Positions 1 to 64,000 of a DNA stretch of 64,000 nt are shown piece by piece. The notes beneath the pieces are model-generated. The model worked only from the letters and a program-made list of their open reading frames with translations, did no database searches and had not been told where the DNA came from. A program made the translations under genes and the position numbers. Origin of the DNA: Bacteroidales bacterium (GTDB lineage Bacteria > Bacteroidota > Bacteroidia > Bacteroidales > JAADJA01); NCBI GenBank assembly GCA_020052415.1, contig JAGVPB010000078.1:1-64000 (forward strand). Direction: 5' to 3'. Within the stretch, counting starts at the first letter, position 1. The number at the start of each line of letters is the position of its first letter.

Positions 1-160
1 CCCTCCAATCCCGTCAGGCTGGTCAGGGCAGTGTTATCATAAATATTTAGATAATCCCCAATAGAAGTCACTCCCTCCAACCCCGTCAGGCTGGTCAGGG
101 CAGTGTTATCATTAATATTTAGATAACCCCCGATAGAAGTCACGTTATCCAGCCCTGTTA
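1..160 (-). repeat. 72-bp direct repeats inside the leucine-rich-repeat gene
   Basis: Successive units starting near 1, 73 and 145 are spaced 72 bp apart (24 codons). The first two are almost identical in DNA, which suggests recent duplication or gene conversion of repeat units. They are coding repeats. Confidence 0.75.
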
Positions 161-734
161 AGCTGGTAAGGGAATCATTACTGGAAATCCCAAGTCCTCC
201 TGCGGAAGTCAAACCTTCCAACTCCGCCAGGCTTGTAAGGGAATTGTTACATACCACATTCAGTGCTCCTCCGATTGATATAAGATTATTAAGGCCTTCC
301 AGCGAAGTCAACAAGGGATTTCCATGACAATTCGGCCACGACCAAGACCATCTGCCGATTTGTAAATCTCCCGCGATGGAAATCACATTATCCAAACCCG
401 TCAGGCTGGTCAGGGAAAAGTTTCTTTCAATATCAAGGGTTCCCCCAATGAAGGTCAAGCCCTCCAGCCCAGTTAAACTGGTCAGGGAATCGTTGCTAAG
501 AACAGAAAGTCCTCCCCCAATGGAAGTCAGAACACTCAAACCATTAAGGTTGGTAATATTGCTTCCACTTATGGTCACAGACCCCTCAATCTCCGTACAT
601 CCAGGATAATTGGTTTGAAAATTATCGATCTGGACCTGTGTGCTGAAGGTTATTCCTTCGGGTAGGCAGCCCTGGGCTGTTGCCATTGCGTAACTCATGG
701 TTACTGCTGCGATAAGTAAAATTAATTTTTTCAT
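1..734 (-). CDS. Secreted leucine-rich-repeat protein (C-terminus beyond window edge)
   Basis: The reading frame is open from an ATG at 734..732 to the left edge of the window, so the C-terminus is missing. The N-terminus (MKKLILLIAAVTMSYAMATA) is a signal peptide, followed by the stretch QGCLPEGITFSTQ, which is nearly the same as one in the neighbouring hydrolase gene. The rest is a chain of ~24-residue leucine-rich repeats of the pattern LTSLTGLEG-TSIGG-L-I-DN. This type of repeat is usual in surface or secreted Bacteroidota proteins. By analogy with the next gene on this strand it probably ends in a T9SS type A tail, but that part is not visible. Role: probably extracellular binding; no enzymatic domain is seen in the visible part. 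Confidence 0.8.
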   Translation of the reverse strand, partial: MKKLILLIAAVTMSYAMATAQGCLPEGITFSTQVQIDNFQTNYPGCTEIEGSVTISGSNITNLNGLSVLTSIGGGLSVLSNDSLTSLTGLEGLTFIGGTLDIERNFSLTSLTGLDNVISIAGDLQIGRWSWSWPNCHGNPLLTSLEGLNNLISIGGALNVVCNNSLTSLAELEGLTSAGGLGISSNDSLTSLTGLDNVTSIGGYLNINDNTALTSLTGLEGVTSIGDYLNIYDNTALTSLTGLE

Positions 735-755
735 AATGTTTTTGTTTTTGAGGCC

Positions 756-875
756 CGTCATTGCGAGGATCCGCCAGTCGGCGGAGACGAAGCAATCTGC
801 AAAACTGACTTGTACTCTTATTTGGCAGATTGCTTCGCTCCTGCGCTCTATCCATCCCTAAAGCTCGCAATGACG
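756..875. repeat. Palindromic intergenic element, copy 1
   Basis: The outer arms are cgtcattgcgag (756-767) and ctcgcaatgacg (864-875). The inner arms are gaagcaatctgc (789-800) and gcagattgcttc (825-836). The element can therefore fold into one long interrupted hairpin. It fills almost all the space between the stop of the hydrolase gene (880) and the start of the LRR gene (734). Repeats with this cgtcattgcgag/gaagcaatc signature are known from many unrelated bacterial genomes. Possible roles are a terminator, an mRNA stabiliser or a mobile palindromic unit. Confidence 0.85.
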
Positions 876-879
876 TTCA

Positions 880-3192
880 TTATTTAACTTTTATAATTTT
901 CTTTGTTATCGTTTCATTTCCAATTTGAAGCCGGCAGAAATACACACCTGCCGGAATTTCCCTTAAATCCATAAAAAATTCCTTTACCCCTGATGCAAGA
1001 TTATTAAATTCCCAGCTTTTCTGGCTAATGCCAGTGAGGTTGTAAAGGCAGACATGAATGGGTTCGGAGTTTGAAACATTCAAACTTAAAACAGCATGTT
1101 CACTGACCGGGTTGGGGGAAATGCTTATTTCGATTTCGTTGTAATTATCCTTTACTGAAGTTAAGCACGCATCCTCCACCTCCTCCGGACTGTTGCAACC
1201 GGAGGCGTTATCATGAATTTCAATTTCTCCACCCGGATCAGCCAAGTATGTGCAAATACTTTGCACGTCACAATTTGAGAGCATTTCATTACCAACAATA
1301 CTTAGATATCCAATTGTACCAGCTTCAATATTTTCCAAACCTGTTATACTTGTCAGGGAATTATTAGAAGAAATTTCCAGCATCCATCCGATTGAATTCA
1401 AATTTTCCAATCCAGAAAGGCTGGTAAGAGAGTCGTTTAGTCCGATTCTAAGACTCTGTCCGACAGAGGTTAAATTTTGAAGCGCTGAAATATCACCAAG
1501 AACAGGATTTGGTTGTCCCCAGCCATTAAATTCTATACCTATTCTAAGGTCACCTCCAACAAAAATTAAATTCTCTAGTCCTTCAAGATTAGGGAGATTC
1601 GTGTTTATAATTGCGAGAAAGCCACCAATAGAAGTCAAGACATTCAATCCACTTAAATTGCTTATACTTTCTCCATCTATATGGACGTCTCCTTCAATCT
1701 CTGTACAGCCCGGATAATTGGTTTGGAAATTATCAATCTCCAGCTGGGTGGTAAAAGTGATCCCTTCAGGCAGGCAGGAGGTAAAAGCCGACAAAGTTGC
1801 TAAACTTATCATATTGGAATAAGCTCCTGTATCACTAAGGTTATATGCCCTCAACCTGTAAAAATATTCTGTTTCAGGTTCCAGCCCTGCAATTGAATAA
1901 TTCGTGACCAGCCCAACATTCAGGTTTTCGTAACCTCCAGCAAAATTTATAAATTCATCATCCAATGCCACATCCAGCAAATACCCTGTTGCAGTTGAAG
2001 CGGTTTCCCAGTGTGAATCGAACCCTGAAGAGGTAATGGCATCAGCAGGTTGTGCCATCACAAATAATCCCGCATATTCGAAAAGCTGAAGAACAATGGG
2101 ATCCACATACTGTTCGGAGTTGGTTGTAATAACCAGACCTGTGTTTTCCTCTTTGCAGAAATAGAAATGATTGGCAAACCCGCCACTACTCCCACCATTA
2201 TGTCCCCACGCAATCCTGTTGCCATAGTCCGTTCTTTTGAATAATCCTAATCCCGGGTAACCATAAGAACCGACCCAGTTTGGATTTTGAAGGGTAGTCA
2301 TAGAGTCAACTGATGTATTTGATAATACGGTTAACCCTTTAAAATTTCCTTCATTGAGCAACATGATTGTAAAATTGGCAATTTCTAAAGCAGTGGATCG
2401 CAATGACAATCCAGGATAGGCGGGGTGACCATAATGGGGTACCGGTGTATAATTCCCTCCCGACCATGTATATCCGGTTGCCAGATTGGATAAATTTAAC
2501 TCTGCCAGAAACCAAGCGGATTGATCCATTTCAAGCAAGGCTAACAATGAATCCCGGGCATATTCGCTAAATTCAATTCCGGTCAATGGTTCAACCAAAT
2601 ATCCGTTTAATGCTACTCCATAATTATCATAATGAAATTGTGTTCCGGGTTGCATGTTCCAATAGTTGCTGTTACTATAATAGTTGCCACCGGTACTCAA
2701 AAAGTTTTCAAGGAAAAAGTCCAGTTCGACAGTCGGGTCTCCGACCGAAACATAATTGTATATATTCCCATTGTTAATGCTTGAGGAGTGCGACATCAGC
2801 ATCCGGGCTGTAATGCTGTCAGCGTTATTCCAGGGATTTTCAATTTGAAAGGGAAGGAAATCATTGATGTTTTGATCCAGCCCCAACAATCCATCCTCCC
2901 ACAGTTGCATGACGCATGCTGCGGTAATTGATTTACCTATTGAAAAAACTGAGAACAGCGTAGAATCATGCACTGGGATGCTGTTCAGAAGATTCATATA
3001 ACCGTAATTGTTGTTCCAGACTACGGAATCACCTTTGATAATTACTGCCGACAATCCCGGAACATGAAACGTACCCATTTTCTCAAGGATAAACTCATCA
3101 ATATTTGCCAGGTTGCTGTTTTGACTTTTTAAGTTTATGCTGATTGAAAGACCAGCTACTAAAACAATAATTGATAATGTAAATTTTTTCAT
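880..3192 (-). CDS. Secreted beta-lactamase-fold serine hydrolase with FN3, LRR and T9SS type A tail
   Basis: A 770-aa multidomain exported protein. I take the ATG at 3192 (MKKFTLSIIVLVAG, a signal peptide); an upstream in-frame Met lies inside the palindromic repeat and is unlikely. Residues ~30-375 are a class C beta-lactamase/CubicO-type domain: SxxK motif in FSIGKS, Y-x-N in HYDNYG, and H-N-G in AWGHNGG. Residues ~380-475 look like a fibronectin type III domain. Residues ~480-680 are leucine-rich repeats similar to those of the next gene (CLPEGITF...LEIDNFQTNYPGC). The last ~80 residues (ISPNPVSE ... GVYFCRLQIGNETITKKIIK) form a T9SS type A sorting domain. Family members are D-stereospecific peptidases, esterases or penicillin-binding-like enzymes; the substrate cannot be told. 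It probably acts outside the cell or on its surface. Confidence 0.88.
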   Translation of the reverse strand: MKKFTLSIIVLVAGLSISINLKSQNSNLANIDEFILEKMGTFHVPGLSAVIIKGDSVVWNNNYGYMNLLNSIPVHDSTLFSVFSIGKSITAACVMQLWEDGLLGLDQNINDFLPFQIENPWNNADSITARMLMSHSSSINNGNIYNYVSVGDPTVELDFFLENFLSTGGNYYSNSNYWNMQPGTQFHYDNYGVALNGYLVEPLTGIEFSEYARDSLLALLEMDQSAWFLAELNLSNLATGYTWSGGNYTPVPHYGHPAYPGLSLRSTALEIANFTIMLLNEGNFKGLTVLSNTSVDSMTTLQNPNWVGSYGYPGLGLFKRTDYGNRIAWGHNGGSSGGFANHFYFCKEENTGLVITTNSEQYVDPIVLQLFEYAGLFVMAQPADAITSSGFDSHWETASTATGYLLDVALDDEFINFAGGYENLNVGLVTNYSIAGLEPETEYFYRLRAYNLSDTGAYSNMISLATLSAFTSCLPEGITFTTQLEIDNFQTNYPGCTEIEGDVHIDGESISNLSGLNVLTSIGGFLAIINTNLPNLEGLENLIFVGGDLRIGIEFNGWGQPNPVLGDISALQNLTSVGQSLRIGLNDSLTSLSGLENLNSIGWMLEISSNNSLTSITGLENIEAGTIGYLSIVGNEMLSNCDVQSICTYLADPGGEIEIHDNASGCNSPEEVEDACLTSVKDNYNEIEISISPNPVSEHAVLSLNVSNSEPIHVCLYNLTGISQKSWEFNNLASGVKEFFMDLREIPAGVYFCRLQIGNETITKKIIKVK

Positions 3193-3212
3193 GATGTTTT
3201 TGTTTTTTGTCC

Positions 3213-3334
3213 CGTCATTGCGAGGATCAGCCAGTCGGCGGAGACGAAGCAATCTGCTTAACCTGACCTGTTACTCCTTTCAGACAGATTGCTTCGCACT
3301 TGCTCAAATGCCTGCCCTGTGGCTCGCAATGACG
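3213..3334. repeat. Palindromic intergenic element, copy 2
   Basis: Outer arms cgtcattgcgag (3213-3224) and ctcgcaatgacg (3323-3334). The inner gaagcaatctg / cagattgcttc arms are also kept. It lies between the esterase stop (3339) and the hydrolase start (3192), the same position as copy 1 relative to its genes. The middle is diverged from copies 1 and 3. Confidence 0.85.
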
Positions 3335-3338
3335 TTCA

Positions 3339-4610
3339 TTATTTAACTTTTATAATTTTCTTTGTGATTGTTTCATTTCCGGTTTGAAGGTGGCAGAAAT
3401 AAATCCCCGTAACCAATCCGGAAAAATCGAACACTTGTTTATTCTCTCCGATTTGACATTCAGGAGTGGTTGTAAGGATTTGTCTCCCTGTCATGTCAAG
3501 GACTTTTACAGTTACAAAATCTTTTACCCGCAGTTCATACGATATGGTCAATTCACTGACTACCGGATTCGGATAAAATGATAAGTTGTGTAAGGATGAA
3601 TTAAATACCGGGATTTGCTTATTCACACCTACGTCAATATACATAAGCGAATCAAGGAATTTCATACCCGCCTGGATCATTACGCCGGATAAAGAATGGT
3701 CTCCATTGGTAGTAAGGAATTCGAAATCCAACCCGAGCATGTCAAGTGTATCGCGAAACAGTTCATTGGACGGATAAAGCTGATGATCGTCTGCCGTACC
3801 GCAGGAAAAGAAAATACCCAGGTTATCGGCAGGAGAAATTTGTTTGACCAGACAGCAGTTGTCATGTTGTTTCCATTTCACAAAAATGGAGTCAATTACA
3901 TTTCCATCGGCGTCCAATGGAAAATCAACATTTGTTGGTGGGTTATTCAGGTTAGGTGTCCAGGCTCCGGCCCCTGTAAAAAAGAAATTGGTGTAAGTTC
4001 CTGCTCCCCAGGTATAATTATAGGGTGGTACACCTCCGTTTTCCTGAAAGATCAGCGGTTGCCAGATAGTCATTACCGTATCGAAGTTCATAAATCCGGC
4101 ATGACTTGCAAAACCCCGGTAAATGTCAGGATGCTTGATGGCAAGCTTTGCCGATCCACCACCTCCCATGGAGTGACCGGTTATACAACGAAATTCCCTC
4201 TCTGCCAATGTTCGAAACGTAGTATCAATGAAAGCTACCAGATCGTAAACGATATAGTCTTCATAATTTCCATATAAGACTGAGTTAGCATACATACTTC
4301 CCCAATAAGGAGGGCAGGCACCATTCGCAAAAACAATAATTACAGGATGAATTGCTCCATTGTTAATCAGCGATTGTGTCCATGAAACCATTCCCGGATA
4401 AGAAGTTTGATCACCTGTGGCTCCATGTAAAAAATAAACTACCGGGTAGTGTTCTGTTGAATCGTTATTATAATCGGGTGGAAGATAAATCCTTACAGGC
4501 TTTTCCTGGTTTAAGGAGGGACTATAGTGCGTTGTATTAATAATGTTATACTGACCTGTCAGCGTTATCGCTAAAAGCAGCATGGCCGAAATAAGTGTAA
4601 GTTTTTTCAT
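3339..4610 (-). CDS. Secreted esterase (esterase D/PF00756-like alpha/beta hydrolase) with T9SS type A tail
   Basis: A 423-aa exported hydrolase. The ATG at 4610 (MKKLTLISAMLLLAITLTGQ) gives a clean signal peptide; the upstream in-frame Met falls in the repeat element. The core (~25-320) has the lead-in PVRIYLPPDYNND, PVVYFLHGATGDQTSYPG (oxyanion region), and the nucleophile elbow GHSMGGGG. The likely acid is in the SCGTADDHQLY segment and the likely His in TNGDHSLSG. This order matches the putative esterase/S-formylglutathione hydrolase/feruloyl esterase family. The C-terminal ~80 residues (FYPNPVVSELTIS ... NETITKKIIKVK) are a T9SS type A tail. The last ~12 residues match the previous gene almost exactly. 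The substrate is unknown; a carbohydrate ester or other extracellular ester is plausible. Confidence 0.88.
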   Translation of the reverse strand: MKKLTLISAMLLLAITLTGQYNIINTTHYSPSLNQEKPVRIYLPPDYNNDSTEHYPVVYFLHGATGDQTSYPGMVSWTQSLINNGAIHPVIIVFANGACPPYWGSMYANSVLYGNYEDYIVYDLVAFIDTTFRTLAEREFRCITGHSMGGGGSAKLAIKHPDIYRGFASHAGFMNFDTVMTIWQPLIFQENGGVPPYNYTWGAGTYTNFFFTGAGAWTPNLNNPPTNVDFPLDADGNVIDSIFVKWKQHDNCCLVKQISPADNLGIFFSCGTADDHQLYPSNELFRDTLDMLGLDFEFLTTNGDHSLSGVMIQAGMKFLDSLMYIDVGVNKQIPVFNSSLHNLSFYPNPVVSELTISYELRVKDFVTVKVLDMTGRQILTTTPECQIGENKQVFDFSGLVTGIYFCHLQTGNETITKKIIKVK

Positions 4611-4631
4611 GATGTTCTTGTTTTTGAGGCC

Positions 4632-4755
4632 CGTCATTGCGAAAAGAAGGGCCGGACTTGTGCGGGAGGGTGAAGCAATCTCAAATTTGATTAGTCTTGA
4701 TTTGGCAGATTGCTTCGCTCCTGCGCTCTATCCATCCCTAAAGCTCGCAATGACG
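4632..4755. repeat. Palindromic intergenic element, copy 3
   Basis: Outer arms cgtcattgcga (4632-4642) and ctcgcaatgacg (4744-4755). The left half is diverged, but the right half (from about 4700) is essentially identical to the right half of copy 1 and continues into the 3' end of the adjacent gene. It lies between the small tail protein (stop 4760) and the esterase start (4610). Confidence 0.8.
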
Positions 4756-4759
4756 TTCA

Positions 4760-5077
4760 TTATTTAACTATTATAATTTTCTTTGTTATCGTTTCATTTC
4801 CATATTGCACACTGCAGAAATAGATTCCTTCAGTTAAGTTATCAAGATTTCTTGCAACCTTATGGCGGCCTTTTGTAAAATATTCATCAAGGATTTTTAA
4901 GGATTCTTTTCCTTCATCATCAAAAATCCAAATGGAAACTTTTCCTTCGAACCGGTTGTATTTTTCAAAATAAAAGTTCAGCGCCACTTTTTGCTCTTGC
5001 TCCAGGCTAATATTCCCAGCAAAAAGGGTAAAATTGAAAACTGCTAAAAAGAAGAAGAGTAAAATTTTTATTTTCAT
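4760..5077 (-). CDS. Small secreted protein ending in a T9SS type A-like tail
   Basis: A 105-aa protein with a signal peptide (MKIKILLFFFLAVFNFTLFA). A short segment, EQEQKVALNFYFEKYN, resembles the start of the propeptide of C10 (streptopain-type) peptidases. The remainder ends in NLTEGIYFCSVQYGNETITKKIIIVK, a T9SS type A terminus. No catalytic or binding domain lies between them, so it looks like an internally deleted C10-propeptide/T9SS gene or a minimal exported peptide. It is the first gene of the minus-strand run and has a candidate promoter and direct-repeat operator upstream (5119-5190). Confidence 0.65.
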   Translation of the reverse strand: MKIKILLFFFLAVFNFTLFAGNISLEQEQKVALNFYFEKYNRFEGKVSIWIFDDEGKESLKILDEYFTKGRHKVARNLDNLTEGIYFCSVQYGNETITKKIIIVK

Positions 5078-5118
5078 AACCTGATGTTTTTATTTATAAT
5101 AATTATTGATTTTGGATA

Positions 5119-5126
5119 TAAATGTA
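5119..5126 (-). promoter_or_regulatory. Candidate -7 element for the minus-strand T9SS cargo run
   Basis: On the minus strand the sequence reads TACATTTA, one base off the Bacteroidota TAnnTTTG consensus. It lies ~42 bp upstream of the start at 5077. No well-spaced -33 TTTG is evident. Confidence 0.35.
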
Positions 5127-5154
5127 CGAAATTTAATAAGTCAAAATGAAAGAG

Positions 5155-5190
5155 ATTTATAAACGCCTGTGGAAAATTTATAAACGTCTG
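5155..5190. promoter_or_regulatory. Direct-repeat operator, possibly LytTR-type
   Basis: Two copies of ATTTATAAACGYCTG lie at 5155-5169 and 5176-5190, 21 bp apart. Read on the minus strand they contain GACGTTTAT and GGCGTTTAT. These fit eight and seven of the nine positions of the LytTR half-site consensus [TA][AC][CA]GTTN[AG][TG], and the 21-bp period is that of LytTR sites. They sit about 30-65 bp upstream of the candidate -7 element of the minus-strand genes, where an activator would bind. Confidence 0.45.
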
Positions 5191-5276
5191 GTTTTGATGA
5201 ACGAACGTTGAAATACAATTTTAATTCAGGGTTTCTGGCAGCCCGGCATTACGCTCAGGATTTATGTAGATTAGAG

Positions 5277-5849
5277 ATTTTTCTCGAAGGGCCTTACAAT
5301 GGCTCATAGATAAACAACAATCTGTAGGACTTAAACCTTTTACCGGTTATTCAGCCATATTATACTGCCCCATGGAATTACCAGGGATTGGAAAGGCTCG
5401 GTAAAATCCTTTTCGATTTCGGCGACATTGATTGCTGGTATAATGGAACAATGAATTCTTATTCCTATCAGGGAAACCTGGTTCCGGTTGAGTATCCGGC
5501 CAATTCTGGCGAGGATTGTGCACATACCAATGAGCTGTCGTGCCGGCAAAAGGGAGCTGCTTTTTGGTGGCTGGCTGCACGCCTCGCAGGATGGGATGGG
5601 GCGCTTACGATTTCTGAGAATCATTCCGATTTGAATGTCCTGATCCGGGTAAATGAAAATAACATTCAGGTAAATAATGCAGATACGGATTCCTAATCGG
5701 TTTGTCTGTACGATGTTACGGGTAAGCTTCTTGATAAGGCTGAGGGTTGTAAAGGAGAGATTAGCCTGAATAAACCGCAATATAATGGGATATATATACT
5801 GAATATTATATCAGGTAACCTTTCGATTTCCAAAAAAATTGCTTTTTAA
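5277..5849 (+). pseudogene. Decayed mosaic of LEGPFNG module, SGNH-type tail and T9SS type A tail
   Basis: A single frame runs from 5277 to the stop at 5847-5849, interrupted by in-frame stops. It begins IFLEGPYNGS*INNNL*D, then [14 protein letters not shown], matching the start of the module carried by the downstream hydrolase. It switches to [15 protein letters not shown] ... [19 protein letters not shown], which resembles the end of SGNH-type secreted hydrolases (from memory). After a TAA at 5694 it continues as VCLYDVTGKLLDKAEG ... GIYILNII, a T9SS type A tail. No start codon or signal peptide remains. At least three stops and the module-to-hydrolase junction show that it is a remnant, probably formed by recombination between two cargo genes. 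Confidence 0.7.
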
Positions 5850-5929
5850 AATATAAATTAAAACTATATGAATCGAAGTTTCCGGAAGCTGAGTTCAATA
5901 TGACAGGAGGCATTTGACGAAGAAAATAT

Positions 5930-5937
5930 TATTTTTG
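5930..5937 (+). promoter_or_regulatory. Candidate -7 element of the SGNH-type hydrolase gene
   Basis: TATTTTTG fits TAnnTTTG and lies 28 bp before the ATG at 5965. The nearest TTTG upstream is too close for a standard -33 box. Confidence 0.35.
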
Positions 5938-5964
5938 TAATATAAACATTATCGGATTTATTCT

Positions 5965-7410
5965 ATGAAAAAAACATTAATCCTTGAATTTGTAATCCTT
6001 TGCTTAATCCTCACAGTGAACGGACAGGAGAATTTCAGAAGCGGTATATTTCTTCACCATTCCACAGGCGGATGTATCTGGGGCCCGAATGGCAGCGCGA
6101 CCAGCGTTCCCCAGCAGATGGTTTTATATAACGCATCTCATGGCTATACCGGTGATGATGCCGTGACGTTGGATGAAACATGGTATCCTGGCTGGAATGA
6201 TAATGAATGGAACACCTGGCATACGATTTTCGAATCGGATGATCCGGAAGTCATTTCAGGTTATTATTCCTGGAATCCGGTCATCATGATCAAATCATGC
6301 TTTCCGAGTTCGAATATCGAAGCCATCGGCTCGGATGAAGATACGTTATACCCTTCATATAAAACCATTGCCAATTACAAATGGCATTGGAGGCATTTTG
6401 TGAGGGTGATGGAGGATCATCCCGATAATTTCTTTGTGATCTGGACCAATGCACCGCTCGAGTGGTACTCGACCAATCCGACGGAAGCAGCGTATTCCGA
6501 CTGGTTTTGCACCTGGGCGAAAGATACGCTTGCCATGAGTCTCGATCCGTTTTATGGCGCCTTCCCTCCGAACGTTTATATCTTTGACTTTTTTCACAAG
6601 CTGGCGGATGCCAGTGGCTTTCTTCCGCAATATTACGCCAATGGTCCCGGGGACAGTCATCCGAATGCAGCAGCCACTGAACTTGTAGCGCCACAGCTTG
6701 TTACGGAAATTTTTGACGCAGCCATTGCCTATGAATCAGGTATTCAGTTGGATATTAAAGTTTACCTCGAAGGCCCGTTCAATGGAACCGGAATGAACAC
6801 AAATTTAACCGGTTTAACCGGTTTCCCATTGACCCAGCCCTATAACACAGCTCCCTGGAACTACGATGGAACCGAAAATGTTGTCACTGTTCCGGCAAAC
6901 GTAGTGGATTGGATTCTGATTGAGTTACGTGATGCCACTACCGCTGCTTCTGCCACTGCCGCAACCCGAATTGCGCGCCAGGCAGCTTTTGTTCTTAATG
7001 ATGGATCAGTGGTCGGTATGGATGGCTCTTCCCTTCTTCAATTCAACAATTCAATAAATCATCAATTGTTTGTAGTCATCTGGCATCGCAACCACCTCGG
7101 CATTATGTCGGGTAATTATCTGGTTCAGTCGGGTGGAATTTACTCCTACGATTTTACAACTCCCGCAGGTCAGGCTTACGGAATTGATTCGCAGAAAAAC
7201 CTGGGCGGGGTATTGTATGGTATGTACGCCGGTGATGCCGATGCAACTGGAGTGATTAACCTTGCCGATAAAAATAATGTGTGGGTATTGCAGGCGGGTG
7301 AGGCCGGTTATTTGTCGGGTGATTTCAATTTGAACAGCCAGGTTGGTAATCAGGATAAGAATGAATATTGGTTTGGTAACTTAAACGAAGAAGTACAGGT
7401 TCCTGAATAA
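5965..7410 (+). CDS. Secreted SGNH/GDSL-like hydrolase with C-terminal LEGPFNG/dockerin-like module
   Basis: A 481-aa exported protein with signal peptide MKKTLILEFVILCLILTVNG. Residues ~22-255 form a hydrolase-like domain that starts FRSGIFLHHSTGGCIWG and contains the block GPGDSHPNAAA (D-x-H near residues 230-232), typical of the last block of SGNH hydrolases. The nucleophile is not obvious, so the activity is uncertain. Residues ~260-481 are the shared C-terminal module: LDIKVYLEGPFNG, QPYNTAPWNYDGTE, VDWILIELRDA, VVIWHRNHLGIMS, then two Ca-binding-like loops (GDADATGVINLADKNNVW and GDFNLNSQVGNQDKNEYW), ending EEVQVPE. There is no type A tail. Likely secreted or surface bound; possibly an esterase acting on glycans. 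Confidence 0.8.
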   Translation: MKKTLILEFVILCLILTVNGQENFRSGIFLHHSTGGCIWGPNGSATSVPQQMVLYNASHGYTGDDAVTLDETWYPGWNDNEWNTWHTIFESDDPEVISGYYSWNPVIMIKSCFPSSNIEAIGSDEDTLYPSYKTIANYKWHWRHFVRVMEDHPDNFFVIWTNAPLEWYSTNPTEAAYSDWFCTWAKDTLAMSLDPFYGAFPPNVYIFDFFHKLADASGFLPQYYANGPGDSHPNAAATELVAPQLVTEIFDAAIAYESGIQLDIKVYLEGPFNGTGMNTNLTGLTGFPLTQPYNTAPWNYDGTENVVTVPANVVDWILIELRDATTAASATAATRIARQAAFVLNDGSVVGMDGSSLLQFNNSINHQLFVVIWHRNHLGIMSGNYLVQSGGIYSYDFTTPAGQAYGIDSQKNLGGVLYGMYAGDADATGVINLADKNNVWVLQAGEAGYLSGDFNLNSQVGNQDKNEYWFGNLNEEVQVPE

Positions 7411-7423
7411 ACTTTTAGGAATT

Positions 7424-7520
7424 AGGGGGATAAGGGAAATAGGGGAAATAGGGGAAATAGGGGAAATACAGATCAGCGATCCCATATACCCCTTATTTCC
7501 CATATTTCCTACATTTCCCC
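7424..7520. repeat. GGGGAAATA tandem repeat with complementary downstream arm
   Basis: Four to five units of a 9-bp purine repeat (7424-7469) are followed by a pyrimidine tract (7488-7520) that can pair with it as a long imperfect hairpin. It lies between convergent genes (ends at 7410 and 7544) and could act as a two-way terminator. Confidence 0.6.
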
Positions 7521-7543
7521 AGCCTGCAGCTGGGCTTATTCAT

Positions 7544-8170
7544 TTATTTCAAATAATTGCTCACCACTTTTGAAATTCCTTTTTTTATTTTTCCCCAGGT
7601 TTGCCCTTTAAAACTCACCGGGGCTTCACTTTGTTCAGCATCAACAAAATAGGTGATTGCATGTGGAATACTAATGGCTAACATCTGGCTGGGATACTTC
7701 TGCTTATGCCAGTCCATGAGTTGCTGGAGTGAATAGTGTTGAAGCAATTCATAAAGATCCCAAAAATCTTTTTTCTTTGCCCGTCCTAAAATGGCTTGTA
7801 TTTTCATTGCCGCGATGTCTCCTGCACTGTACATTCTGATACCCTCTTCAACTTCAATAGGTAAAATGGGAAGGTGAGGAAAATGGACTAAATCTACTTT
7901 TACATTATCAATAAAGCAAAAAATGCCAAACTGAGTCTGCTGTTGTTTGTAAATAAACCGATCCCCGAAAGTCTGCCCCAATTCAGTAATGATAATATTA
8001 TAATCGAATTTTTCATGATAGAACAAATCCAGGTCAACTGAAGAGCGATGGCCATATTGTAACGAAAGAGCTGTACCTCCAACCAGTGAAAACGGTTTTA
8101 ACCCTGAAAGTTTCATTAGTTTACTCAATATGGAAAGAGCTCCGGATTCAACTGTCTTAGTATGTAGCAT
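7544..8170 (-). CDS. Nucleotidyltransferase toxin, AbiEii family
   Basis: A 208-aa protein with the signature of AbiEii/AbiGii-type nucleotidyltransferases. FSLVGGTALSLQYGHR is followed by SVDLDLFYH, the paired Asp residues of the polymerase-beta-like active site, and later DNVKVDLVHFP gives the third acidic strand. GDIAAMKIQAILGRAKKKDFWDLYELL is the family's conserved helix. In AbiE systems the toxin is neutralised by a partner gene and can abort phage infection. The start at 8170 overlaps the upstream gene by 46 bp, so the two are translated from one message. The partner here is not a classical AbiEi but a DUF6922-like protein. Confidence 0.82.
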   Translation of the reverse strand: MLHTKTVESGALSILSKLMKLSGLKPFSLVGGTALSLQYGHRSSVDLDLFYHEKFDYNIIITELGQTFGDRFIYKQQQTQFGIFCFIDNVKVDLVHFPHLPILPIEVEEGIRMYSAGDIAAMKIQAILGRAKKKDFWDLYELLQHYSLQQLMDWHKQKYPSQMLAISIPHAITYFVDAEQSEAPVSFKGQTWGKIKKGISKVVSNYLK

Positions 8171-8427
8171 CGGAATGATTGAATAGGTTTGTTTATAACA
8201 GCACTGGCAAAATATATTGTATGAAGCGGAAGAAACTTCGCATAAAGCAGGGCTTCAGTTACTTGCTTATCCCCGTAATAGCGCCGGCACTGGCGAATAT
8301 CATCCACATCGCCCCTTTCAAATACACGCTCTATAACAAAGTTAGCTTTGGCATCATAGTCAAGCTGCTCAAAGTTTACATCCCAGAAGATGCGTTTGTT
8401 AAATTCAGGCTTTTTTTGTCGCTTCAT
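8125..8427 (-). CDS. DUF6922-like small protein, putative antitoxin partner of the AbiEii-like toxin
   Basis: A 100-aa soluble protein (RIFWDVNFEQLDYDAKANFVIERVFERG, then DDIRQCRRYYG). In Bacteroidota such proteins commonly precede AbiEii-like nucleotidyltransferase genes, which I take as established from recurring neighbourhoods but could not check here. The gene overlaps the toxin by 46 bp, as expected of an antitoxin-toxin pair. It contains no recognised helix-turn-helix. Its start (ATG at 8427) lies 125 bp from the divergent start at 8553. Confidence 0.6.
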   Translation of the reverse strand: MKRQKKPEFNKRIFWDVNFEQLDYDAKANFVIERVFERGDVDDIRQCRRYYGDKQVTEALLYAKFLPLHTIYFASAVINKPIQSFRCYILRQLNPELFPY

Positions 8428-8552
8428 CCTGCGAAATTAATAAACTGTTGCGAAACCCTGAAATTGTTTTTATCTGTAACCAAATTCTATTTACCTGTTC
8501 GGTAATTGGTTGGTTGTTTTTACTTTTATTGAAATTTTAAAATTAAATAGTC

Positions 8553-8789
8553 ATGAAAGCAAAACCTGCCTTTATATTAATTACACTCGGCATAATGATA
8601 CTTTTTGGATTGAATAGAATTGTACTTGCAAAAGAAGTGAATATAACCACTGTAAAAAATGTTGCTCTGAACCTGTATCATGAGCGGTCGGGCCTGGCAT
8701 TAAAACAGGCTGTAATCAGCAGGATCATTGAAGAAAAGGAACACGGCGAAACGGTTTACTATATAATGGTTTATTCCGGAAATGGGTAA
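8553..8789 (+). pseudogene. 5' fragment of a C10 peptidase-type secreted protein (propeptide only)
   Basis: A 78-codon frame starting ATG 8553. It has a signal peptide (MKAKPAFILITLGIMILFGL) and then VKNVALNLYHERSG ... ETVYYIMVYSGNG, which resembles the propeptide of C10/streptopain-type peptidases. The peptidase domain that should follow is absent. The frame stops at 8787-8789, exactly where unrelated beta-helix coding sequence begins in another frame. It is best read as the 5' part of a gene whose middle has been lost. The small gene at 4760-5077 carries a similar propeptide-like segment. Confidence 0.6.
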
Positions 8790-9660
8790 CATCAATTCTG
8801 ACCCAATATTTGAGGTGACGCTTAACGGCCTTCTTGATCTGGGCGAAAATTCGCCGTGCATCAACGCCGGAAATCAGGATACAACAGGAATGGCTTTGCC
8901 GCTTTTTGACTTTGCAGGCAATCTCCGGATAATAAGTGATACTGTTGACATGGGTGCATTTGAATTCCAGCCATCTTCGGTATTACAACTCGATCTGAAA
9001 GTTTTCCTTGAAGGACCTTTCAACGTAACGGATATGAATACAACACTCAACTCTGGCGGTTTTCTGCCCCTGTTGCAACCCTATTCCACAGTGCCATGGA
9101 ACTACAACGGAACAGAATCGGTGACAGCCATACAGAACAGCAATGTGGTCGATTGGGCGCTGGTGGAACTCAGGGATGCAGCCACAGCCACACAGGCAAC
9201 AGGCCTGACCGTGCTTGGCCGGAAAGCGGGTTGGATACTGAATGATGGCTCTATCGTGGAACCCGATGGCGTTTCGTTTTTGCAATTCAGCAATCTTACG
9301 GTTCAGAATAACCTCTTTGTAGTGGTATGGCACCGCAATTCGATCGGCGTTATGTCTGCCGGTGCGCTGACTGAAACGGGAGGTGTTTACCACTACGATT
9401 TCACCTCTGCTTCGGGGCAGGTTTATGGTGGATCGCTGGGTCACATAGAACTGGCGCCAGGCATTTGGGGCATGATTGCCGCTGACGGCAATGCGGATAA
9501 CCAGATCAACTATGAGGATAAGAATGATGTATGGTCTCCGCAATCAGGTATGAGCGGGTATAAACAGGGTGACTTCAACCTCGATGCCCAGGTGAACAAC
9601 GGCGACAAAAACGATGTGTGGAAACCGAACACCTGGCTGGGAGGGCAGGTACCGCAATAA
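8782..9660 (+). pseudogene. 3' part of a beta-helix surface protein with LEGPFNG/dockerin-like module
   Basis: A 292-codon open frame whose first ~65 residues (GNINSDPIFEVTLNG ... SPCINAGNQDT ... VDMGAFEF) are the closing segment of a right-handed beta-helix or choice-of-anchor Q domain, not a protein start. There is no signal peptide. Residues ~69-292 are a complete copy of the module: LDLKVFLEGPFNV, LQPYSTVPWNYNGTE, VDWALVELRDA, VVVWHRNSIGVMS, the loops ADGNADNQINYEDKNDVW and GDFNLDAQVNNGDKNDVW, and a GGQVPQ terminus. The ATG at 8782 overlaps the stop of the preceding fragment, so weak coupled translation is possible. Without a signal it would not be exported. Confidence 0.65.
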
Positions 9661-9770
9661 TATCAGAAAGTGGAAAGTCGAAAGTGGAACGTGGAAAGGT
9701 AAGGAAGTATATGCTGTCCCGGCCGGCTCATCCGGGCAACCGAACCGGATCCGGCAGGAAAGGGTTCACT

Positions 9771-11026
9771 TCAGTAGGCGCCTAATGATGCCAGCGAAAT
9801 TACGTTTATTCCGTCATTTCGGGTGTAACTAATTCCTGTTCCTGTAATAATGTTGAGCGATCCGGGCGGTTTTATTTTTTTTGTGTCTAATATCGAAACT
9901 AACTTTCTGAGGTTTGCTGCAGCTTCGTCAAACTGCCCTGTACCGAGTTTTATTTCAAAAGCGCACCAGTCACCATTGTATTTTTGCACAATGCTGTCCG
10001 CTTCCAAACCACTCGAATCGCGGTAATGATAAACTTTGGCATCATTTGCCTGTGCATATACGCGCAATTCGTGGGTAACGAGCGACTCGAATAAAAAGCC
10101 TGTAAAATTCAGATCGTTTAACAGCGAATTTTCGTTCGCACCCAAAGTGGCGACAGCCAAAGAAACATCAGTAAAATGTCGTTTTGGCGCTTTTCGCAAA
10201 GCTGAAGTAGACCGGATGTGCGTATTCCAGGCAGGTTGATCCTCCACAATCATCAAGCGGTTTAGTGCATCAAGATAATTATAAACAGTGGGTCGTGTAA
10301 TACTTCCGTTTTCTTTTTCAAGGATATCGGTCTCCAAAGCGGAAATATCCACTAATGTTGCGGTGTTTCTGGCAAGCGACCGCAGCAGGCTTCTGACTTT
10401 TACAGGATCGCGCTTAACATCGGAAACCCTGCTCATATCCACTTCGGCAAGAAATTCCACATAAGCACGGTTTAAGTCGGTGGCTTGTGAAATATTTTTA
10501 TTTAAGAGTGTGGGAAATCCTCCGATAATCAGTTTCTCGATGATAAACTCCAGGTCTGTGGGGTATCATTAATATCAATTTTCCCGCCTTCAAAGAGTTT
10601 AGCCAAACTTATTTTTCCAGTCGAAAAGCCTAATTCCTGCCACGACATGGTGCGCATATCCACAATGGTAAACCTGCCTGCGCCTGAGTGCATTTTAACT
10701 GATTCTTCGGGATTTGCAGAACCTGTGAGTATGAATTGTGCATTTTTTTGACGGTCGTCTATTTCGTGGCGAATGTAGTCCCAAAGTTTGGGTTGTGCCT
10801 GCCATTCGTCAATCAGACGAGGCGTTTCCCCCAACAACAAACGTTTGGGCGCCGTGTGGATGAGTGCCTGTATCTGTTCGTCCCGGTCCACATTCAACAC
10901 ACTTTTTGCTAATTGTTTTGCCGATTCGGTTTTCCCACAGGCTTTAGCGCCCCGGATCAGCACCGCTCCCGAAGCGTTGAGTTTTCGCTGTAACTCGTTG
11001 TCTGAAATGCGTTGTTTATAATCCAT
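9771..11026 (-). pseudogene. AAA ATPase with DUF4143-type C-terminus, split by a frameshift
   Basis: Start ATG 11026 (MDYKQRISDNELQRKL); an upstream in-frame Met is less likely because a -7-like box lies between them. The N-terminal half has a Walker A-like IRGAKACGKTESAK, RLIDEWQAQPKLWD (Walker B) and FILTGSANP (sensor 1). This frame ends with a stop near 10529. The C-terminal half continues in another frame (EFIIEKLIIGGFPTLL ... DMSRVSDVKRDP) through DALNRLMIVEDQPAW to the DUF4143 nuclease-like FEIKLG segment, ending at 9771. One base gained or lost near 10555-10562, next to a run of four G, would rejoin the ~418-codon gene. This family consists of stand-alone ATPases of unclear role. The break may be a real mutation or a sequencing error. 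Confidence 0.8.
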
Positions 11027-11041
11027 GGATAAATTAAAATG

Positions 11042-11049
11042 CAAAGTTA
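11042..11049 (-). promoter_or_regulatory. Candidate -7 element for the AAA ATPase gene
   Basis: The minus strand reads TAACTTTG (followed by C), a full match to TAnnTTTG, 16 bp upstream of the ATG at 11026. No -33 TTTG is evident at the usual spacing. Confidence 0.5.
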
Positions 11050-11467
11050 GCATTATTTTACATTTATTGAACACTTTAGTTTACATAATTTTAATTTAAT
11101 GATTTACACTTTTCAACTCATTTAGTTTACACTTTATTAGATGATAGGATGAAAGGCGGCAGTACCACACGCTTGAGGCCTGTCTGGAAATGCTGGAACA
11201 GCCATGCGGGATTGCAGAAGTGGTTATGGTGCCAAGCGTTTCCAATTCCTTCTGGTACACCCAAGTTTTCAACCTTTCCATAAGCAGCGGAGGAACCGGC
11301 AAAACCACCGCCGAAATGAAAACCGAAAGCACGTTCACGAATGCCGGAACGATTCATCTGGAGCCATACATTATAGGACTTTTGGTACAGCCCTCTTCTG
11401 AGATTATAATAAAAACTCATCATGAACTTCCTCACGAGTATCATACTTAAGTCATAAATCCATATTT
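11050..11467. other. Intergenic stretch with no recognisable gene
   Basis: The left part is AT-rich with two copies of tttagtttac (11075-11084 and 11121-11130). The remainder has open frames on both strands (for example minus 11474-11127, 115 codons) but none shows a recognisable motif, signal peptide or start signal. It may be the residue of an old gene. Confidence 0.4.
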
Positions 11468-11488
11468 TTGGCAATATATTTTATCGTC

Positions 11489-13180
11489 TTGAGTACAGAT
11501 CGTTTCTTTTATACTTTCATGCTGTTACTGGCCATTCCCTTTTGTTATGGTCAAAGCAGTGATTCCGTCCGGTTCGAATCCGATTACCGGAAAATTCTGC
11601 ACCAGATGTCTGCTGAAAAGGATTCTCTTGATAATTTGATAAATTTAACAGAGAAAAACTACAGGTTAACCGACATACAGAAATCAAAACTCTACTATAT
11701 CAAAACCAAGGTTTTCTCCCTGATGGTTAATGAAACACCGGAAGATGAGAATGCTGATGCTGTGATAGATCCGGCAGAAAACCTGCCGTTGCTTGACAGG
11801 GCAGTTCAAAGGATCATTCAATCAAGAACGGCCATCGGGATACCCCTGTTACAGGAATACCTCGAAATTGCTGACCCGGGTTCGGATTCTGCTGATTATG
11901 CCTCTGTTTATCTTGCCGAGGGATATCGTAAAATCGAGGAATATCAAAAAGGGATGGACGTAATTTATCAACTGCTTAAAGGTAAGGAGATTAGTTTAAG
12001 AAACCGGGCATTTGCCTATAACCGGCTTGCAGCTTTGTATGATGAATGCAGTTCATCCGTGGCTCCAAACAGGTATGATTCAGTTGCCAAATATTGCGAT
12101 TTATGCATTCAAATATCAGAGAAAAACGGTTTTATTGACCATTTGGCAACAGCACAAAATGAACTTGGCTTTTATTACAATATAAAAAAAGAATATTCCA
12201 AAGCCCTTGAATTGTATGATAAGGCTTTTGATAATTTTATAAAAGTCAACCATCTGGCCGATGCCATCAATGCAAGGTACAATATCGCCAAAATATATTT
12301 TCAACTTGAAAGACACGCAGATGCCATTGAGGTGCTGTTAAGCGCTGAAAAAATGGGCAGGGAGAATGTCGGGACAAATATTTTCGTTAAATTATATATT
12401 GAGCTTTCCAGAAATTACGAAGCGACCGGCCGGTATCAATCCGCTTATGAATACCTGAATATTGCCCGCAAAATGCAGATTGATGCATTCAAATCCAATA
12501 TCAGGGCAAATATTTATGACATGTCTGCCAAATATGAAGCAGAAAAAAAAGAAAAGGAAAACCTTCAGCTTAGGATGGAAAATGAAATTAAACAAGTAAA
12601 AATCAGAACAAAGAATTCTGTTATAGGATGGCTGATTGCCGGTATTCTGTTTATAGGAGCTTTACTGGTTACTATTGTTTTTCTGTATTTTCAGAAAAAG
12701 AAAGCGCTGAATATTCTGGTTAAAAGAAACCTTGAAATAGTTGACACTGAAAAGGAATATGGGATCATATCAGAACAGGTTGCCGAACTGACAAAGTCCG
12801 ATTTCAATAAACCGGAAAATACGATTATTCAAACCGGCGAAATAGCTGATTTAAAAGAGCAGCTCGAAACCCTGATGAGAAACGATAAGCCGTATCTATT
12901 CAGCGATATCAGCATCAATGATATTGGTCAAAAACTAAACACCAATAGAACTTACATTTCGAAACTTATCAATGATCATTATCATAAAAATTTCAATGAT
13001 TACATCAACGAATACCGGATAAAGACAGCACGACAATTACTCGCCGATCCATTAAAAAATCACATTTCCATCGAGGGTATCGGTCAGATGTCAGGCTTTA
13101 ATTCGCGTTCTACTTTTTTTACCTGTTTTAAGAAATATACCGGCATTTCTCCCTCTTATTTCAGAGAATCGATAAAATAA
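11489..13180 (+). CDS. Membrane-tethered TPR regulator with AraC-type DNA-binding domain
   Basis: A signal-like N-terminus is followed by TPR-like helices (~60-350), a transmembrane helix (VIGWLIAGILFIGALLVTIV, about residue 380), a coiled-coil linker and a C-terminal AraC/XylS helix-turn-helix domain (FSDISINDIGQKLNTNRTYI ... GIGQMSGFNSRSTFFTCFKK). The TPR part should lie in the periplasm and the DNA-binding part in the cytoplasm, so it could pass an envelope signal directly to DNA. Start choice is uncertain. TTG 11489 gives a good signal peptide (STDRFFYTFMLLLAIPFCYG), ATG 11519 a shorter one without a basic residue, and TTG 11468 a longer one. Operator-like repeats begin 3 bp after its stop, so it may control itself and the downstream acylphosphatase-like and giant-protein genes. 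Confidence 0.82.
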   Translation: MSTDRFFYTFMLLLAIPFCYGQSSDSVRFESDYRKILHQMSAEKDSLDNLINLTEKNYRLTDIQKSKLYYIKTKVFSLMVNETPEDENADAVIDPAENLPLLDRAVQRIIQSRTAIGIPLLQEYLEIADPGSDSADYASVYLAEGYRKIEEYQKGMDVIYQLLKGKEISLRNRAFAYNRLAALYDECSSSVAPNRYDSVAKYCDLCIQISEKNGFIDHLATAQNELGFYYNIKKEYSKALELYDKAFDNFIKVNHLADAINARYNIAKIYFQLERHADAIEVLLSAEKMGRENVGTNIFVKLYIELSRNYEATGRYQSAYEYLNIARKMQIDAFKSNIRANIYDMSAKYEAEKKEKENLQLRMENEIKQVKIRTKNSVIGWLIAGILFIGALLVTIVFLYFQKKKALNILVKRNLEIVDTEKEYGIISEQVAELTKSDFNKPENTIIQTGEIADLKEQLETLMRNDKPYLFSDISINDIGQKLNTNRTYISKLINDHYHKNFNDYINEYRIKTARQLLADPLKNHISIEGIGQMSGFNSRSTFFTCFKKYTGISPSYFRESIK

Positions 13181-13182
13181 GA

Positions 13183-13306
13183 TTTTACGATTCTGAACAT
13201 GTTTTTACGATTCTGAACATGGCAATCAAAAGCATCAGCAACGCGCTGTATTTCAGTGTTATGCCTTGTTTTTTACAATTCTGAACCGGCTTTTACCATT
13301 CCGAAC
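13183..13306 (+). promoter_or_regulatory. Four-site operator cluster upstream of the acylphosphatase-like/giant operon
   Basis: Four near-copies of TTTTACGATTCTGAAC lie at 13183-13198, 13203-13218, 13271-13286 and 13291-13306. They form two pairs with exactly 20-bp periods. Read on the minus strand each has a GTTC[A/G]G core. The last site ends 9 bp before a -33 box. Direct repeats two helical turns apart suit an AraC-type dimer or a LytTR protein; the adjacent tethered AraC regulator is the first candidate. Confidence 0.65.
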
Positions 13307-13314
13307 CACAACTA

Positions 13315-13347
13315 TTTGCTAAAGGCTATTGTGCAGTTATACATTTG
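13315..13347 (+). promoter_or_regulatory. Bacteroidota-type promoter for the acylphosphatase-like/giant operon
   Basis: -33 TTTG at 13315-13318, 21-bp spacer, -7 TACATTTG at 13340-13347. Transcription would start near 13353, which is the ATG of the next gene, so the message may be leaderless or nearly so. Confidence 0.6.
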
Positions 13348-13352
13348 CCGTT

Positions 13353-13640
13353 ATGCAAAGTTTACAGATAACATTGACCGGCAAAATTCAAAATACAGGT
13401 TTCCCGTTTTATGTGAAGCAGTTTGCCGAGCTGAACCATATTAAAGGTACAGTTCACATTTCCGGGAATATTTCTATTATTATTGAAGCTGAAGGCGAAG
13501 AATCAAACCTGGATAGGTTTATTGAGTATTGCCGGATCGGGCCGCTGGGTGCCAGTGTTTTCACTCTGAATGTAGCCCGGTCGGGTAAGCGGGGTTTTGA
13601 CTCATTCCAAATCATTGAAAACGAAAACAATAAAACATAA
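13353..13640 (+). CDS. Acylphosphatase-like protein lacking the catalytic Arg and Asn
   Basis: A 95-aa protein (ATG 13353, MQSLQITLTGKIQNTGF) with the layout of acylphosphatases: first strand, phosphate loop, KQFAELNHIKGTV, then EAEGEESNLDRFIEYC and RIGPLGASV. Functional family members have G-V-x-F-R in the loop and an Asn after the GxV strand. Here the loop reads N-T-G-F-P and the GTV strand is followed by HISGN, so both key residues seem to be replaced. It is probably not an active acylphosphatase; a binding or structural role is possible. Its stop lies 4 bp before the start of the giant gene, so the two form an operon. A decayed copy is found at 26146. Confidence 0.75.
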   Translation: MQSLQITLTGKIQNTGFPFYVKQFAELNHIKGTVHISGNISIIIEAEGEESNLDRFIEYCRIGPLGASVFTLNVARSGKRGFDSFQIIENENNKT

Positions 13641-13644
13641 AACA

Positions 13645-16600
13645 ATGAAAAGAATTATTACATTTTTAGGGATCTGTTTATTTGTAACAGCAACTTTGGA
13701 ACTTCAGGGTCAGATTGGCGGATATCCGGGAACAGCCCTTGATTTTGACGGATCAAACGATTATGTGAATGTGGGAAATGATGCCAGCCTGAACGTGGGC
13801 AATACCCTTACCATCGAAGTCTGGGTGTATCCATCTGCACTCAGTGGCAGATTCAGCGTTTTTTCCACCAATAGTAACAGCAGTCCGGGATCATTTGAGA
13901 TGGAAATAGGCAATGGAAACGGAGGAACAAGGCGGGTAGCTGTTGTGGGGCCTGGTACATGGGTAGCACAAACAGAAGATAATGCAATTATTTTAAATAG
14001 CTGGAACCATATTGTTTATACCAGGGATGGAATCGGTGCAGGAACTCATCACATTTATGTGAACGGCGCTGAACAAATTCTGATCAGTGATCTGGATTTT
14101 ACCTTTATAGATAACTCTTCCGACAAATTAATCGGAAGCAGAACCACCGGTACACAGTTTTTCCAGGGCAGGATGGATGAAGTCAGATTGTGGAACATTG
14201 CCCTCGATTCCATTCAAATCCGTGAAAACATGCATCTGCCTGTTGATTTCAATGCACCTGGACTGGTCAGCTACTGGCAGTTCAACGAAGGAACCGGCAC
14301 GATGACTTACGACCTTATTTCGCAAAACAATGGCGTATTAACCAACATGGCTGAAAATGACTGGGTTGCCTCAGCCATTCCTTTCGGTAAAGGATATGCA
14401 GATACGCAAACCGAAGCAGCCGGGACAGCAGATTTTACCAATACCGGGCTTTCGGCCTTTTATCATTCACAATCAGGGGCCTCTGTAACCGTTAGCCGTA
14501 TTGATACCACCGCCAATATCCAACCCGAGGCTGATAGTGTTTTCAGTTCACAATACTGGGTGGTGAACCGCTTCGGAACCGGATCATTCAATGCTGACCT
14601 TACTTTTGAAACAGCAGAAGATTTAACTGCGGAAGATGAAAATACCCCTTCCAAAATAAGGCTTTACAAACGTGAAACCCTCTCAACGGATGACTGGGTT
14701 TATTATAAATCCGCTTCTTCGGTAAGCGCAGCCAATAATACGGCAACCTTTGCGGGTACAACTGATTTCAGCCAGTTTATCGTGGGAAGGGATGAGGATT
14801 TTGCCGATATAACAGTTAGCGTCAATTCATTGGATTTTGGAACCATTAGACCAGGGCATCAGTCGGAAAGGAGTTTTCTATTAGGAAATTATGGCAATGC
14901 TGTCCTGCATGTTACAGGGATATTATCCGATGACCCGCAATTTATGCCCGATATTTCATCTGTTGATATTGATCCGAATGACAGCATTGAAGTAAATGTA
15001 ACTTTTGCCCCGGTATCTGTGGGAGTTTTTACCTGTACTTTATCCATCAGTTCCAACGACCAGGAAAATCCGGAAATTGATATAATCTTGACGGGAGAAG
15101 GAAAAGAAGCGGACGGTTTTCCGGGTTATACATTAGATTTTGACGGTTCAAATGATTATGTGAGTATCGGGAACTACACCAGCCTGAACGTGGGCAATAC
15201 CCTTACCATCGAAGTCTGGTTAAAACCCGATGACCTTTCGACGCGCCAGAGTATTTTTTCAACAAGAAAAGATGATGATGCAGGTAGTTTTCAACTGGAA
15301 GTCGGACCCGGAGATGGAGGGACGAAAAGAGTTGCAGTTACCGGTACAGGAACATGGGTTGCCCAAACCGGCAACGATGCATTAACGCAAGGAAAATGGA
15401 ACCATATCGTTTATACAAGGACGGCTGACGGAGCCGGAACACATAAAATTTATATCAACGGTAAACTTCAAAGCCTGGTCAGTGATGATCCCTATTCTTT
15501 TATTGATAACAGCAGCGAAAAACTGATCGGGTCAACCACCGGGTTATCTTCTTTTTTTAACGGACAGATTGATGAATTGAGATTGTGGAATATTGTCCTC
15601 GATTCCATTCAGATCCGTGAAAACATGCACCTGCCCGTTGATTTCAATGCACCTGGTTTGGTAAGCTATTGGCAATTTAATAATGGCAGCGGTAATTCAG
15701 CATCAGACTATATTTCGCTTAACCATGGGGTTTTAACCAATATGAGCGAAGCCGACTGGGTTGCCTCAACCATTCCTTTCGGTAAAGGATATGCAAATAC
15801 ACAGACCGAAATAAACGGAACTGTGGCTTTTGCGAACACCGGTTTTTCTGCTTTATACAGTTTACAAAACGGGGCATCGGTTACAGTTACGCGTATTGAT
15901 ACGATAGCAAATGTAAGCCCTGATGCAGATACTGTTTTCAGTTCACAATACTGGGTGGTAAACCGGTATGGTACAGGTTCATTCAACGCCGACCTGACTT
16001 TTTCTCTAACTGAGGATATTTCACAATTAGATCTGAATTATCCTTACAAACTTCTACTCTATAACAGGAGTTCTGCATCTGCATCATCCTGGACACTTGT
16101 TAAACCTTATGATTCCGTAAATGTTGCTACCAGGCAGGTTACATTCAGTAATATATCGGTCAACGGACAGTTCCTGATTGCCTGCGGAAGTTTTGAACCT
16201 GATAATTATCCCGGAACGTGTCTTGGGTTCCAGCATAATAATTCCGTTATCATAGCAAATGATAATGCGTTAAATATAGCAAACAATATCACTATTGAAA
16301 CATGGATTAAACCCGGTGTAACCACTATAAACAGCAATATTCTTACAAAGGGTGATATAAGTTTATTATACTGGGACAATGCTTTTGAAGGAGTTACAGG
16401 AAAAGGGATTCAGATTAACTTGCCAGGAACCGGTTCAGGATGGTGGGAGTTTAATTACAATATGGATTATGATCAATGGTACCATGTGGCCTGGACTTTC
16501 TCAGGGAGCGGCGAACTAAAAGCCTATATCAACGGCGATCAGGTGCGAACCGGAATTTTAAGTCCTGATATTACCTTGAATACTTACGACCTGATTATAT

Positions 16601-19600
16601 CTTCAACGGTAAATAATGAACTATTTGCCGGTAATATTGATGAACTCAGGATTTGGAATGTTGTAAGGAGCAAGGAGGAAATCAGGGAAAACATGTATCT
16701 CAGTTTTTCAGGTCATAATCAGGGAATTGTTGGTTATTGGCAATTCAATGAAAACTCAGGCAATGAAGTTCGTGATCTTGTCAGCTATAATCACGGTTAT
16801 TTAAGTAATGTGCTGGGTTCAACCTGGGTTAGTTCGACAATTCCTTTTGGAGGCGGGAATTCGGAATCCCACACGGAATCATTGGGAATTGTGAACTTTG
16901 GAACGGCAAGCCTGTCAATGTATTTTACCGGGCAAAACGGCGCTGATATTACCGTAACGAGAATTGATACCATACCCAATACAGAACCTTCAGGGAATTT
17001 AATGATTTTTGATGCATCTTATTGGGTAATAAACCGCTTTGGTACAGGAAACTTTAATGCTGATCTGGTTTTTACCGTAGCTGAAAATCTCACATCCCAG
17101 GATGAAGCGAATCCCTTTTCCTTCGTTTTATACAATCGCCCAATGGCATCGGAAGGCAATTGGGAACTTCTGGCAGGGGCGACCTCTGTATTCGTATCCA
17201 CACACGAGATATCATTTCCCGGAATTACACAAACAGGACAATTCATCATAGCGAAAAATAATCAAAACGAGGATATAAACCTGTTTATATCTTCAAATTT
17301 TAAGAAAATCACCGGTTATTTTAATTCCATTGACGTAGGTTCTTATTCATCACCAGAATTTGCAAATATTAACGGGGAGAGTTTAATTGAATTGATCATC
17401 GGCAAATCTGACGGAACACTTACTTTTTGCAGACAAGGGTCGGGCGATCCTGAATATTTTTATATTTCCAGCAACAACTTCAATGGTATAGATATTGGTG
17501 ACAACTCAGTGCCTGTTATTACGGATATTGACAATAATAACCGATTAGATTTGATAATTGGAAGACAAGATGGACATATTTCCCGCTATCAGCAAAATTC
17601 AGTAAATTCGGAACAATTTTCCTTAGTCACCCATAACTTTAGCTCAATAGACGTCGGTGACAGATCATCTCCTGAGATGACCGATCTTGACGGAGATGGC
17701 CTTCTGGACCTTCTGGTCGGGGAATCCTGGGGATCTATTTTCCATTATGAGCAGAGTGCTCCCAATTCATCCACATTTACATTGGTTACAGCAGAATTTA
17801 ATTCCATATCCGACGGGACTTTATCCAATCCATGTATTAGCGATTTTAATAAGAACGGACTTCTTGACCTTGTTCTTGGAGGATCGAGCTGGGACATTCG
17901 TTACTACGAACAAGATAGTATTAATTCAACAATATTTGTCCAAAAAAGCGGATATTTTTCTGATGTTGTTGCATACAATGCTATGCCGGTATTTGCTGAT
18001 GTTGATAATGATAATGTATCCGAATTGTATTGTGGCAATTCAGATGGCAGGATTCATCAATACAAACAAATTCCCATTGATTCCCTCGATTTTGTGGCTG
18101 CTTCGGCAGGTGCCATTACATCTGCAAAAAGTTATTTTATAAGTGCTTTTGGACTTATTGCTGATTTGCACCTTCAATGTCCCGGGGGTTTTGAAATTTC
18201 CATTTCTCAAAATTCGGGATATTCGAATGAGCTATTTTTAGCTACGACAAATGGTTCAATTGAACAAACTGTATATTTGCGCTTTGCACCTGATTCGGTG
18301 AAGCTATACACCGGAAATATAACGCATAGTTCCGCAGGTTCCGAAACAGTGAATTTACCAATTGTTGGAAGGGTAGGACAAATTGAAAATTTTGCCGGTA
18401 ACACATTAGAATTCGACGGAGTTGATGATTATGTAAATATTGGGAACAATTCAGGCCTTAATGTTGGAAATACGTTGACCGTTGAAATGTGGGTAAAACC
18501 TTATAGTCTTTCAACCCGCCAGGCATTGTATTCAACAAGGCTGACCGACCCATCAGGCAGTTTTGCCATTGAGATCGGGCCGGGAAGCAGCGGATCCGGA
18601 AGAGTTGCCGTTTCAGGAAAAGGGACCTGGGTAGCTGAAACCGACGACAATGTCGTCACTGAGAATCAATGGAACCACATTGTTTATACCCGCTCGGGAA
18701 CCGGTGCAGGAACTCATAAAATTTATGTCAATGGAGTATTAATGCCTTTAGTGACCGATGGAAACTACAACTTCGCCAATAATAGCTATAGTAAGCTTCT
18801 GGGAACCACCGACACAACGTCGCAGTTTTTCCAGGGAAGAATGGATGAGGTAAGAATTTGGAAAGTTGTGAAACCCGAACTGGAGATCAGGGAAAATATG
18901 TATCTACCCATCAACGGAATTGAGGCAGATGGTTTGGTTGCTTACTGGCAGTTCAATGATGGGGCAGGAATGTCGCTTTCGGATGTTCTTTACCGGAATA
19001 CCGGAACCCTTCAAAATATGGATGAAAGTAACTGGAACCTTTCCTCCATACCTTTTGGTCCCGGGTACTCGGAAACACATCAGGAAACATCAGGAATTGT
19101 TGATTTTACATCCGCAGGCTTGTCTATGAATTTTATTTCTCAGAACGGTGCAAACATAACAGTAACCCGGATTGATACAATTCCTAATGTAAATCAGGGA
19201 ATTCTGGGGGAAAGTTATAATGAATGTTATTGGATCATTGACCGCTTTGGCTCAGGTTCATATTGTACCAGTCTGACATTTACCCTGGATGAAGAATTTA
19301 TAACTAATTGTGGAGATGACCCCGAAAACATCATCCTGTATAACCGAAGTTCGTCTTCGGATGGCAATTGGCTTCTTGTTGCTCTTGCCGGTGAAATAAA
19401 TTTAGCTGCAGAGGTAATTGTTTTTAATGGTATTTCGAAAACCGGACAATTCCTTGTTGCAAAAAAGGCCTCATCAAAAATCAACTTATTATATTCCAAT
19501 TCATTTAACAGGGTAACGAACAATTTTAATTCAATTGATATTGGAGACATCGCATCGCCTGTATTTACCGACCTTGATGGTGACGGCTCTTTGGACCTTA

Positions 19601-22600
19601 TTATTGGCGAAATGCAGAACTACCTGGATCATTATGAGCAGGAAACGCCTTATTCAGAAAACTTTACATTAATATCCTCTCATTTTGATACCCTCGATGT
19701 AGGTTCCAATTTATCTCCCGAATTTACAGATATTGACGGGGATGGTTTACTGGATCTTTTGATTGGAGAGACCGCCGGAAATATTAACCATTATGAACAG
19801 GAGAGCCCTTATAGTACTTCTTTCCAGCTCATTTCACCCACTTTTAATTCAATTGATAATGGAAACATTTCTATGCCTGCAATTACCGATATTGACGGAG
19901 ACGGCCTGCTGGACCTTATTGTTGGAGGAGATAATCCGGGTATGTATCAATACGAACAAACCGCTTTGAATGCACTTACTTTTTCACTCGTAACAAGTAA
20001 TTTCAGTTCCATCAGTGGGATTGAATGGCCGCAACCAACCTTTACTGATTTCGACCATGACGGTCTTCTCGATCTTATTGTTGGTGGTCATAACGGAGCA
20101 TTGAAACATTATGAACAAAGCAGTATCAATTCACAGGCATTTTCTCTGAAAACAGGTTACTTCGACGGAATTGATGCAGGATATTATTCATCACCTGAAT
20201 TTGCGGATATTAATTACGACGGTTTGCAGGAGTTATACATTGGAAACCAGGATGGTGTGATATATCAATATATCCAACCCGTAATGGACTCAATCATTTT
20301 CGGGTCTGTCGCACAGGGATTTGTAACGGAAGCAAAAAAATATATTGTTAAAGCCGATGATATAAGCGACACCTTATTCATAGAATGTCCTGAGGGTTTT
20401 GAAATTTCCCTGGCTGAACATACAGGCTTTACACAGGAACTAACTTTAATTCCGGTAAACGGCATGGTAAATGACAGTGTGTTTGTACGATTTGCACCGG
20501 TTGCAGACACCAAATACGAAGGTGAAATTACCCATACTGCCACCGGAACTGAGATCAAAAATTTACCGGTTAGTGGTAAAGGCGCCGTAATTGATAATTT
20601 TCCGGGCAAAATTCTCGAATTTGATGGGGTAGATGATTATGTTGAAATAGCAGACAACAATAATTTTGATATCACAAGCCAGATCACTATTGAAGCCTGG
20701 ATCAAAGTCGTTTCGTGGAAACCGAATGTCTGGGAAGGAAGCATCGTTTGTAAAGAAGGAAGCGGTTCCAGCGGATATATGCTCCGTTGCGGTGATAACG
20801 GCAAAGTGAATTTTAATATTGGAACCGGTTCCTCGAATGAAATCACAACAGATGTACAAAATTCTTTAACATTGGAGAACTGGTACCACATTGCAGCAAC
20901 CTACAACGGAAATACCCAAAGTATCTATATTAACGGAGAACTCGTTAAAGAAAAAGCAACTTCAGGCAATATTCTTACCAATTCCGGGAACTTACGGTTT
21001 GGTTCAAGTCCATCCTATACAACCAGGCTCTTTAATGGCAAAATGGAAGAAGTAAGGATATGGAATATCGCCCTTGATTCAATACAAATCCGCGAAAATA
21101 TGAACCTGCCCCTTACCGGATCAGAATCCGGGCTGGTTGGTTACTGGCAGTTCAATGATGGTTCCGGAAATTTACTGTCGGATATCAGGAACGGAAATGC
21201 AGGGATCCTGTCAAACATGGATGAAAATGACTGGATGACTTCAACCATTCCTTTCGGGTCAGGTTATTCGCATTCTGAAACGGAAACTTCCGGGATTGTT
21301 GATTTCAATGATGCCGGAGTGACCCTTGACTACAGTTTCCATAACAGCGCGGTAGTTACAGTTACCCGGATTGATACCATTGCCAATATTCTGCCTTCAG
21401 GAATCTCAGCCCTCGATTCTCAATACTGGGTAATAAACAGGTACGGAACAGGAGCTTTTAATGCCGGTATAGAATTTACTGTGAATGAAGACCTGTCTCA
21501 GGAGGATGAAAATATCCCGGGTAGCATTCTGTTATTTACCCGTGGCAGTACAGCCGATACAAACTGGGGTTTTTTAACACAGGCAACCCAGGTAAATGCA
21601 GCAACAAACCAGGTTGAATTTGAGAACATTTCCGGCTTCAGTCAATTTATTGTCTGTAAACAGGATTATGACGGATACCCCGGTACCTGCCTTGAATTCG
21701 ATGGTTCGGGTGATAATATCCAGGGTACCGGGATGGATACTACCATGACACAGGTGACCCTTGAAGCATGGGTCAACCATTCAGACCTCGGAAATAGCAT
21801 CCAGAGATACATCACCATACAACCTGAAGCTGCTGTATTGCGCTATGATGGCGTATCAAGTGGAGGAACCCCCAAGCTGCATTTTTATATCAAAAAATCG
21901 TCAGGAACTTTAAGCGGAGTATCGGCCGTTAATGTTTTACCTGTCGGGGAATGGACCCACGTTGCGGGAACTTACGACGGCGCTGATCTGAAACTTTATA
22001 TGAATGGTGAATTGGTGGCATCTTCATCTCCGGCGGGAGGATTGTATCCGCCAAACGGTTCATTTAGTTTCAGCGGTAGCGGTGAAACAATGAATGGCAA
22101 GCTCGATGAGTTACGAGTATGGAATTTAGCCCGTACACAGGAGCAGATCAGGGAAAGCATGCATATCGGACCGGGTGGTTCAAATAATGGGCTTGTTGAT
22201 TACTGGCAGTTCAATGAAGGAACCGGAAGCCAGGTAACGGATGTTATTTCAGGGAATTTCGCAACTATGATAAATATGACGAACCAGGATTGGGTAAATT
22301 CAACAATACCTTATGGTTTTGGTGCCTCGGATTCAAAAACGGAGCAGCCCGGAATTATTGATTTCGAAAGTACCGGGCTTTCAATGGATTTCACTGCTCA
22401 GAGCGGGGCAGAAATAACTGTTTCACTGGTAGATATTGCTCCAAATGAACTTCCTGCCGGATCGGATTCTATTTTCGATAACCAATACTGGGTTGCACAC
22501 AGGTATGGAAGTGGCTCGTTCAGTGCAGGCCTTACATTTATTTTGCCGGAAAATCTGCCGGATTTTTATGAAAACAATCCTTCATTCGTTCATCTCTATA

Positions 22601-25600
22601 CCCGTGGCAGTACAGCAGATTCAAACTGGGCAATGCTGGCTTCGGCCAATTATGTAAATGTTGATGAAAACCGGGCTACTTTTGAAAACATCCAGTCATT
22701 CAGCCAGTTTATCGTGGGTTGTTCTCCTGTGTCACTCATTGAAATAAGCTCATCAGACCTGGATTTTGGCCATATTGCAAGCGAAGATTCGATTTCAGAG
22801 AATATATTAATTAGTAATACAGGTATTGGCTCATTACATATTTCGGACATTATCAATAACCTTCCTGATTTCACTGTCAATCCGGTAACCGCTGAAATTT
22901 TGCCGGGAGAGGAAATGGAAATCCAGGTTAAATTCAAACCCTTGTCGAACCAGGTATTCCGGGATACATTGACCATTTTCTCCGATGCCGCCAATAATCC
23001 TGAGATAAAGGTCAGTTTGACAGGAGCCGCTGATTATCCGGAAATAACTGCTATAGATTTTCCCATATCCATGAAACTGGAAAGCGCTAATTTCTCCGGA
23101 ATAGATGTTGGATACCATTCTATTCCTGCATTCAACGACCTGGATGGGGACGGATTACTTGATCTTTTGATTGGTGAATTTGACGGCAACCTGAACTATT
23201 ACGAACAGGACGCTGCAAATTCGCTAAACTTTTCGTTGGTTACCAGCAACTTTAACAATATTAATGTTTATAATCATGCATCTCCCACATTTACAGACCT
23301 GGATGGAGACGGATTACTGAATTTATTAATTGGAAGACATGATGGCGGTATTCAACATTATGAACAGGTTGCTCAAAATTCGCTTACGTTTTCTCTGGTA
23401 GAATTCACTTTCAATGAAATTGATGTAGGTGATAAAGCTATTCCTGCATTCACTGACATTGATGGAGATGGCTTACTGGATTTATTAATTGGTGAATTTG
23501 AGGGTAATCTGAACCATTACGAACAGGATACAGAATATTCCCTTGCATTTTCCTTGGTAACAACTGATTTTAATAATATTGATGTCGGGAGTTACTCAGC
23601 CCCGGCTTTTACCGATCTGGATGAAAATGGTTTACTGGATTTATTTATAGGCAGTTCGATTGGCTGGCAATTCTACCAATACAAACAAGATGAAGCGAAT
23701 TCCCTCGAATTTTCGTTGATAAATACGGACTTTGGCGGCATTACCGAATGTTATAACTCAGCACCGGTATTTACAGATCTTGATGGTAATGATGTGCAGG
23801 AATTAATCATCGGTAAAGACAATGGCAACCTGAATTATTACAATCAAAAAGAAACCGATTCCCTTATATTTATTACTTTGCCGGGAAATGAAATTATCAA
23901 AAGATATTATATAAGAGGGGATTACATTACCTCTGACATGTCGCTGGATTGTAATGGCAGTGCTTTCAACATTTCAGACAGTGAAACCGGCGTATTCTCA
24001 AATCATTTAGACCTTATATCTGAACAGGGGATTATCTATGAAATCATTTATGTTAAATTTCACCCTACAACCATTGGCGTTTATCAGGATAGTATCATTC
24101 ATTCTGCCGGTTTAATGGCGACGAAAGCAATTTATCTCTCCGGTGAATGTGCTGAGACGGATGGTTTCCCCGGTAATGCCCTTTCTTTTAATAATTCTGA
24201 TAGCTATGTAGATGTGGGTAATGATACCAGTCTCGATGTAGGTAATACATTGACTTTAGAAGCCTGGGTATTTCCTGAAAATCTTAGTGGTCGATTTAGT
24301 ATTTTTTCAACCTTGTTTGCCAGTAAAACCGGATCATTCCAATTCGAAATCGGTGAAGGAAACGGAGGAAGTAATTGTGTTGCCGTAGCGGGTAAAGATA
24401 CATGGATAGCCCAGACGGAAGACAACTCAATTATTTCCGATGCATGGAACCATATTGCTTATACCCGCGAGGGTTCCGGACCAGGGACCCATCATATTTA
24501 TGTGAATGGAGCAGAACAAATCCTGGTAACCAATGAAGATTATACCTTTATAAATAACAATTCGCACAAGGCAGTCGGATGTGGCGAAAACGGGAATTAC
24601 AACTTTAATGGCTATCTGGATGAAGTACGGCTATGGAATGTAGCGCTTGATTCTGTACAGATCAGAGAAAACATGCACATTGTCAGTACCGGATATGAGC
24701 CCGGTTTGGTCAGCTACTGGCAGTTTAACAAAGATGCGGGAAAAATATTACCTGATTATGTTGGCGGAAACGATGGAACCTTAATCAATATGACCAATGG
24801 GCAATGGACCAATTCATCCATTCCATTCGGAAAAGGTTTTGCTGATAGTCAGACCGAACAATCCGGCAATGTTGACTTTTTGAATGAAGGCTTGTCAATG
24901 GTATTCAATTCCTATGGTAATGCTGAGATCACAGTTTCAAGAATTGATACCCTTCCAAATACCTTGCCTTGGCCTGGTTCTGCGTTACACGACCAATACT
25001 GGGTGGTAAACCGCTATGGTAATGGCGCTTTTGATGTTAATATGACATTTTATGTTGCAGAAAATCTGCTACCGGAGGATGAAGCCAATCCGTCAAACAT
25101 TCAATTATTCACCCGTGGCAGTGTGGAAGATACAGACTGGGTTTTCCTTACATCGGCAAGCGCAGTTAGTGCATACGATAACACAGCTACCTTTGATGGG
25201 ATAAGTAGTTTCGGCCAGTTTATCCTTGTAAGGGCTGAAATCGAAATTGAAATTACCCTTAACCTTAAAGTATTTCTCGAAGGGCCGTTCAATGGTTCGG
25301 GGATGAACACCTCTCTAAACCCTGACCTTCCGACATCACAGCCATACTATACCGATCCGTGGAATTATGAAGGAACGGAAGGGGTTGACCTGATGCCCGG
25401 GGAAGCAGTGGATTGGGTGCTTGTTGAACTCCGGGATGCCGAAGATGCTGAATTCGCCACACAATCCACCATTATAGCGAGGCAGGCCGGTTTATTACTT
25501 AATGACGGGACAATTGTAACGACTGACGGCTCTTCACCGCTGACCTTTCAGGTAAATTTTGAGAACCGGTTATTTGTTGTAATACATCACAGAAACTCCC

Positions 25601-25914
25601 TCAGTATCCTATCCTCAGAGTCGATCTATGAAGAGAATGATGTCACTTATTACTACGATTTTACCGAAGATGATGAAGCTGCCTATTCTGATGGACAGGT
25701 TTACCTTGTTAACGGGTATTATGGTATGTATTCCGGCGATATTAATGCCGATGAAGTCATCAATGAAGACGATATCAACCTCTGGAAATCCTTAGCCGGG
25801 TATCCGGTTTATTATGAGATGGAAGATGCCAACCTGGATTCACAGATTGATAATAAAGACAAGAACGACTGCATCATGATCAACCTGAATACTGAAAGCC
25901 AGGTTCCGGAATAA
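13645..25914 (+). CDS. Giant 4089-aa mosaic surface protein: LamG x7, FG-GAP blocks x3, LEGPFNG/dockerin-like module
   Basis: ATG 13645 (MKRIITFLGICLFVTATLEL signal peptide). Seven LamG/concanavalin-like domains (pattern PGTALDFDGSNDYV ... EVWV ... WNHIVYTRD ... YWQFNEGTG) start near residues 26, 491, 853, 1583, 2316, 2676 and 3506. Each is followed by a ~140-residue domain with the pattern ITVTRIDTIPN ... YWVVNRFGTGSFNADLTF ... FSQFIVG. Three blocks of FG-GAP/VCBS-like repeats (FTDLDGDGLLDLLIGE) lie near 1213-1472, 1946-2209 and 3139-3402. Hydin/choice-of-anchor D-like domains lie near 388-487 and 3031-3129, and three other beta-sandwich domains follow the FG-GAP blocks. Residues 3871-4089 are the shared module (LNLKVFLEGPFNG ... 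GDINADEVINEDDINLW ... NTESQVPE). Most likely a surface adhesin or glycan-binding protein. Expression is probably driven from the promoter upstream of the acylphosphatase-like gene. Confidence 0.9.
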   Translation: MKRIITFLGICLFVTATLELQGQIGGYPGTALDFDGSNDYVNVGNDASLNVGNTLTIEVWVYPSALSGRFSVFSTNSNSSPGSFEMEIGNGNGGTRRVAVVGPGTWVAQTEDNAIILNSWNHIVYTRDGIGAGTHHIYVNGAEQILISDLDFTFIDNSSDKLIGSRTTGTQFFQGRMDEVRLWNIALDSIQIRENMHLPVDFNAPGLVSYWQFNEGTGTMTYDLISQNNGVLTNMAENDWVASAIPFGKGYADTQTEAAGTADFTNTGLSAFYHSQSGASVTVSRIDTTANIQPEADSVFSSQYWVVNRFGTGSFNADLTFETAEDLTAEDENTPSKIRLYKRETLSTDDWVYYKSASSVSAANNTATFAGTTDFSQFIVGRDEDFADITVSVNSLDFGTIRPGHQSERSFLLGNYGNAVLHVTGILSDDPQFMPDISSVDIDPNDSIEVNVTFAPVSVGVFTCTLSISSNDQENPEIDIILTGEGKEADGFPGYTLDFDGSNDYVSIGNYTSLNVGNTLTIEVWLKPDDLSTRQSIFSTRKDDDAGSFQLEVGPGDGGTKRVAVTGTGTWVAQTGNDALTQGKWNHIVYTRTADGAGTHKIYINGKLQSLVSDDPYSFIDNSSEKLIGSTTGLSSFFNGQIDELRLWNIVLDSIQIRENMHLPVDFNAPGLVSYWQFNNGSGNSASDYISLNHGVLTNMSEADWVASTIPFGKGYANTQTEINGTVAFANTGFSALYSLQNGASVTVTRIDTIANVSPDADTVFSSQYWVVNRYGTGSFNADLTFSLTEDISQLDLNYPYKLLLYNRSSASASSWTLVKPYDSVNVATRQVTFSNISVNGQFLIACGSFEPDNYPGTCLGFQHNNSVIIANDNALNIANNITIETWIKPGVTTINSNILTKGDISLLYWDNAFEGVTGKGIQINLPGTGSGWWEFNYNMDYDQWYHVAWTFSGSGELKAYINGDQVRTGILSPDITLNTYDLIISSTVNNELFAGNIDELRIWNVVRSKEEIRENMYLSFSGHNQGIVGYWQFNENSGNEVRDLVSYNHGYLSNVLGSTWVSSTIPFGGGNSESHTESLGIVNFGTASLSMYFTGQNGADITVTRIDTIPNTEPSGNLMIFDASYWVINRFGTGNFNADLVFTVAENLTSQDEANPFSFVLYNRPMASEGNWELLAGATSVFVSTHEISFPGITQTGQFIIAKNNQNEDINLFISSNFKKITGYFNSIDVGSYSSPEFANINGESLIELIIGKSDGTLTFCRQGSGDPEYFYISSNNFNGIDIGDNSVPVITDIDNNNRLDLIIGRQDGHISRYQQNSVNSEQFSLVTHNFSSIDVGDRSSPEMTDLDGDGLLDLLVGESWGSIFHYEQSAPNSSTFTLVTAEFNSISDGTLSNPCISDFNKNGLLDLVLGGSSWDIRYYEQDSINSTIFVQKSGYFSDVVAYNAMPVFADVDNDNVSELYCGNSDGRIHQYKQIPIDSLDFVAASAGAITSAKSYFISAFGLIADLHLQCPGGFEISISQNSGYSNELFLATTNGSIEQTVYLRFAPDSVKLYTGNITHSSAGSETVNLPIVGRVGQIENFAGNTLEFDGVDDYVNIGNNSGLNVGNTLTVEMWVKPYSLSTRQALYSTRLTDPSGSFAIEIGPGSSGSGRVAVSGKGTWVAETDDNVVTENQWNHIVYTRSGTGAGTHKIYVNGVLMPLVTDGNYNFANNSYSKLLGTTDTTSQFFQGRMDEVRIWKVVKPELEIRENMYLPINGIEADGLVAYWQFNDGAGMSLSDVLYRNTGTLQNMDESNWNLSSIPFGPGYSETHQETSGIVDFTSAGLSMNFISQNGANITVTRIDTIPNVNQGILGESYNECYWIIDRFGSGSYCTSLTFTLDEEFITNCGDDPENIILYNRSSSSDGNWLLVALAGEINLAAEVIVFNGISKTGQFLVAKKASSKINLLYSNSFNRVTNNFNSIDIGDIASPVFTDLDGDGSLDLIIGEMQNYLDHYEQETPYSENFTLISSHFDTLDVGSNLSPEFTDIDGDGLLDLLIGETAGNINHYEQESPYSTSFQLISPTFNSIDNGNISMPAITDIDGDGLLDLIVGGDNPGMYQYEQTALNALTFSLVTSNFSSISGIEWPQPTFTDFDHDGLLDLIVGGHNGALKHYEQSSINSQAFSLKTGYFDGIDAGYYSSPEFADINYDGLQELYIGNQDGVIYQYIQPVMDSIIFGSVAQGFVTEAKKYIVKADDISDTLFIECPEGFEISLAEHTGFTQELTLIPVNGMVNDSVFVRFAPVADTKYEGEITHTATGTEIKNLPVSGKGAVIDNFPGKILEFDGVDDYVEIADNNNFDITSQITIEAWIKVVSWKPNVWEGSIVCKEGSGSSGYMLRCGDNGKVNFNIGTGSSNEITTDVQNSLTLENWYHIAATYNGNTQSIYINGELVKEKATSGNILTNSGNLRFGSSPSYTTRLFNGKMEEVRIWNIALDSIQIRENMNLPLTGSESGLVGYWQFNDGSGNLLSDIRNGNAGILSNMDENDWMTSTIPFGSGYSHSETETSGIVDFNDAGVTLDYSFHNSAVVTVTRIDTIANILPSGISALDSQYWVINRYGTGAFNAGIEFTVNEDLSQEDENIPGSILLFTRGSTADTNWGFLTQATQVNAATNQVEFENISGFSQFIVCKQDYDGYPGTCLEFDGSGDNIQGTGMDTTMTQVTLEAWVNHSDLGNSIQRYITIQPEAAVLRYDGVSSGGTPKLHFYIKKSSGTLSGVSAVNVLPVGEWTHVAGTYDGADLKLYMNGELVASSSPAGGLYPPNGSFSFSGSGETMNGKLDELRVWNLARTQEQIRESMHIGPGGSNNGLVDYWQFNEGTGSQVTDVISGNFATMINMTNQDWVNSTIPYGFGASDSKTEQPGIIDFESTGLSMDFTAQSGAEITVSLVDIAPNELPAGSDSIFDNQYWVAHRYGSGSFSAGLTFILPENLPDFYENNPSFVHLYTRGSTADSNWAMLASANYVNVDENRATFENIQSFSQFIVGCSPVSLIEISSSDLDFGHIASEDSISENILISNTGIGSLHISDIINNLPDFTVNPVTAEILPGEEMEIQVKFKPLSNQVFRDTLTIFSDAANNPEIKVSLTGAADYPEITAIDFPISMKLESANFSGIDVGYHSIPAFNDLDGDGLLDLLIGEFDGNLNYYEQDAANSLNFSLVTSNFNNINVYNHASPTFTDLDGDGLLNLLIGRHDGGIQHYEQVAQNSLTFSLVEFTFNEIDVGDKAIPAFTDIDGDGLLDLLIGEFEGNLNHYEQDTEYSLAFSLVTTDFNNIDVGSYSAPAFTDLDENGLLDLFIGSSIGWQFYQYKQDEANSLEFSLINTDFGGITECYNSAPVFTDLDGNDVQELIIGKDNGNLNYYNQKETDSLIFITLPGNEIIKRYYIRGDYITSDMSLDCNGSAFNISDSETGVFSNHLDLISEQGIIYEIIYVKFHPTTIGVYQDSIIHSAGLMATKAIYLSGECAETDGFPGNALSFNNSDSYVDVGNDTSLDVGNTLTLEAWVFPENLSGRFSIFSTLFASKTGSFQFEIGEGNGGSNCVAVAGKDTWIAQTEDNSIISDAWNHIAYTREGSGPGTHHIYVNGAEQILVTNEDYTFINNNSHKAVGCGENGNYNFNGYLDEVRLWNVALDSVQIRENMHIVSTGYEPGLVSYWQFNKDAGKILPDYVGGNDGTLINMTNGQWTNSSIPFGKGFADSQTEQSGNVDFLNEGLSMVFNSYGNAEITVSRIDTLPNTLPWPGSALHDQYWVVNRYGNGAFDVNMTFYVAENLLPEDEANPSNIQLFTRGSVEDTDWVFLTSASAVSAYDNTATFDGISSFGQFILVRAEIEIEITLNLKVFLEGPFNGSGMNTSLNPDLPTSQPYYTDPWNYEGTEGVDLMPGEAVDWVLVELRDAEDAEFATQSTIIARQAGLLLNDGTIVTTDGSSPLTFQVNFENRLFVVIHHRNSLSILSSESIYEENDVTYYYDFTEDDEAAYSDGQVYLVNGYYGMYSGDINADEVINEDDINLWKSLAGYPVYYEMEDANLDSQIDNKDKNDCIMINLNTESQVPE
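13705..25250 (+). repeat. Long coding repeats of LamG plus adjacent domain units
   Basis: Seven units of roughly 1.1 kb (LamG plus the ~140-residue companion) recur within the giant gene, separated by FG-GAP and Hydin-like inserts. Units 1, 2 and 7 are closest in protein; segments such as LDSIQIRENMHLPVDFNAPG are nearly identical in units 1 and 2, a sign of fairly recent duplication. Confidence 0.8.
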
Positions 25915-25953
25915 AACAGGCAAAACATCTTCGCAAATAAATTCCATTTCTTT

Positions 25954-25985
25954 TTTCCCCATCAGGATTAATTCTGACGGGGAAA
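25954..25985 (+). terminator. Hairpin after the giant gene
   Basis: An inverted repeat with arms ttccccatcag and ctgacggggaa (one mismatch) and an 8-nt loop lies 40 bp after the stop. The T-run is upstream rather than downstream, so it could also serve the other strand. Confidence 0.55.
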
Positions 25986-26005
25986 TTTATACCAATTCAA
26001 TATTT

Positions 26006-26128
26006 TTTTACGATTTGGAACATGTTATACGATTCTTAACATGCAGACCAAAAGCATCAACAATCCGCTATATTTCAGTGTTATGCCTTGTTTATTACAA
26101 TTCTGAACCGGCTTTTACCATTCCGAAC
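26006..26128 (+). promoter_or_regulatory. Decayed duplicate of the four-site operator cluster
   Basis: Sites at 26006-26021, 26025-26040, 26092-26107 and 26113-26128 match the operator at 13183-13306 with a few changes. The sequence between the sites is also conserved (caatccgctatatttcagtg versus caacgcgctgtatttcagtg). A -33 TTTG remains at 26137-26140 but the -7 element has been deleted. Confidence 0.65.
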
Positions 26129-26145
26129 CACAACTATTTGCAGCA

Positions 26146-26328
26146 GGGAATATTGAGATTATAGACAAATTTATTGAATACTGCAGGATTGGGCCATTGG
26201 GTGCCAATGTTTCAACCATAATTGTTATTCAAACCGGTGACTGGAATTTGGATTCTGAAGCCAACAATGAAGATAAAAATGATTACTGGCTGCCGAATAC
26301 ATGAGCGGCAAGCCAGGTGCCGGAGTAA
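26146..26328 (+). pseudogene. Remnant: acylphosphatase-like end fused in frame to LEGPFNG module end
   Basis: The frame reads IIDKFIEYCRIGPLGANV (the end of the acylphosphatase-like protein) and continues directly as TGDWNLDSEANNEDKNDYW, the second dockerin-like loop of the module. After LPNT a TGA at 26302 interrupts it before AASQVPE and the final TAA at 26326. The start codon, the N-terminal half of the acylphosphatase-like gene and almost all of the surface protein are missing. It shows that the whole operator/acylphosphatase/surface-protein unit was once present twice, and that the second copy collapsed by an internal deletion. Confidence 0.75.
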
Positions 26329-26517
26329 ATGATAATTCAGGAACAGATATAAATTCTCATCTTCGCAATTAATATCCGAATAAGGCCGGCTAATGGCAGG
26401 ATTTATTTTATTTCGGGAAGTAGTAAATCATAATAATATGGTGAAAACAATTTTCAATTAGTTTTGTTACTAATTGACTTTTAGCTAATTTTATGATCAA
26501 TTCAATCCTTTTATGTT
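26329..26517 (+). other. AT-rich leader region before the laminin-B/PKD gene
   Basis: No gene, repeat or clear hairpin is seen. A loose -7-like TAATTTTA lies about 30 bp before the ATG at 26518 but lacks the consensus G. Confidence 0.3.
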
Positions 26518-29022
26518 ATGTGCTACAAATTTAAGTTTACTCTCGTTTTAATGGTTGCAGCCTTATCAGGCTTTGCTCAGGTAATTTCAACCTTCGATAC
26601 CGACACCGATAACTGGCATTCCGAAGGCGATGGCGATTATTACTGGGAAGCTGCCACCGGCAATCCGGGCGGTTGTTTCCGGGTGGATGATGATGCCACC
26701 GGTGACTGGAACAATGGCTTTGCTCCTGTGAAATTTCTCGGTAACTGGTCATCAGCGACTACATCCGATTATATTTCAGCAAATGTTTTTATTCATCAAA
26801 TTAACGGTAACTATAGTGTAGGAACCTATGTATTTAAAATTAAAGGTCCGGGAGGTGAAGCCACTGCTTTCGTGGATGTTCAGCCTCCACTTGATACCTG
26901 GAATACATACACTGCCTATCTTGATCCTGCAAACTGGACACTCATTTCAGGAACATGGAGTCAGATATTGCAGCAGGTGAATGAGTTGGTTGTAAGGGTA
27001 GAATATATAAACGGCGATGAATATGACAGGATTGATAATGTACAGCTTTCGTTTACACCCGTTGTAATACCTGTGGTACCGGTTGTCTGTTCCGATTTTG
27101 AAGCCGGGGGATTTGATGGCTGGTCATTTGGCTCGACCGCTGGAGTAAGCAACCAGCCAACAGGTGGAAATCCCGGACATTACATCAGGATTACCGATGG
27201 TACGGGAATTTCTACAGCCTATCCTCCGCCCAAATACCTTGGTGACTGGAACCAGTTGGACAATCACAATGCAGATGTCCGGGTTGATCTTAAAGTTACG
27301 GATTTTACCGCAGTTCCATTGTTAAGCAGCTATTTTCTTCGATTATCAGGACCTGGCGGTGTAGCACAGTTTCCTATGGATTATTCCATTTCATTGGCAT
27401 TCAACCAATGGAAAACCTTTGTGTTTCCGGTTGATCAAGCATACTGGACAATGGTTTCAGGCACCTGGGCTGATCTGATGGATCATGTGAATAATTTCGA
27501 AATAATTGTTGAGTTTATTAATGGTACGGAAGTCGTCTGGCTGGATAATTTCTGCATATCCAACCTTCCCCCGGTGGCTGATTTTTCATCCAATAAGCAG
27601 ATTGAATTTGCAGGAAATCCGGTTCAGTTCAATGACCTGTCAGCGGGCGGGCCCGTGGGCTGGAACTGGGACTTCGGTGACAGCCAAAGCTCCGCCGACC
27701 AGTATCCGGTTCATACCTACTTAACCGACGACCTTTATGATGTAAGCCTGACTGCATCCAATAATTTTGGTTCGGATATAGAAGTAAAAACTAATTATAT
27801 TGAGATTCTTCCCATTGATGAATGCCTAAAATACGAAGATAATTTTGACGACGGAATCATTAATCCGCTGATGATCACGAAAAACGGAACGTGGTCAGAA
27901 GCAGATGGAAACATAAGACAGACTTCCAACTATTTTGTGACGGGGAATTTATTGGGCGGTTGTTATGCTATGACAGGTAGTCTTTTGTGGGATAATTACG
28001 TGATCTCCTGCGATATGATGTCAACTGACAACGATCATATCGGTCTGGTTTTTAACTGGCAGGACGACCTGAATACATACATGTTTTACTGGAATGCTGA
28101 GGGAAGTTACCGGCGTCTGTCGAAATGGGTTAATGGTTCGGAAACCATTCTTGCCTCCGAAGCTGTTCCTTATCTTATAAATATCTGGTACAATGTAGAA
28201 ATAACCTCGGTTCCCGGTATTATTACTATTTCAATTGACGGAAGCGATCTGTTCAATGTAAATGATAATACCTTCACCAGCGGGAAAGCTGCGCTGTTTT
28301 GCAGTGGAAACCAGTCGGGCTATTGGGATAATTTCAGGGTCAGTTGCCTGGGAATGCAGGTGCAGTTGCAAACCTGGCTCGAAGGCCCGTTTAACGGCTC
28401 CGGCATGAATACCGATTTAACCGGTTTAACCGATTTCCCTTTGTTGCAACCGTACAACATTGCCCCCTGGAATTATGACGGAAGTGAAAGTGTTATAATT
28501 ATTCCTGCTAATGTCACTGATTGGGTTCTGATAGAGCTTCGTGATGCTACATCGGCAGCGACTGCCACTGCGGCAACACAAATAGCCCGGCAAGCCGCTT
28601 TTCTTATGAACGATGGCAGCATCAGGTCGTTGGATGGAAGCAGTAATCAACAATTTAACAATTTAACCATTCAACATTTATTATTCGCAGTGATCTGGCA
28701 CAGAAACCATCTTGCCGTGATGTCGGCTAATCCTTTGACTGAATCAGCCGGCGTTTATTCGTATGATTTCACAATAGGAGCCGGTCAGGCTTACAACAAC
28801 GGGCAAAAAGAAATTGCACCGGGTATCTGGGGAATGATAGCGGGTGATGCGGATGCGTCGGGAATCGTTGATAGTGGTGATAAATCAATACTTTGGGTAA
28901 CTCAGGCAGGTTTGAATGGATACAATTCATTCGATTTGAACCTTGACTCGGAGACAGAAAATCCTGATAAAGATGACTTCTGGCTGCCGAATATCGGAGA
29001 GGAAAGTCAGGTGCCGGAATAA
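26518..29022 (+). CDS. Secreted laminin-B x2 / PKD / jelly-roll protein with LEGPFNG/dockerin-like module
   Basis: An 834-aa exported protein; ATG 26518 with signal peptide (MCYKFKFTLVLMVAALSGFA). Two laminin-B/laminin IV-like domains (STFDTDTDNWHSEGDG ... WTLISGTWSQILQQVN and FEAGGFDGWSFG ... WTMVSGTWADLMDHVN) occupy ~20-185 and ~190-350. They are followed by a PKD domain (PPVADFSSNKQIEF ... WNWDFGD, ~352-435) and a concanavalin-like domain (YEDNFDDGIINPLM ... GYWDNFRVSC, ~440-610). Residues ~615-834 are the module: LQTWLEGPFNGSGMNTDL, APWNYDGSE, VDWVLIELRD-like TDWVLIELRDA, VIWHRNHLAVMS, loops GDADASGIVDSGDK and DLNLDSETENPDKDDFW, terminus EESQVPE. No catalytic domain is visible. Likely a carbohydrate-binding or adhesive surface protein. 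Confidence 0.87.
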   Translation: MCYKFKFTLVLMVAALSGFAQVISTFDTDTDNWHSEGDGDYYWEAATGNPGGCFRVDDDATGDWNNGFAPVKFLGNWSSATTSDYISANVFIHQINGNYSVGTYVFKIKGPGGEATAFVDVQPPLDTWNTYTAYLDPANWTLISGTWSQILQQVNELVVRVEYINGDEYDRIDNVQLSFTPVVIPVVPVVCSDFEAGGFDGWSFGSTAGVSNQPTGGNPGHYIRITDGTGISTAYPPPKYLGDWNQLDNHNADVRVDLKVTDFTAVPLLSSYFLRLSGPGGVAQFPMDYSISLAFNQWKTFVFPVDQAYWTMVSGTWADLMDHVNNFEIIVEFINGTEVVWLDNFCISNLPPVADFSSNKQIEFAGNPVQFNDLSAGGPVGWNWDFGDSQSSADQYPVHTYLTDDLYDVSLTASNNFGSDIEVKTNYIEILPIDECLKYEDNFDDGIINPLMITKNGTWSEADGNIRQTSNYFVTGNLLGGCYAMTGSLLWDNYVISCDMMSTDNDHIGLVFNWQDDLNTYMFYWNAEGSYRRLSKWVNGSETILASEAVPYLINIWYNVEITSVPGIITISIDGSDLFNVNDNTFTSGKAALFCSGNQSGYWDNFRVSCLGMQVQLQTWLEGPFNGSGMNTDLTGLTDFPLLQPYNIAPWNYDGSESVIIIPANVTDWVLIELRDATSAATATAATQIARQAAFLMNDGSIRSLDGSSNQQFNNLTIQHLLFAVIWHRNHLAVMSANPLTESAGVYSYDFTIGAGQAYNNGQKEIAPGIWGMIAGDADASGIVDSGDKSILWVTQAGLNGYNSFDLNLDSETENPDKDDFWLPNIGEESQVPE

Positions 29023-29052
29023 GCTGTTTACCAAGGGCAGGTATTTTTTTCA

Positions 29053-29060
29053 TACTTTTG
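29053..29060 (+). promoter_or_regulatory. Candidate -7 element of the LytS kinase operon
   Basis: TACTTTTG, a full match to TAnnTTTG, ends 16 bp before the ATG at 29077. No clear -33 TTTG is present. Confidence 0.45.
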
Positions 29061-29076
29061 TTTTGAAAACGAATTT

Positions 29077-31194
29077 ATGAATGCCACTGTTAAAATCTTT
29101 AAGAATCTGCCCTTGCTTATCTTTATGTGGTTTTTTTTCTATTCTCCTTTTTTAAAAGCAAATGAACAAACCGACAGCCTTCAGAAAATATTACAAAAAG
29201 CAACAATTGATTCTGTCAAAATCAAAATCCTGTTTGAACTGGGAAATCTGTATATTGACGGTCCATCCGATTCCCTGATTTACTATTATCAGTTAGCCCT
29301 TGAACCCATCCTGAAGTTTTTTAATAAGCCCCCTGAAACCCGAAATAAGGAGGATGAAAAGGTTGTCCTGACTTACAAACAATTTCACTTCAGGGCATTA
29401 AATGAAATCGGCATCGAAAAGTTTTATCTGGGTCAATATAATGAATCTCTTAATTTTGCTTTTGCTGCGCTGAAAGTTGCAGAGGAAATTAAAGATGAGG
29501 GATTAATTTCAGAGTGTTGCGGTTCGATCGGAATAGTTTATAAGAACCAGGGGAAATATCCTGAAGCGCTGGAATATTATGAACGGGCACTTAACCTTGC
29601 TATCGAAATTCAGGATACAGCATGGATAGCCGCCTGTTATGCAAATGCAGGCAATGTTTACCGCCGGCTGGGCAATTTTACCAAAGCATTGGATTATCAC
29701 CTGAAAGCCTACCAGGTCTTTGAGAAAAGCGGTGAAGAAAGAAGAATGGCCATTGGCCTTATGAATATCGGAAATTTATATGAGGATCAAAAAGATAATA
29801 ACCTGGCACTTGAGTACTATAGCCGGGCTCTTAAAATGTCATATAATACTGAAGATCATAAAAGGATTGCAGAATGTCTGTTAAATATTGGAAATATATA
29901 TTCTGGTCGGGGAAATTATTCGATAGCAAGGGAATATTATGAAAAATCTCTGAAAATTCACAACGAGCAGGGATTCATTTATACTCTCGACGACTGTTAC
30001 CGTTCTATTGGTAATTCATTCGAAACGGAAGGAAATAGCGATAAAGCTCTTGAATACTTTGATAAAGCCCTTGAACTGGCGGAAAAAGAGGACGACAAGT
30101 CAACATTATCGGAAGTTAATGGAAGTATCGCCTCGATATATATCCGGAAAAAAGAATTCAAAAAAGGCTATGAATTTGCACTTAACAGTTTAAATATCGC
30201 AAAAAAAAGCAGTGACCTGAACAATATTAAAAATGCCTTTGCCCTTTTATCGGAAGCATTGGAAGGATTAAACGACACCAAGGGTTCGCTTGAATACTTT
30301 AAACAATTTTCTTCAATAAAAGACAGCCTGTTTAACAGTGAAAAATACCGTTCAATAAAGGAGATTGAAGCCAAGTACGAGCTTGAGAAAAAGGAACAAC
30401 AACTGGCACTGCTTACCGAGAAGAACCAGGTACAGCTCCTTATTATAAGCCGGAGAAACAGGGTAATGATTGCATCGGGAATAGCAATAATCCTGATTAT
30501 CCTTATCGGTTATATTTTAATCCGGAACAGCAGGTTAAAGTCCCGTCATCAGGCCATTGAACTCGAACAAAAGCTATTGCGTTCGCAGATGAATCCGCAT
30601 TTCATTTTTAATTCTCTCATTGCAATTCAAAGCTATATCTATAAAAAAGATCCTGTACAAGCCGGCGATTTTTTGGCCAAGTTCGCCGATTTGATCCGTA
30701 TCACTCTCGAAAACTCCCGCAGTGAATTCGTACTTCTGGAAAAAGAAATCCGCATGCTCCAATATTATCTTGATCTTCAAAGCCTCCGGTTTGAATACAA
30801 ATTTGATTATACCATTAAGCTAGATGAAGCCATTGATGCTCAATCCGTGAAGGTTCCTCCCATGCTGGCGCAACCATTTATCGAAAATGCAATTGAGCAT
30901 GGATTGCGGTTAAAGCAGGACGATGGACTGATAAGCATAAAGTACCATAAGGAAAACACACACCTTGTATTTACAGTTGAAGACAATGGTATTGGCAGGG
31001 AAAAAGCCCGGGAACTCGAAATCAGCAAACAACATAAGTCCATGGCAACTTCCATTACAAGAGAACGGTTGGAAATACTTGGCAAAAGTCATAAACAAAA
31101 GTTCAGCCTGGAACTTACCGACCTTACAGACAAAAGCGGAACGCCATGCGGAACGCTGGTAAAATTTGAAATGCCTTTTAAAGATGTGATTTGA
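29077..31194 (+). CDS. TPR sensor histidine kinase, LytS/His_kinase (PF06580) type
   Basis: A 705-aa membrane kinase. A signal/anchor segment (LPLLIFMWFFFYSPFLKA) is followed by about seven tetratricopeptide repeats (for example GKYPEALEYYERALNLA, GNFTKALDYHLKAYQVF) in residues ~90-430, predicted periplasmic. Next come a coiled coil, a transmembrane helix (VMIASGIAIILIILIGYILI) and a LytS-type kinase domain. The phospho-acceptor His is H508 in MNPHFIFNSL; the ATP-binding part shows PPMLAQPFIENAIEHGL and VEDNGIGREKARE. The response regulator gene starts 37 bp downstream, so the pair forms one two-component system. The signal sensed by the TPR domain is unknown. Confidence 0.9.
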   Translation: MNATVKIFKNLPLLIFMWFFFYSPFLKANEQTDSLQKILQKATIDSVKIKILFELGNLYIDGPSDSLIYYYQLALEPILKFFNKPPETRNKEDEKVVLTYKQFHFRALNEIGIEKFYLGQYNESLNFAFAALKVAEEIKDEGLISECCGSIGIVYKNQGKYPEALEYYERALNLAIEIQDTAWIAACYANAGNVYRRLGNFTKALDYHLKAYQVFEKSGEERRMAIGLMNIGNLYEDQKDNNLALEYYSRALKMSYNTEDHKRIAECLLNIGNIYSGRGNYSIAREYYEKSLKIHNEQGFIYTLDDCYRSIGNSFETEGNSDKALEYFDKALELAEKEDDKSTLSEVNGSIASIYIRKKEFKKGYEFALNSLNIAKKSSDLNNIKNAFALLSEALEGLNDTKGSLEYFKQFSSIKDSLFNSEKYRSIKEIEAKYELEKKEQQLALLTEKNQVQLLIISRRNRVMIASGIAIILIILIGYILIRNSRLKSRHQAIELEQKLLRSQMNPHFIFNSLIAIQSYIYKKDPVQAGDFLAKFADLIRITLENSRSEFVLLEKEIRMLQYYLDLQSLRFEYKFDYTIKLDEAIDAQSVKVPPMLAQPFIENAIEHGLRLKQDDGLISIKYHKENTHLVFTVEDNGIGREKARELEISKQHKSMATSITRERLEILGKSHKQKFSLELTDLTDKSGTPCGTLVKFEMPFKDVI

Positions 31195-31231
31195 ATAATT
31201 ATATATTTTTACCTGTCCAAAATAATTAAAT

Positions 31232-31969
31232 ATGATCTCTATTGCAGTCATAGATGATGAAAGCAAGGCACGCGAAACCATCATCAATATATTAAGCCTT
31301 GGCAAAACTGAAATAAGAATCGCGGGTGAGGCCGGATCGGTGGCTTCAGGTTTTGACCTGATCAATCGTGAACATCCCGAACTGGTTTTACTTGATATCA
31401 ACCTTACCGACGGAACCGGGTTTGACCTTTTAAAAAAATTCGAGAAGATCACTTTCAAGGTAATTTTTATTACGGCTCACGAAGAATATGCAATAAAAGC
31501 ATTCAAATTCAGCGCCATTGACTATATCTTAAAGCCCATCACTGCCGGCGATCTGTTACAGGCAGTTGATAAAGCCAGCGAATCAAAATCCAGAGACGAT
31601 ACCGGGTTAAAGCTTACCGCGCTTCTTTCTAATCTTGACAAAGTCAGGAAGATCGTTCTTAAAACTGCTGAAAGCATCCATATTGTTCAGGTAAAAAATA
31701 TAATCCGCTGCGAGGCCGATATAAATTACACCACTTTCTATCTCGTGAACAATGAAAAGCTCCTGGTTTCCAAAACGCTGAAAGAATTTGACGACCTGCT
31801 CGAAAATTCAGGATTTTACCGCACGCATCAAACCCACCTCGTAAACCTTGATCATATAGTAAGGTATGATAAAACCGAAGGCGGGCATCTGGTAATGGCT
31901 GACGACTCCATCGTGCCGGTTTCTTCTCGTAAAAAAGAGGAGTTATTCGGTATCTTTGAAAAAATGTAA
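31232..31969 (+). CDS. LytTR-family response regulator
   Basis: A 245-aa regulator. Residues ~1-120 are a receiver domain with acidic pair DDE near the start, phospho-acceptor D55 (VLLDINLTDGTGF), the conserved Thr in FITAHEEYA and Lys in YILKPI. Residues ~140-245 are a LytTR DNA-binding domain (IVQVKNIIRCEADINYTTFYL ... RTHQTHLVNLDHIVRYD ... VPVSSRKKEEL). It is the partner of the kinase immediately upstream. LytTR proteins bind direct repeats about 21 bp apart; a site of that kind lies at 5155-5190. Confidence 0.92.
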   Translation: MISIAVIDDESKARETIINILSLGKTEIRIAGEAGSVASGFDLINREHPELVLLDINLTDGTGFDLLKKFEKITFKVIFITAHEEYAIKAFKFSAIDYILKPITAGDLLQAVDKASESKSRDDTGLKLTALLSNLDKVRKIVLKTAESIHIVQVKNIIRCEADINYTTFYLVNNEKLLVSKTLKEFDDLLENSGFYRTHQTHLVNLDHIVRYDKTEGGHLVMADDSIVPVSSRKKEELFGIFEKM

Positions 31970-32077
31970 ATTATCTCCGCATTCTTCAAATAATAATTCA
32001 TTCCCGGCGAATAATAATTTACCGGCTTTTCTGAAAAGCCTTGAAACTAACTTTACCGTTCAATTAGCATTTTGCCG

Positions 32078-32575
32078 ATGGAAAGGATCATTATCATTGA
32101 TGACAATAATTGCAAGAGGGAGCTTTCTGATTTTCTGGAAGCCAACAAGGAACATATTCGATTTAATACATCATTGAACAATATAAAATCTTCTGCAAAA
32201 GGCTTTTTCGAAGAACTGACGGCAGAATTAGGATATGAAGAAAAACTTGCAATAAGCTCAAACCAAAACATAGAAATAGTTCATACCCGTGATATCACAC
32301 ACCTTGAGGACTTTGATCAAAAAACAAAATTATACTTTTCGAACAATACCTTTATTGAAACCAGCAGCAACCTGGATTCTTTTATGAATAAATTAAAAGG
32401 AAGTAATTTCATCAGAGTGCATTATAATTATATCATCAATTTCGATTATTTCTCAAAATTAATTATAAGTGAAACCCCAACCGTTGTGCTTAATAACCGG
32501 AAAACAATCCCGGTGAATCCTGACGTAATTGATGGATTATTAAATTACATAAATGATATAGAATCAAATAAATAA
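32078..32575 (+). CDS. LytTR-domain protein with a vestigial receiver
   Basis: A 165-aa protein; ATG 32078 chosen over a TTG two codons upstream. It opens like a receiver domain (MERIIIIDDNNCKREL), but the rest of that domain, including the phosphorylated Asp, is missing. After ~50 residues a LytTR-like domain follows (IEIVHTRDITHLEDFDQKTKLYF ... FIRVHYNYIINFDYFSKL ... KTIPVNPDVIDGLL). It probably arose from a duplicated regulator by deletion and may bind DNA without phosphorylation control, or compete with the neighbouring regulator. A TAACTTTA -7-like box lies 23 bp before the start. The next gene, for a large surface protein, begins 37 bp downstream and may be its target. Confidence 0.75.
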   Translation: MERIIIIDDNNCKRELSDFLEANKEHIRFNTSLNNIKSSAKGFFEELTAELGYEEKLAISSNQNIEIVHTRDITHLEDFDQKTKLYFSNNTFIETSSNLDSFMNKLKGSNFIRVHYNYIINFDYFSKLIISETPTVVLNNRKTIPVNPDVIDGLLNYINDIESNK

Positions 32576-32612
32576 TCCTTTAAATTTTAATTAACAATTA
32601 ATTTTTAGCATC

Positions 32613-35600
32613 ATGAAAAACAGATTACTAATGCAAGACGGCAAACATAAGATTACATGTTTGCTTATGGGAATTTTTTCCCTTATTCTATCAGGCTTCT
32701 CCGGGTTAAATGCCCAGGTGAATTTTTCTCAAACCCTGAACGCTGATTTCAATAAAGGCGTTTTGAATAATGTACTGGTCGGCAGCGACAATGTTTACCT
32801 TCAGTTTGCAGCCACCGATGTAGGAACATGGCTCACCACTACTGTTCTGCCACAAACCCTCAGCGGTCACAAAACCGCTACCTGGAATAACCAGTACGTT
32901 TATGTAGTCGGCGGATATAATGATATTACCTATTCCAGTGCAGTTTACCGGGCTACAATACAGGCAGGTGGAATCAGCGGATGGACAACGCTCAATTCAC
33001 TTCCGGTCGCTATGAAGGATGTTGCTGTAGTTATTGGAACAAATACCATTTATGTGATAGGCGGGAGAGATGCCTCCCAGGTTTACAACACAATTTATTA
33101 TGCCGCCATTAACACTGATGGCAGTATAGGAACATGGCAGACCTCGGCTATATCATTACCGGCAGCAAGATGGGGGCATACTGCGGTTTATCTGAACGGA
33201 TTTATTTATGTTGCAGGCGGTGCAACTGTTTTAACTGAAACTTCGGCACTCAATACAGTTTATTATTCCAAGGTTCTTGCGGATAATACCCTAGCAGCAT
33301 TCTCAACCGGAACCGCTTTGCCGGCAACAAGAAACAAGCACAGCATGGTAACTTATAACAGCATGCTTTATGTGCTTGGAGGATATGCCAACGGTGGTAC
33401 AAAAGTTAACACCGTTTATTATGCAACACCCGGTGTTAATGGGTCCAACGGTGCATGGTCAACAGCCACTGCACTACCGGTTACTATTAGTAATCACTCA
33501 TCCATAGTAGCGAATGGCTTGATTATGGTTTTGGCCGGAGAAACCGGTGGAACATTAAGCAATACGGTTTACTATGCCAATATTGACCAGACATTGCCCT
33601 GGACATGGGTTACTTCGCCTAATTTATTGTATGATCAAACGAAAGACGGAGCCGCATTTGCAGGCAACGGCATCGTTTATTATACAGGGGGAACAAACCT
33701 GAGCGGAACTCCGATTTTTAATACACGATATGCAAATCTTACTTTGTCAACCAATTATATTAATCATGGAGTTTTTACTTCCAATCCGTTTTATGAGCTT
33801 GGCATTGAAAGGCTGATCAATTCACTTGCATTTACAGCTACCTACTCTGCTCCGGCGAATTGCCAGGTGGGTTACCGTGTAGCGGGAGCTGATAAGATTT
33901 GGGGTGACTGGACAGCGCTTACAGCCACTTCTCCCATTACTGTTAATCAAACAAAACAATACCTGCAATATAAAGTAATACTAACCGGGTCCACCACATT
34001 TAATTCTACCTTTAACGATGCCACCATTACTACTCCGGGAACTCAGTTAAGCGGTAACCTGAATGCCATCACCACTTTCACAATGGCTGCCAGCCCGTAT
34101 TGGGCTACTTCAGATATTTCCTTCACCGCCGGCACACATACTTTTCAGGCAGGTGCAACTATATTGTTCCTTCCAGAAACAGGATTGACCGTAAGCCAGG
34201 CTAATATGATCTGCAGCGGTACTGCCGTTGACTCAGTAAAATTTCTTTACTTCACAAATGAAATGGGCCAATGGGATGGAATTTATTTTGATCCGAACAG
34301 CGATAACGGTGTTTCCTCTCAGTTTACCTATACGGTTATCGGTAATGCTGGGTTTGGAGGCAACAACGCCAATCTTTATTGCAACCAAACCAATGAGCCT
34401 TTACTTACCCGCTGTAACTTAAGGTACGCCGATGGTAATGGTATCCGTTTGAACTCGGCGCACATCAATCTTAATTTATGCGTCTTAAAGGGCAACCTCG
34501 AAAATGGCGCTTATCTTGAGAATTCAAATCCGACCTTCACTGCGACAACCATCAGCAATAATTCGGGAGCCGGTGTATTTCTGACATCTTCAGCCTCCGA
34601 ACCGACTTATAGCACTACCACTATTTCAAATAACCTTTATGGGATGCGTTATCCTTCACCGAATTTTACCATACTTCCTCCAAATGGCTCACCCACTATG
34701 ACCAATAACACCCACAATGGGGTTGCAATAGATGGCGGGGATGTTACATCAAGCAGTAAGGTATGGAATTCCATAAGTTATCCTTATATTTTATTGGGTA
34801 CGGTCAGGATCGTGCAATACGGAAGTTATGTGAGATTAACCATCGAACCAGGAAACACAATTAAAGCATTGACCGGGGTGCAAATACAAATCGGTGCAAG
34901 CAGCAACGGTGGCGAGTTATATGCAATTGGAACTTTGGATAGCCTTATCACTTTCACTTCACATAATGGTTCAGCAGGGGGATGGAATGGTATCTGGTTT
35001 ACCGAATACAGTGATAACTGGGGAAGCCCTTCATCAGTAATGGATTACTGTGTTATTGAAAAAGGCAATGATTATAATTTCTTATCCGAATCCACATCAC
35101 ATCCAACCATCAACCACAGTATCATCCAAAATGCCCTTGTTGATGGTGTAAGAAACTCAGCCTCAACCAATACCATTCAAAACACGCAATTCCTTAACAA
35201 CGGAAGATATCCGTACTATTTCCTTGACCCCGATGCTAATCCGGTTCATACAGGCAATATCTATACCGGTAATGTGATCAACAGGATAGCACTTGCAGGC
35301 GGGCAGTATCCCTGGAACAGAACATTGACCAACGATAACATACCTTATCTGGCATTAAATGATATTATTATGGCTCAATATGCTGGTCATTCCAAACTTA
35401 CATTAGATCCGGGAGTGATCATTGAGTTCGAAGCCGGGAAAAAACTGCAACTTGGTAATCCGGGTAGTTGGGGAGGCGATCTTTTTGCTGAAGGAACCGC
35501 CGGTAACCAGATCACCTTCAGGCCATATAATGGGATCGCCGGAGGCTGGGAAGGAATTTATTTCACTGACCAAAATGATGGCTGGGGAGGAACTTCTTCA

Positions 35601-37769
35601 ATGAAATACTGTATCATCGAGAAAGGGAACCTGTATAACATCAATTGCGAAAGTTCCGGCCAGCCGACAATGGAAAACTGCACGATCAGGAACTCAGCCA
35701 ATGACGGATTAATAGAATATGCTTCGAATCCTTCAATTACAAACTGCCTTTTCCAGAATAATGGCGGATACCCGATCAATTATACCGACTGGACCTGCAA
35801 CTCACTTCTGACAGGAAATATTTATACCGGGAATAATCCAAATTATATCGCACTTTCAGGCGGTGATTACTCATCGAACCGAACACTTTATAATGATGGA
35901 GTACCATACAGGGTTTTGAATAATATTACCATGATGCAATATGCAGGACATTCAAGACTAACCATAGAGCCAGGAGTTACCCTTGCTTTTGAACCCGGGA
36001 AAAAAATACAGTTAGGTTGGCCTGGTAGCTGGGGAGGTGATCTTTATGCAGAAGGTAATGCCGACAGTGTGATTACATTCAAACCTTATAATAACACCAT
36101 AGGTGGTTGGGATGGTATTTATTTCACTGACCAAAATGATACCTGGGGAGGAACTTCCTCCCTGAAATATTGTAACATAGAGAAAGCCGCCAATTATAAT
36201 ATACTTGCTGAAAGTTCGGGTCAGCCCTACATGGAGCATTGCATCCTTACCCAATCAGCCGGCAACGGTTTGAAACTGACAAGTTCGACGATAAACATAC
36301 GCAACTGCACCTTCTCATATAACGGATCGTATGGAATACTCTTGGAAGGATCGAGCGCTCCGACCATTGGTAACGATGCTCTTTACACAAATAACCTATA
36401 TAATAACATCGGATACGAAGTTTATAACAATACGGCCAACAACATCAATGCACGTTACAATTACTGGGGAACCGGCGATTCGGCGATGATTGCAGCACGC
36501 ATTTATGATAAGTACGACAATACAGCCAAAGGAATTGTTTACTTCGATGATTTTGCACAGTTACCATCAATCCCTTACCCAACCATGATATTAGGCGGGA
36601 CTGTTAAATATGCAAATGTCGGTGCCAATCCAATGAAAAACGCTGCCATGGTAATTAAAGATTTCGGAGGAGCAACAATTGCCACTACCAACACAAATAC
36701 TTCTGGAGTATATGCATTCAGTTCCATACCTTCCGGTAATTACCAGATGACCATCACACCTTCCAATGCATGGGGTGGCGTAAATTCGACGGATGCCTTG
36801 CTGATCCTGAACCATTTTGCACAGATAAGCCTGCTTACAGGGATGAATCTTGCAGCAGCCGATGTAAATTATAGCCATACCGTCAACGGGACTGATGTAC
36901 TGCTGGTCATGAGGCGGTATTCAGGTTTGATCAGTTCCTTCCCGGCAGGTGATTATCTCTATAACACCGATACTATTATTTTCAACGGGAACCTGGTTAC
37001 CAACAATTTCGATATGTTGTGCTTCGGGGATGTAAATGCTTCTTATGCCCCTGTCGCCCAAACCGACGAATCACCGGTTATTCTCAATTATGAAGGATCG
37101 CTTGTGGTACCCTCTTTCAGCGAATTTAACCTCGATGTTAAAATTCAAAACAGTCTTGAGGTTGGAGCGATTTCCCTCGGATTCTATTATCCTGAAGAAT
37201 ATCTTGAAATAACCGGTGCTGAAATGGCAAATGGCAACACCAATATGGTTTGGCATGCTGAAAATGGTTTATTCAGGATGGGATGGTGCGATCTGAATCC
37301 TATAAATACGATTGCAGGTGAAACGTTGATCACACTGAAAATCAAGACGAAAGATTTAACAGGACTTACCGGCAGCATTGCTCTTGAGTTGTTTGAAGAT
37401 TCTGAATTTGCCGATGCATCTGCAAACGTAAATTACGGCGTTATCCTTGAAATACCTGAAATCCAGACACTCATGGTCGGTATAATCAATTCATCGTCTG
37501 AAATCAGACTTAGCGCAAATCCAAATCCTGTCAGGGATAAAACAGTTGTGGAGTTCGAAATTCCCGAACCGGCTCATGTAAAACTGGCAGTTTATAATTT
37601 GATGGGAATAATGGTCCAATCCATTACGGATGATAATTATGCTGCTGGCAGCTATACATTGGAGATGAATACCCAAAACATAGAATCCGGAATTTACCTG
37701 TGTAAAATTGAAGTAACAAATGATCATCAGGAATATTCGAAAATGATAAAAATGGTGGTATCCAAATAA
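32613..37769 (+). CDS. 1718-aa kelch / beta-helix / dockerin / cohesin-like protein with T9SS type A tail
   Basis: ATG 32613, signal peptide ending near residue 35 (SGFSGLNAQ). Residues ~60-385 are kelch-like propeller repeats (YVVGGYNDITYSSAVYRATI, YVIGGRDASQVYNTIYYA). Residues ~480-1310 are right-handed beta-helix repeats with a large repeated unit (QYAGHSRLTIEPGVTLAFE ... GGWDGIYFTDQND). Residues ~1328-1386 look like a carboxypeptidase-regulatory-like beta-sandwich. Residues ~1388-1440 are dockerin-like (GVNSTDALLILNHFA and AADVNYSHTVNGTDVLLVMR). Residues ~1489-1625 resemble a cohesin domain (FNLDVKIQNSLEVGAISLGF ... AGETLITLKIK). Residues ~1634-1718 are a T9SS type A tail (LSANPNPVRDKTVVEFEI ... 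GIYLCKIEV). It lies 11 bp upstream of the four-cohesin gene, so the two are probably co-transcribed. It may be a connector between dockerin- and cohesin-bearing partners. Confidence 0.85.
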   Translation: MKNRLLMQDGKHKITCLLMGIFSLILSGFSGLNAQVNFSQTLNADFNKGVLNNVLVGSDNVYLQFAATDVGTWLTTTVLPQTLSGHKTATWNNQYVYVVGGYNDITYSSAVYRATIQAGGISGWTTLNSLPVAMKDVAVVIGTNTIYVIGGRDASQVYNTIYYAAINTDGSIGTWQTSAISLPAARWGHTAVYLNGFIYVAGGATVLTETSALNTVYYSKVLADNTLAAFSTGTALPATRNKHSMVTYNSMLYVLGGYANGGTKVNTVYYATPGVNGSNGAWSTATALPVTISNHSSIVANGLIMVLAGETGGTLSNTVYYANIDQTLPWTWVTSPNLLYDQTKDGAAFAGNGIVYYTGGTNLSGTPIFNTRYANLTLSTNYINHGVFTSNPFYELGIERLINSLAFTATYSAPANCQVGYRVAGADKIWGDWTALTATSPITVNQTKQYLQYKVILTGSTTFNSTFNDATITTPGTQLSGNLNAITTFTMAASPYWATSDISFTAGTHTFQAGATILFLPETGLTVSQANMICSGTAVDSVKFLYFTNEMGQWDGIYFDPNSDNGVSSQFTYTVIGNAGFGGNNANLYCNQTNEPLLTRCNLRYADGNGIRLNSAHINLNLCVLKGNLENGAYLENSNPTFTATTISNNSGAGVFLTSSASEPTYSTTTISNNLYGMRYPSPNFTILPPNGSPTMTNNTHNGVAIDGGDVTSSSKVWNSISYPYILLGTVRIVQYGSYVRLTIEPGNTIKALTGVQIQIGASSNGGELYAIGTLDSLITFTSHNGSAGGWNGIWFTEYSDNWGSPSSVMDYCVIEKGNDYNFLSESTSHPTINHSIIQNALVDGVRNSASTNTIQNTQFLNNGRYPYYFLDPDANPVHTGNIYTGNVINRIALAGGQYPWNRTLTNDNIPYLALNDIIMAQYAGHSKLTLDPGVIIEFEAGKKLQLGNPGSWGGDLFAEGTAGNQITFRPYNGIAGGWEGIYFTDQNDGWGGTSSMKYCIIEKGNLYNINCESSGQPTMENCTIRNSANDGLIEYASNPSITNCLFQNNGGYPINYTDWTCNSLLTGNIYTGNNPNYIALSGGDYSSNRTLYNDGVPYRVLNNITMMQYAGHSRLTIEPGVTLAFEPGKKIQLGWPGSWGGDLYAEGNADSVITFKPYNNTIGGWDGIYFTDQNDTWGGTSSLKYCNIEKAANYNILAESSGQPYMEHCILTQSAGNGLKLTSSTINIRNCTFSYNGSYGILLEGSSAPTIGNDALYTNNLYNNIGYEVYNNTANNINARYNYWGTGDSAMIAARIYDKYDNTAKGIVYFDDFAQLPSIPYPTMILGGTVKYANVGANPMKNAAMVIKDFGGATIATTNTNTSGVYAFSSIPSGNYQMTITPSNAWGGVNSTDALLILNHFAQISLLTGMNLAAADVNYSHTVNGTDVLLVMRRYSGLISSFPAGDYLYNTDTIIFNGNLVTNNFDMLCFGDVNASYAPVAQTDESPVILNYEGSLVVPSFSEFNLDVKIQNSLEVGAISLGFYYPEEYLEITGAEMANGNTNMVWHAENGLFRMGWCDLNPINTIAGETLITLKIKTKDLTGLTGSIALELFEDSEFADASANVNYGVILEIPEIQTLMVGIINSSSEIRLSANPNPVRDKTVVEFEIPEPAHVKLAVYNLMGIMVQSITDDNYAAGSYTLEMNTQNIESGIYLCKIEVTNDHQEYSKMIKMVVSK
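34740..36300 (+). repeat. Three ~550-bp coding repeats in the beta-helix region
   Basis: Three units, about 34.74-35.28, 35.28-35.83 and 35.83-36.30 kb, encode the same order of motifs (start NRTL or equivalent, then QYAGHSRLTIEPG, GSWGGDLYAEG, GGWDGIYFTDQND, KYCNIEK). Units two and three are the most alike. Confidence 0.75.
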
Positions 37770-37780
37770 AATTGTGAAAT

Positions 37781-40700
37781 ATGAAAACACTAATTTTAAA
37801 AATCATACCGCTGTTGTTCATTTTTATCTTGCCGGGCATAATCCATGCCCAGACGATAACAACCACGGCCGGGACAGTAACAAGCTGTCCCGGGGAAATC
37901 GTGGTTCCCATTGACGTGACCAACTTTAACGGAGTGGGAGCCATTTCCCTCATGCTGAATTACAACAACTCTGTACTTACCTATCTCGGATACCAGAATG
38001 TGCATGCTGCTCTTTCGACCGGACTGCTGATTGTTAATTCAACAGGCAGTAAGGTAATCGTAAGCTGGGCGTCCACAACACCTGCCACTTTCGGCAGCGG
38101 TACCCTGATACAATTCAGGTTTACGGGAGTACCGGGCACAAGCAGTTTAACATGGGATACCCAGACGCCCGGTAACTGTGAATACAGCGACAGCAACGGA
38201 AATATTCTTGCTGCGACATTTATCAACGGGACTGCTACGGTACAACAACCGCCGTTAATCAACACCCATCCAACAGATAAGGTAGCTTTGGTCGGACAGA
38301 ATACCAGCTTTACGATCAGCGCGGTTGCCACAGGAATCAGCTATCTATGGCAATTGAGCACTAACGGGGGCAGTTCTTATGGCAATTTGTCAAACGGAGG
38401 ATCCTATTCCGGAGTTTTGACTGCAACACTCAACATATCTTCGGTTCAGATAACGATGAACGGATATAAATACAGATGTGTGGTTAGCGGAACATGCACG
38501 CCACCCGCAACTTCAAACGCAGGAACGCTTACGGTTATCAATCCTGTGACAACCACTTTGCCGACTACAAGTGTGTGCCCTGGTAATATAATTGTCCCGG
38601 TGACGGTAACAAATTTCACATCGGTTGCAGCATTTTCTCTGACCTTCGCTTATAATACATCGGTGCTTACTTATACAGGCTACCAATCCCTGAACGGTGC
38701 TCTGGCAGGAGGTAATTTTATTGCAAATGCCATTGGTGGTAAAGTTTATTTGTCATGGTCGAAAACTACGGCGGTAACTTTTGGAGACGGAACAATCGTG
38801 GAATTACTTTTTACCAATGCAACAGGAACCAGCAGCCTGACATGGGACACGCAGACCGCAGGAAACTGCGAATACAGCGATGTAAATGGTACGCTCATCA
38901 CTTCAGTATTTGTGAATGGCAATATAACCAGTTACGGATTACCGGTAATTGTAACGCATCCTGTCAATAAAACGATTGCTAAGGGACAGAATACCAGTTT
39001 CAGCGTGACGGCTTCAGGATCGGGATTGGCCTACCTGTGGCAGGTTAGTACCAACGGAGGTTCTTCTTATTCTGACCTGGCCAATGGCGGAGTATATTCC
39101 AATGTTACAACAGCCACCATGAATATCACCGGAGCGACACTCGCTATGAATGGATACCTGTACAAGTGCAGGGTGAGTGGAACGTGCACGCCTGTGGTTT
39201 ATTCCAATCCGGCGCTGCTGACTGTTTTACCAAATATCATCACTGCCTGCCAAACCATTTCCGGATGTCCGGGTCAGTTGGTTGTACCGGTGAATGTGAC
39301 GGATTTTATCAGCGTGGGATCTTTTTCAATGGTGCTGCAATTCAACACTGCAGTACTCACATATACCGGCTACCAGAGCTTAAATACAGCGCTCAGTGGT
39401 GGTAATTTTGCAGCAAATGCAGCCTCAGGAAGTGTTTTTATTTCATGGTCAAGACTTACAGCGGCCACAATTGCAAACGGTGCCGTCCTGATCGAACTTA
39501 AATTTACCGGAGTGCCTGGTTCCAGCAGTCTGAACTGGAATACCACAACACCGGGATATTGTGAATACAGCGATATTACAGGTGTGATCTATTATTCAAC
39601 CTGGACGAACGGGAGTGTCACGGTTTACCAGCCTCCGCAAATAACTTCCAATCCAACGAATAAGACGATTTACTCAGGCGGAAGTACGAGTTTTTCTGTT
39701 ACAGCCACAGGTACAGGCCTCGGCTATCAATGGCAGGAAAGTACGAATGGAGGGGCTAACTGGTCAAACCTGTCGAATGGTTCACCCTATTCAGGTGTAT
39801 ATACGGCTACACTTACGATCAATCCTGCCAATCAGACTATGAATGGCTATCAATACCGTTGTTATGTTACCGGAACCTGTACACCATTTGTTTATTCCAA
39901 TGCAGCCCTGCTTACCGTTACCGCACAGGCCATCACAACCGGTGCAGGAAACATAAGCAATTCATGTTCAGGGAATCTGACCATCCCGGTAAATGTTGTG
40001 AACTGTAATAATGTTGGCGGCATTTCGCTGGTTTTGAACTATGATCCGTCTAAACTCTTATATGATGGTTATCAATCGCCCAATGCTGAGCTTGCAGCCG
40101 GATTATTGATCGTAAACGATAACGGGACGCAGGTTCTGATGAGCTGGGCTTCCACAAATCCGGCGGATATTGGTTCGGGAGTTCTCATTCAGTACAAATT
40201 CAAAGGGAATGCTGGGATTTCAACAACACTTTCCTGGGATACACAAACTGAAGGCAACTGCGAATACAGTGATATTTCAGGAAACGTGATCACATCCTTT
40301 TATGTTAATGGAACAGTTTCGATTGCTGCGAATGCCCTGATCGCTAATGCAGGCACCGATGTGATCATTAACCCGGGAGGTAATACGCAATTGAACGGAT
40401 CGGTTACAGGAGGAGCAACTCCTTATGGATATTTGTGGTCGCCTGCGACATGGTTAAGCAACCCGGCTATTCCGAACCCGATTTCTACACCGGAAGCTAC
40501 GATCACCTATACACTGACAGTAACAGATAACAATACGTGTGTTTCCACGGATAATGTAACAGTGACTGTTGCAGCACCGCTGATCTCACTAAACCTTAAA
40601 ATCATTTTGGAAGGGCCTTTTGTTACCTCGGATATGAATACTCTTCTGAACAGCAATGGTGTGATTCCGCTTGAGCAACCGTACGGAATATCACCATGGT

Positions 40701-41260
40701 TTTACACGGGAGGTGAATCGGTTACTGGAATACCAAATGTAAATGTGACGGATTGGGTTTTGATTGAACTCCGCCAGACAACAGGAGGCCCTGCCACGGC
40801 AACATCCGGAACAAGGATCGCGCAGAAAGCGGGATTTGTCATGAAGAACGGGAATATTGTAGATTCGGATGGTTCTTCATTTTTGCAAATAAATGCAAAC
40901 ATTACTCAAAACCTGTATGTGGTTGTGTGGCACAGGAATCACCTGGGAATTATGTCGGCAAATGCAGTAACACAATCGGGCGGAGTTTACACTTATGACT
41001 TCACCAACAGCTCTGCGAAAGCGTACGGAGGAACCCTTGCTCAAAAGCAGCTTGCCACGGGAATATGGGGAATGGTAACAGGTGACGGAAACGGCGATAA
41101 GCTTATAAATACCACGGATAAAACAGTTGTTTGGGTGAGCCAGGCGGGGAAGATGGGTTATTTGACCGGCGATTTTAACATGAATGTGCAGGTAAATAAC
41201 CAGGACAAGAATGACAAGTGGCTGTTGAATACAAGTTATCAGTCTCAGGTACCAAACTAA
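37781..41260 (+). CDS. Four-cohesin-like scaffold protein with Ig-like domains and LEGPFNG/dockerin-like module
   Basis: An 1159-aa exported protein (signal peptide MKTLILKIIPLLFIFILPGI). Four cohesin-like domains lie near residues 24-157, 257-383, 483-612 and 716-850, each with the pattern CPGEIVVPIDVTNFNGVGAI, LMLNYNNSVLTYLGYQ, IVSWASTTPATFGSGTLIQF, SSLTWDTQTPGNCEYSD. Ig-like domains (ITSNPTNKTIYSGGSTSF ... YQWQESTNGG ... GYQYRCYVTGTC) sit between them. A PKD/Ig-like domain (~851-933) precedes the module at 935-1159 (LNLKIILEGPFVTSDMNT ... GDGNGDKLINTTDK ... GDFNMNVQVNNQDKNDKW ... YQSQVPN). Cohesins of this type bind dockerins in cellulosomes; four in series suggest a scaffold role. The protein ends in the same module as its presumed partners, so self-assembly is possible. 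It follows the preceding gene by 11 bp. Confidence 0.85.
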   Translation: MKTLILKIIPLLFIFILPGIIHAQTITTTAGTVTSCPGEIVVPIDVTNFNGVGAISLMLNYNNSVLTYLGYQNVHAALSTGLLIVNSTGSKVIVSWASTTPATFGSGTLIQFRFTGVPGTSSLTWDTQTPGNCEYSDSNGNILAATFINGTATVQQPPLINTHPTDKVALVGQNTSFTISAVATGISYLWQLSTNGGSSYGNLSNGGSYSGVLTATLNISSVQITMNGYKYRCVVSGTCTPPATSNAGTLTVINPVTTTLPTTSVCPGNIIVPVTVTNFTSVAAFSLTFAYNTSVLTYTGYQSLNGALAGGNFIANAIGGKVYLSWSKTTAVTFGDGTIVELLFTNATGTSSLTWDTQTAGNCEYSDVNGTLITSVFVNGNITSYGLPVIVTHPVNKTIAKGQNTSFSVTASGSGLAYLWQVSTNGGSSYSDLANGGVYSNVTTATMNITGATLAMNGYLYKCRVSGTCTPVVYSNPALLTVLPNIITACQTISGCPGQLVVPVNVTDFISVGSFSMVLQFNTAVLTYTGYQSLNTALSGGNFAANAASGSVFISWSRLTAATIANGAVLIELKFTGVPGSSSLNWNTTTPGYCEYSDITGVIYYSTWTNGSVTVYQPPQITSNPTNKTIYSGGSTSFSVTATGTGLGYQWQESTNGGANWSNLSNGSPYSGVYTATLTINPANQTMNGYQYRCYVTGTCTPFVYSNAALLTVTAQAITTGAGNISNSCSGNLTIPVNVVNCNNVGGISLVLNYDPSKLLYDGYQSPNAELAAGLLIVNDNGTQVLMSWASTNPADIGSGVLIQYKFKGNAGISTTLSWDTQTEGNCEYSDISGNVITSFYVNGTVSIAANALIANAGTDVIINPGGNTQLNGSVTGGATPYGYLWSPATWLSNPAIPNPISTPEATITYTLTVTDNNTCVSTDNVTVTVAAPLISLNLKIILEGPFVTSDMNTLLNSNGVIPLEQPYGISPWFYTGGESVTGIPNVNVTDWVLIELRQTTGGPATATSGTRIAQKAGFVMKNGNIVDSDGSSFLQINANITQNLYVVVWHRNHLGIMSANAVTQSGGVYTYDFTNSSAKAYGGTLAQKQLATGIWGMVTGDGNGDKLINTTDKTVVWVSQAGKMGYLTGDFNMNVQVNNQDKNDKWLLNTSYQSQVPN

Positions 41261-41376
41261 TGAAGACGACGCTGACTTTGTTTATAAAATAAAAGAAAGG
41301 AGGAAATCAAGGGTTTAAACAAATATTGAAAAGGAAGCGCCAATAAATAAAACTTTGCAAATAATAACCAAATTGA

Positions 41377-41405
41377 AAATCCCGGTCATTCGCCGGGATT
41401 TTTTA
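41377..41405 (+). terminator. Rho-independent terminator after the scaffold gene
   Basis: The arms aaatcccgg (41377-41385) and ccgggattt (41393-41401) flank a 7-nt loop and run into a T-rich tail. Confidence 0.85.
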
Positions 41406-41444
41406 TAATTCTGTAATTTGATCCATGAATCTTTTTTTGTTTCC

Positions 41445-41452
41445 TATATTTG
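41445..41452 (+). promoter_or_regulatory. Candidate -7 element of the restriction-modification operon
   Basis: TATATTTG (followed by C) matches TAnnTTTG. A TTTG at 41417-41420 is 24 bp upstream, slightly long for a -33 box. The leader to the ATG at 41610 would be ~150 nt. Confidence 0.45.
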
Positions 41453-41609
41453 CCCGTACTAAACAAGGGGTAAATTGGTTTATGGATTAAAATGGGTACA
41501 ATTGGTATTATTATCCATGTACCGTCGAGGATAAAAAGGCAGAAACAACAGTGATAAATCGAAAAGAAAACAATTAATAATAACGATATTTGAGAATGGA
41601 AAAAATTAT

Positions 41610-43727
41610 ATGACTCTGACAAAAGATAAACTAAATAACAAAGCTGACGAAATCTGGAAATCTGCTATCAAACTTCGGGGAAAGTTTAAGGCGTATGAAT
41701 ATCAAAACGTGGTGCTGCCTGTTATTATGCTTCGCAGGATTGAGTGTGAATTGATTGAAAGGAGAGAAAAGACCAAATCTGAATTGCTTCCTGCTTATCC
41801 TGAATATCAGGTTAAGGAAAACGACACAAAAGAAGTAAAAGAGGAAAAACAAAAAGAAATTGAAAGTCTGATAAAAGAAACAGAAATGGATGAATATCCG
41901 TTCTGGAACACTACACACTGGACCATCAAAAAAATCATTGACGACAATGTAAGTCGTATTGAAAAACACTTCCGAGAATATATCAACGGATTTGAGCACA
42001 TTGACCTTGGTAACGGAAAAAAGAAAATAAATCCAATTGAAGAAATTTTTGAAAAATTTGAGTTTGCTGCAACCATTGGTTCAATGGACAAAAATGATGC
42101 GCTGGAACCCATATTAAGACAATATGCCAATGAGCCGTATGGACCCAAAGACCTGACGAACCTTGAAATGGGTTACATCTATGAAGAATTGCTTCGCAAA
42201 TTTTCGGAGCAAAGCGGTGAGGAAGCCGGGGAACATTTTACGCCAAGAGAAGTCATTCGCTTAATGGTTGAGTTGCTCAACATACAGCTTAACCCAGAAG
42301 ACAAAAACAAAGCGATTAGTATTTACGACCCGGCTTGCGGAACCGGCGGTATGCTTTCAGTAGCCAAAGAATATCTGATTGACAAAGCCACAACCGACAA
42401 AGAACGCAACCTGATACAAACCGTTGTACAATTGCACGGACAGGAAAAGCAACCAAAGAATTACGCCATCTGCAAAGCAGACATGCTTATAAAGGGCGGG
42501 AAAGAAGATGCCAACCGCATTACGCATGGTAACTCTTTAGTGCCGGATGAAGAAGGTTTTAAGGAAAGAGGCGATTTGCACGACAGAAAGCAATTTGATT
42601 TCATGTTGAGCAATCCTCCATTTGGCGTGAACTGGGGCGACTATGCAGGAAGAGTGAAGAAATACCAGAGAAGGTACCATGGAGGTTACCCTACTGTGAA
42701 AGATGGCGCTTTGCTTTTCCTGATGAGCATGATTGATAAAATGAAACCTAAAGAAAATGGCGGAAGCAAAATCGCTATCATCTTTAATGGTTCTCCCCTG
42801 AGTAATGGCGATGCCTTGAGTGGAGAAAGCGAAATAAGAAAATACATTCTTGAAAATGATTTGTTGGACACTATTGTGATGCTGCCCGACCAGTTGTTTT
42901 ACAACACGGGCATTTATACCTATGTGTGGTTGCTGAACAACAACAAACCCAAAGACCGAAAAGAAAAGGTTTTAATTATTAATGCACGGAATCAACATGC
43001 CGATCAGGTGCCGAGTTTGGGGCAAAAACGTCACCAACTGAAAGACGAACACCGCCAATGGATTGAGCAAAAACATCAGGCATGGAAAGAAGATGAAGAT
43101 TGCAGGATTTTCCATTACCGCGATTTCTGTTTTTATAAAGTGCAGGTAGTATTTCATCAAACCGATGAAAACGACCAGCCGATGAACATTACCGAAAAAT
43201 TTGCCACCAAACTCAACAACAAAAATGTAAATGATAAAGTAGCATTTTTTGGAGGTGAGGCAGATTTTGAAATAACCATAAGAAGTCCCTCTCCAATTGG
43301 AGAGGGATTTAGGGTGAGGTTTAAACTAACCAGGAAAGACAAGTTTGAAACCGTTTTTGCCAGGCACCTGAAAATACATTATGAAAAAGAAATAACTGCC
43401 GGTAAAGCTCCTGACATTTTTAAATGGTGGCAACGCAATTACGAAAAAAAAACCGGGTGCATTTATACGCACCGCCATTACATTACCGACCACGAATACA
43501 TTCCTTTTAATGAAGACATCAAGGAATTTATACACCGTGAAATTGACAAACCCATTATTGACATACAGCTTGCACCGCCTGTTGGTTATGAAATATTGCC
43601 AAGCAAATATTTCTTTAAATACACCCCACCACCAAAGGCAGCCGATGTATTGCAGGAGTTTTGGCAATTAGAAGAACAAGCCGAAGCCATCATTAACCAA
43701 TTAGAAGGACGCAATGCAAAAATATAG
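41610..43727 (+). CDS. hsdM: Type I restriction-modification DNA methyltransferase subunit
   Basis: A 705-aa adenine-N6 methyltransferase. An N-terminal helical HsdM domain (~1-150; YEYQNVVLPVIMLRRIE) precedes the Rossmann methyltransferase core. S-adenosylmethionine-binding motif I is YDPACGTGG (from about residue 239) and catalytic motif IV is NPPFG (from residue 335). The protein methylates the host's recognition sites together with HsdS and is needed for HsdR cleavage. Near residues 558-571 the sequence RSPSPIGEGFRVRFK is encoded by a palindromic repeat inserted in frame (43287-43324). The last 14 bp overlap hsdS, so the genes are translationally coupled. Confidence 0.95.
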   Translation: MTLTKDKLNNKADEIWKSAIKLRGKFKAYEYQNVVLPVIMLRRIECELIERREKTKSELLPAYPEYQVKENDTKEVKEEKQKEIESLIKETEMDEYPFWNTTHWTIKKIIDDNVSRIEKHFREYINGFEHIDLGNGKKKINPIEEIFEKFEFAATIGSMDKNDALEPILRQYANEPYGPKDLTNLEMGYIYEELLRKFSEQSGEEAGEHFTPREVIRLMVELLNIQLNPEDKNKAISIYDPACGTGGMLSVAKEYLIDKATTDKERNLIQTVVQLHGQEKQPKNYAICKADMLIKGGKEDANRITHGNSLVPDEEGFKERGDLHDRKQFDFMLSNPPFGVNWGDYAGRVKKYQRRYHGGYPTVKDGALLFLMSMIDKMKPKENGGSKIAIIFNGSPLSNGDALSGESEIRKYILENDLLDTIVMLPDQLFYNTGIYTYVWLLNNNKPKDRKEKVLIINARNQHADQVPSLGQKRHQLKDEHRQWIEQKHQAWKEDEDCRIFHYRDFCFYKVQVVFHQTDENDQPMNITEKFATKLNNKNVNDKVAFFGGEADFEITIRSPSPIGEGFRVRFKLTRKDKFETVFARHLKIHYEKEITAGKAPDIFKWWQRNYEKKTGCIYTHRHYITDHEYIPFNEDIKEFIHREIDKPIIDIQLAPPVGYEILPSKYFFKYTPPPKAADVLQEFWQLEEQAEAIINQLEGRNAKI
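43287..43324. repeat. Palindromic repeat inserted in frame in hsdM
   Basis: A perfect 20-bp palindrome (43287-43306, ccctctccaa and its complement) is followed by atttagggtgaggttt. I recognise this combination as a dispersed intergenic repeat of Bacteroidota genomes. Here it is translated within HsdM without breaking the frame. Confidence 0.7.
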
Positions 43728-45021
43728 CAAATATCAAGAAACTGATTTGCTTTGGATGGGAGAAGTTCCTTCTCATTGGCGAAAAGATAAAATTTCACGA
43801 ATGGTTGAGTTCTCTGCTTCTGGGGGAACACCAACAAGCACAAATGAAAGTTACTATGATGGTGAAATTAAATGGGTTCAAACTGGTGAGCTAAATGATT
43901 GTGAAATATTTGATAGTGAGAAAAAATTAACTGACGAAGGTTTCAAAGCATCTTCAACAAAACTATTTCCTGCCGAAACATTATTAATTGCAATGTATGG
44001 GGCAACTATTGGGAAATTAGGTATCTTAAAAACTGAAGCAACAACAAATCAAGCCTGTTGTGCTTTATTTTTCAATACAAAGAAATGGAACACCAAATAT
44101 TTTTTTTATTACTTCCTAAACATTAGAGAGAAATTGATTTTTAGTAGTTACGGAGGTGGTCAACCCAACATAAGTCAGGAGGTAATCAAACAAGAACGAT
44201 TATTCGTCCCACCTTTTACTGAACAAACCGCCATTGCTGCCTACTTAGACCAGGCCACCGCCAATATTGACAATGTAATTGCCACCAAACAAAAACAGTT
44301 AGAAAAGTTAGAGCATTACAAGCAAAGCAAAATACACGAATGTGTTACCAAAGGTTTAAACCCCGATGTAACCCTAAAACCAAGCGGCATTGATTGGATT
44401 GGGGATGTGCCGGAACATTGGAAAATTGAACGATTAAAAGACATTTCAACAGTTGTATTGGGTAAAATGCTTTGCAATGAGGATAAAGGAAATTACCACC
44501 TGAGACCTTATTTAAAATCTAAGAACATTGGATGGAATGAACTTTTACTTGACAAAGTAGAAGAGATGTGGTTTTCTGACAATGAGCTTGAAAATTTACG
44601 AGTTAAAAAGAAGGATATTTTAATGACTGAAGGAGGTGAAGTAGGAAAAACATCAATTTGGAATGATGAACTTTATGAATGTTACATTCAAAACTCAGTT
44701 CACAAAATTACTTTTAACAGAAAGAATAACCCTCGCTATTACTTATACCTTCTTAATTATATTGGTTCTTTAGGTGTTTTCACACACCTTGTTAGCACAG
44801 TAAGCATTGGACATCTTACGAAGGAGAAATTGGTGATAGTAAAGGTCGTAGTGCCAACTTTACAAGAGCAAAATGATATTGCTAATTACATAGATGATTT
44901 CTGCTACAAAATCACAAAAGAAAAAACCATCATTGAGCAGCAAATTGAAAAACTGAAACAATATCGCAAATGCCTGATACATGAATGTGTAACGGGGAAA
45001 AGAAAAGTAATAGCAGATTAA
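43714..45021 (+). CDS. hsdS: Type I restriction-modification specificity subunit
   Basis: A 435-aa protein with the two-fold layout of HsdS. Target-recognition domain 1 begins YSKYQETDLLWMGEVPSHW and domain 2 begins PSGIDWIGDVPEHWKIERL. Each ends in a conserved helical spacer (AYLDQATANIDNVIATKQ ... KIHECVTKGL and NYIDDFCYKITKEK ... LIHECVTGKRKV). The two domains read the two halves of a split DNA site. The domains differ in sequence, as expected for an asymmetric target. Its start overlaps hsdM by 14 bp. The specificity cannot be deduced. Confidence 0.94.
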   Translation: MQKYSKYQETDLLWMGEVPSHWRKDKISRMVEFSASGGTPTSTNESYYDGEIKWVQTGELNDCEIFDSEKKLTDEGFKASSTKLFPAETLLIAMYGATIGKLGILKTEATTNQACCALFFNTKKWNTKYFFYYFLNIREKLIFSSYGGGQPNISQEVIKQERLFVPPFTEQTAIAAYLDQATANIDNVIATKQKQLEKLEHYKQSKIHECVTKGLNPDVTLKPSGIDWIGDVPEHWKIERLKDISTVVLGKMLCNEDKGNYHLRPYLKSKNIGWNELLLDKVEEMWFSDNELENLRVKKKDILMTEGGEVGKTSIWNDELYECYIQNSVHKITFNRKNNPRYYLYLLNYIGSLGVFTHLVSTVSIGHLTKEKLVIVKVVVPTLQEQNDIANYIDDFCYKITKEKTIIEQQIEKLKQYRKCLIHECVTGKRKVIAD

Positions 45022-45027
45022 CGACCC

Positions 45028-46080
45028 ATGGCCACAAAGAAAAACATAACACCCAACGAAGGTTTCAATGAAGTGCTGATTTACACCACGCCAAATGGCA
45101 GCGTGAAAGTGGAGATTTATTTGCAGAATGAAACCATTTGGCTTACCCAACAAAAAATTGCCGACCTGTTTGGCGTGGACCGTACCGTTATCACAAAACA
45201 TATTGGCAATATTTTTAAAGAAGGTGAATTGAATGAAGACGTGGTATGTGCAAATTTTGCACATACCACACAACATGGCGCTATCAAAAACAAGACGCAG
45301 CAAAAGGTTTCCAAATTCTACAACCTCGATATGATTATATCGGTAGGCTACCGTGTAAACAGCACCAGGGCAACACAATTTCGTATTTGGGCAACCGAAC
45401 GTTTAAAAGAATACATCATCAAGGGGTTTACCATGGACGATGAACGGCTCAAGAACCCTAACAACATTTTCGGCAAAGATTATTTTGAGGAACAAATTGC
45501 CCGCATACGCGACATACGAAGCAGCGAACGGAGATTTTACCAAAAAATAACCGATATTTATTCTTCGTGCAGTGCCGATTACAGCAGCAACCACGAAATC
45601 ACTAAAAATTTCTTTGCGACGGTTCAAAATAAATTACATTGGGCTATTACCGGGCAAACAGCAGCCGAACTAATTGCATCAAGAGTTGACAGCACCAGGG
45701 AGAACATGGGGCTTACTACCTGGAAAAATGCACCGAAAGGGAGGATTAGAAAGACCGATATTGGAATTGCAAAAAACTACCTGAACGAAAAGGAAATGAC
45801 TTCCCTCAACCGCATTGTTTCTATGTACCTCGACTTTGCCGAGAATCAGGCAAACAAAGGTGTGGTAATGTATATGAAAGACTGGGTGCAGAAGTTGGAT
45901 GCCTTCCTGCAGTTTAATGAAGAAGCCATCTTGAAAAATGCCGGAACAGTAACCCATGAAGTGGCCCTTGCATTGGCCGAAAAAGAATTTGAAAAATACA
46001 GCCTCATCCAGGATAGACTTCATGAAAGCGATTTTGATAAAGTGGTAAAGAAAATTTCGAAACCGAAGAAGAAAAATTAA
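45028..46080 (+). CDS. rhuM: RhuM-family protein inside the restriction operon
   Basis: A 350-aa protein of the RhuM/virulence-protein family. It has the start FNEVLIYTTPNGSVKVEIYL, WLTQQKIADLFGVDRTVITKH (a helix-turn-helix-like element), VCANFAHTTQHGAI and SVGYRVNSTRATQFRIWATE, with a C-terminal helical part (LNRIVSMYLDFAENQANKG). RhuM genes are often carried in type I and type III restriction cassettes. The function is unknown; DNA binding or an anti-phage accessory role is plausible. It starts 7 bp after hsdS and ends 7 bp before hsdR. A 29-bp perfect inverted repeat (45241-45269) lies within the VCANFAHTT codons. Confidence 0.88.
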   Translation: MATKKNITPNEGFNEVLIYTTPNGSVKVEIYLQNETIWLTQQKIADLFGVDRTVITKHIGNIFKEGELNEDVVCANFAHTTQHGAIKNKTQQKVSKFYNLDMIISVGYRVNSTRATQFRIWATERLKEYIIKGFTMDDERLKNPNNIFGKDYFEEQIARIRDIRSSERRFYQKITDIYSSCSADYSSNHEITKNFFATVQNKLHWAITGQTAAELIASRVDSTRENMGLTTWKNAPKGRIRKTDIGIAKNYLNEKEMTSLNRIVSMYLDFAENQANKGVVMYMKDWVQKLDAFLQFNEEAILKNAGTVTHEVALALAEKEFEKYSLIQDRLHESDFDKVVKKISKPKKKN

Positions 46081-46087
46081 AATCAAA

Positions 46088-49021
46088 ATGACCGAAGAAG
46101 TATTTCATAACCAAATTTGCCAATACCTGAAAGATAATTTCGGGTATCGTGTATTGACTGCATCACATTTGGCAGACAAGGAATATTACTTTGTAGAAAG
46201 TCATTTGGTGGAGTTTATTCAGCAAACACAAAAAGAAACCTGGAACGAATTAGAAACAAATTACTTCGGAAGCGATACAGGAAGACAAATTGTAAAAGCC
46301 ATAAAAGAAGAAACTGCCATAAAACCTTTGTGGTGGATTATCAGGGATGGAATAGAAATAAAGAGCAAGCGGGTTTACTTATACACTCCCCGACCAAGAA
46401 GCAAGCAAAGCAAGGAACAGCAGGAAGCATATAAAGCTAACATCTTTGCGTATAAAAAGGAATTCTACTTTGCTGACGATACTTCTGAAGCTATTGACTT
46501 AGTTATTTATCTCAATGGTTTACCAATTATCACTGCGGAGTTAAAGCATCATGGCGAAACTGGTGAAGCCAGTACCTATGCAGATGCTATTACACAATAC
46601 ACTGTAAGAAGACATCATGTTTCAAAAATATTTTCACTTCCGTTTGCACATTTTGCAGCTGATACTGATGAAGCGAAAGTTGCCACCAACCCAAGCGATG
46701 AAACGTATTTTCAGCCATTCAACAACGGATTGGAAAACAAAGAAAATCCTGAAATCCCAAAAGGAGAATACCCGATTTGGCATTTATACGGTCAGGCGTT
46801 TTCACCCGAATACATTTGCGACTTCATTGAATATTTTTTAATTTATGTTCCTGCCAATGCAGAACGACAAAGCCCTGCATTTACCATTATGCCACGCTTC
46901 CATCAATTGCGAAGCACAAGGAATTTAACAGCAGACTTATTAGACTTTGCTGAAACAAATGATGCATTGGGTAAAAAGTATTTAATTAATCATAGTCCGG
47001 GTTCAGGCAAAACATTAACTATTGGCTGGATGGCAGAACGCCTGGATAGTCTAAACAAAAGCACCAACAACGAAAAAGTTTTGGACATCATTTTCATTCT
47101 TACAGACAGAAAAAGTTTGAATAAGAACGTAAAAGATGATTTAGAGAAGTTTACACACCTGAAACGGAAAATCATTTTTACCGATAAGGCAGATGATGTT
47201 CTAAAAGGCATAAAAAGTCGAACGAACATTATTGTTACTACCATTCAGAAATTCAATTGGGTGCAGAAAGAATTGAAGGAAGATGAAAGTTTGAAAAACC
47301 TGAAAGTAGCTTTCCTGATTGACGAGGCACACAGAAGTCAGGGCGGAAAGATGGGTAAAAATGTTCGGACAACTTTTGCCAATGAGCAAATTCCAGAAGG
47401 ACAACCAAACGGAAACGATGAAGAAGTTACATGGGAAGACGAAGCAGAAGAAACATTCAAAAACCTTGACATTTCAAAACAGGTTTATGTTGCATTTACA
47501 GCTACTCCAATTGAAAAGACCCTAAACCTTTTCGGAAAGCCATTTGATGTTTACTCCGAAGATGAAGCCATAAAAGAAGGTTATATTTTGGATGTTGCTG
47601 AAAACATTATTTCTTACAAAACACTTTATCATTTAAACACTACCTGGGTTAAACCTGATGATAAATTATATCCCGAAGGTTTAATCACAAAACTCCTTCG
47701 CGACATTGCTTATGAGGATGAAAGCGTTGTCCAATATAAATCAACTGTAATTGTTGAGCATTTTGAAAACGAAGTAAAAGATTTGTTAGAAGGCAAAGCA
47801 AAAGCAATGGTCGTGGCTACTTCAAGACAAGCCAGCTATAATTATTATTTGGCAATAAAAGCCATCATTGCGAAAAAGAACCTTGGCTATAAAATAATTT
47901 TCGCTTTTTCAGATGGATTTACTGAAAAAGTAAGTAAAGAACAATTGACAGAAGCTAAGGTCAACAACCTTGAACTGAGCGAAGAAACTCCGATTGAAAC
48001 TTACTTTGAGAAAGATGAATACAAAATTCTGATTGTTGCAAACAAGTTTCAGCAAGGTTTTGATGAACCTTTATTGTGTGCCATGTATTTAGACAAAGTA
48101 GTGAAAGGTGTGAACGCTGTTCAAACAATTTCACGACTGAATAGAAAATACCCAGGCAAGAACAAAACCACGGTAATTGATTTCACCAACAACGCCAAAG
48201 AGATTTTCAAAGCATTCAGCAAATATCGCAAGGGTGCAAAAGTCCGTGATACTGAGCCAGACCCTAACGAATTAAAAGACCTCTATGCTGAAATCATGGC
48301 TTTCAATATTTTTTCGCAGGACATGATTAATCAACTTATGGAAACAGCACAGGAAAGAAATGATGCCATATTTGCAGCCATGTGTTTAGCGTTCCGCTTA
48401 CAGTTTGAAAAAACCATAACCGATAAAGAAGAAAGAAAATCATTCGTGAATTTACTTTTAAAGTATGTGAAAAAGTACAACTTCTTTGCACAGTTCACTC
48501 AGTTCAATGACACCCTAACTCAATTTGCTGTATTCGCTGACTTAATCGCTGGTAAACTAATAAAACTTGGCAGTGAAGGAACATTAAAAAAATCATTGGA
48601 AAGTGTGACCGTTGAAAAGGCAGCAGTTAAGTATTTAGGTGAAAAGAAAAATCCAAATTTGGTTCGGGAACCGAAATCCGGAAAACTTGCATCCCCTATC
48701 GTTCCACCTAAAGCGACTATTGAAGATGTTATTGAGAATATTCGCCGGCTATTTAAAATTGAAGAAGGTGATGTAATTATAATCAAGGAAATTTATGCAG
48801 AAACCATGAATAATAAGGACTTAATAAATCGTATTTCTTCAAATAAAGAAGATAAAGATTTTCTTCAACAAATTGTTGCATATCAAATACGACAAATGAT
48901 CATTGACACATATAAACAAAAAGGGCAGATTCGTAAAACAAGAGAACCACGGTACAAAGATGCAGGTGGAATTTTTGATTTACTGGTTGAAAATATTATA
49001 AGACACGCAATCTATAGTTAA
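46088..49021 (+). CDS. hsdR: Type I restriction endonuclease, R subunit
   Basis: A 977-aa translocase/nuclease. The N-terminal nuclease domain has the PD-(D/E)xK-type element DLVIYLNGLPIITAELKH (near residues 140-160). The helicase core shows Walker A NHSPGSGKT (~residue 300-309), DEAH (~412), VAFTATP (motif III) and QTISRLNRKYPGK (motif VI), in that order. With HsdM and HsdS it translocates and cuts DNA lacking methylation at the target sites. No disruption is visible. It is the last gene of the operon; a short AT-rich gap precedes the next gene at 49117. Confidence 0.95.
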   Translation: MTEEVFHNQICQYLKDNFGYRVLTASHLADKEYYFVESHLVEFIQQTQKETWNELETNYFGSDTGRQIVKAIKEETAIKPLWWIIRDGIEIKSKRVYLYTPRPRSKQSKEQQEAYKANIFAYKKEFYFADDTSEAIDLVIYLNGLPIITAELKHHGETGEASTYADAITQYTVRRHHVSKIFSLPFAHFAADTDEAKVATNPSDETYFQPFNNGLENKENPEIPKGEYPIWHLYGQAFSPEYICDFIEYFLIYVPANAERQSPAFTIMPRFHQLRSTRNLTADLLDFAETNDALGKKYLINHSPGSGKTLTIGWMAERLDSLNKSTNNEKVLDIIFILTDRKSLNKNVKDDLEKFTHLKRKIIFTDKADDVLKGIKSRTNIIVTTIQKFNWVQKELKEDESLKNLKVAFLIDEAHRSQGGKMGKNVRTTFANEQIPEGQPNGNDEEVTWEDEAEETFKNLDISKQVYVAFTATPIEKTLNLFGKPFDVYSEDEAIKEGYILDVAENIISYKTLYHLNTTWVKPDDKLYPEGLITKLLRDIAYEDESVVQYKSTVIVEHFENEVKDLLEGKAKAMVVATSRQASYNYYLAIKAIIAKKNLGYKIIFAFSDGFTEKVSKEQLTEAKVNNLELSEETPIETYFEKDEYKILIVANKFQQGFDEPLLCAMYLDKVVKGVNAVQTISRLNRKYPGKNKTTVIDFTNNAKEIFKAFSKYRKGAKVRDTEPDPNELKDLYAEIMAFNIFSQDMINQLMETAQERNDAIFAAMCLAFRLQFEKTITDKEERKSFVNLLLKYVKKYNFFAQFTQFNDTLTQFAVFADLIAGKLIKLGSEGTLKKSLESVTVEKAAVKYLGEKKNPNLVREPKSGKLASPIVPPKATIEDVIENIRRLFKIEEGDVIIIKEIYAETMNNKDLINRISSNKEDKDFLQQIVAYQIRQMIIDTYKQKGQIRKTREPRYKDAGGIFDLLVENIIRHAIYS

Positions 49022-49116
49022 CCACCCCATTTGCAAGCACATAAAAAATAAAAAACGCGAACACACGACCTGTCCCGATTTATTGGGAAGCCGGCACGGA
49101 CAGACAAGAAAGTAAA

Positions 49117-52100
49117 ATGATAATGAAGTGGGAACTCAATATTGATAATGGTTTAGAGCGACATAAGAAAGAGCACCAGGCGATATTTTTTACCACCTGT
49201 GCGCTTTTTTTATTTCTTTTTCAAATTCTCATCGGCCAGGAATACGAATGTTATAACCGTTATTCCTCCGATGAAGGACTTTCGCAGAATGTAGTCAACT
49301 GCATGATTCAGGACAAAGAAGGTTTCCTGTGGCTTGGAACACAGGACGGACTGAACTGCTTCGACGGTTATTCCTTTGTTTACTATCAAAACCAACCTTC
49401 GGATTCAACAAGCATATCTAATAATTATATCACCTCTTTGTGCGAGGATAAATCAGGTTATTTATGGATCGGTACCATGAGCGGCGGATTGAATAAACTG
49501 GATAAATTTACGCGGCGGTTCAAAGTTTACAGGAATAAACCAGAAGATACAGAGAGCATTTCGGATAATACAATTTGGTCACTGGCAGTTGATACTTCAA
49601 ATTCTATTTGGGCTGGAACTTATAAAGGGTTGAATGTAATAAGGGAAGGACAGGAAGGATTTTTGCATTTCCGCTATTCAGAATCTGATACTTTGTCGCT
49701 ACCGGGCGACATGATACTGAGCCTTTATGCTGACAGTTCAGGCAATATGTGGGTCGGAAGCGGCTCAGGGCTGGCAAAATTCAATTACAGAAACAATAAT
49801 TTCAGCAGAATTCATCCGGGCGGAAAGAGCCGGAAAGAACTCATCATCTGGTCACTGAGCCGTGGCATTAACAATACTCTGCTGTTAGGTACCAATAACG
49901 GCGTTTGGGAGTACGACCCGCCGGCTAAATTTTTGGTAAAGATTAGCGGATGCCAAAATAATGATTCGGTCACCGTATGGACTGTAATGTCAGATGGTAA
50001 AGATCAAATCTGGTACGGTACTGCACAGGGAATCCATTTATTCAATCGTTCCACTTCCGGGCCGGGAAATTTGCTTTTTAAAATTCCCGTGGATAAAATA
50101 CCTGAGGAAACAAATGCATGGTGCCTGATGAAAGATCTTTCGGGAACCTTATGGGCAGGAACCGGCAGCGGAATATTTGAAATCCGTTCTACGGAAAACA
50201 CTTTCCGTACTATTTCCTCAGATTCCGAAAACAGGCCCGGAATAGGAGAAAGTGCTGTAAATGCCATCATGGTTGATCATCTGAACACCCTGTGGATAGG
50301 TACTGAAGGTAGCGGATTATACCGCCTCGATGAAGATGCAGAGAAATTCTCCCGATATACTTCAGAGGCAAGGAACCAAAACACCGTTGCCAGTGATTAT
50401 ATCTGGTCATTGTTTGAAGACAGGGAAGGGCTTATCTGGATCGGCACCTATGGAGCAGGGTTGAGTTCCTACGACAGGAGTACCGGACAATTTTTCAATT
50501 ACCACAGAAACGAAAGGGACACCTGTGCAATTTCGAATAACCGCGTTTTTACGATCCTTGAGGACAGTTCCGGGTATATCTGGGTTGGAACCCGCGGAAG
50601 CGGTTTGAACCGATACGATAAAAGAACCGGTTGTTTTGAAGAATTCTCAAACATTCCTTCCGATACGACGAGCCTTTCTTCCAACATTGTTCTGACTCTT
50701 GCACTGGACAAGGGCGGGATACTTTGGGTTGGTACTTTTGATGGCGGTCTTTGCCGGTTCGAAGAAGACAATAAAAGATTTAAGACATATAAAAATGATC
50801 CTGCCGCTTTGTCCGGTAAGCCTGATAATTGTATCTGGACTATATTGTTCGACTCTAAAAACCGTATGTGGCTCGGCACTCAAAGTGGATTGTATGTAAG
50901 TGATTACCATACTGAAAAATTATCTTTTCAACGCTTCACTACCAAACATGGGCTTCCAGGCAATGTGATTTTCGGCCTTGCAGATGATAAAAATGGAAAT
51001 TTATGGATGAGTACTTTCAGAGGCCTGGTAAAACTGGATATTCAGGAGTTTGAGAACTTACCTTTTACAAATGATCAGTTGCAGGGGTTTTCACCCGATC
51101 CTTTTCATCCGCTTTTCAAAACTTTTGACGTGAGGGATGGATTGCAGGGAAATGAATTCAGACAGGGCGCTTATTTCAGGAACCGGAATGGCACTATCTA
51201 TTTCGGTGGGTCAAACGGCATAAATTATTTTCATCCGGACAGCCTGCAGCAAAGCCAGTTTGATCCATTTGTTAGGATAACCGGTTTTAAAATTTTTAAC
51301 CGCGAAGTGGGACTGACAAATACTACGAAACAAGATCATGATAATATTGTGATTAAAAAAGATAACGATTATTTCCTTCCACGCCAGATTACTTATCTCG
51401 ATAAAATAGTTCTCACCTGGCGTGAAAGTGTGTTTTCCTTCGAATATGCAGCGCTTGACTTTTCCAATACATCTAAAAACCAGTATGCCTATACCATGGA
51501 GGGATTTGAGGACCATTGGAATTTTGTGGTAAATCAAACTTCGGCCACTTATACCAACCTTGATCCCGGCGAATATGTTTTCAGGGTAAGAGGATCTAAC
51601 TCCGAAGGAAAATGGAGTGCAAAGGAAGCAACACTGAATATTACCATTATCCCTCCGTTCTGGAGGACCAAATGGTTCATTTCTTTGTCGGTTATCTTTT
51701 TCCTGTTGCTAATTACAGTCACGGTTACCTTAATTTTCCGAAATCAGAAAAAGAAAGCCCTTGCTGAAAAAGAAAAGATGGAATTGCAGCTTAAGACTAT
51801 TAAAAACCAGATGGATCCTCACTTTGCATTTAATGCCATCAATATGATAGGCTCGATGGTTTATAAAAATGACCCCGATAAGGTTTATGATTACTTTTCA
51901 AGATTTGCCAGGCTGATCCGAAGCACCCTGCAGGACAGTGAAAAAATTTCGCGGCCTTTGAGCGAAGAGCTTGATTTTGTTCGGAACTACATTGAGATTC
52001 AGAAAACCAGGTTTGCCGATAAATTTACTTTTTCCCTCGGTGTAATTGAACCTGTAGAAATGGAAACAGAAGTTCCTAAAATGATCATTCAAACTTATGC

Positions 52101-52404
52101 GGAAAATGCCATTAAGCATGGACTGATGCATAAGAAAGAAGGCGGTAATCTGGAGATCAAAATTTCAGAGAAAGATAAGAGGCTTACAATTTCAATAGAG
52201 GATAATGGGATTGGCAGGGAAAAAGCAGCAGAGCTTAGTAAAGAAAGCACCAAAAAAGGAATGCAGATCATTCAGCAAATATTTTCATTATACAATAAGC
52301 TTTTTAAATACACGATCAGCCAGGAGATCACCGACCTGAAGGACGATGAGGGAAATGCCTGCGGAACAAGGGTCGTGCTTACAATAGATAAAAACAGATC
52401 ATAA
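49117..52404 (+). CDS. Propeller-sensor histidine kinase, LytS type (Reg_prop, Y_Y_Y)
   Basis: A 1095-aa membrane kinase. ATG 49117 (a second ATG two codons later is equally possible) precedes a hydrophobic segment (ALFLFLFQILIG). Residues ~45-690 are 'two-component regulator propeller' repeats (YLWIGTMSGGLNKLD, IWAGTYKGLNVI, LIWIGTYGAGLSSYD), followed by a Y_Y_Y domain (FSFEYAALDFSNTSKNQYAY). A transmembrane helix (FISLSVIFFLLLITVTVTLIF) leads to a LytS-type kinase domain with H902 in MDPHFAFNAIN and VEDNGIGREK-like IEDNGIGREK. Such propellers often sense polysaccharide fragments in hybrid systems; here the output is a separate LytTR regulator 10 bp downstream. Confidence 0.92.
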   Translation: MIMKWELNIDNGLERHKKEHQAIFFTTCALFLFLFQILIGQEYECYNRYSSDEGLSQNVVNCMIQDKEGFLWLGTQDGLNCFDGYSFVYYQNQPSDSTSISNNYITSLCEDKSGYLWIGTMSGGLNKLDKFTRRFKVYRNKPEDTESISDNTIWSLAVDTSNSIWAGTYKGLNVIREGQEGFLHFRYSESDTLSLPGDMILSLYADSSGNMWVGSGSGLAKFNYRNNNFSRIHPGGKSRKELIIWSLSRGINNTLLLGTNNGVWEYDPPAKFLVKISGCQNNDSVTVWTVMSDGKDQIWYGTAQGIHLFNRSTSGPGNLLFKIPVDKIPEETNAWCLMKDLSGTLWAGTGSGIFEIRSTENTFRTISSDSENRPGIGESAVNAIMVDHLNTLWIGTEGSGLYRLDEDAEKFSRYTSEARNQNTVASDYIWSLFEDREGLIWIGTYGAGLSSYDRSTGQFFNYHRNERDTCAISNNRVFTILEDSSGYIWVGTRGSGLNRYDKRTGCFEEFSNIPSDTTSLSSNIVLTLALDKGGILWVGTFDGGLCRFEEDNKRFKTYKNDPAALSGKPDNCIWTILFDSKNRMWLGTQSGLYVSDYHTEKLSFQRFTTKHGLPGNVIFGLADDKNGNLWMSTFRGLVKLDIQEFENLPFTNDQLQGFSPDPFHPLFKTFDVRDGLQGNEFRQGAYFRNRNGTIYFGGSNGINYFHPDSLQQSQFDPFVRITGFKIFNREVGLTNTTKQDHDNIVIKKDNDYFLPRQITYLDKIVLTWRESVFSFEYAALDFSNTSKNQYAYTMEGFEDHWNFVVNQTSATYTNLDPGEYVFRVRGSNSEGKWSAKEATLNITIIPPFWRTKWFISLSVIFFLLLITVTVTLIFRNQKKKALAEKEKMELQLKTIKNQMDPHFAFNAINMIGSMVYKNDPDKVYDYFSRFARLIRSTLQDSEKISRPLSEELDFVRNYIEIQKTRFADKFTFSLGVIEPVEMETEVPKMIIQTYAENAIKHGLMHKKEGGNLEIKISEKDKRLTISIEDNGIGREKAAELSKESTKKGMQIIQQIFSLYNKLFKYTISQEITDLKDDEGNACGTRVVLTIDKNRS

Positions 52405-52414
52405 AACCCGCAAT

Positions 52415-53188
52415 ATGAACAAAGAATTAAAGGTACTGATCGTGGACGATGAAGCTGAAGCCCGCGATATCCTTGAACGTCAGTTACTCCGGACGGGAGG
52501 ATTAAGAGTCATTGGGAAGGCTGCATCTGTTGATGAAGGAATTGAGCTTATCATCAGCGATCGTCCCGATATCGTTTTCCTCGACGTACAGATGCCCGAA
52601 AAGGATGGATTCGAACTGGTCAGGGAGTTAAAAAAATACAATCTTAAAACCACTGTCATTTTCGTTACGGCTCATATCGAATATGCCGTAAATGCACTTA
52701 AAGCGGCAGCGTTCGATTACCTGTTAAAACCGGTTTCGTTTGATGAACTCAAAGAAGCGGTTCTCCGATTCAAATGTGAACGTCAAAATGAAGCATCCAT
52801 TAAAAAAATGGAAGTTCTTTTAGGATTGTTACACAAGCCGGATAAAATCTGTTTCAATACCAGAACAGGATATATCTATATATCACCGGGCGACATTTTA
52901 TATTGCCAGGCTGATGTGAACTACACCGAGATTTATTTCAGCAAAGAAAGAAAAGAAGTAGTTACAGTAAATATCGGAAAGGTGGAAGAACTACTTGATG
53001 GCCAGGGGTTCTATCGGATCAGCCGGTCGTATCTGATTAATACAGGATATCTGGTCAAAGCCGACAGAAAGCTTAAGAATTGTGAGCTTTATAAAGACCG
53101 TGAAAAATTTATCGTTCCTGCTCCGCCAAATCAAATCAGAGCGCTTGAAAATATTATTATTTCAGGTACATTACTATCTAAATCTTGA
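52415..53188 (+). CDS. LytTR-family response regulator, partner of the propeller kinase
   Basis: A 257-aa regulator. The receiver domain has DDEAEARD, phospho-acceptor D57 (VFLDVQMPEKDGF), the Thr in FVTAHIEYA and Lys in YLLKPVS. The C-terminal LytTR domain shows ILYCQADVNYTEIYF and YRISRSYLINTGYLVK. It starts 10 bp after the kinase. Likely targets are the downstream secreted genes from 53345 on; a perfect LytTR half-site match (TCAGTTGAT, 53210-53218) lies between, but its partner repeat at 21 bp is not evident. Confidence 0.92.
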   Translation: MNKELKVLIVDDEAEARDILERQLLRTGGLRVIGKAASVDEGIELIISDRPDIVFLDVQMPEKDGFELVRELKKYNLKTTVIFVTAHIEYAVNALKAAAFDYLLKPVSFDELKEAVLRFKCERQNEASIKKMEVLLGLLHKPDKICFNTRTGYIYISPGDILYCQADVNYTEIYFSKERKEVVTVNIGKVEELLDGQGFYRISRSYLINTGYLVKADRKLKNCELYKDREKFIVPAPPNQIRALENIIISGTLLSKS

Positions 53189-53279
53189 AGATATGTTGCT
53201 GTTCAAAATTCAGTTGATCACAGATTTCCAATACTTCATCACGTTAAAATAGCATTTCATTCAATAACCCTTATAATCC

Positions 53280-53310
53280 TTGCTGTGCAGAGGCTGTGTG
53301 GTTAATTTTG
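53280..53310 (+). promoter_or_regulatory. Candidate promoter upstream of the 53345 gene
   Basis: -33-like TTG at 53280-53282, 20-bp spacer, -7 TAATTTTG at 53303-53310, 34 bp before the GTG at 53345. Confidence 0.45.
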
Positions 53311-53344
53311 GCGACTGAACGGGTCAGTTAAAATTAATTATATA

Positions 53345-53596
53345 GTGAAAATATTTTGCAGCTTCCGGTTAATAAGTCTGCTTCTGTTATTTGTCAGTCT
53401 GTCGGTGGTGAGCTTGTCCCAGGCAGTTCCAAACGGAGATTTTGAAAAATGGAAATCTTTTTCGGTTCCTTTCAATTATAGCTCGGCTGATCAACCTGAA
53501 TTTATTCTGATCACGATTTCTCTGACACCTTCAAAGGGAAGCCATTACCAATCGGTTTATTGTATTGACGATCAGGCACTGCTGGGGATCAAATAA
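53345..53596 (+). CDS. Short secreted protein, probably an internally deleted carbohydrate-binding-type protein
   Basis: An 83-aa frame with a GTG start (the only start that keeps the signal peptide, KIFCSFRLISLLLLFVSLSV). After cleavage it reads AVPNGDFEKWKSFSVPFNYS and ends SKGSHYQSVYCIDDQALLG. These two segments resemble the beginning and end of beta-sandwich PCMD/CBM-like domains, with the middle missing. It is either a mini-protein or a gene shortened by an in-frame deletion. The next gene begins 41 bp downstream and may depend on the same promoter. Confidence 0.5.
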   Translation: MKIFCSFRLISLLLLFVSLSVVSLSQAVPNGDFEKWKSFSVPFNYSSADQPEFILITISLTPSKGSHYQSVYCIDDQALLGIK

Positions 53597-53636
53597 AGAA
53601 GAAATAAAAAATCAACTAACAAATAAAAATAAGGTT

Positions 53637-56600
53637 ATGAAAACACTTTACTTAAAATTTGGATTCCTTGCAATTCTATTGCTTGCTTTTTACATCGTAA
53701 ATGCGTCTATTTTCCATTCCACCACCACCGGTGGTAACTGGAACACAGCCACCACCTGGCAGGAAGGGTCAGTTCCGACTTCAACAGATGATGTTATCAT
53801 CACGGGACCGGGAATAGTTTATGTGAATGCCAATTTGGCCTGTTATAACCTCACAGTGAATACCGGCGCCACTATTCAAAACCCTGTCGGTCAAACCCGG
53901 ACACTTACAATAAATGGAGATGCGGTTAACAATGGATATATATTACAAAGTACTGTTAACTTCACGGTTGAAGTTTATGGCAACATTGCAAATAACAGTT
54001 ACTGGGACCACTACAACCTTAAACTTATGGGAACTACAGCGCAAACCATCAGCCTGGCAACAGGATATTTGTTTGAGGTCAGCCAGTTGAACGATTTGGA
54101 CGGGTCAAGCCCAATAGATGTATTAACTGACCTGAGCTTTGAAGGTACAACAATCAACCTCGGAACAGCGGTTATGAACATGCCGGTTACCAAAGGAGGT
54201 ACGCTTTCCCTGAACGGCGGAACGCTACAGAACGGGGAAGTATATATGAATGCCGGCACACTTCACATGGAAAACAGCGCTAAACTTGTTGCAATTAATC
54301 TTCATGATGCAACTCTTACCGGAACAATAATGATTGGAACAAATGTGATTCTTTATGGACAGATCATCAATAATGGTGTTTTTCAAAATATTATCGGCAC
54401 TTCATCGGTTAGCACCTTTGACTGCGATTTTATTAATAACGGTTCTGTAAAGAATTCAAATGTCCCTTTGACTATCTCATGCACGGGTGATGTGGTAAAT
54501 AACGGAACATGGGAAAACACCTATTTGAATTTTACCGGAACCGGTGACCAGGATATTTCCTGTCCGAACGGCCATTATTTTTCTGTCCTCAATTTTACGG
54601 TGACAGATGCAGTGGGTAAACTAAATGCCTTAAGTAATTTGTCTTTTATTGGGTGTTCAGTTTTGCTGAACGGAGCTGAAATTATCGGCAATAACTATGA
54701 GATTTACATGACAAAAAGCACTACCCTCGCTATTATAAGGAATGGCATTATTTCCGATTTCACACTAACCGGAACTCATTTAATAGGAGATAATAATGTT
54801 TCTTATTTGGGAAACATTATAGTTGAAGATACTTTGCAAAATATTGTGGGAAATACTTTGCTTTTAAATATTACCGGTAATCTTACAAATAATGGTATCA
54901 TCACCAAAAGCAATGTCAATTTCTCAATCAACCTGAGCGGCAATTTTATCAACAACGGTGTTTTTACCCCAGCTTACTTATATACGACCGGCGCTGTAAA
55001 CCAGGATATCACCTGCACGCCTTCCAATCCAATCCGGTGCCAGCAGTTTAATGACAGTGATCCGGCTACATCTGTTACTTTGCTTTCCGATATCACATTC
55101 AATGGAACTTCAATCAATATGGGTACAGGCAATCTCATTATTCCGGCAGCCAAAGGATCTACCCTGACACTTACCGGTTCAACCCTGATAAACACCTACC
55201 TCCAGGCTAATGGAAATACTATAATCATGAGTAACAACGGCACGTATGATGCCGGTTTGCATGGAAGCGTCAACATCAACAATTTCACCCTTGAGGGAAC
55301 GATGATTGTTTCAGGTTCCGGAAATAATCTTTCAGGCGAAGTCACGAACAATGGAACGATTAAGAATATTATCGGCAATACAATTACCCTTGATATTGAT
55401 GGAAATATCACGAACAACGGTACAATTCAAAATTCAAATGTTAATTTTACTGTCAATGCAAAGGGCAATGTCATCAACAACGGAACCTGGAGCAACTATT
55501 CATTAAAATTGAACGGGATTTCGGATCAGTACATTACCTGCCTTAACAATCACTTTTTTTCTTGTGCAAATTTTGTGAACGAAAAGGTAACCGGATCAGC
55601 CTTCACTTCAGGAGACCTTAATTTTACAGGGACTGTCGTTAACTTCAACGGAAATACCCTTGATGCCTCATCGGGAAATCCGATGACTGTAAGTGGCGGT
55701 CATTTTGAAAACATTACGATTGACGGGTTCGGAAATGAGCTAACTTGTAGTAATTCGCACTATTTTTTCAATACATCACTTATAGATGTAAGGCTATATG
55801 GAACAATGAATTTTGCAACCGGAAACTCAGTAACGGATGTAACCAATAATGGTATTTTTCAGAACCAGGTAGGAACATCTTCTATCGTTACAGCCTATGG
55901 AACCACATTAAATAATGGCTCGGTTCAAAATGGGATCAATGTAAACCTGGTCATGGATGTCCTCGGTAATATCACCAACACCGGGACCTGGAATAATTCA
56001 CAAACAAATATAAAAGGAACCGCATTTCAGCAAATCCAGATCATAGATAATAATGATATCACAGGTCAGGTCAGATTTATTTCCAATACGACAGGATCGC
56101 CCTATCAATGGTATATAAACGGATTCTTATTAAATAGCGCTGATTTTAGCGGTAAAAATTCAGAAACACTCACCTGGCTTGTTCCGGTTTCTCCCACGCA
56201 TAACGGCACGTATCATTGCCAGGCAGCAGGCGGCTTATCGCGCGATATCCAGGTCGGAAATAAGGACATTGTCATTGATATTGGAGTATTTCTTGAAGGA
56301 TGCTTCAATGGAACAGATATGAATACTACCCTGCATACAGACGGATTTCTCCCGCTTGTACAGCCCTTCAATACTGCTCCCTGGAATTACTCTGGCTTGG
56401 AGGAAGTGGGAAGTTTACCCAATGATGACGTAGTGGATTGGGTACTTATTGAGCTAAGGGATGCACCGGATGCAGCTTCTGCCACACCGGCTACGATTTA
56501 CGCACGTCAGGCTGCATTCTTGTTGAAGAATAAGAGTGTGGTTACAGGCGACGGAACAAGTTTGCTTGAATTCAGCGGAAGCATTACCCAAAATCTCTTT

Positions 56601-56936
56601 CTTGTGGTCTGGCACCGGAATCACCTCGGAGTCATGTCGGCTGTTCCACTTGTGAAAGCAGGTGGTTTATACAGCTATGATTTCAGTATAGGCGCTGGCC
56701 AGGCTTATGGAACCGATGCGCAGATCGAAATTGCTCCCGGGGTCTGGGGGATGATCACGGGCGATGGAAATGGCGATGGTACGATTAACTTATCAGATAA
56801 GACGGTTTGGAATAATGATGGAGCCAAAAGCGGTTACCATGCTGCAGATTACGACATGAACGGAAGGGTTAATAACCAGGATAAGAATGATAGATGGTAT
56901 GTCAAACAAGGAAGACAGTGTCAGGTTCCCCAATGA
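53637..56936 (+). CDS. Beta-helical adhesin-like protein with Ig-like domain and LEGPFNG/dockerin-like module
   Basis: A 1099-aa exported protein; the ATG at 53637 is chosen because MKTLYLKFGFLAILLLAFYI is a signal peptide, while the upstream Met overlaps the preceding gene. The region after it (STTTGGNWNTATTWQEGSVP) and residues ~40-800 form repetitive beta-helix-like rungs (NNGTIKNIIGNTITLDIDGN, NVTNNG patterns rich in Asn, Gly, Thr). An Ig-like domain (YQWYINGFLLNSADFSG ... HNGTYHCQAAGG) precedes the module at ~878-1099 (IGVFLEGCFNGTDMNTTL ... APWNYSGLE ... VDWVLIELRDA ... VVWHRNHLGVMS ... GDGNGDGTINLSDK ... YDMNGRVNNQDKNDRW ... QCQVPQ). The Phe-Asn motif is preceded by Cys instead of Pro-Phe. 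Likely a surface adhesin or glycan-binding protein. Confidence 0.86.
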   Translation: MKTLYLKFGFLAILLLAFYIVNASIFHSTTTGGNWNTATTWQEGSVPTSTDDVIITGPGIVYVNANLACYNLTVNTGATIQNPVGQTRTLTINGDAVNNGYILQSTVNFTVEVYGNIANNSYWDHYNLKLMGTTAQTISLATGYLFEVSQLNDLDGSSPIDVLTDLSFEGTTINLGTAVMNMPVTKGGTLSLNGGTLQNGEVYMNAGTLHMENSAKLVAINLHDATLTGTIMIGTNVILYGQIINNGVFQNIIGTSSVSTFDCDFINNGSVKNSNVPLTISCTGDVVNNGTWENTYLNFTGTGDQDISCPNGHYFSVLNFTVTDAVGKLNALSNLSFIGCSVLLNGAEIIGNNYEIYMTKSTTLAIIRNGIISDFTLTGTHLIGDNNVSYLGNIIVEDTLQNIVGNTLLLNITGNLTNNGIITKSNVNFSINLSGNFINNGVFTPAYLYTTGAVNQDITCTPSNPIRCQQFNDSDPATSVTLLSDITFNGTSINMGTGNLIIPAAKGSTLTLTGSTLINTYLQANGNTIIMSNNGTYDAGLHGSVNINNFTLEGTMIVSGSGNNLSGEVTNNGTIKNIIGNTITLDIDGNITNNGTIQNSNVNFTVNAKGNVINNGTWSNYSLKLNGISDQYITCLNNHFFSCANFVNEKVTGSAFTSGDLNFTGTVVNFNGNTLDASSGNPMTVSGGHFENITIDGFGNELTCSNSHYFFNTSLIDVRLYGTMNFATGNSVTDVTNNGIFQNQVGTSSIVTAYGTTLNNGSVQNGINVNLVMDVLGNITNTGTWNNSQTNIKGTAFQQIQIIDNNDITGQVRFISNTTGSPYQWYINGFLLNSADFSGKNSETLTWLVPVSPTHNGTYHCQAAGGLSRDIQVGNKDIVIDIGVFLEGCFNGTDMNTTLHTDGFLPLVQPFNTAPWNYSGLEEVGSLPNDDVVDWVLIELRDAPDAASATPATIYARQAAFLLKNKSVVTGDGTSLLEFSGSITQNLFLVVWHRNHLGVMSAVPLVKAGGLYSYDFSIGAGQAYGTDAQIEIAPGVWGMITGDGNGDGTINLSDKTVWNNDGAKSGYHAADYDMNGRVNNQDKNDRWYVKQGRQCQVPQ

Positions 56937-57052
56937 TATTTAAGGTACTGAACTTTGATTCAAAATTCTGAAAGGAGGTAATAGTTAATATTAATTAAAA
57001 GTCAGCAAAGGAAAGTACACTGCGTGCATCTTCTCAAATAATAACCAAATTA

Positions 57053-57080
57053 GGGTGTCCCAATACGGGGCACCTTTTTT
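57053..57080 (+). terminator. Rho-independent terminator after the beta-helical adhesin
   Basis: The arms ggtgtccc and ggggcacc (with one G-T pair) surround a 5-nt loop and lead into cctttttta. It closes the 49.1-56.9 kb cluster. Confidence 0.8.
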
Positions 57081-57227
57081 ATTGCTTCAAAAGAAATAAC
57101 GATTCATTTGTAAGCAACATCTTGAATTATGGATAGTGTTTTAATCATGAAAAAGATTCAATAATAATATTTTCTGCAGTGTTATATCATATTTGATTAA
57201 ATTTACCCGTTATTTTTTTTTGATAAC

Positions 57228-57974
57228 ATGAGGTTAAAGATTTTTATTCAGGTTTTTAGTTTAAGCCTGGTTACAATTATACTTTCAACCACTGTTCTTC
57301 CCCAGGGCTGTGAAGACCTTTCCTTTACTGATAAAAACCGCAAATGGTCGGTAAATTTGAATGGCGGGATAACTTCTTTTTTCGGAGATTTAAGTTATTT
57401 TGATCTTGACGGCTGGAATAAAATTACTGCAGAAAGCGGTCCTGCCGGTGGTCTGGTACTTACTCATTATGTAAACAATTGGTTAGGAATCTCCGGTCAA
57501 ATATTTGCAGGTAATATTTCCGGAGGAAACAATGTCAATTATACCTTTACAACAACTCTTGTTGAATATAATCTTAATGCAAGTATTAATTTTTCGAAAT
57601 TAGTGAAACAATACCCTTATTCGAAATTTGGCATATCGGGTTATCTTGGCATTGGAAACCTGCTCTTTTATTACAAGCAGTTTGAGTACACGAATGATAA
57701 CTCTTCGACAATAAAAACCAGTTCCCGTGTTCCGGAATTTGTTTTCTTCTTTGGCGGAAAAGCAAATTATAAAGTTTGGGAGAATCTTGCCCTGACTGCG
57801 GATCTCAGCATACATCAGTTGCAAAATGACAAACTGGATAACCTTTCCAGAAGCGGCGATTTTGATTATTTCAGTTATTTTAATGCCGGTATTGAATATT
57901 ATTTCAATGTGAGGTTAAATAAACCATTTAAAAACACTGCCCGGAAAATTCCAAACAGAAGAAAAGTGAATTAA
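57228..57974 (+). CDS. Outer-membrane beta-barrel protein
   Basis: A 248-aa protein with an N-terminal signal (LKIFIQVFSLSLVTIILSTT). After it, alternating amphipathic strands (KWSVNLNGGITSFFGDLSYF, FGISGYLGIGNLLFYYKQF, NLALTADLSIHQLQNDKL) end with FNAGIEYYFNVRL, the usual pattern of small porin-like or DUF6089/OmpW-like barrels in Bacteroidota. The final ~20 residues are basic. No specific ligand can be proposed. Its spacing (290 bp after the previous gene, behind a terminator) suggests its own promoter. Confidence 0.7.
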   Translation: MRLKIFIQVFSLSLVTIILSTTVLPQGCEDLSFTDKNRKWSVNLNGGITSFFGDLSYFDLDGWNKITAESGPAGGLVLTHYVNNWLGISGQIFAGNISGGNNVNYTFTTTLVEYNLNASINFSKLVKQYPYSKFGISGYLGIGNLLFYYKQFEYTNDNSSTIKTSSRVPEFVFFFGGKANYKVWENLALTADLSIHQLQNDKLDNLSRSGDFDYFSYFNAGIEYYFNVRLNKPFKNTARKIPNRRKVN

Positions 57975-58091
57975 TATTCGAACAATTTTCGATGATAAAA
58001 CAGACATTCTGTTTTTTCATTTCTGTTTTATTCATGGATTTACGAAATTATTGCATATTTTTACGTGGCTCAATCCATTACGAATATTCTT

Positions 58092-60797
58092 ATGTCAAAA
58101 AGTTTACCACGCATTCTTATCTGCGCAGATGTTAAAATTCAAAGTATAATACACAAACTGCAGGCAACTCATTTAAAAGCAGATTGTATTTTTACAAGTT
58201 CAGCCGCTGAAACTGAAGCGCTTCTCAGAAATTCAAAATTTGATCTCATTGTTTTCCAGTTGGATTATACTGAAGAGGAAAAGCTCAATTTTTACCGGCT
58301 CCATTTAGATCTGACAAAAAAGAACCCGGTTCCGGTATTATATCTTTATCAACATAAAATTGAAAATCTTTCCGGAATCGAAAAGATAGAACCGGGAACT
58401 TTCGATATAATTAATGAACGTTTCGAAAGCCGGATTCTTTTCAATAAAATTGTTGTTTTCCTGGAGATTGCAAGGTTAAGAAACAAATTGACGAACTCAA
58501 ATACCAGATTAACAAAATCTCCAAAATTAAAAGAGAAGGTGATTTTCGAAAAATTAAATGAAAGAACCAAACAATTATCCCGTGAGATTACTGAACATAT
58601 AAAAACCAAACTCGAAGCAAATAAAAATTTTTTAAGCTTATATCCAAAACTGGAAATTCTTGAAAAAATAATAGAAAGCATTCCCGGACCCATAGCATTA
58701 AAAAACAGTAAAGGAAAGTATGTTACATGTAACAATGCGTTTGAAGATTTTCTTGGAATCAGAAAAGCTGAACTCATTGGAAAGTCAGTATTTGACAATG
58801 CCTATCCGGCTTTCGCCAAAAAAATCCACACTTCGGATATGGAGGTGATAAAAACCGGGAATATCCATATTTACGAAACCAGGTATCAAAGAAATGATGG
58901 TTCATTCATGGATTTGATGATTTACAAAAGCCGGATATTTCTTGCCCCTAAAAACGAACCTGGTATTATTACCCTCGTAATTGATATTACACAAACCAGG
59001 AGAGCAGAAGATTTGCTGAATATTCAGTACACCATTGATTACCTCTCATCCCTGAATAAAGGATTGAAAAGGACCCTTGAAAACATCCTGGATTATATTT
59101 TCACACTTTATTGGGTAGATGCGGGTGGTATTTATTTGTATGACAATGATGAAGAAAAATTAAATCTTATATGTCATAAGGGATTATCAAAAAAAATTGT
59201 CAGAAAAGTAAGCAATTATGGTAAGGGTTCACATCAGATGGACATTCTTCTAAAAGGGTCAAATCTCTTTAATAAATCAAATGAAATGTTTCCTGAAAGT
59301 AAAGTCCGGCTTTTGTCTGAAGGAATTTTGTCTGTAGCAATATTGCCGTTGATTGACAGCAACAACAGCAGGGTTATAGGGAGCCTCAATCTGGCATCTA
59401 AGAATTTTGAGGAAATATCAGAACAGGATAAAAAAGGAATAGAATCCATCGCGGTCAGAATTGTCAACCTTATCATATATGCCCAAAGCCAGGAAAAGCT
59501 TAAAGAAGCACAATCATTACTTGAAAACAAGGTAGAGGAAAAAACCAATGAACTGAACAAAACAATAAATGCACTGATCCTTAAGGAAAATGAAATCAGA
59601 AATAGTGAACAAAAGTACCGTGATTTACAGGAAAATCTTCCTATTGGTATCTTTTCTACCAGCCCTGATGGAAAGTTACTCTATGCCAATAGTGCAGCAG
59701 TTTCAATATTCGGGTATGATTCACCAGAAGAAATGAAGAAAGTACCGGTTATAGATTTATATCATTCGAAAGAAGAAAGAAATGAATTGATCCAGACTTT
59801 AATCTCGAAAGGACAATTAATCAATACTGAAATTCAGTGTGTAAGAAAAGACAGGTCTGTATTCTGGGGGCTTATCAGGGTACAGACTGTTTTTGACAGC
59901 AAAGGAATGCCCAATTTTTTTGATGGTGTAATTGAAGATATTTCAGAGGTCAAGGATACAAAGATGAGACTCGATGAAGCCAATAAAAAAATTATCAGAG
60001 CCAATCAAAATCTTGAAAAAAAGATTCAGGATGCACTCAGGAAACAGGAAGAACAAAATGCATTATTGATACAAAAATCAAAATTAGAATCACTGGGTGA
60101 ACTATCATCCGGAATTGCCCATGAGATCAATCAGCCGCTCGGAGTAATGGCTCTTTCTTTTGAAAATCTAAAACTGAAAATCACTTCTCAGCAACTGACC
60201 GCTAAATATCTCGATAATAAGTTCCGGTCAATTGAAGGTAATATCGGGAGAATCAGAAACATTATTGATCATATCAGAACTTTTTCACGCGATCAGGACT
60301 CCTTTACTTTAGATAAAGTTAATGTGAATAAAGTTGTCGGAAAAGCATTATCTATGATCGGGGCTCAGTACCGGAATCATAATATAAATATCCTCCTCGA
60401 TTTAAAGGAAGATATTGGTTTTACAGTTGGCAGCAACCTGAAACTCGAGCAGGTAATACTCAACCTGCTTTCCAATTCAAAATATGCCCTGGAAGAAAAA
60501 GGGACTTTTATAGGTGAATCTGAATTCACGAAAGAAATTCTGATTAAAACTGATGCTACCTCAAAGAAGATTATTTTAATGATAGAAGATAACGGAGCCG
60601 GTATCAATTTCAAAGATTTATCGCGAATTTTTGATCCTTTTTTTACTACGAAACCGGAAGGTTTTGGTACAGGGTTGGGCTTATCCATTGTTTATGGACT
60701 TGTTAAAGATATGCGGGGGGAAATTGTTGTAAGCAGTAAAGAAAAAAAATATACAAAATTTAAGATTTCTTTTCCACGATTCCCGGAAAATGATTAA
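58092..60797 (+). CDS. PAS/GAF sensor histidine kinase with pseudo-receiver N-terminus
   Basis: A 901-aa soluble kinase; ATG 58092 is preferred over an upstream GTG. The first ~135 residues look like a receiver domain (LPRILICADVKIQSIIHKLQ ... FDLIVFQLDYTEEE) but without a clear phospho-Asp after the third strand. They are followed by PAS (~200-310; IPGPIALKNSKGKYVTCNNA), GAF (~330-470), a coiled coil and a second PAS (~515-640). The catalytic end has HisKA H677 (SSGIAHEINQPLG) and ATP-binding boxes NLLSNSKYALEE, IEDNGAGINF, FGTGLGLSI. No membrane helix is seen, so it senses a cytoplasmic cue. The NtrC-type regulator 300 bp downstream is the probable partner. Confidence 0.88.
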   Translation: MSKSLPRILICADVKIQSIIHKLQATHLKADCIFTSSAAETEALLRNSKFDLIVFQLDYTEEEKLNFYRLHLDLTKKNPVPVLYLYQHKIENLSGIEKIEPGTFDIINERFESRILFNKIVVFLEIARLRNKLTNSNTRLTKSPKLKEKVIFEKLNERTKQLSREITEHIKTKLEANKNFLSLYPKLEILEKIIESIPGPIALKNSKGKYVTCNNAFEDFLGIRKAELIGKSVFDNAYPAFAKKIHTSDMEVIKTGNIHIYETRYQRNDGSFMDLMIYKSRIFLAPKNEPGIITLVIDITQTRRAEDLLNIQYTIDYLSSLNKGLKRTLENILDYIFTLYWVDAGGIYLYDNDEEKLNLICHKGLSKKIVRKVSNYGKGSHQMDILLKGSNLFNKSNEMFPESKVRLLSEGILSVAILPLIDSNNSRVIGSLNLASKNFEEISEQDKKGIESIAVRIVNLIIYAQSQEKLKEAQSLLENKVEEKTNELNKTINALILKENEIRNSEQKYRDLQENLPIGIFSTSPDGKLLYANSAAVSIFGYDSPEEMKKVPVIDLYHSKEERNELIQTLISKGQLINTEIQCVRKDRSVFWGLIRVQTVFDSKGMPNFFDGVIEDISEVKDTKMRLDEANKKIIRANQNLEKKIQDALRKQEEQNALLIQKSKLESLGELSSGIAHEINQPLGVMALSFENLKLKITSQQLTAKYLDNKFRSIEGNIGRIRNIIDHIRTFSRDQDSFTLDKVNVNKVVGKALSMIGAQYRNHNINILLDLKEDIGFTVGSNLKLEQVILNLLSNSKYALEEKGTFIGESEFTKEILIKTDATSKKIILMIEDNGAGINFKDLSRIFDPFFTTKPEGFGTGLGLSIVYGLVKDMRGEIVVSSKEKKYTKFKISFPRFPEND

Positions 60798-60941
60798 TGT
60801 AATTGTAAATAATTTGGGTGGATAAAAAAATAATATTCTCCCAATTTTAAGCGGAAAATTTTGACGCGATTAAAAATCGAAAAATCAAATTTATAAATAC
60901 TTATTTTTTATGTTTCTGAATTTCTGATTGTTACGATTTAC

Positions 60942-60986
60942 ATATAGTGGTTTCCCACTATATTTTTTTTTAGTGGTTTCCCACTA
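60942..60986. promoter_or_regulatory. Twin palindromic operator
   Basis: The hairpin-like palindrome tagtgg-tttc-ccacta occurs twice, as 60942-60963 (extended to 9-bp arms) and 60971-60986. The copies are 27 bp apart and separated by a T-run. The second ends 22 bp before a -7 box, a typical place for a repressor or autoregulator. Confidence 0.6.
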
Positions 60987-61008
60987 TATAATTAATAAAA
61001 GTATGACC

Positions 61009-61016
61009 TATATTTG
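61009..61016 (+). promoter_or_regulatory. Candidate -7 element for the NtrC-type regulator
   Basis: TATATTTG is a full TAnnTTTG match, 84 bp before the ATG at 61101. It lies close behind the twin palindromes. Confidence 0.5.
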
Positions 61017-61100
61017 TGTCAAAGAATATAGAAATTGATATATCATTAGGTCGAAATAATAAATATTGTATTATATTTTTCGAAACTCATTTTTCTAACT

Positions 61101-62474
61101 ATGAACCATTTTCAAAACGTGCTAATCTTAGATGACGAAAAAGGATTCAGGGATGAAATAGGTGAATATTTGTCCGGAGAGGGTTATCAGGTATTTCCGG
61201 CAGGCTTACCTTCACATGCACTGGCACTTACAACGTCCAACCCTATTGACATCGCTCTTTTCGATATTCGTTTACCCGAAATGGATGGACTGACTCTTTT
61301 GCAGAAAATGAAACAGGATCATCCGCAGATCGAAGTCATCATGATGACAGGATTCGGTGATATGGACAGTGTTATCAAGGCACTGCGGCTTGGAGCTATT
61401 GATTTTCTAAAAAAGCCATTCAAGCTCAACGAATTAAAAGAAATCATTGAACGGACACTAAAATTCAGAACGATAAAAAAAGCTCTTGTCGAAAAGGAAA
61501 AAATCGAGAATGAAATATTGTCCGGTGAAATCAGGATGATCGGCCAAAGTGAAGCCATGAAAAACATCCGGCTTCTGATTCAAAAGATTTCCTTATTATC
61601 CGATACTACAGTTCTCATTACAGGCGAGAGCGGCACCGGAAAAGAACTTGTAGCCAGGGCAATTCATAATCTTAGCCCGCGAAAAAACAACAGGTTCCTG
61701 CCGGTCAATTGTTCAACCATCCCTGAAGAACTTTTTGAAAACGAATTTTTTGGACATTCCAAAGGATCCTATACCGACGCCAAATTTGACCAGAAAGGAT
61801 TATTTGAAGTTGCTGATAAAGGTTCATTGTTCCTGGATGAAATAGGTGATTTGAAATATTCTATGCAGGCCAAAATGCTGAGGGTGATTGAAGACAAGAA
61901 AATATCGAGGATCGGGCAGTATTCTGAAAAAACGGTAGATGTAAGGATAATAGCCGCAACCAATCAAAACCTTGAGCAACTGATTGAGAACAAATTATTC
62001 CGCAAGGATCTTTACCATCGTTTGAATCTTTTCAGAATTGACATTCCGCCTTTACGTCATCGTAAAGAAGACATTCCGTTACTATTTGACTTTTTCGTCG
62101 AAGACTTATCAAAAAAATTAGGTAAGCCCATTCGAAAAATAGAGAAATCTGTAATCACTAAATTAATGAATTACGAATTTCCGGGAAATGTAAGGGAATT
62201 GAAAAACACCATCGAAAGGTCTGTGATCTTATGTGACAAAGATGTACTTACCGAAAAATGTTTTAGCATTATTGATATACTTGCATTAAAGAAAAAAAAT
62301 GTTGATAATGAAGATGATATTGAATTGCTTAGCCTGGACCAGATTGAAATAAAATCCATCAGGAATGCACTTCGAAAAACCAAAAACAATAAGTCAAAAG
62401 CTGCTCAAATGTTAAATATATCAAGGCAAGCCCTTGACCGTAAGATTAAAAAATTTAATAACTTTTCAAATTAA
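61101..62474 (+). CDS. NtrC-family (sigma-54-type) response regulator
   Basis: A 457-aa regulator. The receiver domain (~1-120) has DDE near residue 12, D55 (FDIRLPEMDG), Thr in MMTGFG and Lys in FLKKPF. The central AAA+ domain (~150-385) has Walker A GESGTGKE (~175), the loop GSYTDA (222-227) where sigma-54 activators usually have GAFTGA, and the Walker B-type FLDEIGD. The C-terminal Fis-type helix-turn-helix (NNKSKAAQMLNISRQALDRK) binds DNA. Phe-to-Tyr is a tolerated change in the loop, but Gly-to-Asp is unusual, so contact with sigma-54 may be altered. It probably pairs with the kinase upstream. Confidence 0.92.
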   Translation: MNHFQNVLILDDEKGFRDEIGEYLSGEGYQVFPAGLPSHALALTTSNPIDIALFDIRLPEMDGLTLLQKMKQDHPQIEVIMMTGFGDMDSVIKALRLGAIDFLKKPFKLNELKEIIERTLKFRTIKKALVEKEKIENEILSGEIRMIGQSEAMKNIRLLIQKISLLSDTTVLITGESGTGKELVARAIHNLSPRKNNRFLPVNCSTIPEELFENEFFGHSKGSYTDAKFDQKGLFEVADKGSLFLDEIGDLKYSMQAKMLRVIEDKKISRIGQYSEKTVDVRIIAATNQNLEQLIENKLFRKDLYHRLNLFRIDIPPLRHRKEDIPLLFDFFVEDLSKKLGKPIRKIEKSVITKLMNYEFPGNVRELKNTIERSVILCDKDVLTEKCFSIIDILALKKKNVDNEDDIELLSLDQIEIKSIRNALRKTKNNKSKAAQMLNISRQALDRKIKKFNNFSN

Positions 62475-62475
62475 C

Positions 62476-62571
62476 AGACTGTTTAAAAATGAAAACTGAA
62501 CTTTGCATCTGGAAAATAAATTTTTCCCATTGACGAGTAAAAACCATACTATTTAAAAATTTAAACAGTCT
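62476..62571. repeat. 12-bp inverted repeat after the NtrC-type regulator
   Basis: The arms agactgtttaaa (62476-62487) and tttaaacagtct (62560-62571) enclose 72 nt. The left arm begins just after the stop. It could be a terminator or a small palindromic element. Confidence 0.5.
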
Positions 62572-62640
62572 CTAAATTTTCTTTGTTCACCAGGTGAGGT
62601 TATCAATATCCTGTTTGCAAAGAACGCCCATAATCGGGCA

Positions 62641-62664
62641 AAAGCCCGGAAGCGGGCATTTTTT
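62641..62664 (+). terminator. Rho-independent terminator
   Basis: The arms gcccg and cgggc with a 4-nt loop are followed by catttttt. A second small hairpin (gcccataatcgggc, 62625-62638) lies just before it. Confidence 0.75.
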
Positions 62665-62854
62665 CATATTTCCTTTCTTTTCGGCTAATATTACTTATAC
62701 CTTGTCTATTCCGGCATAGCAGTACTGTTTTTATATGGTCAGTTATCCAGATTCCGGTGTTTTTATATCGTTGTTTATCAACATATTAAGTGCGGCATGA
62801 GATTGGAATGAATCCAAAATCTGAAAGCCGGGTTAAGGCTAATCAATCAAAGCA

Positions 62855-63205
62855 ATGAAAATACTGATACAATTACGGGATGCAGCCGCCGATAGTGAAA
62901 TTAAAGAATTTACTGAAGGTGATGGTAAAAAAGTTTATATCTCCCACTCAACCGAGGAATCAATAACACAGTTAAGCAACCATCGTTTTGAGAAAGCGGT
63001 AGTAAGTCTGAGAGGCATTAATGATGCGGCCATACTCAAATACATGAACGATTATTACCCGGAAATTAAGGTGGTGGTTATCGCCAATAAAACCTTTGAT
63101 GACATTATTTCCATTTTTAAAAAGGTCAACTATTCAATCATTCACGAACCACTCCAGCTTTCAGAATTAAAATCTCAGTTAACCAACACCCTCAGCCAGA
63201 TGTAG
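62855..63205 (+). CDS. Stand-alone degenerate receiver-like protein
   Basis: A 116-aa protein whose second half follows the strand/helix order of receiver domains (FEKAVVSLRGINDAAILKYM, IKVVVIANKTFDDIISIF, YSIIHEPLQLSELKSQL). The phospho-acceptor position reads VVSLRG rather than an Asp-containing strand, and the conserved Lys before Pro is replaced by Glu (HEP). Phosphotransfer is therefore unlikely. It could serve as an adaptor. The next gene starts directly after its stop. Confidence 0.6.
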   Translation: MKILIQLRDAAADSEIKEFTEGDGKKVYISHSTEESITQLSNHRFEKAVVSLRGINDAAILKYMNDYYPEIKVVVIANKTFDDIISIFKKVNYSIIHEPLQLSELKSQLTNTLSQM

Positions 63206-63541
63206 ATGATAAAAACCCAAGCCAAAATAATAAATATTATAAATTATATTTTGTCATTTCTTCCTGAAAAGGAGAGACTTAACTTTTATGTGACTACCTG
63301 CATGTTCCCGGGATCCCGCACAATGTGCATAAAGCCATTACCACAAGGCATCTGCACTACACAATCTCATCTAATAAAAATCGACCAGAATGGAACTATC
63401 TTAACAGAAAAACCTGGAGAGCCATTCAAAAGGGATCCTGGGAGCGATGCAGGCTTTGATTTGTCAAAACAATATCTGCATTGTTTGAAAACCAGGGATA
63501 CAAATAAGTTCAAATATACTACTAAATTCAACCATTATTAA
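63206..63541 (+). CDS. Hypothetical protein, unrecognised
   Basis: A 111-aa frame whose ATG directly abuts the stop of the pseudo-receiver gene, so translational coupling is likely. Composition is basic with several Cys residues (for example YVTTCMFPGSRTMCIKPL). No signal peptide or domain is recognised. It may be real because of its tight position, but codon use and conservation could not be tested. Confidence 0.4.
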   Translation: MIKTQAKIINIINYILSFLPEKERLNFYVTTCMFPGSRTMCIKPLPQGICTTQSHLIKIDQNGTILTEKPGEPFKRDPGSDAGFDLSKQYLHCLKTRDTNKFKYTTKFNHY

Positions 63542-63555
63542 TTAAAATTAGCATC

Positions 63556-63669
63556 ATGAAAAAACAATTACCTTTCTTATCAGAACGATGGAATGCAGAA
63601 CGCCTATCTTGTGCGCAGGACATCAATGACCGGAAAGGTCAAACGACTGACATTAGTGAAAAAGTCTAA
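63556..63669 (+). CDS. Short 37-codon frame
   Basis: ATG 63556 follows a leader (ttagcatcatgaaaaa) that resembles the one at the beta-helix gene at 32613. The peptide (MKKQLPFLSERWNAERLSC ...) has no recognised motif and stops at 63667. It may be the start of a lost gene; no gene is seen between here and 63861. Confidence 0.3.
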   Translation: MKKQLPFLSERWNAERLSCAQDINDRKGQTTDISEKV

Positions 63670-63860
63670 GCCGTCATCAACCTTTCCTTTATTGGTGATG
63701 GCGGCCTGATTACCAATGAATATTAAACCAGGATATCCTTCGAAAACCTGGAAATTATTCAAAAATCAATCATTAATAAACTTTTAATCTTCATCCAATC
63801 CAATGTTAAAAAAAGGGTTGGTTACTCAATAAACATTTTATTAACTTAAATTAAAACAAA

Positions 63861-64000
63861 ATGAAAAAACGATTACATTTATTGCTGGCGCTGATTATAG
63901 CGGCAGCAAGTACGTGGGCAACAACACTCTATGTGCCAGGCGGGTACGCCACAATTCAGGCAGCAATCAATGCTGCGACAGATGGAGACACTATCCAAAT
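63861..64000 (+). CDS. Secreted beta-helix protein (start only)
   Basis: ATG 63861 opens a frame that runs off the right edge. A signal peptide (KKRLHLLLALIIAAASTWA) is followed by TLYVPGGYATIQAAINAATDGDTIQ, the standard opening of right-handed beta-helix/pectate-lyase-like surface proteins. The remainder is outside the window. Confidence 0.75.
   Translation, partial: MKKRLHLLLALIIAAASTWATTLYVPGGYATIQAAINAATDGDTIQ

Follow-up and report, generated by a model that had tools for sequence, protein, structure and literature searches.

The scaffoldins CipA/ScaA of Clostridium thermocellum and ScaA of Acetivibrio carry a C-terminal type II X-module-dockerin dyad (XDoc), and the anchoring scaffoldins carry type II cohesins (PMC5141474). 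Similar non-cellulosic assemblies have already been proposed for two other phyla. 'Ca. Stygibacter' (Cloacimonadota) has an inferred cellulosome-like complex comprising a tandem-cohesin scaffoldin with a C-terminal surface-attachment domain and enzymes with C-terminal dockerins (GH57, S8/S53), with starch and protein among the targets (PMC8542988). The 'planctosome' of Nemodlikiaceae (Planctomycetes) consists of a cohesin-bearing anchor protein, an adaptor with both dockerin and cohesin, and peptidase cargo including M14 (PMC6461901). In one rumen Bacteroidetes, as in other genomes of the phylum, cohesins and dockerins are reported absent (PMC5831590). The first-pass annotation of the present locus, which placed scaffold assemblies mainly in Firmicutes and considered this one new, is too broad in view of the Cloacimonadota and Planctomycetes proposals; a T9SS-anchored XDoc/cohesin scaffold in Bacteroidota was not found described in the literature searched, which lay mostly outside subscription journals.

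The window, that is, the whole stretch analyzed here, comprises 64,000 nucleotides of a Bacteroidales bacterium (GCA_020052415.1, contig JAGVPB010000078.1, positions 1-64,000 of the forward strand, on which all features of the window given below lie). It probably encodes two scaffold components of a cellulosome-like, T9SS-anchored, calcium-dependent surface assembly, with XDoc-cohesin binding as the predicted contact. Gene A would be the anchor, a T9SS substrate with a single cohesin, of a separate type; gene B would be the scaffold, with four cohesins and an XDoc that may dock on the cohesin of gene A or of another scaffold; and the cargo would be about 60 further proteins of the genome with the same XDoc, mostly exported as judged by eye. 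We infer the XDoc-cohesin pairing, the choice of partners, the surface location and a joint action on proteins and alpha-glucans.

Gene B (37781..41260) runs from an ATG at 37781 to a stop codon at 41260, exactly as first annotated, and encodes 1159 amino acids. After a signal peptide recognized by eye, cohesins (four in all) and Ig_3 domains alternate, followed by a PKD-like domain and, at the C-terminus, an XDoc. In the Pfam scan the protein as a whole scores E 9.2e-25 with the cohesin model PF00963, in four stretches, and in a profile search each of the four repeats scores above the Pfam cut-off (37859..38242, E 1.4e-6; 38546..38929, E 2.5e-9; 39263..39625, E 9.3e-6; 39974..40324, E 4.1e-8). 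Judged by these profile matches, the repeats are cohesin domains. The Ig_3 model matches three stretches, the best at 39632..39871 (residues 618-697), and the PKD model one stretch at 40349..40570 (residues 857-930; E 1e-3, below the curated cut-off). The first-pass description of four cohesin-type repeats spaced by Ig-like domains, in a scaffold that itself bears a dockerin-like module, is therefore borne out. The protein closes with the XDoc, whose fold is predicted (40583..41257, 225 residues), and no T9SS tail is present at its C-terminus.

This C-terminal module matches no Pfam or NCBIfam model. Its predicted structure (pLDDT 97.8, pTM 0.94) has the fold of the whole dyad, in which the beta X module packs against a two-helix dockerin. 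Against the PDB, VIA ranks eight XDoc rows first (Z 9.0-10.4 over 141-148 residues), the next row falling to 4.9, and the first six Foldseek rows are XDoc-bearing chains at E 1.8e-3 to 9e-2, none of the rows being at E 1e-3 or better; sequence identity in the fold matches is 12-16%. On this model, the module is an X-module-dockerin dyad as in clostridial scaffoldins, 'XDoc-like by fold' and not a member of Pfam Dockerin_1. The structure prediction proposed earlier as a check on the dockerin fold thus returned the XDoc dyads of cellulosomal scaffoldins, and of the two-loop dockerin module first described the loops are real, while the module is larger, at about 225 residues. The Dockerin_1 model PF00404 had no match in four XDoc ORFs scanned at E 1, and across the genome it matches in three places, all in gene A-type genes and none in an XDoc. 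It reaches E 0.0039, below the cut-off, in a distant relative from another genome (G112), and a PDB profile search with the XDoc alignment gave only subthreshold dockerin rows (E 0.76-1.5). The miss of PF00404 on XDoc is treated here as a profile gap.

Both loops are of the 12-residue EF-hand/dockerin type (41084..41119, module residues 168-179, and 41171..41206, module residues 197-208). Among 61 aligned XDoc copies, Asp occupies position 1 of loop 1 in 59 and position 12 in all 61; in loop 2 it occupies position 1 in all 61 and position 12 in 60. The loops are near-invariant in sequence and represent predicted calcium sites.

Six ORFs of the window carry the module. Besides the scaffold, it closes the four ORFs named by the first-pass annotation: 5965..7410, exported with a signal peptide seen by eye (XDoc at 6742-7407); 13645..25914, a 4089-aa protein with laminin-G-like and FG-GAP repeats (XDoc at 25252-25911); 26518..29022, a PKD protein (XDoc at 28354-29019); and 53637..56936 (XDoc at 56268-56933). 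A further carrier, 8782..9660 (XDoc at 8983-9657), in which a signal peptide was not seen, is probably a gene fragment. These five XDocs share 44-54% identity with that of the scaffold. The scaffold and its XDoc neighbors had been read as 'T9SS-type mosaics'; this reading is ruled out because their C-termini are XDocs, and the T9SS tail sits instead on the upstream gene A.

Genome-wide, the recurrence of the module exceeds chance: of 75 matching places, 64 span 216 or more of the 223 model positions, and a stop codon follows within 14 residues in 57 of these 64 near-full-length copies (directly after the module in the window's six, within 14 residues in 51 of the 58 outside it). In related loci, 104 of 111 ORFs end at most 28 residues past the XDoc, some of the ORFs running to the edge of the locus. 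The residues Q, V and P at the C-terminus of the module are kept in 53, 55 and 59 of 61 copies. The 64 near-full-length copies showed no T9SS tail, as judged by eye and by Pfam on four tails. This terminal position and the conserved final residues are what would be expected if XDoc were a C-terminal sorting or retention signal that replaces the T9SS tail and is recognized by the secretion machinery, cohesins being bound as a side function or not at all. Such a role is unlikely, however, as XDoc has the fold of a dyad known to bind cohesins and its calcium loops are intact. Moreover, 7 of the 58 copies outside the window are followed by at least 200 residues, with Fib_succ_major in all four such tails scanned, and in one open frame, 2210 aa long, a partial XDoc (positions 2-179) is combined with a T9SS tail (C9:69027, C9:70248). 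In two ORFs among the copies outside the window (L176 and L186), a signal peptide and an XDoc are followed by Fib_succ_major-like sequence.

The co-occurrence of XDoc and cohesin bears on the same question. PF00963 is present in 27 of 32 XDoc genomes of the order sample versus 42 of 215 others (odds ratio 18, p 7e-8, when stratified by T9SS-tail count) and, with one genome per family, in 15 of 17 XDoc genomes versus 22 of 95 others (p 5e-7), all computed without a genome tree and from PF00963 counts made before the cohesin re-search. XDoc and cohesin co-occur strongly, beyond what secretome size and family relatedness explain, which speaks for cohesin as the partner and against a mere sorting signal. 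XDoc genomes without detectable cohesin do exist and fit the latter: when the 22 XDoc genomes lacking PF00963 were searched again with two profiles of our own, one (G190) gained four cohesins, and in the other 21 cohesin was still undetected (4 of the 32 sampled from the order, 17 of the 50 sampled from the phylum). They include G042, with at least 12 XDoc matches and 89% completeness, and G334, with 6 matches.

Gene A (32613..37769), a candidate surface anchor overlooked by the first-pass annotation, ends 11 bases before the start of gene B. It encodes Kelch and beta-helix regions, a Dockerin_1 domain matched by PF00404 (36774..36917), a cohesin-fold domain (37065..37481) and a T9SS sorting tail (Por_Secre_tail/TIGR04183; 37521..37748, E 4.3e-10). 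PF00963 does not match the cohesin-fold domain in a whole-protein scan at E 1. Its predicted structure has the nine-stranded cohesin fold, with Foldseek E 1e-5 and, against 4uyq_A, Z 12.4 and rmsd 2.8 over 129 aligned residues; the model is of low confidence in residues 1-162, the dockerin half. By structure prediction, then, gene A carries a cohesin fold that Pfam misses. The genome encodes the T9SS core component SprA/Sov (2566 bits) and at least 150 scored T9SS tails, so that gene A combines a C-terminal Por_Secre_tail with a T9SS core in the same genome, as a T9SS-anchored surface protein does.

The first-pass annotation had proposed looking for the same gene pairing in related genomes, and it recurs there. 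Gene B orthologues are found in 5 of 76 named-record loci, with four cohesins in L047, L083, L089 and L093 and at least three in L046, which is truncated, and gene A lies upstream in all four loci that reach that far. Of 20 regions picked for their cohesin matches, 14 have an A-like gene next to a cohesin gene, and the anchor-scaffold pair is found in five families of the order. In the cohesin tree, repeats 2 and 4 each cluster with the same-numbered repeat of other species, and the cohesins of window-type gene A form a group of their own (SH-aLRT 99). In the XDoc tree (170 rows), the 13 scaffold copies need nine label changes, of which starred branches force only three. They are more clustered than in any of 500 shuffles, which average 12.7 changes and never come down to nine; orthologues alone would give such clustering. 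Scaffold XDocs do not form one clade apart from cargo XDocs; therefore chains are possible, as first suggested, and the XDoc types lend no support to an ordered assembly of two levels.

Gene B has both partners, its XDoc is not set apart from those of the cargo on the tree, and the T9SS tail is absent from gene B and cargo alike. These features would also suit a periplasmic assembly, or a self-polymerized layer of gene B alone in which each XDoc docks on a cohesin of the next molecule. This is highly improbable, given that T9SS-tailed gene A is the immediate neighbor of the scaffold gene here and on other contigs, and that smaller T9SS-tailed cohesin proteins adjoin cohesin-XDoc genes in two other families.

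Domain content was sampled in 41 of the 64 XDoc copies. Peptidases, alpha-glucan enzymes and phosphoesterases are among this cargo, and many XDoc proteins are adhesin-like, with laminin G, PKD, Ig and CUB domains. No cellulase, hemicellulase or cellulose-binding module is among the 25 of 49 families listed for the 41 proteins, and no cellulose-directed family occurs in the 30 of them examined singly. A multi-cohesin scaffoldin and a set of dockerin-bearing exported proteins (export judged by eye) are present, as in cellulosomes; cellulose-directed cargo was not seen in the sample, and thus the assembly is not filed as a cellulosome.

Non-cellulosomal cohesins and dockerins exist, and the cohesin of Archaeoglobus fulgidus (2xdh) ranks second in the Foldseek search with the gene A cohesin, at 24% identity. 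Taken with the adhesin-like proteins and the adjacency of dockerin and cohesin within gene A, this precedent could mean that cohesin and XDoc are ordinary calcium-stabilized beta-modules of adhesin-like surface proteins, with contacts that are at most pairwise or intramolecular. Such a non-scaffolding mosaic appears quite improbable: arrays of three or four cohesins partly retain their positions, the gene pair is recurrent, and this genome alone has 64 near-full-length XDocs, all of which exceeds the needs of a stray module.

On the preferred reading, a T9SS-anchored scaffold with XDoc cargo, some environmental Bacteroidota seem to organize their surface by scaffold-and-plug assembly. A 225-residue module that has no Pfam or NCBIfam match and occurs on about 60 proteins of one genome gains a fold and a likely partner, and engineering gains new cohesin-XDoc types native to Gram-negative cells. 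This reading also raises the question of how exported XDoc proteins without a T9SS tail would reach the surface. Possibly, though this is doubtful, XDoc directs a second class of exported proteins in T9SS bacteria to a common place on the outer surface: tail-less cargo might dock, while still periplasmic, on a tailed anchor's cohesin and cross the outer membrane preassembled, or XDoc might itself be a new class of T9SS signal. If true, either export reading would put cohesin-dockerin pairing into protein secretion, beyond enzyme clustering.

Compared with known systems, the locus resembles those of C. thermocellum CipA/ScaA and Acetivibrio ScaA in its cohesin array with a C-terminal XDoc, its separate, putatively surface-anchored cohesin protein and the fold of its dyad. 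Unlike in the clostridial systems, XDoc occurs here on cargo as well as on the scaffold, and is 225 rather than about 156 residues long; the cargo sampled showed no cellulose-directed family; and the anchor has a T9SS tail, whereas clostridial anchors have a Gram-positive cell-wall anchor. The A. fulgidus cohesin system is archaeal and has few genes and no known cargo set. The planctosome shares a cohesin-bearing anchor, a dockerin/cohesin adaptor and peptidase cargo with this locus, but differs in its lamin-tail anchoring, its few components and its occurrence in Planctomycetes. For the attachment domain of 'Ca. Stygibacter', its authors cite Lasica 2017, reportedly a T9SS review. 'Ca. Stygibacter' has a single scaffoldin of 3,755 aa that carries CBM2/CBM3 and a CTD of its own, and enzymes with C-terminal dockerins; here, in contrast, anchor and scaffold are encoded by neighboring genes, and docking would rely on an XDoc shared by about 60 proteins.

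The open reading frame at 37781-41260 (gene B) encodes a 1159-aa protein that contains four Pfam cohesin stretches (E 9.2e-25 for the whole protein), three Ig_3 stretches and a PKD-like domain, and ends in a 225-residue module that is also terminal in five other ORFs of the window (5965, 8782, 13645, 26518 and 53637). The coordinates and domain reading of the first-pass annotation, which had described a four-cohesin scaffold sharing its C-terminal module with neighbouring proteins, were correct. Profile search also located remnants of the module with internal stops at 5271-5408 and 26209-26325, suggesting that cargo genes have duplicated and decayed (cargo being the other proteins that carry the module).

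The module has no Pfam or NCBIfam match in scans of gene B and three or more of the other window ORFs. An AlphaFold2 model from an alignment of 61 copies (pLDDT 97.8, pTM 0.94) places two helices (residues 177-187 and 206-216) after a beta domain. Foldseek ranks 1 to 6 against the PDB are X-module-dockerin chains of Acetivibrio and C. thermocellum scaffoldins, with E values of 1.8e-3 to 9e-2 and none below 1e-3. VIA-align retrieved eight X-module-dockerin entries at Z 9.0-10.4 (141-148 residues aligned, rmsd 3.6-4.0, identity 14-16%), the next row scoring 4.9, and aligned a dockerin-only chain (2y3n_B) with residues 162-223 (Z 4.7). In both calcium loops, 59-61 of the 61 copies keep Asp 1 and Asp 12, and 52-61 have Asn or Asp at positions 3 and 5. 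The module was named XDoc because its predicted fold matches the X-module-dockerin dyad and the calcium-loop residues are conserved. The XDoc fold is shown by prediction, and from this fold we infer that the module binds cohesin.

Gene A (32613-37769) ends 11 bases upstream of gene B and contains, by Pfam, Kelch and beta-helix regions, Dockerin_1 (E 5.5e-7) and a type IX secretion system (T9SS) tail (E 4.3e-10). The domain between Dockerin_1 and the tail has no match to the Pfam cohesin family (PF00963). A structure model from five alignment rows (pLDDT 54.4 for the whole) is reliable only over this domain (residues 163-300, about 80). Foldseek returned 18 rows with E below 1e-3 for it, namely 16 cohesin chains, one multi-domain scaffoldin chain (4fl4_I) and one integrin, and its top VIA row was a cohesin (Z 12.4, rmsd 2.8, 129 residues). 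Given the modelled cohesin fold and the T9SS tail, gene A appears to encode a T9SS-anchored cohesin protein. The same genome encodes analogues on contigs C91 (beta helix, Pfam cohesin with E 5.5e-15, T9SS tail) and C21 (Dockerin_1, with a sub-threshold tail match at E 5.7e-5).

A profile built from the six window copies gave 75 XDoc matches across the 4.67-Mb assembly. Of these, 64 are near full length, spanning 216 or more of the 223 positions, and 63 of the 64 lack internal stops. PF00963 found 10 cohesins, nine above cut-off, to which our own profiles added the gene A-type cohesins at 37065-37481 of the window contig (C9) and C21:9634-10041, together with additional repeats from contigs C91 and C22. 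Dockerin_1 (PF00404) occurs at three places, every one in a gene A-type gene, and does not match the XDoc module in the genome search. At least 150 T9SS tails were scored among 301 candidates, and SprA/Sov was detected.

A stop codon directly follows XDoc in all six near-full-length window copies, and comes within 14 residues in 51 of the 58 copies outside the window (within two in 46 of these 51). The sequence continues for at least 200 residues in the other seven (C46:45861, C91:4143, C35:1160 and C31:92390 among them), one frame being still open at the end of the examined stretch. One or more Fib_succ_major (PF09603) domains matched in all four tails scanned, and the remaining three are similar by eye; such tails also follow XDoc in L060, L064, L071, L073 and L094, loci from other MAGs. 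No T9SS tail was seen by eye after XDoc in these 58 copies; the exception is a partial XDoc (positions 2-179) at C9:69027, which shares one open frame of 2210 aa (C9:69027-70454) with a T9SS tail at C9:70248.

The gene pair recurs. Among 76 named-record loci fetched from the best 80 of 486 relatives, nearly all Bacteroidales MAGs, our profile found six cohesin-bearing ORFs, five of them gene B orthologues. Those of L047, L083, L089 and L093 carry four cohesins and XDoc, and that of L046, incomplete at its locus, shows three cohesins. Gene A lies upstream in all four loci that extend that far, in L089 by its end only. Two XDoc genes (L077 and L102) belong to a MAG labelled Candidatus Thermoplasmatota and are perhaps misbinned Bacteroidales contigs. 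Among 20 further regions, a biased choice picked for cohesin hits, 14 have an A-like gene next to one that encodes between one and four cohesins (L129, L130, L133-L138, L140-L143, L145 and L146). All or part of XDoc is visible on the second gene in 13 of these; the module is partial in L138, L142 and L145 and truncated where the contig ends in L140, and the remaining region, L146, stops short of the XDoc position. The second gene of L130 has a single cohesin; in L140 a smaller cohesin gene intervenes, and in L141 gene A is represented by its end only. The 14 regions represent eight genomes and five families, the window's genome included; G231, a ninth genome, shows a comparable pair that lacks XDoc. 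Elsewhere, a 362-aa protein of G107 combines a cohesin found by our own profile only (E 8e-11) with a sub-threshold match to the T9SS tail (E 6.8e-5), and a 672-aa protein of G112 has a Pfam cohesin and a T9SS tail (E 2e-9). One cohesin and XDoc share a single protein in the window's genome (G000), G103, G109, G112 and G245.

XDoc was found in 32 and cohesin in 69 of 247 genomes sampled from the order, with cohesin in 27 of the 32 XDoc genomes versus 42 of the 215 others (Mantel-Haenszel odds ratio 18, p 7e-8, stratified by number of T9SS-tail candidates). With one genome per family the counts are 15/17 versus 22/95 (p 5e-7), or 14/16 versus 10/30 (p 6e-4) for genomes with at least 100 T9SS-tail candidates; of the 14 genomes that have at least six XDoc matches, 13 contain cohesin. 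Across 394 genomes of the phylum, XDoc occurs in 50, and cohesin in 33 of these versus 96 of the other 344. Counting against the association, 21 XDoc genomes, including G042 and G334, had no cohesin by PF00963 and still none in a second search with our own two profiles. In these genomes either XDoc serves some other purpose or its partner has diverged; PF00963 misses the gene A cohesin too.

Quick tree searches, with many weakly supported forks, covered 92 cohesins and 170 XDocs. Window-type gene A cohesins form one group (11 rows, SH-aLRT 99) and C91-type ones another (6 rows, SH-aLRT 99). Gene B repeats 2 and 4 cluster with their positional counterparts in other species (7 rows each, SH-aLRT 96 and 99), while repeat 3 forms no clean group in the cohesin tree. 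Scaffold XDocs form no clade among the 170, yet are clustered beyond chance. Cohesins thus separate into types and XDocs not obviously so, such that gene B's own XDoc could dock at the sites used by cargo. The chains suggested by the first-pass annotation are therefore possible.

Nearly all XDoc ORFs in 40 sampled own-genome regions begin with a signal peptide by eye. Pfam scans of the pre-XDoc parts of 41 proteins, three from the window (25 of 49 families listed; 30 proteins also scanned singly), identified peptidases (two M14, M28, S8, C1, M1), a peptidyl-arginine deiminase, a GDSL lipase, three metallophosphoesterases, a sugar dehydrogenase, and PKD, CUB and laminin-G proteins. Alpha-glucan-type cargo comprises a GH13 amylase with X25, a GH57 protein and a CBM20/CBM48 protein. 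No cellulase family occurs among the families listed or the proteins scanned singly, and several proteins have no Pfam family before XDoc. Two possible multihaem c-type cytochromes end in XDoc, one just above (L184) and one just below (L159) the curated cut-off; they would be electron-transfer proteins, a possible class of scaffold cargo.

Most likely, gene A is exported and fixed via T9SS, gene B docks on a cohesin through its own XDoc and offers four sockets, and cargo plugs in by XDoc in a calcium-dependent manner. By eye, gene B and the cargo carry Sec-type signals, and they lack a T9SS tail. They may cross the outer membrane by docking before export (piggy-back), or XDoc itself may be the signal; alternatively, the complex may be periplasmic.

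Histidine kinase and LytTR regulator genes form two sets, at 29077-32575 (Pfam) and 49117-53188 (by eye), each lying immediately before a scaffold or XDoc gene, and possibly regulate the assembly. A type I restriction-modification set (41610-49021), in which Pfam identifies HsdM, HsdS and a RhuM-family ORF and the ORF that follows resembles an HsdR helicase by eye, sits between the gene A/gene B pair and the second regulator pair. Minus-strand genes encode an AbiEii-type nucleotidyl transferase (7544-8170) and an AAA_14/DUF4143 ATPase split into two ORFs (9771-11074), both by Pfam.

The literature searched yielded no published XDoc-based, T9SS-anchored scaffold in Bacteroidota. One paper on a rumen Bacteroidetes reports finding neither cohesins nor dockerins in it, as for other genomes of the phylum (PMC5831590), and another reports Dockerin_1 matches in a few Bacteroidales cells (PMC10266427). 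The X-module-dockerin dyad is defined in cellulosomes, where the C-terminal type II dockerin of the scaffoldin binds the type II cohesins that surface anchors carry (PMC5141474). A cellulosome-like complex inferred in Cloacimonadota has a scaffoldin with a C-terminal attachment domain and GH18, GH57, S8/S53 and C25 enzymes (PMC8542988), and a peptidase-carrying 'planctosome' has been proposed in Planctomycetes (PMC6461901). Set beside these known scaffold systems, the locus presents an anatomical case that, judged from sequence and predicted structure, appears strong.
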